NCBI GenBank assembly: GCA_023664365.1
Contig: JAMPFR010000032.1
Span: forward strand, 1-37,454
Source: Acetatifactor muris
GTDB lineage: Bacteria; Bacillota; Clostridia; Lachnospirales; Lachnospiraceae
Length of the DNA stretch: 37,454 bases
Direction of reading: 5' to 3'
Positions 1 through 37,454 of this stretch are shown piece after piece; within the stretch, counting starts at the first letter, position 1; each line of letters opens with the position of its first letter. Position numbers and translations under genes: made by a program. The notes under the pieces are model-generated. The model was not told where the DNA came from, made no database searches, and was given only the letters and a program-made list of their open reading frames with translations.

Positions 1-119
1 TAAAACCGTAGTACCCCACCGTCCCAAAAGCCGCGATTTGCCCCGTTTTGCCCCATAAGTACCGCCAATTCCCGGCTATCCGCTGTGTTGCCGTGGCACA
101 CGAACAAAACTCTAATCAT
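1..119 (-). pseudogene. 5' fragment of a low-molecular-weight protein tyrosine phosphatase gene, cut by the window edge
   Basis: An ATG at 119-117 has a good ribosome site (AGGAG, 6 bases upstream) and opens with MIRVLFVCHGN, the hallmark start of low-molecular-weight tyrosine phosphatases (P-loop C-x5-R-[ST]). In the family the next residues are normally ICRSPMAE. Here they are TADSRELAVLMG, so the P-loop arginine is not at its proper spacing and the homology stops after codon 11. The frame stays open to the window edge. The likeliest reading is a 5' gene end separated from the rest by an insertion or rearrangement whose other side lies left of base 1. An in-place deletion is possible. The start is recognised with good confidence; the cause of the break is inference. 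Confidence 0.6.
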
Positions 120-252
120 AATTTTCTCCTATCCCCAAATGCCAAGATATACCCAATTTTACAAGGTTTTATCGGCTTTTCCGGGCATTGCGTATTTACT
201 AGTGTAAACTACATAATCAGCATATCTTTGCAAGATTTTGCATTTTACAGCC

Positions 253-317
253 GTGTGTAGTAGTCAAATCGCATTCAAAATACCGAGTACGATTTTGGGG
301 CGTACATTTCTACACAC
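253..317. repeat. 8-bp inverted repeat with nested shorter dyads
   Basis: GTGTGTAG at 253-260 is repeated in inverse as CTACACAC at 310-317. The 49-base interval holds further dyads (CAAAAT...ATTTTG and AAATCG...CGATTT) that would compete with each other. It lies 9 bases past the stop of the decayed gene at 327-572 and before the phosphatase start at 119. It has no T-run and no confident assignment. It could be a weak terminator, a recombination site or a structured RNA. Confidence 0.35.
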
Positions 318-326
318 CCTATTCTT

Positions 327-572
327 TTAATCCTTATCCCATCGATTTGCGTCTGTCCATCTAAAGTTAGGATCCTTATTCCTTCTCGGGTCATTCTCCC
401 ACTTTTCTGCCGAACGCCTACTCAATTTTCTATCAATTCGTTTCATCTCTGGAGTTTTTTCTCATGTTCCTCCGTTGAATCCATCTTTAATTCATTGTTG
501 CCTTCTCTTTTCATATCCTTCTGACAATTCATCATAAGATGCACTCTTAAACAAACTACCAGAAAATCCCAT
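327..572 (-). pseudogene. Small decayed gene with two in-frame TGA codons (81 codons before the final stop)
   Basis: An ATG at 572-570 follows GGAGG at 10 bases spacing. The frame runs 82 codons to a TAA at 329-327 and is broken only by TGA at codon 27 (494-492) and codon 37 (464-462). The translation is coherent and charged throughout: MGFSGSLFKSASYDEL at the start, EKTPEMKRIDRKLSRRS in the middle, DPNFRWTDANRWDKD at the end. It reads as one small protein with two nonsense changes. I do not recognise the family. Recoding is unlikely, because TGG is used for Trp three times in this frame and TGA ends intact genes nearby (the type III Res gene and SBP2). A 39-residue product from the ATG at codon 43 is possible but has no clear ribosome site. 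Confidence 0.5.
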
Positions 573-630
573 TATGTTTTTTCCTCCATAATAAATGTAT
601 TTGACTTTGCTCTATTTAGTCATTCCTGCA

Positions 631-658
631 AATATATCCTCCTAATAGAGCTTGTAAA
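631..658 (-). promoter_or_regulatory. Candidate promoter for the small decayed gene
   Basis: On the minus strand, TTTACA (658-653), a 16-base spacer and TATATT (636-631) lie about 60 bases upstream of the ATG at 572. The spacing is one short of ideal. It lies just past the stop of the GIY-YIG gene, so the small gene may have its own transcript. Confidence 0.4.
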
Positions 659-683
659 TTTCGCGGAATAAACCATAGAGATA

Positions 684-1574
684 TTATTTGTTTTCATCTG
701 TTGTTTCGCTGCTCTCAATTTCCTTAAGGGAACGCCCATCTGCATCCTTCCAACTAGTCAGTCCATTTGCACTTTTGCCAATTACGAACATAGCTGCATA
801 TGATGGACTTGAGAATAAAACATCTTCTTGCAGAACACCATCGATAACACTTGCTTTTCTTCTCTGTTCTTTCAGCACTACCGGAATTGTGTCATCATCC
901 TCAATAGCAACATGGCTCCCCTGTAACACAACAAAACCTTCTGAAGTACGGATTCCATCCGCCTCGACCTTGCCTAATCCTTTGATGGTTCTTTCCAAAT
1001 GAAGGTTCAAGTCTTCTGTGTCAGACGCCTCTCCACTTTCATTCGTGACAACTACAGGTTTATTCAATGGTTCAAGAACCTTATAACCCAACGCACTTAT
1101 AAGAGTTTTTACATTATCTACAAACTCCTCCATCACCGCAATCTGTGATTCTTTCATCATCGTATTTTTATATGTATTCTTCGTAAGAACAGTATATCTT
1201 TTACACGCTCTTGCTATCTCAACAAAGCGATTCTCCAAATATCGAATTAATGCTTTATTCAAATCTCTGCCAATGAAAATGGCTGCCGTTGTCCAGTAAT
1301 ACTTTTCCTTTTCAGACTGGTAGTCGCGCATATGTTGTAGCAATCTTTCTTTAACATTCTCTGCTTCTCCAATATATACAGAATCAGAGCCATCGTCTTC
1401 TTTACAAAACAAAAAGTAAACTCCGGCTTGCGATATATCATCTCTATTGCAGGATGCTACTTCTATACGAGGTATTTTTATAGCTTTTCCATTCCAGTTC
1501 GATAACTCCGCTGTAATCAGACTATCAGCACTTCCGTTCACAAGAAATAATTCTATTGATTTTCCATATGCCAT
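684..1574 (-). CDS. GIY-YIG nuclease family protein with C-terminal DUF4357
   Basis: A probable DNA nuclease coupled to the type IIG enzyme upstream. From the chosen start the protein has 296 residues. Residues about 50-125 form the GIY-YIG fold: GVYFLF, then VYIGEAENVKERLLQH, then a Glu in YLENRF at the expected catalytic place. A linker follows, and residues about 250-290 match the DUF4357 pattern (FSSPSYAAMFVIG, then NGLTSWKDADGRSL), a module often attached to restriction-related proteins. The ATG at 1574 is preferred because AGGAGG ends 10 bases before it; an ATG at 1583 sits one base after the same site. That ribosome site overlaps the TAA of the methylase gene, so translation is probably coupled. 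Whether it cuts DNA, and which DNA, cannot be read from sequence. Confidence 0.8.
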   Translation of the reverse strand: MAYGKSIELFLVNGSADSLITAELSNWNGKAIKIPRIEVASCNRDDISQAGVYFLFCKEDDGSDSVYIGEAENVKERLLQHMRDYQSEKEKYYWTTAAIFIGRDLNKALIRYLENRFVEIARACKRYTVLTKNTYKNTMMKESQIAVMEEFVDNVKTLISALGYKVLEPLNKPVVVTNESGEASDTEDLNLHLERTIKGLGKVEADGIRTSEGFVVLQGSHVAIEDDDTIPVVLKEQRRKASVIDGVLQEDVLFSSPSYAAMFVIGKSANGLTSWKDADGRSLKEIESSETTDENK

Positions 1575-1589
1575 AACCAACATACCTCC

Positions 1590-4500
1590 TTACGAAAACA
1601 GCTTATGAATTTCTTTATTAAGTTCATTCTCTAACTGTATAATACTTGCTCTTCCTGATGTTTTTCTCATTTTCTCATGGATGTCCTTAGATATCTCGGC
1701 AATCTTTCTATGTACTGCATTTGTTTCATCATACTTGGCAATCGCAATATACTTTAACACATCTACTCCCCTATTAGTCGAAATTGCATATCCGTCTACA
1801 ACCTCTATAACACTGGGAGAATTAATAATTCCACATACATAATAAGCTTCCATTTCATCATAGACGTCCAACATAAGAACCTTTGAATCAACCACAATAG
1901 GCTTATCTTCTGTGAATAGATCACTATCGGCCTCCGGGATGGAATTCAAATATGTCGAAACTACAACCGCGGACATACTTCCAGTCTGTTCCTTCCACAA
2001 AACTTTATAAGGAGAATAAGTATATGTTCCAACATTATCCAACCTATAAAACGGCTGCAAATCCTCATTGAAAAATTTACCATTTTGTATTCTCGTATCC
2101 AAAAGTTCATCACGATAAAATGACAACCACTGGAATGTCTCTGGCGCTTCTCTGGCTAATGTTGCCTCCGGAATACCATATTTGTGTTCTGATGAATGAG
2201 GTACAATCATATACTCGTTCGATTTAACCATCCAGCGAGCTATGTTACGGCCTCCCAACATTGGATAAATGTATTTTTCTTCGACTACACCTTTATGAAT
2301 ACCCTTATCAATAATGTCCTGTCTTCTTTGTCTTGACATATCATTGATTATCTCTAAATACCCATCTCTCACCTTTTTGGGCTTCAGCAAAATATAAACG
2401 CCTTTTGCCCCTGCCGGTTCAATCCCTTTTCTTCCTTTATAGCATCTCTCAATTTCAGGGTTTACAACATTATTTGCAAAAGTCATATCTTCGAGCGTTA
2501 GCCATGCAGACTGTAAATCGGTCTTGTCTACCGGCTGAGCTAAGCAATCTGAATACTCTACGATCTCAGATACCTGTTTCCAATCTGCATGAGAATCTAT
2601 TTTACTTTTTCTTTCTTTTTGAGTATAAAATCTATACTGATCCATAGGATACTGCATAGCAATTCCTTTTCCGAATTTTATAGCCACAGTAGGTATCGTA
2701 AATAAACTAACCCTTGAGAAATCATGCACTTCTTCAACATTAAATGGAACACTCTGATTATTTCTTATAATCTCAAATTTTCTAAACCCTTCTCCCCCTT
2801 TGGTTGACTTTAAAAAGGAGGCTGGAAGCAGGAATACCATGCTTCCGCCTATTTTTAAATACTGATCTACCGAAACATAAGTAACTGCCATTCCAAAGTC
2901 ATCATGTGTGGTCTTCTTATCATAGGCGCTTTTTTCGAATATTCCATAGCTTTGCCAAATTGTAAGAGTACCTGCACGATAGCTTTTACTCATTGCTTTC
3001 CAAGCGATCCAAGGAGGATTTCCGACAACAAAATCAAACTTGTCTCTTATCATAACAGGCGCAAAACTGTTTCTGAAAATAATAGGCCAGAAGGAATCCT
3101 TACTTGCGCGATGTAACACACTCAACTTTGAAAATAATGCCTTAACTATATCAATATCCTTTTCACTGATTAGTCCTTTCCCAAGAGCCAAACTCTCAAA
3201 TATCTCATATGAACCTCTATCATCTATAGATTGGCTTAGAAGTTTTAAGAATTCATTCCCCTTTGAGAATGAATCAAACTTTGGAATTTCAATTTCACCA
3301 ACTGTGGTTTCTAACTTAAGAGTATTATCATTCTCTTCTGTGTATACCACCGGAGCCAATATGGAATCAGCTATAAAAACAGGCACTCCAATAGAATCAC
3401 CAAACTCTTCGTCACAATTATCAAAAAAGGCCGAAAACATTATAAGAATATAGTTTGCTTTTGCAGAAACAACGGAAATGGGATTAATATCAAATCCGAC
3501 AATATTCTGTGTAATCTTGATAATATCAGTTTTGGTTAATGATCCACCTTTTTGATTAATAATACGCTTAATTGCCTGTGTTAAAAATGGTCCCGAACCA
3601 GCAGTCGGATCAATCAATGTTTTACTGATATCACCTGTATAGCCGGCCATATCAAGTACATGCTCAACAATCCAATCCGGCGAAAAATACTCTCCCATCA
3701 AATGACGCATTTCTTGTGGAATTAACCCCATATATACTTCTTGTAAAATATCCTGCACATTTTCCGGCTTTAAGACGAATGTACTCAGGTCAAATTTATT
3801 TACAACTGTTAGAGTTTCATTTATCAGTTTCACGTCAAAGCTTGATTCCGGATCATTTATATTGGCTGTAAATGTGAACCACTCTAAGAAATGAGATTCA
3901 AAAAAATTATTTACTAATTTACAGCTATCATCTGTATTTCCATCAAAGAGTCTATTAATTTCATCTTTGGTAAGTTCCTGTTGCGTTGTAAACATAGGAT
4001 CTACTAACTGCGCTAAGAAGGCATAAACCAATAACTTTAGAAAAATATTGAAAAAAGTCTGCATTGAAAAAAGATATCTCTTACTGTCAATTTCAACACC
4101 ATCACTAATCCCATACATTTCTCTTATCTTAGAAGACACCTCTGTAAAATCTGTTGCATCTTCATCATCACCATACATTACGCCAAACACACGATCCCAC
4201 TCATTATATAAAGTTTTAACCCGATTGTTAAATGTGTCTTTGGCAGCGTCTAAATTATCATCAAGACTTTGATAAATTGTTAAAATACTACCGCGCACAT
4301 AATCACTCTTAGGATTTATCACAGCACATAACATCTGCTTTGAAAGTGAAATTTTGTCTGTCTGCTTTAAGAGCAAAGCAAGTCTTTTAATTCCCTTAGG
4401 AAAATCTTTTACCTCATATGTAAAAGCAATATTTATAGACTCATTTATATTTATTTTTACTTTACTTGTATCAACCACCTTTTTTTGAGTGGATGGAATG

Positions 4501-4904
4501 AATCTTGCAAAAATAAATTGTTTTCCGTCAAATCCAACGCCAATACCTGATAGAATCTTCTTTACGATGACATCCATTTTGTCATTGACATTTATTCCTG
4601 CATTACTTAGAATATAATCATGCAATCCATGGTCTGCGCGATCTCTTCCATATACTGCTTCTTTGATTCCTGAATCTTTATCAAAATGTCCCTCTTTTTT
4701 AAATTCAAACAATATGTTCTGGAAGGTCGCATCCGTTCTTCCTCCTGCTTTCAAAACATCCTCACTATGATATTGTCCAGCCATCTCAGGGTTCAATTCT
4801 TCTAGTAACGGTTTTACTATGTCAGAATGAAAATAAATCTTTATATCATCTTCATTTTTAAAAGTATTCTTCTTAAATTTTGCTTCTAACTCTCTTAAAT
4901 TCAT
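1590..4904 (-). CDS. Single-chain type IIG-like restriction-modification enzyme (N-6 adenine methylase with N-terminal nuclease)
   Basis: A 1104-residue protein. The N-terminal region has a PD-(D/E)xK-like site (D58, then E67-x-K69 in FEFKK), the expected position of the cleavage domain. Residues about 430-445 carry the SAM-binding motif DPTAGSGPFL, and near residue 628 is VVGNPPWIAW, the gamma-class N-6 adenine catalytic motif NPPW. The last 400 residues would hold target recognition, with several aromatic segments of the Eco57I/TaqI-like type. The layout nuclease-methylase-recognition on one chain fits type IIG enzymes, so no separate restriction subunit is needed. The ATG at 4904 follows AGGAG at 7 bases. 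The coding sequence is much more AT-rich than the genes to the right, which suggests horizontal gain. The target sequence is unknown. Confidence 0.85.
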   Translation of the reverse strand: MNLRELEAKFKKNTFKNEDDIKIYFHSDIVKPLLEELNPEMAGQYHSEDVLKAGGRTDATFQNILFEFKKEGHFDKDSGIKEAVYGRDRADHGLHDYILSNAGINVNDKMDVIVKKILSGIGVGFDGKQFIFARFIPSTQKKVVDTSKVKININESINIAFTYEVKDFPKGIKRLALLLKQTDKISLSKQMLCAVINPKSDYVRGSILTIYQSLDDNLDAAKDTFNNRVKTLYNEWDRVFGVMYGDDEDATDFTEVSSKIREMYGISDGVEIDSKRYLFSMQTFFNIFLKLLVYAFLAQLVDPMFTTQQELTKDEINRLFDGNTDDSCKLVNNFFESHFLEWFTFTANINDPESSFDVKLINETLTVVNKFDLSTFVLKPENVQDILQEVYMGLIPQEMRHLMGEYFSPDWIVEHVLDMAGYTGDISKTLIDPTAGSGPFLTQAIKRIINQKGGSLTKTDIIKITQNIVGFDINPISVVSAKANYILIMFSAFFDNCDEEFGDSIGVPVFIADSILAPVVYTEENDNTLKLETTVGEIEIPKFDSFSKGNEFLKLLSQSIDDRGSYEIFESLALGKGLISEKDIDIVKALFSKLSVLHRASKDSFWPIIFRNSFAPVMIRDKFDFVVGNPPWIAWKAMSKSYRAGTLTIWQSYGIFEKSAYDKKTTHDDFGMAVTYVSVDQYLKIGGSMVFLLPASFLKSTKGGEGFRKFEIIRNNQSVPFNVEEVHDFSRVSLFTIPTVAIKFGKGIAMQYPMDQYRFYTQKERKSKIDSHADWKQVSEIVEYSDCLAQPVDKTDLQSAWLTLEDMTFANNVVNPEIERCYKGRKGIEPAGAKGVYILLKPKKVRDGYLEIINDMSRQRRQDIIDKGIHKGVVEEKYIYPMLGGRNIARWMVKSNEYMIVPHSSEHKYGIPEATLAREAPETFQWLSFYRDELLDTRIQNGKFFNEDLQPFYRLDNVGTYTYSPYKVLWKEQTGSMSAVVVSTYLNSIPEADSDLFTEDKPIVVDSKVLMLDVYDEMEAYYVCGIINSPSVIEVVDGYAISTNRGVDVLKYIAIAKYDETNAVHRKIAEISKDIHEKMRKTSGRASIIQLENELNKEIHKLFS

Positions 4905-4933
4905 GACCTATCTCCTTTGCTGTTCTTTATTAC

Positions 4934-4962
4934 ATTATATCTGCAAAAAAGTCACTGGTCAA
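4934..4962 (-). promoter_or_regulatory. Strong sigma-A-type promoter of the type IIG operon
   Basis: On the minus strand TTGACC (4962-4957), 17 bases, then a perfect TATAAT (4939-4934), about 30 bases before the methylase ATG. The match is 11 of 12 with ideal spacing. The -35 element lies about 10 bases from the start of the divergent small ORF at 4972, so the two could interfere. Confidence 0.75.
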
Positions 4963-4971
4963 TAGAAAGGA

Positions 4972-5217
4972 GTGCCTATCGAAAATAGAATAATAGAAAA
5001 AAACATGTCAGATGCGATACTTAAAATTATTCCCCACGGTTCTGACACAGCGATGATGAAACACTTATGTAATAACAAATTTTCTTATACCGACAACATT
5101 GGCGTCACAAAACATTATCTCGTATATAAATCGTATAATGCCTATAAAAAAGGTGTTGCAGAAATCCCCCACAAATTATTTAAATCAAATAGTTTTTATA
5201 TTGCTGAAATAGTATAA
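4972..5217 (+). CDS. Small hypothetical protein, divergent from the type IIG gene
   Basis: An 81-codon plus-strand frame begins with GTG at 4972; an internal ATG at 5005 would give 70 residues. The GTG lies directly after AGAAAGGA, too close for a normal ribosome site, and the ATG has only a weak purine tract before it. The shorter product opens MSDAILKIIPHGSDTAMMKH and is lysine- and tyrosine-rich, with no membrane segment. I do not recognise a family. A position divergent from a restriction-modification gene is where a small controller or helicase-remnant protein could sit, but no helix-turn-helix is clear. It may be a gene remnant or chance ORF. Confidence 0.35.
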   Translation: MPIENRIIEKNMSDAILKIIPHGSDTAMMKHLCNNKFSYTDNIGVTKHYLVYKSYNAYKKGVAEIPHKLFKSNSFYIAEIV

Positions 5218-5222
5218 CTGCA

Positions 5223-5268
5223 AAAAGCCACAACCCCGACAATCTTACTACCGGCGATTGCAGCTTTT
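5223..5268. terminator. Possible bidirectional terminator between two small ORFs
   Basis: AAAAGC (5223-5228) with CAA (5231-5233) pairs with TTG (5258-5260) and GCTTTT (5263-5268), leaving a small internal loop. Each strand has a short T-run next to the stem. It separates the plus-strand ORF ending at 5217 from the minus-strand genes ending at 5284. The loop is large, so strength is doubtful. Confidence 0.35.
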
Positions 5269-5283
5269 CATTTCTCTATTCTC

Positions 5284-5463
5284 TTAAGCATCCATCTTTG
5301 CTCCCATAATAATAAGACCGATAGTATGTAGCATCATTTCTATATACCTCATGTTGCCCCGCTTCATAAAACCGGCGCTCTTGTCAGTCAACACACCCTG
5401 CTGCATTCGCCAATTTGCCCACGCCAACCATAAGTTTGCCTTAAGCATAGCCACTTGACTCAT
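5284..5463 (-). CDS. Small hypothetical ORF directly downstream of the type III Res gene
   Basis: ATG at 5463-5461 lies 3 bases after the TGA of the Res gene, and the frame runs 59 residues to TAA at 5286-5284. The product (starts MSQVAMLKANLWLAWANW, ends IGLIIMGAKMDA) is rich in Met and Trp and has a hydrophobic stretch near its end. There is no ribosome site, so expression would depend on coupling to Res. No family is recognised. It is either a small cistron at the tail of the type III operon or a fragment left by an older gene. Confidence 0.35.
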   Translation of the reverse strand: MSQVAMLKANLWLAWANWRMQQGVLTDKSAGFMKRGNMRYIEMMLHTIGLIIMGAKMDA

Positions 5464-5466
5464 TGT

Positions 5467-8400
5467 TCACAAAAATAATGGTTTAGGATATTTCATTGCC
5501 TTGTCAAGCAGCGCCTGATAGCTGTCTGCCACATCATAAATTACATTTTTACCGCTGATTGCCCTGAAATGCTCCCTTGCACAATGAATCTTTGCATCCT
5601 CAACCCCTCTGAGCTCCATCGTATCCATAGAGCCTTTGGTTTCCGCCACAAAATGAATATGCTTTACGGAGCCGGCCTTAAATGCAATCGCCCAGTCCGG
5701 ATGATAGCGCCCCACCGGCGTGGAAATGAAGAATCCATCCGGAAGCTTCACATATACGGCAACCTCCGGGCTCGCTTCAAGCTCCTGCGCAAACTTACGC
5801 TCATTGGCTGAATCACAGACGACATGGTCAAACAGGTGCTTGTCCGTCTTCATGGCATTTACGTTCAGCTTTCCTTTAATTGAAGCATCGGTAAACAGAT
5901 CGGTATCGTACCTGTCTTCCAGAACATCATAGGTAATATGCTGAATAATCGCATTAGCCTTCTCGTTATTGATAAGCTTGGCCGCCCGGACGATGAATTC
6001 CTCCGGATTATCCCTGAACTGATTAAATACGGAGGGCCGGATGCCGGTAAGGATCTGAATCACCGTCTTTCTGGTAAGCCCTGTCTCCCCTGCCAGCTTT
6101 CCTACCAGGTCATATTTTACACTTGTACTTACCGGAATTTCCGTCTGCCCATATGTGCCGGACTCGTCCCCTTCAAATGAAGCCCCGGATAACAGCGCGT
6201 CCTTTGACTGAATCTCTTTCATAGAACCGGCCTCGACTTCGAAAAAAATCTTTGGTACTCTGAGTTTATCGTCAAGCGCCGCAGCCGCTTTTCTCACAAG
6301 TTCATCGGTGTCGAAGTCAACCGTATATGCCGTCTTAACATTAATTTCATTCCACAATGCCCGGAATTCCGGCATGGCAAGCTTTTCTGCATCAACCTTA
6401 AGTTCTATATTATGGCTTCGGGCATTGTCAGGAACCATCTTCTTATCATCATAGACGCCGTCCAGGATTGCAAGGAGATCCGGCTTGTACTGCTCCGTTT
6501 CTTCTCCAAGATCCACCGCTCCGTTTGCCTTATCTTCATAAAACTTATCTGTAAGCGTATTGTTTTCATCAATGTAATCCATCTTAATCATGTAATGGAT
6601 CAATTTCCCTGCCGTTACCGCATCAAGGGTTTCTTCATTTCCCTCCTTATCATGTACTTTTGCATTTTCAAAAAGAAGCTCTGTCACCCGGCGGGGTCTG
6701 CTGCCCACAGCCTCTGCCATTTCAGACTGCAGGCTCTTTGCAAAGCTGTCATAGCTTTCACTGGCAATAACAGTAAGTACATTGATGTTATGAACCTCAT
6801 TGCCAAGCGCGTTTTCATCCATCCGGTCTCCGTCCTCATTTACGCAAAGGCGCATACCACGGCCGACTTCCTGGCGTTTTCGCACATCACTGCCGCTCTG
6901 CTTCAGTGTGCAGATCTGGAATACATTCGGATTATCCCAGCCTTCTCGCAGTGCTGAGTGAGAAAAAATAAATCTCACCGGAGACTTCACGGGACTGCGA
7001 TCCAGAAGAAGCTCTTTATTCTTCATAATCAGATCATAGGCGTCCGCATCATCTGAAGACGTCTCAGAACGCCCGACCTTACTGTTAATCATTCTGCCCT
7101 TTTTATCGATGGAAAAATAGCCTGCATGAGTCTGCCCTGCGCTGATTGCCTGCAGATATGCAAGATACGCCTCCTCACCCTTTTCGATCTTAAGATTCTT
7201 TATGATATCCGCGTATTCCTCTTCAAACATATCCGCAAAGATACCGTTTTCCGCATTTCCTGATGTATCATATTTTCTGTAATGTTCAACCTCATCGATG
7301 AAAAACAGGGACAGGACTTTGATACCCCTGCAGAACAGCTGACGCTCTCTTTCGATATGGGAAAGGATTGTCTCTCTGATCTGGATTCTCCTGATCTGTT
7401 CTTCACTTACCCTGCCGATTACATCTCCTGCATAAATCCTGATCCCATTTACAAATTCAATGGAATCATCACGCCCGTCAATGCTCCTGATGATGAAATT
7501 GTTTCTATACTCTTCCAGCTCTCCCGAATGCACATACAGGTTAAAACCTATCCCGGCCTTCCTGGAGACTGTCCTTATGCCGGATGCTCCCTTCAGGTGG
7601 AACCGGATAACTGCCGCAGGATCCGCCTTGGAAAGATTCAGGCCTTCAAGATAGACATAGCTGTCCGTTGCCGTAGTTCCCGATTCCCGGATACCTTTTA
7701 CGGCAATCCTCTTTACAAGCTTCCTGTTGTAAGCTTCCATTGCATCCAGACGATACACCATATTATATATGCTGTCGCTTCTATGGGTTGCGGAATATCG
7801 AAGGGTCAATAAGGGATTGAATTTCTCCAGATTTTTCTTTGTCTGCTTTCCTTCAACCGACTGAGGCTCGTCAATAATTAAAATAGGGTTCGTTTTCGCA
7901 ATAACGTCAATGGGCCTTCTTGACCTGAAGCTGTCAATTTTCCGGAAAATAATGGCCGCGCTCTTATCAGCCTTTTTACCGCTTTCCATTTTTTCCTGCG
8001 CATCCACTGACTTGTTAAATGCCTGAGAATTAATAATCATGGCGCTGATGGCATTGTCCGATGCAAATCTGTCAATCTCCGTAAGCTGAGAAGAATTATA
8101 GATAAAAAAGCGAATCTTCTTTCCGTATTCTTCCCCAAAGTGCTCCCGGGTTACCTGAAAGGATTTATAAACGCCCTCCCGAATGGCAATGCTTGGCACA
8201 ACAATGATAAACTTGCTCCAGCCGTAATGTTTATTCAGTTCATACATGGTCTTGATGTAGGTATATGTCTTACCCACACCGGTTTCCATCTCAATAGTCA
8301 GATTGTAGGTTCCCTCCAATTTTGAGGAGGGCTCAATCTGATTATTTCTCTGTATTTTCCGTATATGGTCCAAAATGATCCGGTTATTCAATTCCGGCAC

Positions 8401-8577
8401 AATCCGGTGGTTTGCCCAGCCTGTAAAGTCCCGGTCGTCTGTCAGAGACATCCGGCAGTTACCGGCACCTTCATCCGTCATATAAGAAGAAGTCATAAAG
8501 GGTTGTCCTGCAAAAACATCTACCACTGCCTTCGCGGCGTCTGCCTGGAATTTTTGATGCTTAAAGTGTAACTCCAT
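5467..8577 (-). CDS. res: Type III restriction endonuclease, Res subunit
   Basis: A 1036-residue helicase-nuclease that, with Mod, would cut DNA carrying two unmethylated sites after ATP-driven movement. The N-terminal DEAD-like helicase shows Walker A METGVGKTY at residues 97-105 and the Walker B variant DEPQ at 236-239. A second helicase lobe follows, with SHSALREGWDNPNVFQICTL and a motif-VI-like RQEVGRGMRL. The C-terminal PD-(D/E)xK nuclease has YHPDWAI (D961) and AETKG (E979, K981). All three modules are full length, so the subunit looks intact. The ATG at 8577 has GGAGG 5 bases upstream, and the gap after mod is only 11 bases, so the two are co-transcribed. Confidence 0.93.
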   Translation of the reverse strand: MELHFKHQKFQADAAKAVVDVFAGQPFMTSSYMTDEGAGNCRMSLTDDRDFTGWANHRIVPELNNRIILDHIRKIQRNNQIEPSSKLEGTYNLTIEMETGVGKTYTYIKTMYELNKHYGWSKFIIVVPSIAIREGVYKSFQVTREHFGEEYGKKIRFFIYNSSQLTEIDRFASDNAISAMIINSQAFNKSVDAQEKMESGKKADKSAAIIFRKIDSFRSRRPIDVIAKTNPILIIDEPQSVEGKQTKKNLEKFNPLLTLRYSATHRSDSIYNMVYRLDAMEAYNRKLVKRIAVKGIRESGTTATDSYVYLEGLNLSKADPAAVIRFHLKGASGIRTVSRKAGIGFNLYVHSGELEEYRNNFIIRSIDGRDDSIEFVNGIRIYAGDVIGRVSEEQIRRIQIRETILSHIERERQLFCRGIKVLSLFFIDEVEHYRKYDTSGNAENGIFADMFEEEYADIIKNLKIEKGEEAYLAYLQAISAGQTHAGYFSIDKKGRMINSKVGRSETSSDDADAYDLIMKNKELLLDRSPVKSPVRFIFSHSALREGWDNPNVFQICTLKQSGSDVRKRQEVGRGMRLCVNEDGDRMDENALGNEVHNINVLTVIASESYDSFAKSLQSEMAEAVGSRPRRVTELLFENAKVHDKEGNEETLDAVTAGKLIHYMIKMDYIDENNTLTDKFYEDKANGAVDLGEETEQYKPDLLAILDGVYDDKKMVPDNARSHNIELKVDAEKLAMPEFRALWNEINVKTAYTVDFDTDELVRKAAAALDDKLRVPKIFFEVEAGSMKEIQSKDALLSGASFEGDESGTYGQTEIPVSTSVKYDLVGKLAGETGLTRKTVIQILTGIRPSVFNQFRDNPEEFIVRAAKLINNEKANAIIQHITYDVLEDRYDTDLFTDASIKGKLNVNAMKTDKHLFDHVVCDSANERKFAQELEASPEVAVYVKLPDGFFISTPVGRYHPDWAIAFKAGSVKHIHFVAETKGSMDTMELRGVEDAKIHCAREHFRAISGKNVIYDVADSYQALLDKAMKYPKPLFL

Positions 8578-8588
8578 AGACGCCTCCC

Positions 8589-10439
8589 TCAGATAACCTT
8601 TACGGATGTGTCCGGCGCCAGAAGCTTGAAAATCTCGCTTACATTGATTTTAGCCGGACTGTCTGCAAAACTGCTGTCCCGGAATACTGCACGAAGCGGC
8701 CGCATCCCGGCAATCGCCCTGATAACGGAAGCAGGTATGCTCTCGTCAAAACAGGCAATCAGATCCCCATCGTTATAATTATGAACCGTGTATCCTTCCA
8801 TCTTTTCCGAAGAATATGGCAGGGTGAGCGGTAATCCCCATTCAATTAAGCAGCCGTATAATAAATCCAAATCATTTCTGTCTGATTTCACATTGGACTC
8901 CAGCATTTTTAACATTCCCTGAGAATAGTCACCTGCGGAATAATACACGTCGTTCATATTGCTCTCATCCAATACAAGCGTTCTAAAGCCGCCGTCAACC
9001 TTATCATCCAGGGATTGCGCCGCCAGACGAATACGCTCACGTCCCACGTCACACAGCGTTTTAAATCCTGCCTGATAAGCCCCCCGGGACTCGTGAATCA
9101 ATTCAGGTATCTGCACCATAATAAATTTTCTGTTTCCGCCGTCCGCCGCATTTTGAGCCATGACGGCATGTGCCGTGGTTGCACTGCCGGAAAAAAAATC
9201 AAGAATAATCGAATCTCCCTCTGTTGCGTATTGAACCAGCTTTTGAATAAATGCAACCGGCTTCGGATAACTGAATACATCCTTTCCGAAGAGCTTTTTC
9301 ATCTCTACAGTCGCCGCCTGATTCATATATTCGTTTTGGATTCCGAACAGGCTGTGTACCGGGTCAAACAAACTGGCTGCATCCTTTTTATAACGCTTAA
9401 AAATAAAGCCTCTCTCACTATCATGATAGTTCTGCCTGAATTTGATTTTTCCTTCCCTGATATATCTCTGCAGTGTTTCCTTTGAAAACGCCCAGTATCT
9501 GCCCATGGGCGGCAGATCCTTACGATGGGTATAGGGATTTTCTATCTCAAAATAAGTTGACGGCCCGCCGCTTCTTGCGCTTGGATCGCCGGCACACCAG
9601 TCTCCGTTGGGATCATTATCCGGATTGGAATAAGCATCATATGCCTTCGGTTCACCCTTTAACATTAATTCAGACTTGTCTCGCGCATAAGCCAGGAGTA
9701 TTTCATGCTGCAAATTAAAACCGCACCCGTTATCCCCGGTCATTGATTTTGTTTTACGAATTATCTCTCCGACGCAGTTCGTCTCTCCGAATACCTCGTC
9801 ACATATCTTTTTCAAATTGACATGCTCGTTTTCATCAATGGAAATAAATATAATACCGTCTGACGATAACAGATTTCTGGACAATAATAACCGCGGATAT
9901 ATCATGGAACACCAGTCGGAATGAAAACGGCCGTTTGACTCCGTGTTCTTATACAGCTTCGCCCCGTCTTCATCATACAATCCAATCAACGCGTCATAGG
10001 CAGCACTGTCTGCGGTAAAATCATCCTTATATATTAAATCGCTTCCGGTATTATAGGGCGGATCAATATAAATCATTTTTATTTTTCCCAAATAGCTTTC
10101 CTGCAGCAATTTGAGTACGACTAAGTTATCTCCCTCAATATAGAGATTCCCGGTAGAATTCCATTTGCTGCTCTTTTCAACGGCCGGGCGCAGGGTATTT
10201 CTGACAGAGCTGTTTGCTTCCGCAACAGCCTTACCTTTGCCCGGCCATGTAAATTCATAGTGTTCCGCATGATCTGAAACGGAGTCGGCAAGCATCTGCT
10301 TAAGCATTTCAAAATTGATTTTCTGCTCCGTCTGCCCACGTTCATTGACAGACTCGGTTACACAATTGGGAAACAATTCGCCGATTGCGGCAACGTTCCT
10401 TTCCCTTCCCGACTGCGTCTCAAACTTCATTTTTTCCAT
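8589..10439 (-). CDS. mod: Type III DNA methyltransferase, Mod subunit
   Basis: Methylates one strand of the target and provides sequence recognition for the Mod-Res complex. The 616-residue protein has the beta-class order: catalytic DPPYNTG at residues 126-132 first, SAM-binding DFFSGSATTAHAVM at about 414-427 later. The stretch about 230-380 between them is the expected target-recognition region. The ATG at 10439 is chosen because AGGAG lies 6 bases before it and the conserved region begins after it. A frame extended to 10547 would overlap the upstream gene and has no support. No simple repeat is seen in the 5' coding end, so there is no sign of the repeat-based phase switching known for some mod genes. 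Confidence 0.92.
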   Translation of the reverse strand: MEKMKFETQSGRERNVAAIGELFPNCVTESVNERGQTEQKINFEMLKQMLADSVSDHAEHYEFTWPGKGKAVAEANSSVRNTLRPAVEKSSKWNSTGNLYIEGDNLVVLKLLQESYLGKIKMIYIDPPYNTGSDLIYKDDFTADSAAYDALIGLYDEDGAKLYKNTESNGRFHSDWCSMIYPRLLLSRNLLSSDGIIFISIDENEHVNLKKICDEVFGETNCVGEIIRKTKSMTGDNGCGFNLQHEILLAYARDKSELMLKGEPKAYDAYSNPDNDPNGDWCAGDPSARSGGPSTYFEIENPYTHRKDLPPMGRYWAFSKETLQRYIREGKIKFRQNYHDSERGFIFKRYKKDAASLFDPVHSLFGIQNEYMNQAATVEMKKLFGKDVFSYPKPVAFIQKLVQYATEGDSIILDFFSGSATTAHAVMAQNAADGGNRKFIMVQIPELIHESRGAYQAGFKTLCDVGRERIRLAAQSLDDKVDGGFRTLVLDESNMNDVYYSAGDYSQGMLKMLESNVKSDRNDLDLLYGCLIEWGLPLTLPYSSEKMEGYTVHNYNDGDLIACFDESIPASVIRAIAGMRPLRAVFRDSSFADSPAKINVSEIFKLLAPDTSVKVI

Positions 10440-10473
10440 AGCATTCTCCTGCTTATGTGTTCCTTCTTTTACA

Positions 10474-10977
10474 TCAATCGAATATCTCCGATGAATACAC
10501 CCCCAGGCGCAAGGCGTCTGCCACCATTTCTTTAAAGGAATCCACATCTTTAAAGCTATAGATTTTAAATTTGTCCGTATACCTGATCGTTCCGTCTTCT
10601 TTCTGTGCCGAGTCTGTTTTTAACGCCCTGTTTTCCCTTGCCTCTTCCAGCCAGTCTGCATGCCATCCCACCGCTATTCCTGTTTCCGTAGAATCACACT
10701 GCAGCGCAATTTGTATAGAACGCTTCTTCAATTTTCTCTCATACTGTCCCAGACTGTCAAAAGCCAATTTGCAATTTGCAAAGTATCTGTCCCGGTATTC
10801 CCAGTCATACCCGATAGAACGGTTTGTTCTTACGTCGATAAAAATACCGTCGTTGTCATAGGTTTCTTCCTCATTCGGCCTCATTTCAATGTTTTCACAT
10901 ACGGGACTGCTGTTAAACAATTGTACGAAATTCAACATTGTTTCGTCGTGCTTTTTATACATGGATGGTCTGTACAT
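10474..10977 (-). CDS. Unknown 167-residue protein leading the type III restriction operon
   Basis: First gene of the operon, with AGGAGG 7 bases before the ATG at 10977 and the next gene, mod, starting 34 bases after its stop. It is soluble and charged, with no signal or membrane segment. Landmarks are GIFIDVRTNRSIGYDWEYRDRYF at about residues 45-67 (an alternating strand-like segment dense in acidic and basic residues), a Cys at about 94 and HADWLEEAREN at about 105-115. Acidic plus basic residues on a predicted strand could be a nuclease-like core, but no complete motif is visible and I do not recognise a family. Its tight link to mod and res suggests a role in the same defence locus: control, target discrimination or self-protection. 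Confidence 0.7.
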   Translation of the reverse strand: MYRPSMYKKHDETMLNFVQLFNSSPVCENIEMRPNEEETYDNDGIFIDVRTNRSIGYDWEYRDRYFANCKLAFDSLGQYERKLKKRSIQIALQCDSTETGIAVGWHADWLEEARENRALKTDSAQKEDGTIRYTDKFKIYSFKDVDSFKEMVADALRLGVYSSEIFD

Positions 10978-11008
10978 TTTAGTACCTCCTTCTTTTTTTG
11001 ATTGGTTT

Positions 11009-11037
11009 ATTATAACAGATTAGGATATAAAAGTAAA
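11009..11037 (-). promoter_or_regulatory. Promoter of the type III restriction operon, with an AT-rich dyad over its -35
   Basis: Minus strand: TTTACT (11037-11032), 17 bases, then TATAAT (11014-11009) with a TG one base upstream (extended -10), 31 bases before the ATG at 10977. An imperfect inverted repeat (TATAAAAAGT, CATTTT, ACTTTTATA; about 11023-11049) spans the -35 and reaches the stop of the HD-GYP gene. It could be an operator or a weak terminator for the gene upstream. Confidence 0.7.
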
Positions 11038-11045
11038 ATGACTTT

Positions 11046-12398
11046 TTATAATTCCCGCATTCTGTATTCTTTGTCCTCATCCATCATCGCCAGCATGACG
11101 TCGGCGCACCGGGGATCAAACTGTGTGCCTCTTCCCTTCACAAGCTCTGCGCGGACCACCTCCTGGGGCAGGACGTCACAGTAGCTTCTCTTGGACGTCA
11201 TGGCGTCGTAGGCGTCCGCCACGCCAATGATTCTTGCCACAAAGGGTATGTTTTCACCCGTCAGTCCGTCGGGATAGCCGGAGCCGTCATACTTCTCATG
11301 ATGGGACCTGGCCCCTTCCGAGATATTGGGAATCTCCGATATGGTATTCAGAATATCCACGCCTATCACCGGATGCTTCTGGATAGTACGGTATTCTTCC
11401 TCCGTAAGCTTACCGGTTTTATTTATAATGGTATCCGGTATTCCGATTTTCCCGATATCATGAAGCAACCCCATCCAGTAAATCTCCTGCTGCTCCTGCA
11501 GGGACAGATTTAACCGCTCGGCTATCTTGCGGGAATAATCCGCAACCCGTTCCGAATGTCCTTTGGTGTACCTGTCCTTGGCGTCGATGGTTTTTGCAAG
11601 CGTCAGTATCACCTGCTGCGACAGCCGTTCTACCTTCTTTCTCCTCTCCTCCGCCGCCTCTGTCTGCCTTGCCACCTCCTGCTGCAGGCTTTGCCGAAGA
11701 GCGTTCAGCTCTGCAAGTGTTTTCGTCAGCATCTGATAATCCGGCGTTTCCATGGCAAACAGAATAATCACGGAAGCAATGGAACAGGTAAATACCGACA
11801 GCAGAACGTCAGGGAACCACAGCATCTGAAGCAGCGGCCCAATCATAGCCAGGATGATGTAAGCGCCGATGGAATAAAGCTGTTTTTTCCCGAACAGCTT
11901 CCGGTTTTTAAACAGCACACAGGCCGCACAGCAGATATAATACAGCGGCACAAGATATACCAGCACATACAGATTTCCATGTATGTATTCTCCGCTTTCG
12001 TTAAAGCCGAAGATGTACCCGGTAAACATGTTCAGACACAGCAGTATTAACTGCATAAACAGCAGTATCCTGTTGAACGACCAGGTTTTCTTTTTGTCTT
12101 CCTCCCGGCATACATAGCTCTCCACATATTGCAGAAACGTAAATGCCAGACAAAAGGATGACATAAAATAGGCCGTATTCGCCGCCACATTCAGGGCAAC
12201 GGGAATCTCACTTCCGTAGCTGATGGTAACGGCGGTTACAACATCCATAAACTCCGTCAGAATCAGAAATCTCTCTAATCCCTTGAATTTCTGATACACT
12301 TTTGTTTCATTGGAATAATACAGACAAAAATGAATGTACAGCACCACGTTAAACAGCAGTCCGGCCACTTCAAAGTCAATATTGTAAATAAGCTCCAT
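11046..12398 (-). CDS. Membrane HD-GYP protein, probable cyclic-di-GMP phosphodiesterase
   Basis: Likely hydrolyses the second messenger c-di-GMP at the inner face of the membrane. Residues 10-215 hold about six to seven hydrophobic segments, a sensor-like membrane domain. Residues about 222-268 form a coiled-coil linker. The HD-GYP domain follows with HSERVADYSRKIAE (281-294), the metal site HDIGK (313-317) and HHEKYDGSGYP (366-376), all catalytic landmarks intact. The ATG at 12398 follows GGAGG at 7 bases, and the gap after the cardiolipin synthase gene is 36 bases, so they probably share a transcript. The sensed signal is unknown. Some HD-GYP proteins act on other cyclic dinucleotides, so substrate identity is by family only. 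Confidence 0.88.
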   Translation of the reverse strand: MELIYNIDFEVAGLLFNVVLYIHFCLYYSNETKVYQKFKGLERFLILTEFMDVVTAVTISYGSEIPVALNVAANTAYFMSSFCLAFTFLQYVESYVCREEDKKKTWSFNRILLFMQLILLCLNMFTGYIFGFNESGEYIHGNLYVLVYLVPLYYICCAACVLFKNRKLFGKKQLYSIGAYIILAMIGPLLQMLWFPDVLLSVFTCSIASVIILFAMETPDYQMLTKTLAELNALRQSLQQEVARQTEAAEERRKKVERLSQQVILTLAKTIDAKDRYTKGHSERVADYSRKIAERLNLSLQEQQEIYWMGLLHDIGKIGIPDTIINKTGKLTEEEYRTIQKHPVIGVDILNTISEIPNISEGARSHHEKYDGSGYPDGLTGENIPFVARIIGVADAYDAMTSKRSYCDVLPQEVVRAELVKGRGTQFDPRCADVMLAMMDEDKEYRMREL

Positions 12399-12434
12399 AC
12401 TTATGCCTCCCGAAAGTTATTCGCCGCTTCCTTC

Positions 12435-14027
12435 CTACATCAGCGGCGCGACCACCTTCATAAGCCTCCCCAGCAATTTCAGATACCATTTCTCCCTGCG
12501 GACCGTTTCCGCCGTCACCTGCCTGCATTTTGCAAGGGTGGCCCGATAGTCCTCCTCAATCTGCGGAACGCAGTCCGCTTCATATAAATAGGTGGCGCAT
12601 TCAAAATGATGATACAGACTGCGGTAATCCAAATTAATCGTTCCTACCACCGCCTCCCGGTCATCGCTGACCCATACCTTCGCATGTACAAAGCCCGGCG
12701 TATACTCATAAATTTTCACCCCGGATTCCAGCAGCGAAGCATAATGAGTCTTTGCAAGGGAATATGCCGCCAGCTTATCCGGAATACCCGGCAGCAGCAA
12801 AATCACCTCCACCCCCCGCTCCGCCGCAAATTTCAGGGCAGTCTCCATCTCCCCGTCCAGAATCAGATAGGGCGTCATAATATGTACATACCGCAAAGCC
12901 CGGTTCAGAATATCCATGTAAACCCGCTCCCCCAGCTTATCATTATCCAGGGGGCAGTCCCCGTAAGGAATCACATAACCCTTTGCCTGTTCCGCAGGCC
13001 ATGCCGGATAGGAAAGATAGCGGGCATAATCCTCCTCTTTCCCCTCAACATCCCACATCTGCAAAAACATCAGGGTAAAGCTCTTAACCGCCTCTCCCTT
13101 AAGCATGACGGCCGTATCCTTCCAATGTCCGAATTTTTCTTTCCTGTTGATATATTCATCCGCAAGATTCACGCCTCCGTTAAAGGCCGTATGCCCGTCA
13201 ATCACCAGAATCTTCCGGTGGTCGCGGTAATTATAATGGGTGGAGACAAAGGGACGCACCGGAGAAAACATTTTACACTGAATGCCAAGGGCTTTTAAAC
13301 GCTTCGAATAATCATGGGGCAGCAGGGCCAGCTCGCAGAAGCCGTCGTACAGCATACGAACCTCCACTCCTTCCGACGCCTTCTTCGCAAGAATTTCCAG
13401 GATTTTACCCCACATCAGCCCTTCATCCACAATAAAATATTCCAGAAAAATAAAATGCTCCGCCGCCGCAAGCTGTTTCAGCATTTCTTCAAATTTATCC
13501 TCTCCCAGGGGAAAATAAGTGACAGCCGTCCTGTCGTAAACGGGATGACACCCGCTCCTGTGCATGTAGCGGGCAAGAGAAGCCACGCCTGCATTTTCTC
13601 CGGAAAGTCTCTCCAGCACGTCCTCCGCCTGCGGGATGCTTTCCTTTGTGTCTGTGACGATATGATTCATCCGCGCCTTCAACACCCTGTGCCCAATCTC
13701 GCTCTGGGTGTATGCAAACAGAAGCACACCGAACACCGGCAGAAGCATAATCACAATCAGCCAGGTAATCTTGGCGGTAGGGTTGAGCCTGCTGTTCAGC
13801 AGACAGATAACCATAATCACAGAAAACAGCGCCGTGCCGCCTAATATATGGGGCAGAAATTCCCCAAACCACCGCAGTATCCCGAACAGTATCAGAACCT
13901 GTACTATAAGCAGCAGCAAAATCAGGCCGAACCGACTGAATATTGCATGCAGTATTCCCTTCTGTCCCTTTTTCAAAAGGGTAAGCCCTTTATCCCTGTC
14001 CCTGTTGTCCGTCTGCATGTTTTGCAT
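12435..14027 (-). CDS. cls: Cardiolipin synthase (phospholipase D superfamily)
   Basis: Condenses two phosphatidylglycerol molecules into cardiolipin in the membrane. The 530-residue length is typical. Three hydrophobic segments between residues about 25 and 105 form the PLDc_N anchor. Two HKD catalytic motifs are intact: HRKILVIDGHTAFNGGVN near residue 271 and HAKVWVSDDREAVVGTINLD near residue 447. The start at 14027 has AGGAGG 7 bases upstream. A well-placed promoter at 14084-14112 precedes it, and the HD-GYP gene follows at 36 bases, so membrane lipid make-up and c-di-GMP turnover may be co-expressed here. Confidence 0.93.
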   Translation of the reverse strand: MQNMQTDNRDRDKGLTLLKKGQKGILHAIFSRFGLILLLLIVQVLILFGILRWFGEFLPHILGGTALFSVIMVICLLNSRLNPTAKITWLIVIMLLPVFGVLLFAYTQSEIGHRVLKARMNHIVTDTKESIPQAEDVLERLSGENAGVASLARYMHRSGCHPVYDRTAVTYFPLGEDKFEEMLKQLAAAEHFIFLEYFIVDEGLMWGKILEILAKKASEGVEVRMLYDGFCELALLPHDYSKRLKALGIQCKMFSPVRPFVSTHYNYRDHRKILVIDGHTAFNGGVNLADEYINRKEKFGHWKDTAVMLKGEAVKSFTLMFLQMWDVEGKEEDYARYLSYPAWPAEQAKGYVIPYGDCPLDNDKLGERVYMDILNRALRYVHIMTPYLILDGEMETALKFAAERGVEVILLLPGIPDKLAAYSLAKTHYASLLESGVKIYEYTPGFVHAKVWVSDDREAVVGTINLDYRSLYHHFECATYLYEADCVPQIEEDYRATLAKCRQVTAETVRREKWYLKLLGRLMKVVAPLM

Positions 14028-14083
14028 GTTCCTGCCTCCTTTGTATGCTTAAACTCAAAACCCGCGCTTCCCGCATTTATTTT

Positions 14084-14112
14084 ATTATATCACATTCCCC
14101 GGAAAATGTAAA
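14084..14112 (-). promoter_or_regulatory. Promoter of cls, overlapping the upstream terminator
   Basis: Minus strand TTTACA (14112-14107), 17 bases, TATAAT (14089-14084) with TGA directly before it (extended -10). The -35 hexamer lies inside the T-run of the terminator that closes the SBP2 operon, so the two signals share bases. Confidence 0.75.
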
Positions 14113-14140
14113 AAAAAGAGAGCTGCCCTGCAGCAACTCC
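14110..14140 (-). terminator. Rho-independent terminator of the SBP/permease/adaptor operon
   Basis: Minus strand: GAG-TT-GCTGC, loop AGG, GCAGC-T-CTC, then eight T (14117-14110). Just before it, at 14145-14166, a second GC hairpin (CGGCCG, TTAAG, CGGCCG) follows the SBP2 stop. On the plus strand that hairpin is followed by TTTTT, so the region may stop transcription from both sides. Confidence 0.8.
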
Positions 14141-14167
14141 CTTTACCGGCCGCTTAACGGCCGTTTT

Positions 14168-16843
14168 TCAACTGTTCTCGTCTACATAATTCTGCACTCT
14201 TCTCTGAATGACGTCTGCCACATCTGCCGCAGGCTTCTGGCCTGAGAAATAACCCTCAATCTCCTCGGTAATGATGTTCATAACCTCCTCATTATAGTAA
14301 TAAGGATTGTGTACGGATTCTATAAAGGCAATAAGATCATCCAACTGCTCCTGGGTCAGGGGAGCATAGGGAACTGCCTCCCCGTTGATCCAGATGTTCA
14401 TATCTTCTTCCTCCTCATGAGTCACTCCGTTTTCATCCTCCCACGTCCAGGTGCGGCGCTTCGTAGCCTCCTCTGACTTCTCCAGGAATATATCCTTTCT
14501 GACCGGGAAAAAACTGATATTTTCCTTCTGATGGTCCTCTGTCAGATAATACCGCATGAAATTCCATGCCTCATCCAGATATTTTGACTTGGCGGACAGC
14601 GCATAAGTCACACTGCTCATGACATAGGAGCCGTTGCCGTTATCCGTAGGGAATCCCACATAACTGACTTCTTCGCCCATCTGGCCGTTTATGGTATAAG
14701 CAAGATTGTCAAATCTCCAGAAGTTAGCCTGCATCAGCAGCGTCCTGTTCTGCCGGTACTGTGATTCATAGTTGTTCCAATAATCCTCCCAGTACTCCTC
14801 ATCATAGCTGCTGTCGCCCTCCTCTCCGGGAAGCGTCTTGGCATACTCCATCATGGAAATAAAGTCTTCTGTATTAAAGGCACATTTTCCGGTAGATACA
14901 TCCACAAACTGGTTGCCGCAGTACCGCATCACCATATCAATAAACATGGAACGGGTGGTTTCCCCGTTAAACGCCTTGGTCTCTCCTCCCATGCCCGCCA
15001 GCACCTGCTGCATGTCTTCCATGGTCCAGCTCTCCCTGTCACCTACCAGAGATTTCTTTGCAATCACGGTATAAATCTCAAAATCAGGAACAATGGAATA
15101 CAGCTTTCCGTTTACGCGGTAAGCGTCAAATGCGTTCTGCATAAATTCCACCTGAGACAATTCCTCATCATTCGCAAGCAGCTTGTCAATATCGGCTATC
15201 AGCCCCTTGGAAATATAGTTGTTCAGAGGCAGATTGTTATAACCGTTGTTTATCAGAATATCCGGCATTCCCCCTGAAATAATATCGTTGTTCAACTGGG
15301 TCAGGCCTGCGGTATAGTCGTCATAGCTGTTATAGGAATTATATTCCTTTATGACAATTCGGTACTCAGGATTGTTCCTGTTATATTCGATCACCCGCTT
15401 TTTCAGGCTGGAATCCACATAGAAACCGCCCAGCACCAGCACCTTTTTATCCTGAATATCCTCAGGAGCCACATGGGTAAAAACACCTGCCTTGACGCCG
15501 GACTCCCAGTCCTCCCGGTAAAAGCCCAGGAAGGAATCCTTGCTCAACTCCACAATATTATACATCTGTTCGATATACAGGTCGGAATTGGTCCAGTTCA
15601 CCATGAGGCGTCCTGCCTCATCTCCCTGATCCCAGCAGTAGATACCGCCGTTCCCTGTGTAAACCAAATCATGGGAAATACCCGGCATCATCACATTGTA
15701 ATCATAGGTGTAATTAACCGAAGAGGGAAAATCCTGCTTCTCGCTTTTCAGAGTATCAGCCGCCACATCATAGACAGCATAATACCTTTTAGTCCAGTCA
15801 TCTTCGTCCCGGAAGATAATAAAGGCCGTTCCATCTCCCTGCGGGACAATCTGGTCACTGTTGGAAATGACCTCCAGACTTTCGTCGGAAACCTTTTTCC
15901 GCTCGCCCACGCTGCCGTCCATTCCCACTCTCACCCTGTAATAATCCGTCCGGGTATAATCCTCGTTATTCTCTGTCAGCATCAGGTACAACGCATCGTC
16001 CGCCCCCTCCATCATTTGATTGATCCAGGTGCGGTCATTCAACTCTCCGATGCTGATGTCCCAGAGTATCTTTCCTTCGGAATCCCAACTGCATATACTG
16101 CTTTCCACCTTGCTTACATAATTTTCAGGGTCTGAGTTGTCCTCGATACGATGATTCTTCATGGCATATACGACTCCGTCGCCCGTCATGGAAAATTCGG
16201 AATAATTCGTATACTCCCAAATATTATTGCTTACATAGTCTGTGTCTATGTCCACATCTATCCCGTAATCCTCGTCCGGCACAGCCTCCTCGGAGCCTTC
16301 TCCGCCTTCTGTCCCGTCGCCTTCCGTACCTTCTCCGCCTTCCGGTTCCGCCGCGTCTGCGCCTTCTCCGCCTTCCGGCTCCGCCGCATCTGCGCCTTCC
16401 CCGCCCTCCGGCTCTTCCGCGTCCGCGCCTTCTGTCCCTTCACCTTCCGGCTCTTCCGGATACGCCACAGGCGCATCCACCGGCGTATCTCCTTCCGCCT
16501 CCCCGCCGCTGAACTCCGGAATTTCCAGGCTTATCACCTTCAAATCACTGCCGTCCTCATTCATGGTAATCAGGCGGTAATCATACTCGTTGTAATTGTT
16601 CCAGTCTCTCACATTGACCAGCAGATTCACCTTTCCGTCCCTGTGGGCAGAGGCCAGTACGCTCATATCGCCGTTGCCCGGATTATACAATTCCGGCAGT
16701 TCAATCTCTTTCAGTCTGTACACGTTCTCCTTTGCCAGATTGGGATCCGCTTCGCTGGTTCCCCCGCCGCAGGCACACAGACCCGCAGTCAGTGCAAATG
16801 CAAGTCCAAAGCTCAAAGCTTTGCTTACAAATCCCTTTTTCAT
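14168..16843 (-). CDS. Lipoprotein with N-terminal propeller-like region and C-terminal family-1 solute-binding domain (SBP2)
   Basis: Last gene of the six-gene operon, 891 residues, against roughly 400-550 for ordinary sugar-binding proteins. Signal peptide 1-24 ends in a lipobox with Cys at 25 (LCAC), so it should be anchored outside the membrane. Residues about 40-110 and 200-455 are beta-rich with repeated strand patterns, such as GDGVVYAMKN and GNGGIYCWD, suggesting a propeller-like fold. Residues 113-192 are a Glu/Gly/Ala low-complexity insert. From about 466 a solute-binding domain begins (VLVLGGFYVDSSLKKRVIEYN), with IKEYNSYNSYDDYTAGL and DILINNGYNNLPL typical of the extracellular sugar-binding family. 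The gene starts 2 bases after the stop of the MacB-core gene, with a distant AAAGGATGG, so coupling is likely. The ligand is unknown. Confidence 0.85.
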   Translation of the reverse strand: MKKGFVSKALSFGLAFALTAGLCACGGGTSEADPNLAKENVYRLKEIELPELYNPGNGDMSVLASAHRDGKVNLLVNVRDWNNYNEYDYRLITMNEDGSDLKVISLEIPEFSGGEAEGDTPVDAPVAYPEEPEGEGTEGADAEEPEGGEGADAAEPEGGEGADAAEPEGGEGTEGDGTEGGEGSEEAVPDEDYGIDVDIDTDYVSNNIWEYTNYSEFSMTGDGVVYAMKNHRIEDNSDPENYVSKVESSICSWDSEGKILWDISIGELNDRTWINQMMEGADDALYLMLTENNEDYTRTDYYRVRVGMDGSVGERKKVSDESLEVISNSDQIVPQGDGTAFIIFRDEDDWTKRYYAVYDVAADTLKSEKQDFPSSVNYTYDYNVMMPGISHDLVYTGNGGIYCWDQGDEAGRLMVNWTNSDLYIEQMYNIVELSKDSFLGFYREDWESGVKAGVFTHVAPEDIQDKKVLVLGGFYVDSSLKKRVIEYNRNNPEYRIVIKEYNSYNSYDDYTAGLTQLNNDIISGGMPDILINNGYNNLPLNNYISKGLIADIDKLLANDEELSQVEFMQNAFDAYRVNGKLYSIVPDFEIYTVIAKKSLVGDRESWTMEDMQQVLAGMGGETKAFNGETTRSMFIDMVMRYCGNQFVDVSTGKCAFNTEDFISMMEYAKTLPGEEGDSSYDEEYWEDYWNNYESQYRQNRTLLMQANFWRFDNLAYTINGQMGEEVSYVGFPTDNGNGSYVMSSVTYALSAKSKYLDEAWNFMRYYLTEDHQKENISFFPVRKDIFLEKSEEATKRRTWTWEDENGVTHEEEEDMNIWINGEAVPYAPLTQEQLDDLIAFIESVHNPYYYNEEVMNIITEEIEGYFSGQKPAADVADVIQRRVQNYVDENS
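16268..16507 (-). repeat. In-frame tandem repeat coding an acidic Glu/Gly tract in SBP2
   Basis: Codes residues 113-192. Its core is about three copies of a 33-base unit (11 residues of the type AEPEGGEGADA; roughly 16319-16417), flanked by degenerate EGTEG-type units. Unit length is a multiple of three, so copy changes would keep the frame. It would place a flexible, strongly negative linker within the beta-rich region outside the cell. Confidence 0.8.
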
Positions 16844-16845
16844 AA

Positions 16846-18063
16846 TTATATTCCATCCTTTCGCTCTGTTTTCTCTTTCCTGCCGAGCTTCTTCGGCTCT
16901 TTCGGTTTTTTCGGCTCTTTCGGCTTCTTCAGCTCTCTCGGCTTCTTCGGCTTCTTCGGCTTTTCTTCCTGCCCGCCTGTACTACTGCCTTTGCAGCTTT
17001 CCTGCCGCCTATCCTTAGCTGCCAGACGCTTTGCCCGCAGCTTCTCTCCCAGGCGCTCCGCCTTATCCTTCAGGCGCAGCCATACATCTTTAAGAGTCCA
17101 GCCCTTATGCTTCCACCAGATACCGAAGAATACAATGGCCAGTACCACCGCATACAATAAAAACAACAGCTCCAGCAGTGTGAGCGCCGCCAGAATATCC
17201 TCATAGCCCCTGGCAATATTCTCCCAATAGGGGTAAATGATTGCCCTGCCGTTCATGGATCTGGTTCCGAACGCAGGAATCAGCTTCAGCCTGGACAGGA
17301 AAGAATAGCGGGATGTGTTTTCCAGCACCTCCGTCTCCTTCTCCGAGGTTCCAAGCTTTTCCCTGATGAGTTTCTCGGCAAAGCCCGTGACCGGATTCGG
17401 CATTACGATTTCATAATGGTTAATGCCGTTGCAGCTTCCAAGCGTATTCAGGGTCTGATAGGAAACATAGACCAGGGTGCTGTCCAGTCCCGCAGCCTTC
17501 TCCAGTCTTCCCTCAGGCCGCTGCACCACTCCTATGACAATATGGGGAACACCGCCGATGGACACCGTCATGCCTGCCACATTGTTGGAGCCGAACAACT
17601 GCCAGGCCGCATCCTGATCGATAATGCAGTAATCCTGCATCAGATCATTCCCCGAAAAGTACGAACCGGAAAGCAGCTTCAGCGGATGAAACAGAAAAAA
17701 GTCTCCGCCGATACCGATAGCATCCGCCTCCAGCGAAGCCCTGTCGGTGGACAGCATGACCTGTCCGTCCGCACTGTAGGCATCCGCCCACAGCCTTGCA
17801 CCGGGATTCTCCGATTCCTGTACCACGGAAGCGTCTGTCAGCGCCCCGTCGATGGAATGCTCAAACTCTATTATTCTGTCCTCTGTGATTCCGGAATTCA
17901 CCGAAAAGAAGCAGCTGACCTGCGCCACATCCTTCTCATCGCTCCACCGCTCCGCCATGGCCTGGGCGTCTTGGGTCCCGCCCAGCCGATGCGTCACAAA
18001 AAGCAGAATCAGAAAGAACAGGAAGGAAACTCCTCCGCTGATTTTTAATACTGATTTCTTCAT
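16846..18063 (-). CDS. MacB-like periplasmic-core protein with only two membrane segments and a basic repeat tail
   Basis: From the ATG at 18063 it has 405 residues. A TTG 21 bases upstream would add seven, but GAGG lies 6 bases before the ATG. It has one N-terminal membrane segment (about residues 8-22), then an extracytoplasmic domain with MacB-core features: GGDFFLFHPLKLLSGSYF, QDYCIIDQDAAWQLFGS and VSIGGVPHIVIGVV. A second hydrophobic segment follows at about 290-318, then a cytoplasmic tail of Lys/Pro/Glu repeats. MacB/FtsX permeases normally have four membrane segments, with three after the core, and many carry an ATPase. Here those are missing, so it is a truncated or specialised partner. 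It lies between the HlyD-type adaptor (6 bases from the TTG) and SBP2 (2 bases). It might be a scaffold linking the adaptor to other membrane parts. Confidence 0.75.
   Translation of the reverse strand: MKKSVLKISGGVSFLFFLILLFVTHRLGGTQDAQAMAERWSDEKDVAQVSCFFSVNSGITEDRIIEFEHSIDGALTDASVVQESENPGARLWADAYSADGQVMLSTDRASLEADAIGIGGDFFLFHPLKLLSGSYFSGNDLMQDYCIIDQDAAWQLFGSNNVAGMTVSIGGVPHIVIGVVQRPEGRLEKAAGLDSTLVYVSYQTLNTLGSCNGINHYEIVMPNPVTGFAEKLIREKLGTSEKETEVLENTSRYSFLSRLKLIPAFGTRSMNGRAIIYPYWENIARGYEDILAALTLLELLFLLYAVVLAIVFFGIWWKHKGWTLKDVWLRLKDKAERLGEKLRAKRLAAKDRRQESCKGSSTGGQEEKPKKPKKPRELKKPKEPKKPKEPKKLGRKEKTERKDGI
16888..16970 (-). repeat. 9-base in-frame repeat coding a Lys-Pro-Lys/Glu-Pro-Lys tail
   Basis: The 3' coding end of the MacB-core gene is a run of near-identical 9-base units on the plus strand of the type TTCGGCTTC. 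They code triplets such as KPK and EPK (KKPKEPKKPKEPKK). The tail is strongly basic and by topology should be in the cytoplasm. It may vary in copy number between strains. Confidence 0.75.
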
Positions 18064-18090
18064 TGCCCGCCTCGTTTCCTTCAAGATTAA

Positions 18091-19650
18091 TTAATCCGGC
18101 ATTCTCACCTGGCTGCCGGCCTCCACAGGCTTGTTGGATGTGGTAATTACATATTCATAACCGTTCAGTCCCGCGCTGATGGCAGACTGTGTGTCATCAC
18201 TGGCCAGCACCTCCACATCCACCCGGGTGGCAATATGCCGGACGCCCAGAGGAGCGGACTTATCTTCCACAATCAGGATAAACTTGCCGTTGCTGTCCTC
18301 CCGAATGGAATTATTGGGAACAATCAAATCATAGCTGGCGCTCTTCTGCCCCACGGAAATGCTGAAGGTCTGTCCCGCGGTGACGTTGCCCGTCACATTA
18401 AAGATCAGCTCCTTCTTCTGCCCCGGGTCTGACTTGTCAGGCTTGATGCTCGCCAGCGTCACTTCCACGTCGTCATACCGCCAGGCGTTTACCAGATCCG
18501 CCCGGTCTCCCACGGAAAGACGCTTTGCCTGTTCGTTGGTAACGGAAAAGCTTAAGGTATAGCCTGCTCCTTCGGGCTGCAGCACTGCCACGGGTGCAGA
18601 CGTGGAGGTGGTGTTTCCCGCCGTCACATTAATCTGGGTAACCGTACCTGCAATATCCGCCGTGATAACCGCGTCATAGGACTTGGCGCTCAGTTCATCC
18701 ACCAGCTTCTGGGCGTCCGCTATCGCTTCCAGCTTCTGCTCCAGATCGACGACTCTGCCGATATTTTCCACCAGCTTCGCCAAATCCGCCTGCTTTGCGT
18801 CCCAATCCTCCTGGGCCGCTGTCACCGCCTTCTGCTTCTCCGTCACTGCATCCTGGGCCGCCTTCAGATCCCGTTCAGCTATATATTGCTGAAGCACCAA
18901 ACTATTTATTGTGGATTCCAGACCTGCGACAGTTTTGTCTCTATTAGCGCTCTCAGCCAGCGCGGCTTCATACTCGGGCGTCGCATCTCCGCCGGATACG
19001 GGTTTCAGGCGATCTGCCTCCGCATCTGCCTCCGCCTTCTTGGCCTTTTCATAATTGACCTGGGCATTGTGATTCGCAATATCCAGAACAATCTTGTCCA
19101 GCTGCTGCTGATAGGGGATAACCGCAGCCTCCGCTGCCTTTACTGCATCCACAGCCGCGTCATATGCCTTCTCCGCCTTCTGCACCGCCGCCTGGGCGTT
19201 TGATATCTGCTGACGATAAACATCCGCGGATACGGCCTCATTTGCGGAATAAATATTGGAGGAAGAAATTTCGGCTGTCAGCACCGCAAGATCATATGCG
19301 TCCTGGGCGGCCTCCAGCTCCTTCTTTGCATTCTTCAGCTCATCGCTCTCGGAATCCTCCAGATAAAAGAGCACATCTCCCTTCTGTACCGCCTGTCCCT
19401 CGCTCACCGCCACACCGGACACCTTTCTGGACTCAGTGACCTTCACCTCGTAAGGGTCGCCGCTCATCACCGTTCCGGTGCCTCTGATCTTCGCCGTGAT
19501 GGTACCGGATTGAACATAACTGGTGGCCACCTCCGGCAGGGAGTAGTTCATTATGCTCTGGGAGAAAAATGTCAGCACAAGCATCACCGACAAAAATATA
19601 ATTGCCGCCGTTTTCACCCATTCCCTTTTGTTCTTTCCGTTCTCTTTCAT
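18091..19650 (-). CDS. HlyD/MacA-type membrane-fusion adaptor protein
   Basis: A 519-residue adaptor of the type that bridges an inner-membrane exporter to the outside. It has one N-terminal membrane segment (about 12-30), a first lipoyl half (VSGVAVSEGQAVQKGDVLFYLED, about 77-99) and a long Ala/Glu/Lys coiled coil (about 100-325). A second lipoyl half (YDAVITADIAGTVTQINVTAGN) and beta-barrel segments follow. The hairpin is long for the family. The start at 19650 has a purine-rich GGAGAGGGAAAGG just upstream. It lies 92 bases after the MalG-type permease, an interval with a hairpin, and just before the MacB-core gene. MacA-MacB pairing is the known precedent, but here the partner lacks the ATPase and most membrane segments. 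Confidence 0.85.
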   Translation of the reverse strand: MKENGKNKREWVKTAAIIFLSVMLVLTFFSQSIMNYSLPEVATSYVQSGTITAKIRGTGTVMSGDPYEVKVTESRKVSGVAVSEGQAVQKGDVLFYLEDSESDELKNAKKELEAAQDAYDLAVLTAEISSSNIYSANEAVSADVYRQQISNAQAAVQKAEKAYDAAVDAVKAAEAAVIPYQQQLDKIVLDIANHNAQVNYEKAKKAEADAEADRLKPVSGGDATPEYEAALAESANRDKTVAGLESTINSLVLQQYIAERDLKAAQDAVTEKQKAVTAAQEDWDAKQADLAKLVENIGRVVDLEQKLEAIADAQKLVDELSAKSYDAVITADIAGTVTQINVTAGNTTSTSAPVAVLQPEGAGYTLSFSVTNEQAKRLSVGDRADLVNAWRYDDVEVTLASIKPDKSDPGQKKELIFNVTGNVTAGQTFSISVGQKSASYDLIVPNNSIREDSNGKFILIVEDKSAPLGVRHIATRVDVEVLASDDTQSAISAGLNGYEYVITTSNKPVEAGSQVRMPD

Positions 19651-19693
19651 TTCCTTTCCCTCTCCTACATAATTGTTGATATATGTGTAACCA

Positions 19694-19729
19694 TTCAGCC
19701 ACTGCCGCCGTCACGCCGGCCGGGCTGAA
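19694..19729. repeat. Intercistronic GC-rich inverted repeat between permease and adaptor genes
   Basis: TTCAGCC (19694-19700) and GGCTGAA (19723-19729) are perfect arms around a 22-base GC-rich loop that can fold further (GCCG...CGGC). There is no T-run. In the transcript it sits between the permease stop (19743) and the adaptor start (19650). It could be an RNA processing or stability element giving different levels of the two halves of the operon. Confidence 0.5.
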
Positions 19730-19742
19730 CTGATGCATATAA

Positions 19743-20717
19743 CTACCCTTTGATACCGCCCTGATAGGTGATGCCGTTTACCAGATAATCCTCCCCGTAC
19801 AGGAAAATCAGCAGGCTGGGCACCATGTAAATCGTTGCCACTGCAAAGGCCAGCCCTATCTCCCCTGCGTTAATCTTGCTTAAGAAGACGGACAGGGGAT
19901 GCTTTTCCGCATCCGACAGCAGAATCAACGGCTGCTCCACCATGTTCCAGTAGTCGATGAACACCAGGATCGCCGCGGAGCAGATAGCCCCCTTGCAGAG
20001 CGGCATACAGATTTTTTTGTATATCTGCCATTCTCCTGCCCCGTCTATCTGCGCCGCCTCCACCACGGAGGTGGGGATACGCCGCATGAACTTTGTCAGC
20101 AGAAACACCGTAAAGGGTGAAAAAATACCCGGCAGCCAGATAGCCCAGTTTGTATCCAGCAGGTTCAGCCAGTCGCTGACAAGATAGTTGGGCACCAGCG
20201 TTACCTGATAGGGCATCTGCATCAGTATGATATAGGCAAAGAAGATAATCTCCCTGATTCTGCCCCGGTACCTGGCAAAGCCGTAGGAGGCAAGGGACGC
20301 CACCAGCAGCTGAAATACCACAATGGGGCCCACCAGAGCCACCGAATTCCAAAACTTGAGCAGATACTCCGGGCTTTTAAAGAGCACCGTAATATACTGA
20401 CTGAAGGAAACCATATCCGGAATAAATTTCAGGTTCACCTTCTCGGATATGTAAACCTTTCCTCCGTTGCTGTTGATCGCAAAAACCGTACCGTAGTTGG
20501 AGGAAATTTCCGACGCGCTCATAAAGGAATTGGTAATAGTCAGCACGATGGGCGCCAGGAACAGAATTGCGAAAAAAGCCGCCACAATGGTAGCCAGCGC
20601 AAGCCTGGAAACGGCAAAAACCTTCTTCCTCCGGGGAACGCCCGGCTTCCCGGAAGCACCCCTCTCTGTTGGAACGCCCTCTGTTCCGGGAACGCCCCCC
20701 ATTCCCTTTGCTCTCAT
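19743..20717 (-). CDS. Carbohydrate-type ABC transporter permease, MalG-like
   Basis: A 324-residue inner-membrane permease with six predicted membrane segments after a cytoplasmic N-tail. The EAA loop is canonical, EAAQIDGAGEWQIYKKICMP at about 220-240, the site where an ABC ATPase docks. Residues 1-33 form an unusual Gly/Pro-rich extension (GVPGTEGVP, GASGKPGVP). The ATG overlaps the stop of the MalF-like gene (ATGA), so translation is coupled. It should pair with that protein to form the channel. No ATPase gene is in the operon; a shared MsmX-type ATPase elsewhere is the usual solution in Firmicutes. Confidence 0.9.
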   Translation of the reverse strand: MRAKGMGGVPGTEGVPTERGASGKPGVPRRKKVFAVSRLALATIVAAFFAILFLAPIVLTITNSFMSASEISSNYGTVFAINSNGGKVYISEKVNLKFIPDMVSFSQYITVLFKSPEYLLKFWNSVALVGPIVVFQLLVASLASYGFARYRGRIREIIFFAYIILMQMPYQVTLVPNYLVSDWLNLLDTNWAIWLPGIFSPFTVFLLTKFMRRIPTSVVEAAQIDGAGEWQIYKKICMPLCKGAICSAAILVFIDYWNMVEQPLILLSDAEKHPLSVFLSKINAGEIGLAFAVATIYMVPSLLIFLYGEDYLVNGITYQGGIKG

Positions 20718-21715
20718 CCTTCCACATCCTTTCCGAACCGATCCTCCACAATAAACAGCAGACCGATAATTACAATCATGACAAGGCTCATCAGAATGGC
20801 CGCCGCAGACAGAGTCTGATAATCCAGATTCCGGAATTTATTATTCATAAAATGCTGCAGCATATATACCGTATCCGTAGGATAATCTCCCGTAAGCAGG
20901 TACACCTCCCGGAAAATCTTAAAGGAGCTGATAAGCGACATGATTGTCACAAATAACAGCGTGGAAGACAGATACCTGATTTTTATATGGAAAAAAGTCT
21001 GGAAGGGCGTTGCGCTCTCCAGCGTAGCCACCTCCAGAATATCCTTGGGGATACTGGCAAGGGCCGCCATAAACAAAATCATATTGTAGCCCAGATTCTT
21101 CCACAGGAAGAGAATAGCCACCACCACCAGCGCGTACTTTGACTTCATCCAGTCGATTTTGTCCACGCCGAAATGCCCCAGCAGCTCATTCACCGCTCCG
21201 TTGTAATGAAACAGCACCTGCCAGATCAGCACAATGGACGCCACCGGCACCATCATGGGACTCAGGAAAAAGGTTCTGAACTGACTTTTAAAAGGTATCT
21301 TAGACTCCAGCACAATAGCCAGAATCAGGGACAGCACCACTGCCAGGGGTACCGACACCAGCGAAAACATAAAGGTATTGCGCACTGCCCTCTGAAACGC
21401 GGGGTTTGCCACAATACTTTTAAAATTATCCAGAAACACAAAGTTGGCGCTGACCGGATTATCCACCATGGAATACCAGATGATTACAATAAAAGGCAGA
21501 ATAAAGAACAGCAGAACGCCAATCAGGCTGGGGGCAATAAATGCCCCCGAGCTCATTTTCAGTTTTCTGGTTCTCCGCGTAGTCTTAATATGCTGCTTCT
21601 CCGGTTTTGCAGCCATTCTCTTCTTTTTACTTTTCTTTGCCGCCTGTTCCATTATCACAGCCTGTGTGGAAGCAGCGCTTATTTTACTTTCTTTCCTGCT
21701 TACTTTCCTGCTCAC
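20714..21715 (-). CDS. Carbohydrate-type ABC transporter permease, MalF-like
   Basis: A 333-residue inner-membrane permease with six hydrophobic segments from about residue 55. The first 54 residues are a very basic tail (KKSKKKRMAAKPEKQH). The ATPase-docking loop is present but degenerate: EVATLESATPFQTFFHI has ESA where DGA is usual. That hints at altered coupling or a particular ATPase partner. It starts 20 bases after SBP1 and overlaps the MalG-like gene by four bases. Substrate is not predictable; sugars or oligosaccharides are the family norm. Confidence 0.9.
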   Translation of the reverse strand: MSRKVSRKESKISAASTQAVIMEQAAKKSKKKRMAAKPEKQHIKTTRRTRKLKMSSGAFIAPSLIGVLLFFILPFIVIIWYSMVDNPVSANFVFLDNFKSIVANPAFQRAVRNTFMFSLVSVPLAVVLSLILAIVLESKIPFKSQFRTFFLSPMMVPVASIVLIWQVLFHYNGAVNELLGHFGVDKIDWMKSKYALVVVAILFLWKNLGYNMILFMAALASIPKDILEVATLESATPFQTFFHIKIRYLSSTLLFVTIMSLISSFKIFREVYLLTGDYPTDTVYMLQHFMNNKFRNLDYQTLSAAAILMSLVMIVIIGLLFIVEDRFGKDVEG

Positions 21716-21735
21716 TTTACATCCCTCTGACCTGT

Positions 21736-24009
21736 TCAGCTGTTCTCTCCTACATACATGGACGCCCGGCTCTGGATAGTGCTTACCACCTCGTCAAGGC
21801 TCTTCTGTCCCTGATAAAAGGCCTCCGCCTCCTCCGAAATAATTGCCAGAATCTGGCTGTTGCCTGCAGGCATGGGCTTTGCCACGTCTATCAGCTCCCG
21901 CAGGACAGCCATCTCCTCCTCCGTGCAGGCCACACAGTCGTAACTCCAGTCGCTTCCGTAGCTGTAACCGTGGTTTGAAGCCTCAATCGGATTACCGTTC
22001 TCATCCTTCATAATCTCGCCGTTTTCATCCCACCTGTAATTGGGTGTGCAGGCTTCCTTGATTTCCTCCTCCAGCTTTTCCTGCCTGCTGGGGAATCCCC
22101 AGGAGAACATCTGGGTATCTCTGTTTAAATAAAACTCAATAAACTCCCAGGCGGCGTCCTTATACTTGGATTTGTCGATAATACAGTAGCCTCCGTTACA
22201 TCGCATGACACAGCCCACGCTGCCGTCCGTGGTAGGAAACCCGACATAGGTCACCGGCTCGTTAAACATGGCAGACGTAACCTGAATATCATAATAGTTC
22301 GAAACGGAATCCTGCATAAGCAGCAGCTTGCCCGAGGCCAGCCTTACAGGCGCGGATTCCTGATCCTCACTCCAGTCAAATTCCGAAGGGAAGCCCGCCA
22401 CGAACTCCAGCATCTGCCGGAACTCCTCCGAATCAAAATTGCAGGTGCCCTTCTCCCAGTCGATGAAGCTGTCCTGATTAAATGTCATCAGGATCCGCAT
22501 CATTTCAGCCTTGTTGGCATACTCAAACAGATCCGCATCCGGGTTTGCTTTGGAAAGCTCCATAATATCCCGGATGGACCAGCCCATCTTATCTCCCACC
22601 TGAGAGGTTTTTCCCGCCACCGTGCTGATGGTAAAGTTCCTTGGAATACTGACCAGTATATCTCCGTAAGTATTGCCTCTCAATACGCTGTCGATAAAGG
22701 CGTCCCGGCTTACGGCGCTGCTGTTGTCCAGATACGGGTTCAAATCCGCCAGGATTCCCTTCTCCGCCAACAGCCCCACGTCAATATTGTCGCTGCTGTC
22801 AAGGGCCAGGAGATCCAGCCCGCTGCCGGAAACCAGTTCATTGTTCAGATTGGTAACGGCGTCACTATAATCCATGTCGCTGTATGAGTCGTAATATTCC
22901 TTAATGGTGACATGATATTTTTCATTTGACTTATTAAAGGCCACTACCGTGGAGCGAAGCTCCTGGCTCATGGACAGGGTTCCCACCACCAGTTCTTCCT
23001 TCTTCGCTACCTGGGAAGCCTTTGTCTTTGTAAAAAGAGCAATCTCCGTGTCGCCGCTCTCCCAGTCCCGGATAACCGCCATCAGCCTACCGTCACCCGC
23101 AGGACATACCAGCTGCACATAGTCGCCGTTGATATCACAGTCCAGCCAGTTCAGCAGCTCCTCCTGGGTGCCGCTCTCCGTGTCATATTCGTAGAGCCTG
23201 ACTCTGTCGTTTATCAGGAAATCCTTCTCCAGGCCCTCCGACAGGCTGTCCACATCCGCCTGTATGGTATAGGGGTCGCCCAGCTTTTTCCCGTCGAAGT
23301 CAATCTCCGCAGCCACATAGCCGTCTCCGGTGTTCCAGTCATTGTAAGCCACATAGACCCTGCCGTTCTTTCCCCGAACCGCGCCGCTGAGCCAGTAGTC
23401 CCCGATCTCCACATTCCCCCGGTAGGCGCCCTCGCTGTCATAGAGACGGATAATGCTGTCTGATACCAGATAAATCCTGCCTTCTCCGTCCACTATCATA
23501 TTCTGTATGTAGGTGTTATTGTCATCGGAGTTCATCTCCTTGGTGATATCCAACAGGAATACATTGCTGCCTGTGGTATCATACTTTGACAGCAGCGTAT
23601 CCCGGTGCCAGTTGTCCGGATTGTTCTCGTCCCAGAAGCTGCGGGCCAGGACAAGATACAGATTGCCGTCCCCGTCCACTACCATGTCCTGAATGTAGGT
23701 ATCCTGGGCGTCGTCCCCCATATCCACCTTCATCTCCTGCAGTTCACCCGTTTCAATGTCATATTGAAACAGGGGATAACTGGAGGTGCCGGTTTCCTCG
23801 TCATAAACGTAACTGCTGAAGTACAGCTTTCCGTCCGCGCAAGCCATATCGGACATCTGCATATTTTCCTCTCCTATGGAAATATACTCCGGCACATAGA
23901 CGAAACGGTCTCCCGCGGCCTTCCCGTCGTCCCCGTCGCAGGCCGCCAGGGAAAGGGCTGTAAGCGCAGCCAGTCCCGCCGTCAGTATCCTTTTGAAACC
24001 TTTTTTCAT
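21736..24009 (-). CDS. Lipoprotein with N-terminal beta-propeller-like repeats and C-terminal solute-binding domain (SBP1)
   Basis: First gene of the six-gene operon, 757 residues from the ATG at 24009 (GGGAG 5 bases upstream; a GTG at 24015 would add two). The signal peptide ends in LAAC, so it is a lipoprotein. Residues about 40-330 contain repeated strands with a DG-x-G-x-x-Y pattern (VVDGDGNLYLV, IVDGEGRIYLV, VRGKNGRVYVAY), as in NHL or other beta-propellers. From about 340 the solute-binding domain follows (VVGTLSMSQELRSTVVAFNKS, IKEYYDSYSDMDYSDAV, DLLALDSSDNI). It shares this two-part design and several motifs with SBP2 at the other end of the operon, so the two are probably ancient duplicates. 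Ligand unknown; the propeller could bind a surface polymer or partner. Confidence 0.87.
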   Translation of the reverse strand: MKKGFKRILTAGLAALTALSLAACDGDDGKAAGDRFVYVPEYISIGEENMQMSDMACADGKLYFSSYVYDEETGTSSYPLFQYDIETGELQEMKVDMGDDAQDTYIQDMVVDGDGNLYLVLARSFWDENNPDNWHRDTLLSKYDTTGSNVFLLDITKEMNSDDNNTYIQNMIVDGEGRIYLVSDSIIRLYDSEGAYRGNVEIGDYWLSGAVRGKNGRVYVAYNDWNTGDGYVAAEIDFDGKKLGDPYTIQADVDSLSEGLEKDFLINDRVRLYEYDTESGTQEELLNWLDCDINGDYVQLVCPAGDGRLMAVIRDWESGDTEIALFTKTKASQVAKKEELVVGTLSMSQELRSTVVAFNKSNEKYHVTIKEYYDSYSDMDYSDAVTNLNNELVSGSGLDLLALDSSDNIDVGLLAEKGILADLNPYLDNSSAVSRDAFIDSVLRGNTYGDILVSIPRNFTISTVAGKTSQVGDKMGWSIRDIMELSKANPDADLFEYANKAEMMRILMTFNQDSFIDWEKGTCNFDSEEFRQMLEFVAGFPSEFDWSEDQESAPVRLASGKLLLMQDSVSNYYDIQVTSAMFNEPVTYVGFPTTDGSVGCVMRCNGGYCIIDKSKYKDAAWEFIEFYLNRDTQMFSWGFPSRQEKLEEEIKEACTPNYRWDENGEIMKDENGNPIEASNHGYSYGSDWSYDCVACTEEEMAVLRELIDVAKPMPAGNSQILAIISEEAEAFYQGQKSLDEVVSTIQSRASMYVGENS

Positions 24010-24049
24010 AATCACTCCCGCATCACTCCTTTTCCCGGAATTTACAAAA

Positions 24050-24104
24050 AATGTTCAACATGCAGTCTGCCGCACTTTGTGCAGTCTACTACATATTGAA
24101 CATT
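24050..24104. promoter_or_regulatory. Long dyad overlapping the start of the SBP1 operon, probable operator
   Basis: AATGTTCAACATG (24050-24062) and CATATTGAACATT (24092-24104) are inverted arms matching at 12 of 13 positions, 29 bases apart. The interval carries a repeated GCAGTCT (24062-24068 and 24081-24087). The right arm overlaps the -10 TATAAT by three bases. Because transcription would start near 24095, most of one arm is not in the RNA, so a protein-binding site is more likely than a riboswitch. The half-site is TGTTCAA-y-ATG. No regulator gene is adjacent. Confidence 0.55.
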
Positions 24105-24110
24105 ATAACA
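24102..24110 (-). promoter_or_regulatory. Extended -10 promoter of the SBP1 operon
   Basis: Minus strand TGTTATAAT (24110-24102) is a perfect -10 with the TG extension. No good -35 is present at 16-18 bases, which suits extended -10 or activator-dependent promoters. It is about 93 bases upstream of the SBP1 ATG. Confidence 0.6.
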
Positions 24111-24154
24111 CACTTCATACCAAATAAACCTTAAGAATTTATGAATTGCGGCGT

Positions 24155-24190
24155 AAAAACTGTTAAAAATGCAATAATTTTGTAACAGTT
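24155..24190 (-). terminator. Terminator of the ABC exporter/PHP operon
   Basis: Minus strand AACTGTTA, loop with inner pairing AAAAT/ATTTT, TAACAGTT, then TTTTT. The stem starts within the stop codon of the PHP gene (24189-24191). It is AT-rich but has about 13 pairs and separates that operon from the SBP1 promoter. Confidence 0.65.
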
Positions 24191-24980
24191 ACCTGAGCCG
24201 GATGTACATCCGCTTCAATTCCAGGCTCCGCCTGTGGTGCTTCCACATACTTCCCATATGATTATACAGCCAGAAGGAGTGTACCAGCACATCATTCAGC
24301 CGTCCGATTTTCTTCTTGGTGGTGTGCTGGTAATACTGCCCGCCGCAGGTGCAGGCGTCGAAGCCCTTCGCCTTCACCAGGGCAATCAGATCGGATTCCG
24401 AAGTCACCCTGCCTGCAAATTCCGTTGCGCCCAGACCGATACAGTCCAGCTTGTGGGCGTCGCTGCCGCCAAAGGCCGGCTTTCCGAACCGTGCGGCAAT
24501 CTCCCGGGCCTTCACATTACTCTCCGGTTCCTCGCAGGCGTTAAAGCCCTCGATAAAATCAAGCTGTTCCATGATTTCCGGCCGGTTCCGGTGTTTTCTG
24601 GTATTGAAAATGCTCATATATTTTACGCCGCAGGGATGGGCAGGCCCCAGGATACCGCCGTTTTTGTGGACTATCTTAATCAAAAACTGCAGCGGCAGTC
24701 CCCGCAGCTCCAGAATCGGCAGCTTTACCTCCTCCGGCATAATCACCAGAATGTGCCCCGCGTCAATGGTATCGTACTCAATACCCTTCAGCACCACAAA
24801 GTCCTGCTTCCGCCGGCACACCGGATTCCGCTTCCAGGCCCGGTATCCGTTGTAGGAATCATGATCGCTGATTAACATTCCGTCATAGCCCTTTTCTATC
24901 AGTATGTCAATAAATTCCTCTATGGGCACCTTCCCGTCCAGGGAGCCCTCCTTTGTATGACAGTGCATATCAAATTTCAT
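24189..24980 (-). CDS. PHP-domain metal-dependent phosphoesterase
   Basis: 263 residues from the ATG at 24980, chosen because AAGGAG lies 7 bases before it and the PHP motif starts at once. Metal-site residues are visible: H6-x-H8 (FDMHCHTKEGSLDG), D39-H40-D41 (ISDHDSYNGY), GPAHPCG in the middle and GSDAHK near residue 190. This is the YciV/TrpH-like layout, members of which act on nucleotides, sugar phosphates or RNA ends. The last 40 residues are basic. It starts 16 bases after the permease stop and before the terminator, so it is the third gene of that operon. Why a phosphoesterase is expressed with an exporter is not clear from sequence. Confidence 0.85.
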   Translation of the reverse strand: MKFDMHCHTKEGSLDGKVPIEEFIDILIEKGYDGMLISDHDSYNGYRAWKRNPVCRRKQDFVVLKGIEYDTIDAGHILVIMPEEVKLPILELRGLPLQFLIKIVHKNGGILGPAHPCGVKYMSIFNTRKHRNRPEIMEQLDFIEGFNACEEPESNVKAREIAARFGKPAFGGSDAHKLDCIGLGATEFAGRVTSESDLIALVKAKGFDACTCGGQYYQHTTKKKIGRLNDVLVHSFWLYNHMGSMWKHHRRSLELKRMYIRLR

Positions 24981-24996
24981 GCTTATACTCCTTCTT

Positions 24997-27900
24997 TCAG
25001 TCCACACTTTTAAGGGACTCCGTCATGCTGATTTCCTCCAGCTTGCGCCCCATAAACCTGTCCACCAGCCAGGCGAAGCCGAAGGTCAGCAGGGCGCTGT
25101 ACAGAAAGCTTACGGGCCGGACGTGTATGTCAAAGGCAATCATATCCACCTGTATCTGATTCATGACAAAGGCATGGAGAAAATGTCCCAGCACAAGCCC
25201 CGGCAGTATTGCCAGCACCGTCAGCAGAATATTTTCCCGGAACACATAGCTGGCGGTCTCCCGCTTATAAAACCCCAGCACCTTCACGGTGGCAATCTCC
25301 CTGACCCGCTCCGTAATATTGATATTCGTCAGGTTATACAGCACGATAAATGCCAGCCCTCCGGCGCAGAGAATCACCACCAGCACAATCAGGTCAAGAC
25401 TCTTCATCATGGCGCCGATGCGCTCCATGGTATCCGCGTTTACAGTGACGTTTACCACCTGATCCAGCTTCATCAGCGCCGCCGACATTTCATGCGCATC
25501 AGCGTCCTCCCCCAGGTTCAGCCAGATCGTCTTCCGCTCCGGCGCCTCCCCAAATGCCTGTATCCAGGTTTCCGGGCAGATATAGACATAATTATAGATA
25601 TAATTTTCCATAACCGCCGTAATGGTCACAGACAGGGTATTCATGTCCTCATCCCTCAAATATATCACATCTCCCGCCTGAATGCCATACTGTTTTGCAA
25701 GCTTGTGGGTGATGACGCCTTCCCCGAAGCCGGGATAGGAAACGGCCTGATGCCCTTCCGTGTGCATGTTCAGATATTCCCCCATCCGGGAAGGATCGCC
25801 TGCTGCCAGATAGATAGATTTTACCCCTTTATCGGTGACAATATCCATGCTTGTCTCCATAATGCCAAGCCAGCTGTCCAGTCCCGCAGCCTGCAGACGC
25901 TCCAGTTCCCGCTCCGTATCCTCATCCACAGCCGTCCGCAAGCTGACGCCAATGTCATAAATCTGTATCTCGCTGAACTGCTGAGCCGCCACATCCGCAA
26001 TGGAGTCCTGAATGCCGAAGCCTGTAACCAGCAGAGCCGTACAGCCGCTGATACCCAGCACCATCATAAACAGTCTTTTTTTATAGCGGAAAATATTTCT
26101 CACCGACACCTTTTTCAAAAAGCTTAAATGCTTCCACAACAGGGGAACCCGCTCCAAAAATACTCTTTTCCCCGCCTTTGGCGCTTTGGGCCGCATAAGC
26201 TGGGCCGCCACCTGGGCAAGCTCCACCCGGCAGGACAGCCATGTGGTTCCCACGGAGCACAGCAGGGCTACCGCCATGGAAATCACTGCCAGCTTCCAGT
26301 CAAATACATAGCTGAGAGGCGCCGCACTGTACATCAGTCCGTAGGCAAACCAGATGACCTTCGGGAATCCCCAGGTGCCCAGCAGGAATCCGCAGACACA
26401 CCCCAGAACCGCCGCCAGTCCCGAATATATCATATACTTTGACATAATGGTTCCTCTGCCGTAGCCCAGGGCCTTCAGCACCCCTATCTGGGTCCGCTGC
26501 TCCTCCACCATGCGGTTCATGGTGGTAATGCAGACCATGGCCGCCACCACAAAGAAAAAAACGGGAAAGATATTGGCGATTCCCTCCACTATGGAAGAAT
26601 CGCTTTCAAAACAGGCATACCCTATGTTGGTATCCCTGCCCAGCACATAGGAGTCCGGAAGCTCCAGGACGGCAAGCTCCTCCTCAGCCTCCGCCAGCGC
26701 AGTTTCCGCCTCCTCTGTTTTCTCATAAAATTCCTGCAGGGCTTCTTCGTACTCTTTCTCACCCTCCGCCAGTTCCTGCCTGGCGTCCGCCAGCTCCCCT
26801 TCCTTCTCCGCCAGGGCCGTCTCCGCTTCCGCAAGCTCTTTCTCTGCCTCCTGCAGCTGTACTTCCCCCTCTGCAATGGTTTTCTTCGCCTCTTCCAGTG
26901 CCTTCCTGCCATCTGCCAGCTGCTGCTCTGCCTCCTGCAGCTGCCGTTCGCCTTCAGCCAGTTCTTCTTCTCCCTGACGCAGCCGGCTTTCCGAAGCATC
27001 TATCTGTGCCCGGGCGGCATTCAGGCTTGCCCAGCCCTCGCTTATCTGCCGCCGGTAATCGGTTATCTGGGCCATGGCTGCAGCATAATCCGCTTCCGCA
27101 AGGAGTCCGGTCCGGTAGGCAAGCGCAAGCCTTGCAGCCTGGGTTTCCAGTTCCCCGCTGCGCATTTCCAGCTCCGCCACCCCGGAGGTCAGCTGCAGCT
27201 TTCCCAGCTCCAGCTCTGCTCGGCCGGCCTTCAGTCTGTCCCGGTTTTCCGCAAGCTCCGATTCTCCCTTAGCAAGCTCCTCCTCACCTCTTTCAAGCTC
27301 CCGCTCCTTCCGGGGCAGAGCTTCCTTTGCGTCCGCAAGCTGCTGCCGTTTCTCCTCCAGAGTCTTCCGACCCTCCTCCAGCTCCCGCCCTGCGTCTGCA
27401 AGGGCCGCCTCTCCGTCGGCAAGCTGCTGCCTTGCATCCTCAAGCTCCGCCGCAGCGTCGGCAAGCTCCGCTTCTCCCTCCGCCCGCTGTTCCGCCAGCT
27501 CTTTCTCACCGTCGGCGATCTCCTGCGCCCCTTTTGCCAGAACGGACTGATAACGCCTTTCCGCCTGCTGCTGCGCCAGTTCCTCCCAGATGCTTTTCTT
27601 TTCGTCAATGTAATTCCGGTAGCCCTCCCCGTAAAGAGGGTTGTCCTGGGCAAAGCGGACATAAATTTCCGTATAATAATCCAGCGCAAAGCCCTCCGGA
27701 AGCAGATAGACAAAGCCGTCTATCCGGCCTGTCCCCAGGGACGTGCTGCCCCGCTCAAACTGTATGTACAGAGGAGACTGCACCGTTCCCACCACGGTAT
27801 ATGCCCTGTGTGTAAAGCCCTCCAGAGTATCCTCCTCATTTTCCTCCGCAATATAAATAACGCTTCCTATGGCGGACTCGTCAAAGAAATCGCTGTCCAC

Positions 27901-28293
27901 CACGCACTGGCCGCTGTTCACCGGCAGCCGTCCGTGTACCAATTCCACCCTGTTCAGCGTCTCCGGCAGGCTGCATGCCTTCACCACCCCCTGTTCGCCG
28001 TTCTCCAGCCGGTAAATCACATCCATGGACACAGCGCCCTCCGCCGCCTCCACGTCCTCCTGCTTTGCAAACGCCTGTACATTCTCCTCCTCAAAGCCCA
28101 GGGTGGAAAGAAACCGGAAATCATAAAAGCCATGGCTGTCCAGATACTCCTTTACCGTGAACACCATGGCGTCCTTTGTTACCTTCAGACCGGAAAAAAA
28201 GCCCACTCCCAGCGCAATAATGGCGAAAATCGCCATAAACCGCCCCAGACTGGATTTTATTTCCCGAAATGTGCTCTTTCTGATCCCTTTCAT
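24997..28293 (-). CDS. FtsX/MacB-type ABC transporter permease with a long extracytoplasmic coiled coil
   Basis: 1098 residues. An N-terminal membrane segment (about 18-36) is followed by a MacB-like outer domain to about 235. Then comes a coiled coil of about 320 residues (about 238-560) built of repeats like GEEELAEGERQLQEAEQQLADG, broken near the middle by a short Tyr/Arg segment. An FtsX core with three membrane segments follows (FVVAAMVCITTMNRM onward), then a second outer domain and a second FtsX core at the C-terminus (IVLVVILCAGGLAFIVLYNL). This double-FtsX layout fits lipid- or peptide-handling exporters. It follows the ATPase by 13 bases; the ribosome site is weak, so coupling is likely. 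The coiled coil could span the cell wall or contact a wall enzyme, as FtsX-type proteins do with hydrolases. Confidence 0.9.
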   Translation of the reverse strand: MKGIRKSTFREIKSSLGRFMAIFAIIALGVGFFSGLKVTKDAMVFTVKEYLDSHGFYDFRFLSTLGFEEENVQAFAKQEDVEAAEGAVSMDVIYRLENGEQGVVKACSLPETLNRVELVHGRLPVNSGQCVVDSDFFDESAIGSVIYIAEENEEDTLEGFTHRAYTVVGTVQSPLYIQFERGSTSLGTGRIDGFVYLLPEGFALDYYTEIYVRFAQDNPLYGEGYRNYIDEKKSIWEELAQQQAERRYQSVLAKGAQEIADGEKELAEQRAEGEAELADAAAELEDARQQLADGEAALADAGRELEEGRKTLEEKRQQLADAKEALPRKERELERGEEELAKGESELAENRDRLKAGRAELELGKLQLTSGVAELEMRSGELETQAARLALAYRTGLLAEADYAAAMAQITDYRRQISEGWASLNAARAQIDASESRLRQGEEELAEGERQLQEAEQQLADGRKALEEAKKTIAEGEVQLQEAEKELAEAETALAEKEGELADARQELAEGEKEYEEALQEFYEKTEEAETALAEAEEELAVLELPDSYVLGRDTNIGYACFESDSSIVEGIANIFPVFFFVVAAMVCITTMNRMVEEQRTQIGVLKALGYGRGTIMSKYMIYSGLAAVLGCVCGFLLGTWGFPKVIWFAYGLMYSAAPLSYVFDWKLAVISMAVALLCSVGTTWLSCRVELAQVAAQLMRPKAPKAGKRVFLERVPLLWKHLSFLKKVSVRNIFRYKKRLFMMVLGISGCTALLVTGFGIQDSIADVAAQQFSEIQIYDIGVSLRTAVDEDTERELERLQAAGLDSWLGIMETSMDIVTDKGVKSIYLAAGDPSRMGEYLNMHTEGHQAVSYPGFGEGVITHKLAKQYGIQAGDVIYLRDEDMNTLSVTITAVMENYIYNYVYICPETWIQAFGEAPERKTIWLNLGEDADAHEMSAALMKLDQVVNVTVNADTMERIGAMMKSLDLIVLVVILCAGGLAFIVLYNLTNINITERVREIATVKVLGFYKRETASYVFRENILLTVLAILPGLVLGHFLHAFVMNQIQVDMIAFDIHVRPVSFLYSALLTFGFAWLVDRFMGRKLEEISMTESLKSVD

Positions 28294-28306
28294 GCCCTGT
28301 TTCCCG

Positions 28307-29011
28307 CTACCACTCTATATTTTCCACATTCACAATATTCTCGTTCTTCACCATGCTCACCACGGTACCGCTCTTCACCGTGATAACTCTGTCCGCCATG
28401 GCCGTCAGCGCCTGATTGTGGGTAATCACTATCACCGTCTTCCCCATGTCCCGGCAGGTGCTCTGCAGCAGCTTCAGCACCGCCTTTCCCGTATTATAAT
28501 CCAGCGCGCCCGTAGGCTCGTCACAGAGCAGAAGCTTGGGATTCTTAGCCAGGGCTCTGGCGATTGCCACCCTCTGCTGCTCGCCCCCCGACAGCTGGGC
28601 CGGAAAATTCCCCATCCGCTCCGCCAACCCCACCTGGGACAGCACTACCGCCGCGTCCAGAGGCTCTCTGCATATCTGGGCCGCCAGCTCCACGTTTTCC
28701 AGCGCCGTCAGATTCTGCACCAGATTATAAAACTGGAACACAAATCCCACGTCATACCGTCTGTAACCGGTGAGCTGCTTCCTGTTAAAGGCGGAAATCT
28801 CCTGCCCGTCCAGACAGACCCTGCCCTCGGTCAGGGTGTCCATACCCCCGAGAATGTTCAGTATGGTGGTCTTCCCTGCGCCGGAGGCTCCCACAATGAC
28901 GCAGAATTCTCCCTTTTCCACCTCAAAGTTCACGTCATGGAGGGCCGTAATCTCCACCTCGCCGGACTGATATATTTTTTTGACATTTTCAAAGCTTACA
29001 AAGCTGCCCAT
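28307..29011 (-). CDS. ABC transporter ATP-binding protein, MacB/LolD family
   Basis: 234 residues, complete ATPase: Walker A GASGAGKT (41-48), signature LSGGEQQ (140-146), Walker B with [12 protein letters not shown] (160-171) and the switch His in [18 protein letters not shown] is typical of the MacB/LolD/FtsE group that drives FtsX-type permeases, so its partner is the next gene. The ATG at 29011 has GGAGG 5 bases upstream. An extended -10 at 29104-29112 precedes it. Confidence 0.94.
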
Positions 29012-29103
29012 AAATTCCTCCGGTTACAAAAATGCTTTTGCAGCCTGCCGGGAACAGGCTTCGGACAGATAATCGGTTCCGGCCGGGCCGCATGAACATG
29101 TCA

Positions 29104-29112
29104 AGTATAGCA
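29104..29112 (-). promoter_or_regulatory. Candidate extended -10 promoter of the ABC ATPase operon
   Basis: Minus strand TGCTATACT (29112-29104), 92 bases before the ATPase ATG, with no convincing -35. It faces the plus-strand promoter at 29120-29148. Confidence 0.45.
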
Positions 29113-29119
29113 TAATCCC

Positions 29120-29148
29120 TTTGCATCTTCTATTATTTTTGCTATAAT
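29120..29148 (+). promoter_or_regulatory. Promoter of the glycosyltransferase gene with a small dyad downstream
   Basis: TTTGCA (29120-29125), 17 bases, TATAAT (29143-29148) with TGC directly before it (extended -10). A perfect 6-base inverted repeat, GATAAT-TTTA-ATTATC (29152-29167), covers the expected start of transcription and could be an operator. The ATG follows at 29184 with AGGAGG 5 bases before it. Confidence 0.65.
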
Positions 29149-29183
29149 TTAGATAATTTTAATTATCGGTTCAGGAGGCCGTT

Positions 29184-32100
29184 ATGCTTACCATTCACCT
29201 TACCGCAGCCCTGGGTGCGCTTCTCTTCGGCGCCTGCTACCTGCTGCGAAACAGCACAAAAAAATCGGAGATCGCCGCTCCGGCCCTTCTCTTTCTGCTG
29301 GCATTTTTCCTGCGTCTTACCGCCGCAGGCTTTTTCCACGGCTTTGACAACGATACCGCCTGCTTTGCCGCCTGGGCGGATCGGATGTTTCAGGTGGGGC
29401 CCCTGCATTTTTATTCCGACGCCGTATTCACCGACTATCCGCCGGGTTATATGTATCTTCTCTACCCTGTGGGCGCTCTTCGCGCCCTGTTCGGCTTGGA
29501 ATACGGTTCCCCGGGACATCTGATTCTCCTGAAGCTTCCGGCCGTTTTCTGTGACCTGGGCGGCGGACTGCTCCTGTACCGGGAAGCCGCCCGCCGCCTG
29601 GACGGTTTAAAGCCTTTGGTTCTCACTGCCGCATACCTGTTTAATCCCGCCGTTATTTTAAATTCTTCTGTCTGGGGACAGGTGGATTCGGTCTACACCC
29701 TGCTGCTGATACTTATGTGCCTGAACCTGCTTCGGGGACGAATGCTGCCGGCTTACGTCTCCTTCGGCCTGGGCATTCTGATAAAGCCGCAAATGCTGCT
29801 TTTTGCTCCGGTGCTGTTTACAGGCGTCCTGCGGCAGGTGTTTTTCGGCGGCTTTTCCGTGAAAAAACTGCTGCGCTGCCTGGGACAGGGTATTCTCTCC
29901 CTGCCGGCAGCGCTGCTTCCGGCGCTGCCCTTCGGCCTTGGAAACGTCCTGGCACAGTACCTTGACACCGTAAGCTCCTGTCCCTACGCCGCAGTCAACG
30001 CTTATAATTTCTGGGGAATGCTGGGCTTAAACTGGGTCAGCCAGGACAATACCTTTCTGGGACTGCCCTACCGTTTTTACGGCTGGGCGGCCATCGGAAT
30101 TGCTCTGATCCTGGTGCTGTTCCTGGGGCTTGGCAGACGAAAGGCGGGTTCTCACCCGGCGGCAAATTATCCCCTTCTGGCCGCCCTGTTTATGGCCTCC
30201 GTCTTTGTCTTTTCGGTGCGTATGCACGAACGTTATCTCTACCCTGCGGTGGTGCTGCTGCTGTTTGCCTGCCTCTATCTGCCCTCAAAGCGGCTGTATC
30301 TCATTTACGGCGGCTTCTCCCTGCTGCACTTTTACAATACGGCCCATGTATTGTTCTTTTATGACCCCTATGCTTACGACAGAAAAGACCCTTTGATTCT
30401 GCTTGTATCCGGGGGCACGGTGCTGCTTCTGCTGCTGCTCTGGATCACAGTGCTGCGGACAGGGGTATTTTACTCTGAATCCGAACCCGGATTGCAGGCG
30501 GCATCCGCAGCCCGGCCGGAATCGGATTACCTCTATGCAAAAGCGGATCTTTCCCTGCCTCCTTCGGCCTCCCGTCCCTTCTTACGCCTGAGAGGCCGGG
30601 ACTATGCCTGGATTCTGGCAATCACCCTGCTGTACAGCTGTTTTGCACTGTATGACCTGGGCGACAGGCAGGCGCCTTCCACCGCCCTGAACCTGACGGA
30701 GGGAGAAAGCATTGTACTGGAATTTCAGCCGGAAGCCGGACAACAGTTGAAAAGCCTTGCTTATTATATCGCCCCCGGACACAAACGAACCTTCTCCCTG
30801 GCTGTGGGAAACGGGGAACAGCCTGCTGCAAAAGATCCCCTGACCGGCAGCGGCTGGGAAGATGTAGGTGAAATCACGCTGAACAATGTATTTACCTGGC
30901 AGACGGCGGAGCTGCCTGACGCCGCCAGGGGGAATGACTGCATCCGCCTGACCCTGGAGAGCCGGAACGCTTCCCTGTTGGAGCTTGTGTTTCTGGATGA
31001 GGCCGGAAACAGTATGACGCCTGCAAACGCCGGAGCGTATCCCGCCCTCTTCGACGAGCAGGCCCTGTACCCGGCGGAAATCACCTTCCGAAACGGTATG
31101 TATTTCGACGAAATTTACCATGCCCGCACAGCCTACGAGTTCCTGCACGGGCTGACTGCCTATGAGAATACACACCCGCCTCTCGGCAAGCTGTTTATTG
31201 CCGCCGGGGTGGCGGTCTTCGGCATGACCCCCTTCGGCTGGCGCATTGCCGGTACCCTCTTTGGCATTGCAATGGTTCCCATTGTCTATCTCTTTGCCAG
31301 AAGGCTCACCGAAAGCACGGCCCTTGCGGCTCTGGGCTGTTTTCTTTTCGCCTTTGACTTTATGCACTTTACCCAGACCAGGCTTGCCACTATTGACGTA
31401 TACATCACCTTCTTTGTGATACTGATGTATTACTTTATGTACCGTTACACCCGTCTCAGCTTCTATGACGCCCCTCTGCGGAAAACCTTTCTGCCTTTGG
31501 GGGCCTGCGGCGTGTGTATGGGCCTGGGCATCGCCTGCAAATGGACCGGCGTGTACGCAGGAGCCGGCCTTGCCCTCATTTTCTTCGGCGTAATGTACCG
31601 CAGATACCGGGAATACCTCTATGCCCGCAAAAACCCCCGTGGCTCCACGGAAGGCATTTCACACGCCGCCGTTCTGGAACGCTTTGTGCCGGACATGCTG
31701 CGCACCTTCCGATTCTGCCTTCTGTTTTTTGTGGCTGTTCCGCTGCTTATCTATCTGCTGTCCTATCTGCCCTTCCGGGACGGCACAACGGACGGAACCT
31801 TCCTCCGGCTGCTGCACAATCAGGAATATATGTTCCGCTATCACAGCAGCCTGGACTCCTCCCATCCCTACTCCTCCCCCTGGTATCAGTGGCCCGTCAT
31901 GCAGCGGCCTATCTGGTACTATTCCCGCATCGTTACCGGCTCCTCAGGCGCCGGGGGCTTAAGGGAGGGCATCAGCGCCTTTGGCAACCCCCTTGTGTGG
32001 TGGGCAGGGATTCCCGCAGCGCTGTACACCCTTTACCGGGCGTTACAAAGCGGCAGGGCACGGCGGAAGCTTTCCTCTCCGGCGGCTCACTGCCCGCAGG

Positions 32101-32435
32101 AAAAAAGCGGCGGCAGGATCACCGATCCTGCCCCCTTCCTCCTCGTCGGTTATCTGGCGCAATATCTGCCCTGGTGCTTTATCACAAGGGTTACCTTTAT
32201 TTACCACTATTTCCCCAGCGTAGTGTTCGTGGTGCTGATGCTTGTATTCTGCCTTTCAAAACTGCAGCAGAAATGCAAAAAGAAAGGCTTCACGGCGCTG
32301 CTGCTCCTGTACGGAGCCGGGGCCTTCAGCCTTTTCCTTTTGTTTTATCCCGTCCTCTCCGGGCAGCCCGTGGAGGCTGAATTTGTAAACCGCTTTTTGC
32401 GCTGGTTTGGCAGCTGGGTGCTTGCCGCAAGGTAA
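29184..32435 (+). CDS. Large membrane glycosyltransferase with two GT-C modules (PMT/GT39 type)
   Basis: The only long plus-strand gene, 1083 residues with about 20 hydrophobic segments. Module 1 (about 1-440) has the acidic first-loop pattern of GT-C enzymes, GFDNDTACFAAWADRM near residue 52, and DYPPGYMYLLYPVGA. Residues about 500-630 form a soluble beta-rich section (carbohydrate-binding-like sandwich). Module 2 (from about 630) shows the mannosyltransferase PMT signature, YFDEIYHARTAYEFLHG then ENTHPPLGK. Such enzymes take a sugar from a polyprenyl phosphate and add it outside the cell to a protein or polymer. The double module is longer than usual PMT-family proteins (about 500-700). It may carry two activities or one active and one regulatory half. 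Donor and acceptor unknown. Convergent with the signalling operon on its right. Confidence 0.85.
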   Translation: MLTIHLTAALGALLFGACYLLRNSTKKSEIAAPALLFLLAFFLRLTAAGFFHGFDNDTACFAAWADRMFQVGPLHFYSDAVFTDYPPGYMYLLYPVGALRALFGLEYGSPGHLILLKLPAVFCDLGGGLLLYREAARRLDGLKPLVLTAAYLFNPAVILNSSVWGQVDSVYTLLLILMCLNLLRGRMLPAYVSFGLGILIKPQMLLFAPVLFTGVLRQVFFGGFSVKKLLRCLGQGILSLPAALLPALPFGLGNVLAQYLDTVSSCPYAAVNAYNFWGMLGLNWVSQDNTFLGLPYRFYGWAAIGIALILVLFLGLGRRKAGSHPAANYPLLAALFMASVFVFSVRMHERYLYPAVVLLLFACLYLPSKRLYLIYGGFSLLHFYNTAHVLFFYDPYAYDRKDPLILLVSGGTVLLLLLLWITVLRTGVFYSESEPGLQAASAARPESDYLYAKADLSLPPSASRPFLRLRGRDYAWILAITLLYSCFALYDLGDRQAPSTALNLTEGESIVLEFQPEAGQQLKSLAYYIAPGHKRTFSLAVGNGEQPAAKDPLTGSGWEDVGEITLNNVFTWQTAELPDAARGNDCIRLTLESRNASLLELVFLDEAGNSMTPANAGAYPALFDEQALYPAEITFRNGMYFDEIYHARTAYEFLHGLTAYENTHPPLGKLFIAAGVAVFGMTPFGWRIAGTLFGIAMVPIVYLFARRLTESTALAALGCFLFAFDFMHFTQTRLATIDVYITFFVILMYYFMYRYTRLSFYDAPLRKTFLPLGACGVCMGLGIACKWTGVYAGAGLALIFFGVMYRRYREYLYARKNPRGSTEGISHAAVLERFVPDMLRTFRFCLLFFVAVPLLIYLLSYLPFRDGTTDGTFLRLLHNQEYMFRYHSSLDSSHPYSSPWYQWPVMQRPIWYYSRIVTGSSGAGGLREGISAFGNPLVWWAGIPAALYTLYRALQSGRARRKLSSPAAHCPQEKSGGRITDPAPFLLVGYLAQYLPWCFITRVTFIYHYFPSVVFVVLMLVFCLSKLQQKCKKKGFTALLLLYGAGAFSLFLLFYPVLSGQPVEAEFVNRFLRWFGSWVLAAR

Positions 32436-32437
32436 CA

Positions 32438-32478
32438 AAGCGGACGTTGTCCGCTTAAAAGAATGCTTCGCATTCTTT
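32438..32478. terminator. Two tandem hairpins between convergent genes, probable bidirectional terminator
   Basis: AAGCGGAC-gtt-GTCCGCTT (32438-32456) begins 3 bases after the glycosyltransferase stop. AAAGAATGC-ttc-GCATTCTTT (32458-32478) follows and ends in T on either strand. Both stems are perfect. They would serve the plus-strand gene and the minus-strand signalling operon ending at 32529. Confidence 0.75.
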
Positions 32479-32528
32479 CCCAGCTGCGCTGAAGCTTCCT
32501 ATCAGGTAAAAAAGCGCTTCCGGGTTCC

Positions 32529-33395
32529 TTACAACAGATGATTCTTCATCTCCTCCAGAGCCTCGTTAATCAGCTCCTCCGCCGCGCCGTCGTCATACTC
32601 GTCCAGACGCTCCTGGGCGGATGTGCATATGTCCTGAATCAGGGACGGCAGATCATAACGCATTAAATCCTCCAGCTTCTGGTTGGCGTCTTTGATTTTA
32701 AAGTTCTGCAGATCATTCAGCACATAGAGCAGCCTTGCGTTCAATTCCCCTGCGTTGATAGGGAATCTGGACGCCTTCTCCATGATAACGTTTCTCTCCA
32801 GCATCTGTATCACCCTGCCCACAAGCCTTCCCGCAGTCTCCTCATCACCGCTGCGCAGCCTTGCCCTGGCAGTCTGCATACGCCCGAAAATCTCACCGTC
32901 AATCTTAAAGCTTAAGATTTCATCAATCTTCAGAATGGCATTCTTGCTGTTTTTATCCTGAAGCTCCTTCTCCACCTCTTTTACGCTGTCATACAGTTCT
33001 CTTTCGTCCACAGGCAGGGTGCCCACCTTTTTCAGCGCCTTATCGATCCTGGCATGAAGATCCTGAGAGTCAAAGGGCTTCACCACATAGTCCAGAATCC
33101 CCAGCTTGGTGCCCTCAATCACCGTCTCCTTATCCTTCTTTGCAGTCAGCATGATAACGGGTATGGTCGCCCCGTTTTCCATGGTACGGATTTCCCGCAG
33201 GGTCTCAATGCCGTCCATCAGCGCCATCTGCACATCCAGCAGAATCAAATCCGGTTTCTCCTTATTCAGATAACGGATAGCCCGGGCTCCCGAATTCACG
33301 GTTATCACCTCATATCTGCCCTTCAGCTCCTGCTCGATTGTGGCAAGGTTGATGATATTGTCATCCACCGCCAGTATGCGTATCCTTTCCTCCAT
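32529..33395 (-). CDS. Response regulator: REC domain with helical C-terminus, no DNA-binding domain
   Basis: 288 residues. REC domain 1-125 with acidic pair D11-D12, phospho-acceptor D54 (LILLDVQMALMDG), T84 and K106 (VVKPF), all intact. Residues 130-288 are helical with no helix-turn-helix, GGDEF or other output motif. The last 55 residues (229-282) align with the C-terminus of the hybrid kinase encoded just upstream. Output is therefore probably by protein contact. The ATG at 33395 lies 5 bases after the kinase stop, with AAGGAGG 10 bases before it. Confidence 0.88.
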   Translation of the reverse strand: MEERIRILAVDDNIINLATIEQELKGRYEVITVNSGARAIRYLNKEKPDLILLDVQMALMDGIETLREIRTMENGATIPVIMLTAKKDKETVIEGTKLGILDYVVKPFDSQDLHARIDKALKKVGTLPVDERELYDSVKEVEKELQDKNSKNAILKIDEILSFKIDGEIFGRMQTARARLRSGDEETAGRLVGRVIQMLERNVIMEKASRFPINAGELNARLLYVLNDLQNFKIKDANQKLEDLMRYDLPSLIQDICTSAQERLDEYDDGAAEELINEALEEMKNHLL

Positions 33396-33400
33396 GCCCT

Positions 33401-36385
33401 TCAGTCCTCCTTCTTATGTCCTTCCAGTAATTTGCGCAGCAGTTCTTCCGCCCCGTCGTCTTCGTACATTTTGAGCTGTTCCTGTATTTCCTTCAGCTTT
33501 CCTGCCAGCTCCGGCTCAAGCCGATGTTTCAGCAGTTCCTCTATCATCCGGGCGCTCTCCTTGGAACGAAAATTTTCCAGTGCCTTCAGCGCCCTTTCAA
33601 TTTCCCGGAAGATCTCCTCCCCGCCCATCTCCGCTTCCTCTTCGGACGTATCGGCCAGGCCGGCTTTGGAGATACTCCCCAGGAAGTTCTCTATCTCTTC
33701 CAGCTGCTTTTTATAGCATTCCACAAGGCTGTCTGCCTGTGCGGTTATAAAAGCTTCATCTCTTTCGGCGGCGGCTTCCTCATGCCGTTTTGCCTGCGCG
33801 GACAGCTCCATGGCCCCCACATTGGCAGATGCGCTCTTCAATCCGTGAACCTCCACCTGATATGCGGCACAATCCTTTGCCGCCGCCAGTTCCAGCAGCA
33901 GGCCGCACTTGCGCCTGCCGTCCATGCAGTACAGCTCCAACAGCTCCAGATAATCCTCCACCCCGCCGGAGTGGTGCTTCACAGCCTCCTTCACGTCGAT
34001 TCCCGCAATATTTATATTCTCAAAACCCGGGGATACCGCCGCTGTTTCTCTTTCCCGGCCACCCGGCTCTCTTTCCTGCCTGCCTGCTTCTCCTTCCAAG
34101 CCACCCGGCTCTCTTTCCTGCCAACCCGGCTCTTTTCCCTGCCCGCCTGCTTCTCTTTCCTGCCCGCCTGCTTCTCCCTGGAATCCGGATCTTCTGTCCG
34201 CCGCCGGAATCCACCTGGACAGAACCTCATGCAGCGCTTTCCTGTCTATGGGCTTGGACACAAAGTCCTGAAACCCAAGCTGCAGAAATTTTTCCCTGAC
34301 GCCCTCCATGGCATTTGCCGTCAAAGCCACAATCACAGGCTTTGCACCGTTTTCTCCGCACTCGCTGCGGATAATCCGGGTGGCCTCCACGCCGTCCATG
34401 CCCGGCATCATATGATCCATAAAAATGATGTCGAACTCTGTCTTTTTTACCAGGTCGATTGCCTCCTGGCCGCTCTCCGCCTCCGTCAGCTCAAAGCCGT
34501 ATTTTTTCAGAAAGCCCATGGCCACCTTTCGGTTGATTTTGTTGTCGTCCACCACCAGCACCTTATAATTGCTGACGGTAAATGCCTCCGGCGCCGCGGC
34601 CTCCTGTGCCGGAATATCCTGTACCTCCCACAGGGGCCGTCTGTCCACGATTTTCTGCGGGATTTTAATAATAAAGGTGGTTCCTTCCCCATAGACGCTT
34701 TCCAGCTCTATGGTGCCCCGCATCAGCCGCACAAGCCTCTTGGTGATGGACAGACCCAGGCCCGTTCCTTCCACGCCCCGGTTCCGCTTTGCATCCACCT
34801 GCTTGAAGTCCTCGAATATTTTCTCCATGTCCTCCGGTCTGATGCCGCAGCCGCTATCCTCTATGCGGAAGCTTAACAGCTCCGTATCCGGCTCCTCCCC
34901 CGGTGTTCCGCCTACGGAGATTTTCACATATCCCTCTTTGGTGAATTTGACCGCATTGTTCATAATATTAATCAATATCTGCTTGATTCTGCCGGCGTCT
35001 CCGTGATAGGCTATGGGAATGGATTCGTCATACTCGCACTGCAGGGTCAGCCCCCGCTGAAACGCCGCAATATCCATCATATTTACTACATCCCGCACCA
35101 CTGCTCTGATATAGTAATCGTCCGTCACAAGCTCCATCTTGCCCGACTCGGCCTTGGACAGATCCAGAATATCATTGATTATGGTGAGAAGGTTCTGTGC
35201 CGCAGACCTGATGTCGCAGGCATATCCGTACACCTTTCTGCCCCGGCTCTCCTCCATAATGATTTCGCTTAAGCCTACCACTGCGTTCATGGGCGTCCTG
35301 ATCTCATGGGACATGTTGGCAAGGAACTCGCTCTTGGCAATATTGGCCTGCTCCGCCTGCCTGCGGACATTCTTCAACTCCTCTATGTAATCCCTGGTCT
35401 CCGTCACATCCATAACCAGAACCACATAGCCCTGGCACACCTCTCTTTTGCCCGGAATCTGCCTGACATGGCTCTCATAAGATTTGCCGTTGAGTTCAAA
35501 GGTATTGCGGGTGTCCTCGTCCAGAACATTCTCCGGGAAATCCTCCATGTCCTCAATGCTGTCCCCTACGGACTGAAAGCACAGCTCCGTAAAAATAGCG
35601 GCCGCCGCCGGATTGTAGCTGACAATCCGCTTCTTATCGTCCAGCATGATAACGCCGTCATCCATATTCCGCATGGCAACCTCCAGCGCCATGCGGGAAA
35701 AATCGTAATTTTTCCTGCCCCACACCAGAAGCACAATTCCGGAAAGCACCACTCCCACCGTGACAGGGGTAAGATCGAAATTGGGAATCAGCCGGGCCAT
35801 ATAAATCGTGAGTGCAGCCAGGGGCAGAAGCGCTATGGCCAGGAATGACTTGTACCGTCTCCCTTCCATCTTCTTCTTTTTTATCACCACAGTGTAAAAC
35901 AGCGCATAGTAAGACATAGCATAAGGAATGGCGCAGGCAAAAATCAGAAAGAGATAATAGGCCGGCCCATAACTCAAGGTCAGGTAAAAGCGGCCGCTTA
36001 CCCCTTCCTCCCATCTCATTTCCGTATAATAAAGCGTATGAAAATCACAGGTGAAAATAACTGCCAGAATCCCCAAATCCAGCACCGAAAGAACCCGCAG
36101 CAGCCTTTCCGGCACTTTCATATTGCAGTAGCCATAGATAAACCAGCAAAAGCAAAGGGCAATATAGGTTGACCCCAGATACTGTATCTTGGCGGCCATG
36201 ATTGCCGCCTCCCGGCTCTGCGCAAGCAGCTCAAGCAGATAGCCGCAGTTTTGAATCATGGAACCGCCCACAAAGAAATTCATCAGTTTCTGTTCCTTGG
36301 AGCCATCCCCGTACAGAAGCAGCACCTGCGCCATAAAACATATGATAATACCTATGATCTGAATACCGATATACACATAATACAT
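33401..36385 (-). CDS. Hybrid sensor histidine kinase (7TM-PAS-HisKA-HATPase-REC-Hpt)
   Basis: 994 residues with a full phosphorelay on one chain. Residues 1-225: seven hydrophobic segments, the histidine-kinase 7TM sensor type. About 235-330: PAS. H360 in FLANMSHEIRTPMN is the first phospho-site. ATPase motifs: INIMNNAVKF (N box, about 473-481), IEDSGCGI (508-515) and EGTGLGLS (539-546). REC about 606-728 with D657 (FMDHMMPGMDG). An Arg/Glu/Gly repeat linker spans 736-781. Hpt has H847 in VEVHGLKSASANVGA. The last 55 residues (936-990) are a helical module shared with the next protein. Signal would pass H360 to D657 to H847 to the separate REC protein. The signal sensed is unknown. Confidence 0.92.
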   Translation of the reverse strand: MYYVYIGIQIIGIIICFMAQVLLLYGDGSKEQKLMNFFVGGSMIQNCGYLLELLAQSREAAIMAAKIQYLGSTYIALCFCWFIYGYCNMKVPERLLRVLSVLDLGILAVIFTCDFHTLYYTEMRWEEGVSGRFYLTLSYGPAYYLFLIFACAIPYAMSYYALFYTVVIKKKKMEGRRYKSFLAIALLPLAALTIYMARLIPNFDLTPVTVGVVLSGIVLLVWGRKNYDFSRMALEVAMRNMDDGVIMLDDKKRIVSYNPAAAAIFTELCFQSVGDSIEDMEDFPENVLDEDTRNTFELNGKSYESHVRQIPGKREVCQGYVVLVMDVTETRDYIEELKNVRRQAEQANIAKSEFLANMSHEIRTPMNAVVGLSEIIMEESRGRKVYGYACDIRSAAQNLLTIINDILDLSKAESGKMELVTDDYYIRAVVRDVVNMMDIAAFQRGLTLQCEYDESIPIAYHGDAGRIKQILINIMNNAVKFTKEGYVKISVGGTPGEEPDTELLSFRIEDSGCGIRPEDMEKIFEDFKQVDAKRNRGVEGTGLGLSITKRLVRLMRGTIELESVYGEGTTFIIKIPQKIVDRRPLWEVQDIPAQEAAAPEAFTVSNYKVLVVDDNKINRKVAMGFLKKYGFELTEAESGQEAIDLVKKTEFDIIFMDHMMPGMDGVEATRIIRSECGENGAKPVIVALTANAMEGVREKFLQLGFQDFVSKPIDRKALHEVLSRWIPAADRRSGFQGEAGGQEREAGGQGKEPGWQEREPGGLEGEAGRQEREPGGRERETAAVSPGFENINIAGIDVKEAVKHHSGGVEDYLELLELYCMDGRRKCGLLLELAAAKDCAAYQVEVHGLKSASANVGAMELSAQAKRHEEAAAERDEAFITAQADSLVECYKKQLEEIENFLGSISKAGLADTSEEEAEMGGEEIFREIERALKALENFRSKESARMIEELLKHRLEPELAGKLKEIQEQLKMYEDDGAEELLRKLLEGHKKED
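34043..34168 (-). repeat. Six in-frame 21-base repeats in the kinase linker
   Basis: Codes residues 740-781 as six heptads of the type GGQEREA / GWQEREP / GRQEREP, exactly 126 bases. Unit length keeps the frame, so copy number could change linker length between the REC and Hpt domains without killing the protein. Confidence 0.8.
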
Positions 36386-36449
36386 AGTACCGGCCGTTCC
36401 TTTCCTGCCTCCCGCAGACGCGGGATATGGCTGCTTCCTTACAAGTAAT

Positions 36450-36478
36450 ATGTTACCAGTTTATGGTGTGTTTGTCCA
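36450..36478 (-). promoter_or_regulatory. Candidate promoter of the hybrid kinase operon
   Basis: Minus strand TGGACA (36478-36473), 17 bases, TAACAT (36455-36450): 5 of 6 and 4 of 6 matches at ideal spacing, starting directly after the tsf terminator. A small CCCGC-gtct-GCGGG stem lies between it and the kinase ATG at 36385. The kinase ribosome site is weak, with AAGGA 12 bases before the ATG. Confidence 0.45.
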
Positions 36479-36479
36479 C

Positions 36480-36519
36480 AAAAAAGAACTTCAAAGAATC
36501 ATATCTCTGAAGTTCTTTC
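36480..36519 (-). terminator. Rho-independent terminator of tsf
   Basis: Minus strand AAAGAACTTCA (36519-36509), a 14-base loop, then TTGAAGTTCTTT running into TTTTT (down to 36480). It lies 30 bases past the tsf stop. Confidence 0.8.
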
Positions 36520-36549
36520 ACACAATCACTATTCACGTCAGCGCCGGAA

Positions 36550-37454
36550 TTACTTCCCCATCTGGGCGGCAACCTCTGCCGCAAAGTCCTCCTGCTTCTT
36601 CTCCAGGCCCTCGCCGGTCTCAAAGCGTACAAACTTCTTAATGCTGATATTTGCGCTGTTTTCCTTTGCAACCTGGGCAAGATACTGGGCAACGGTCTGC
36701 TTTCCGTCCTCAGCCTTTACATATACCTGCTCAAGCAGACATACCTCTTTCAGTTCCTTATTCAGACGGCCCATAATAGCGCCCTCGATTACCTTTTCGG
36801 GCTTGCCTGCCATCTTGGGATCCTGCTCAATCTGAGCGGTGATAATCTCCTTCTCATGGGCCTTGTATTCCTCGGACACATCGGAGGTTGCAACATACTT
36901 AGGATAAAGAGCCGCAACCTGCATTGCAATATTTGTCAGGGCTTCCTTCACACCGGCATTAACCACATTGGTCTCGGCATCCACAATAACGCCGATACGC
37001 CCGCCGCCGTGTACATAAGACACCACGCAGCCCTGCTGCTCCTCTACCTTCTCAAATCTTCTGATGCTCAGCTTCTCGCCGATCACTGCAATCTTTTCAA
37101 CCAATGCTTCCTGCACGGTCTTGGAACCGTCCTCAATCCAGCTTTCAGCCAGAAAAGCATCCATATCCGCTGCTGAGGAATTCACTGCCTGCTCTGCAAC
37201 AGCCTCCACAAACTGCTGGAAGGTCTCGTTCTTAGCCACGAAGTCCGTCTCGGAGTTTACCTCCACCACTGCCGCGGTGGTATCTCCCTTCACGGCAATG
37301 CGGCAAATGCCCTCCGCCGCAATTCTGCCTTCCTTCTTCACTGCCTTGGCCTGTCCGTTCTTTCTTAAGACCTCAACAGCCTCCTCAATATTTCCATTGG
37401 TCTCATTCAGAGCCTTCTTACAATCCATCATGCCTGCGCCGGTCATCTCGCGCA
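36550..37454 (-). CDS. tsf: Translation elongation factor Ts (5' end beyond the window)
   Basis: Nucleotide exchange factor that recycles EF-Tu from its GDP form during translation. About 300 residues are visible, opening at the edge with RE then MTGAGMMDCKKALNET, the conserved N-terminal UBA-like domain. VNSETDFVAKNETFQ is the EF-Tu contact motif, followed by the two dimer core repeats. EF-Ts normally starts around ten codons before MTGAG (LREMTGAG), so only the very start is missing. The frame is open at base 37454. In clostridia rpsB usually precedes it, which would lie right of the window. Closed by the terminator at 36480-36519. Confidence 0.96.
   Translation of the reverse strand, partial: REMTGAGMMDCKKALNETNGNIEEAVEVLRKNGQAKAVKKEGRIAAEGICRIAVKGDTTAAVVEVNSETDFVAKNETFQQFVEAVAEQAVNSSAADMDAFLAESWIEDGSKTVQEALVEKIAVIGEKLSIRRFEKVEEQQGCVVSYVHGGGRIGVIVDAETNVVNAGVKEALTNIAMQVAALYPKYVATSDVSEEYKAHEKEIITAQIEQDPKMAGKPEKVIEGAIMGRLNKELKEVCLLEQVYVKAEDGKQTVAQYLAQVAKENSANISIKKFVRFETGEGLEKKQEDFAAEVAAQMGK

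Follow-up and report, generated by a model that had tools for sequence, protein, structure and literature searches.

The six-gene operon in the window (the whole 37,454-nt stretch of Acetatifactor muris DNA that was analysed) is best explained as coding for one ABC importer whose outer face bears an adaptor together with a MacB ectodomain that has no motor, a reading to which we give a probability of about 0.6. All six genes lie on the minus strand in the order SBP1, MalF-like, MalG-like, HlyD-like, MacBc and SBP2 (SBP, solute-binding protein; MacBc, MacB core protein). Coordinates and Pfam matches confirmed this order, which the original prediction had given together with a tight spacing on one strand, and the gaps are indeed 20, −4, 92, 6 and 2 nt in the direction of transcription. 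Some of the gene overlaps are start-choice effects, since gene starts were taken as the longest-frame starts. The features of the operon and its surroundings are:

28307..29011, minus strand: LolD/MacB-type ABC ATPase belonging to the FtsX unit upstream (ABC_tran, 119 bits)
24997..28293, minus strand: large FtsX permease (FtsX, MacB_PCD)
24189..25007, minus strand: PHP-type metallohydrolase (CehA/McbA family, 70.9 bits; cut-off 80)
about 24110-24102, minus strand: extended -10-like element TGTTATAAT, 5' of SBP1, read by eye
21736..24015, minus strand: SBP1 lipoprotein, propeller-like at the N-terminus and with an extracellular solute-binding domain (Pfam) at the C-terminus; likely ATG at 24009
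20714..21715, minus strand: MalF-like type I importer permease (BPD_transp_1, 57 bits)
19743..20717, minus strand: MalG-like permease of a type I importer, its TM1-TM2 outer loop enlarged (BPD_transp_1, 53.5 bits)
18091..19650, minus strand: HlyD/MacA-type membrane-anchored adaptor (Biotin_lipoyl_2 and HlyD_3, Pfam)
16846..18084, minus strand: MacBc, a MacB periplasmic core between two membrane segments, with lysine-rich C-terminal tail (MacB_PCD); probable ATG at 18063
14168..16843, minus strand: SBP2, second SBP lipoprotein with long N-terminal region (SBP_bac_8)
14144-14115, minus strand: hairpin resembling a terminator, with T run, 3' of SBP2 (terminator scan)

The hairpin 3' of SBP2 conforms with the terminator that had been predicted; the promoter was found to be weaker than claimed, its -10-like element not being among the promoters given by a consensus scan of the window. 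No RNA families were detected in the window at gathering thresholds. A further hairpin lies inside the 92-nt MalG-HlyD gap (z −2.42).

Two permeases of MalF and MalG type, solute-binding proteins and EAA loops for ATPase docking, all features of a type I (CUT1) importer, were found in the operon. In NCBIfam, the permease pair gave UgpA/GlcT-like and GlcU/UgpE-like matches below the equivalog cut-offs. The EAA loop of the window MalF reads LEVATLESA, and in the window clade (LEVAxLESA) the glycine is replaced by S, N or K; the MalG loop keeps DG in the aligned rows shown. The ESA-for-DGA change had been taken as a sign of unusual coupling, which was not supported, because the glycine persists in the divergent MalF members shown, as does DG in MalG; the change is lineage-specific and was rejected as a mechanism.

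The outer loop of MalG, by comparison, sets the operon apart, with 60 residues in the window versus 39-42 in ordinary MalG. In a hand-chosen comparison of 15 cassette MalG and 8 of 14 ordinary MalG, it was found to comprise 52-62 residues in 15/15 cassette sequences and 39-42 in 8/8 ordinary ones. Tree analysis split set-linked from ordinary MalG with a support of 100/100; ordinary rows were trimmed to the last 300 residues, L154 (from locus L218, where MalF and MalG are accompanied by a short frame weakly matching HlyD) was left unlabelled, and L194 (a 590-aa frame), L158, L160, L184_second and several cassette rows (L003, L005, L025, L052, L115, L119) were omitted. In another MalG tree, with L154 mistakenly labelled as ordinary, two label changes were needed, and one in 36% of bootstraps.

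Both SBPs revealed SBP_bac_8/SBP_bac_1 matches in Pfam, at residues 359-636 in SBP1 and, for SBP_bac_8 in SBP2, at 509-789 (65 bits). Against PDB profiles, the solute-binding part of SBP1 matched CbpC (E 1e-27), and profile positions of about 183-236 matched propeller structures, lending sequence support to the propeller proposed for this protein. C26 is invariant in 29 aligned SBP1 sequences. The presence of two SBPs did not prove to be a general feature, the number of SBP genes per close locus ranging from one to four. In 77 of 81 close loci, MacBc is immediately followed by an SBP gene, and in two, both with MalK after MacBc, an SBP gene precedes MalF; the remaining two of the 81 end at a contig edge after MacBc.

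Adaptor proteins are regarded as components of export systems. The adaptor of the operon, with about 231 residues separating its lipoyl halves, matched HlyD, EmrA and MacA among PDB profiles and scored 66 bits against RND_mfp, under the cut-off of 94.9; a lipoyl domain and a helical hairpin, as in the adaptor of a MacAB exporter, are present. For MacBc, the Pfam scan gave MacB_PCD at 41.9 bits (cut-off 27) and no match to FtsX. A PDB profile search yielded MacB (E 2e-8) and, as a weak match, the YknZ structure 5f9q, and hhalign against ordinary MacB aligned the core only, stopping before the FtsX part. Of the two membrane segments claimed for this protein, both were recovered by hydropathy analysis (12-30 and 301-319), with a third peak at 169-187 within the MacB_PCD match that the claim did not foresee. 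The four-segment FtsX membrane domain and the ATPase of an exporter MacB are absent from MacBc, and no OEP match, which would indicate a TolC-like outer channel, was found in the window genome. In one other genus, MacBc is followed by an OEP-type gene. A search for a plasmid-borne named relative of MacBc gave no match.

Co-inheritance of permeases and adaptor pair was evident from the gene-order search in other Lachnospiraceae. In 75 of 76 readable close loci, MalF-MalG-HlyD-MacBc runs without interruption, the sole exception having a split HlyD; at least one close locus is present twice (L027 and L125, on contigs of the same length, 50234, from two collections). Carriers of the set include Lachnospiraceae bacterium GAM79 (L060) and Bacterium D16-50 (L014); Acetatifactor muris DSM 23669 (L007) has a split HlyD in the assembly used. 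Dozens of genomes share the order, which is more than chance and excludes a strain oddity, the condition that was to refute the original prediction. Other families of the same order have divergent versions, as has a further class of the phylum. HlyD follows MalG in 20/20 fetched second-tier loci (nine picked via a nearby weak MacBc match, eleven on MalG alone), and MacBc comes next in 15 of 19 readable ones. It was not found in the other four (L175, L178, L184, L185), implying that MacBc is not strictly needed for the class. Beside ordinary MalG, HlyD was the next gene in 0/13 readable control loci, the fourteenth (L192) ending at a contig edge.

The high scores of divergent loci are partly by construction, because the profiles were built partly from those same loci. 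With earlier independent profiles, 14 of 15 divergent MacBc scored 17-47 bits and that of L182 none; the L182 protein is known solely from a 25-bit match, and that of L174 had no Pfam match. That all weak MacBc matches are plain MacB exporters was rejected, as nine of them (order sample) are divergent sets lying within 3 kb downstream of cassette-type MalG; others are ordinary MacB adjoining a LolD-type ATPase (L090 in the order sample; L093, L094, L097-L102 and L106-L109 in the phylum sample). Pairwise distances correlated between MalG and HlyD (r 0.94) and MalG and MacBc (r 0.91), with a contribution from shared species history; L166 and L176 (contig ends) were left out of this and the upstream-neighbour analysis. 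Comparative genomics supports a linkage of the permease pair with the adaptor pair. Conserved gene order shows shared function, not contact.

Absence of an ATPase from the six genes, as originally predicted, was borne out by the Pfam scan, and comparative genomics supports an engine encoded elsewhere that is likely of importer type in the window genome. In 12 divergent loci (L110, L111, L177, L203, L204, L232-L238), the gene right behind MacBc is of MalK type, and OB_MalK and TOBE_2 were confirmed in the five of these in-operon MalK scanned with Pfam. In 9 of these 12 genomes, no OB_MalK match other than the in-operon MalK was found; among 15 genomes without in-operon MalK, 11 have exactly one such match, located elsewhere. 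No OB_MalK match was seen in 2 of 45 genomes, G237 (78% complete) and G563, the in-operon ATPase of the latter included. Two genomes are similarly simple for the permease: in G385 the set carries the only MalG match, and in G207 the only strong one. An ATPase tree comparing relocation with ancestral linkage of MalK was weak.

The MalK-type ATPase of the window genome lies outside the operon and scores 458 bits against MsmX (6yir). That genome has 19 MalG-profile matches and four OB_MalK matches (three above cut-off); an MsmX-type engine may be shared among CUT1 systems and may serve this set as well. The four matches mean that the ATPase partner is not unique there, the MsmX-type gene on contig C111 being the most likely candidate. 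In seven loci of one Lachnospiraceae genus, MalF is immediately preceded on its own strand by an ABC ATPase of another type and a protein of ~730 aa. This arrangement, in which the two ATPases examined (L112, L115) have no OB_MalK, is a complication for the one-importer reading.

In that reading, MalF and MalG would form a type I (CUT1, maltose-type) importer driven by a MalK/MsmX-type ATPase. Its outer face would carry the adaptor and MacBc, both presumably derived from a MacAB exporter, with MacBc representing the MacB core after loss of the FtsX motor part. The two most likely sit on MalFG as a passive collar or tower, in the zone that separates the membrane from the cell wall, where the propeller-SBP lipoproteins may dock and pass oligosaccharide, possibly wall-derived, to the permease; we infer this physical assembly, the import direction, the tower shape and the cargo. 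Of the composite machine originally proposed, the linkage of permeases and adaptor and the ATPase encoded elsewhere were supported, and the EAA coupling was not.

As described in the part of the source covered (PMC7658222), MsmX-dependent CUT1 importers of Bacillus share with the operon an SBP, MalF/MalG-like permeases and an MsmX/MalK-type ATPase often encoded elsewhere; unlike them, the operon adds the HlyD adaptor, the MacB core protein, the longer MalG loop and the propeller-like region of SBP1. The MacAB-like Spr0693-0695 of Streptococcus pneumoniae, according to an excerpt of PMC5768738, is a Gram-positive pump with hairpin, lipoyl and barrel parts in its adaptor and a MacB-type extracellular domain, its apex modelled about 154 A above the membrane. 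The operon, in contrast, is without the MacB ATPase/FtsX motor, has SBPs and importer permeases, and in those related loci where an ATPase comes after MacBc it is MalK-type. YknWXYZ of Bacillus likewise combines an adaptor with a MacB-like ectodomain in a Gram-positive, but is an exporter with its own MacB-type ATPase (PMC4887032, in part). What adaptors do in bacteria without an outer membrane is raised as a question in an excerpted review (PMC5985334).

No importer with an HlyD adaptor and a MacB core protein was found in the literature searched. We tentatively propose a new ABC importer class, in which an efflux-type adaptor tube would be used for uptake, the adaptor and MacBc forming a tower into the Gram-positive wall and MalFG-MalK drawing down wall-derived glycan fragments. 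The association of an export-type adaptor and a MacB domain without motor with an importer extends beyond a single class, and simple genomes, where the set's MalK is alone of its kind, make the question of a wall-spanning adaptor on an importer, and of its cargo, testable. A link to the wall, should it hold, is relevant to envelope recycling or sensing by Gram-positive bacteria of the gut.

A sensor, in which the SBPs bind a wall or glycan signal and report to two-component or BlaR1-type regulators, with the importer core as a transport-coupled sensor, is unlikely. Two-component genes beside many divergent sets, an SBP fused to a BlaR1 M56 peptidase domain (L167) and a GntR-type gene in eight close loci (Pfam check in L112 only) are consistent with it; yet regulators beside importers are common and need not imply sensing, and no two-component gene directly adjoins the window's six genes, near which an HD-GYP gene was seen at 11046-12398. 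We also consider it improbable that the importer fold and MalK act as motor on MacBc and the adaptor, moving or releasing material in the wall zone. Such an outward machine would accord with the mechanotransmission of MacB relatives (PMC5985334, excerpt), with wall-related neighbours of the set in one class and with a divergent set without a recognised SBP beside its genes (L179), but an SBP gene adjoins the set in 79/81 close loci, the MalG EAA loop is kept and MacBc lacks the FtsX part.

The FtsX/ABC unit just upstream on the same strand, whose ATPase best matched LolD/DevA/FtsE/MacB in NCBIfam below equivalog cut-offs, was rejected as the engine, FtsX not being seen near 42/66 close loci (some cut by the fetched flank). 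Two machines on one transcript, with the adaptor pair serving this unit or another ABC exporter, are slightly less likely still: despite FtsX within three genes upstream in 24/66 close loci, which is frequent but not constant, and the different ATPase upstream of MalF in the seven loci of one genus, the ATPase right after MacBc is MalK-type in 12/12, ordinary MalG lacks HlyD, and cassette MalG is distinct in both branch and loop.

For the favoured importer, the neighbouring genes say little about cargo. A D-Ala-D-Ala carboxypeptidase gene near 9 of 10 sets in one class hints at a cell-wall role, and a sugar cargo is weakly supported, because no glycoside hydrolase was found among the neighbour genes examined. 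The PHP-type gene lies within three genes upstream in 34/66 loci, being frequent but not constant. In one genus, a glucuronate isomerase and a LacI-type gene were found nearby on the opposite strand.

The six genes, encoding a first solute-binding protein (SBP1), MalF- and MalG-like permeases, an HlyD-like adaptor, a MacB-like core-domain protein (MacBc) and a second binding protein (SBP2), were confirmed on the sequence in the order and at the places originally predicted on the minus strand (14168-24009), with intergenic spacings of 20, -4, 92, 6 and 2 nt. Pfam analysis revealed BPD_transp_1 in both permeases, SBP_bac_8 and SBP_bac_1 in both binding proteins, Biotin_lipoyl_2 and HlyD_3 in the adaptor, and MacB_PCD as the sole domain of the fifth gene product, MacBc, in which no FtsX domain was found. 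The set is most likely one importer machine whose outer face carries the adaptor and a MacB domain that has no motor; its genetic linkage is strong, and we infer its contacts, direction, shape and cargo. The non-coding features of the unit are as follows:

14144-14115, minus strand: terminator-like hairpin at the end of the six-gene unit
19651-19742, minus strand: 92-nt gap between MalG and HlyD, within the folded stretch 19651-19750

The 100-nt stretch 19651-19750 folded better than its shuffles (-27.9 kcal/mol, z -2.42), and the folded gap is perhaps a stoichiometry element. Upstream of the six genes, on the same strand, lie a PHP-type gene, a large FtsX permease and a LolD/MacB-type ATPase.

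To follow the gene order in relatives, GTDB species genomes were scanned with MacBc, yielding 67 loci, all of which were used; 16 loci from whole genomes brought the total to 83. The majority of the 67 were titled Lachnospiraceae or Acetatifactor, and a few bore odd titles (Muribaculum, for example), probably through mislabelled bins. A MacBc gene scored above 100 bits in 81 of the 83 loci. The core order MalF-MalG-HlyD-MacBc was found on one strand in 75 of the 76 loci with at least three upstream genes, the sole exception being L007, where HlyD is split into two frames. MacBc was followed by an SBP gene in 77 of 81 loci, by a MalK-type ATPase gene in two and by the contig end in two. Upstream, MalF was preceded by SBP1 in 59 loci, by an SBP scored as SBP2 in one, by some other gene in 12 and by the contig end in eight (L007 counted apart), so SBP1 is usual, not universal. 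Tandem binding-protein genes were present as two copies of SBP1 in L003 and L123, and as two and three copies of SBP2 in L114 and L120, respectively. Mean pairwise identities were 0.78 for MalG, 0.72 for MalF, 0.53 for MacBc, 0.49 for HlyD, 0.41 for SBP1 and 0.39 for SBP2; the core is thus conserved and the binding proteins evolve fast.

In an order sample of 246 genomes, the MacBc match was strong (E < 1e-40) in 16 and weak in 33 more, and the MalG profile gave a second tier of matches at about 186-303 bits. Twenty second-tier loci were fetched, nine via a nearby weak MacBc match and eleven on MalG alone. HlyD followed MalG in all 20, and MacBc followed in 15 of the 19 readable loci, including 6 of 10 among the MalG-alone picks; no MacBc could be recognised in L175, L178, L184 and L185. 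At ordinary MalG loci from a phylum sample, HlyD followed MalG in none of the 13 readable out of 14. The divergent MacBc matches were weak (17-47 bits, with a profile built without them), that of L182 being recovered solely by a later profile; Pfam MacB_PCD was reached in L167 and L177 and not in L174 and L182. Four membrane segments were counted in nine of 14 divergent MacBc scanned (two were cut), and window-type MacBc has two flanking segments. With hhalign, the window MacBc came out closer to divergent MacBc (E 1e-19) than to ordinary MacB (1e-12), and both kinds of MacBc align to MacB over the core only. These results fit a stepwise loss of the MacB motor.

All 15 cassette MalG proteins measured have an outer loop of 52-62 residues between TM1 and TM2; in all eight ordinary ones it spans 39-42. 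In a MalG tree of 56 rows, a single branch with 100/100 support, present in all 200 bootstrap trees, split 38 cassette from 17 ordinary sequences; an additional long sequence, left unlabelled and encoded on window-genome contig C110, fell on the cassette side. Pairwise distances of MalG correlated with those of HlyD (r 0.94, n = 37) and of MacBc (r 0.91, n = 33), to both of which shared species history contributes, and 0 of 1000 permutations was as high in either case. The adaptor has thus long been inherited together with the cassette permeases. At L218:10073-11262, contig C110 carries a second, very divergent MalF-MalG pair; the frame that comes after it, 147 aa long, matches HlyD weakly (38 bits) and lacks a Pfam HlyD domain.

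The altered EAA loop of MalF (ESA for DGA) had been taken as a sign of unusual coupling. The window clade has LEVAxLE or a near variant, with S, N or K at the usual glycine; the glycine is kept in the aligned divergent members and in L110, L111, L203 and L204, and MalG keeps DG in the rows aligned. The substitution is thus a trait of one lineage and tells little about how the permease couples.

Regarding the ATPase, cassette-type MalG was found in 12 of 113 genomes of the class of genome G446, and 10 of the 12 loci were read (L203, L204, L231-L238). A MalK-type gene came next in all nine loci extending past MacBc; together with L110, L111 and L177, this order occurs in 12 loci. OB_MalK and TOBE_2 were confirmed in all five post-MacBc ATPases scanned with Pfam. 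In nine of the 12 genomes (G207, G385, G395, G562, G573, G561, G568, G631, G556), this ATPase is the only OB_MalK match; of the others, G446 has three matches and G045 two, and the in-operon ATPase of G563 lies below the OB_MalK threshold. In G385, the MalG of the set is also the only MalG-profile match at E 1e-5, and G207 has one besides, at 6.7e-6. Where the operon has no MalK of its own, a single OB_MalK match is located elsewhere in 11 of 15 genomes; overall, 43 of 45 set-bearing genomes tested have a match. The window genome has 19 MalG-profile matches and four OB_MalK matches, three of them over the cut-off; one of the four is the MsmX-type gene of contig C111, which scores 458 bits against MsmX 6yir and 550 against 7x0q. 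Because a MalK-type gene follows MacBc in these 12 loci, often as the sole OB_MalK match, and an MsmX-type gene is present in the window genome, the engine of the set is predicted to be a MalK/MsmX-type ATPase; the C111 MsmX would power the window set.

This picture is complicated by other ABC units that occur upstream of MalF. One Lachnospiraceae genus has, in seven loci (L112, L114, L115, L116, L120, L121, L122), no SBP1 ahead of MalF; its place, directly upstream on the same strand, is taken by genes for an ABC ATPase (about 300 aa) and a second protein (about 730 aa). The two ATPases tested (L112, L115) matched ABC_tran and lacked OB_MalK. At L117, the genes just ahead of SBP1 encode another ABC ATPase and a BPD_transp_1 permease. 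An OB_MalK ATPase is also present elsewhere in the genomes with these units. A GntR regulator accompanies the unit at L112, which resembles a Ytr-type unit.

About 231 residues separate the lipoyl halves of the window adaptor (range 172-410 over 78 close relatives); the arms of the window adaptor, if helical, would be roughly 17 nm each. For the MacAB-like assembly of S. pneumoniae, a model puts the apex about 154 Å above the membrane, a height that its authors describe as comparable to the sub-wall space (PMC5768738). In one genus, a TolC-type gene follows MacBc (L166:6777-7895, L169:9909-10799, G027:C60:505-738 (L168/L215)), with PF02321 at 39 bits in L169 and 29.6 bits at G027:C60; by eye the protein of L166, which has no Pfam match, is similar. 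It is as if a TolC-type protein capped the adaptor tower in that genus; the window genome gave no match to the OEP domain. Among the matches listed from the open-access literature, no paper on an importer with such an adaptor was found; the parts are known and their combination appears undescribed.

As for cargo, CbpC, a cellodextrin-binding protein, is the closest match to the SBP part of SBP1. The recurrent neighbours tested at close loci were mostly housekeeping genes, with no glycoside hydrolase among them; in one genus, genes for a glucuronate isomerase and a LacI-type protein, each in a cluster of five loci, lie nearby on the other strand. Two-component genes adjoin many divergent sets. 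Nine of 10 loci in the class of G446 (L203, L204, L231-L237; not L238) have a gene for a D-Ala-D-Ala carboxypeptidase (Peptidase_S11) upstream of MalF; it is the immediate same-strand neighbour in seven and lies about 2.3-2.5 kb off in L204 and L236. These loci also carry an OmpR-type two-component pair, of which Pfam confirmed both members in L232, L233 and L234 and the kinase alone in L204. In the divergent set of L167 (7513-9759), one SBP also contains the membrane domain of a BlaR1-type M56 peptidase as a fusion. These features of divergent sets point to the cell wall; the window's own neighbourhood does not.

Elsewhere in the window, 29184-32435 (plus strand) encodes a protein of 1083 aa whose first half matches GT87 and whose second half matches protein O-mannosyltransferase; in relatives, this gene is often placed divergently beside the set. 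Restriction-modification-like genes occupy 684-10547 (minus strand), comprising GIY-YIG/DUF4357, an Eco57I-type methylase, a type III res subunit and an N6/N4 methylase.
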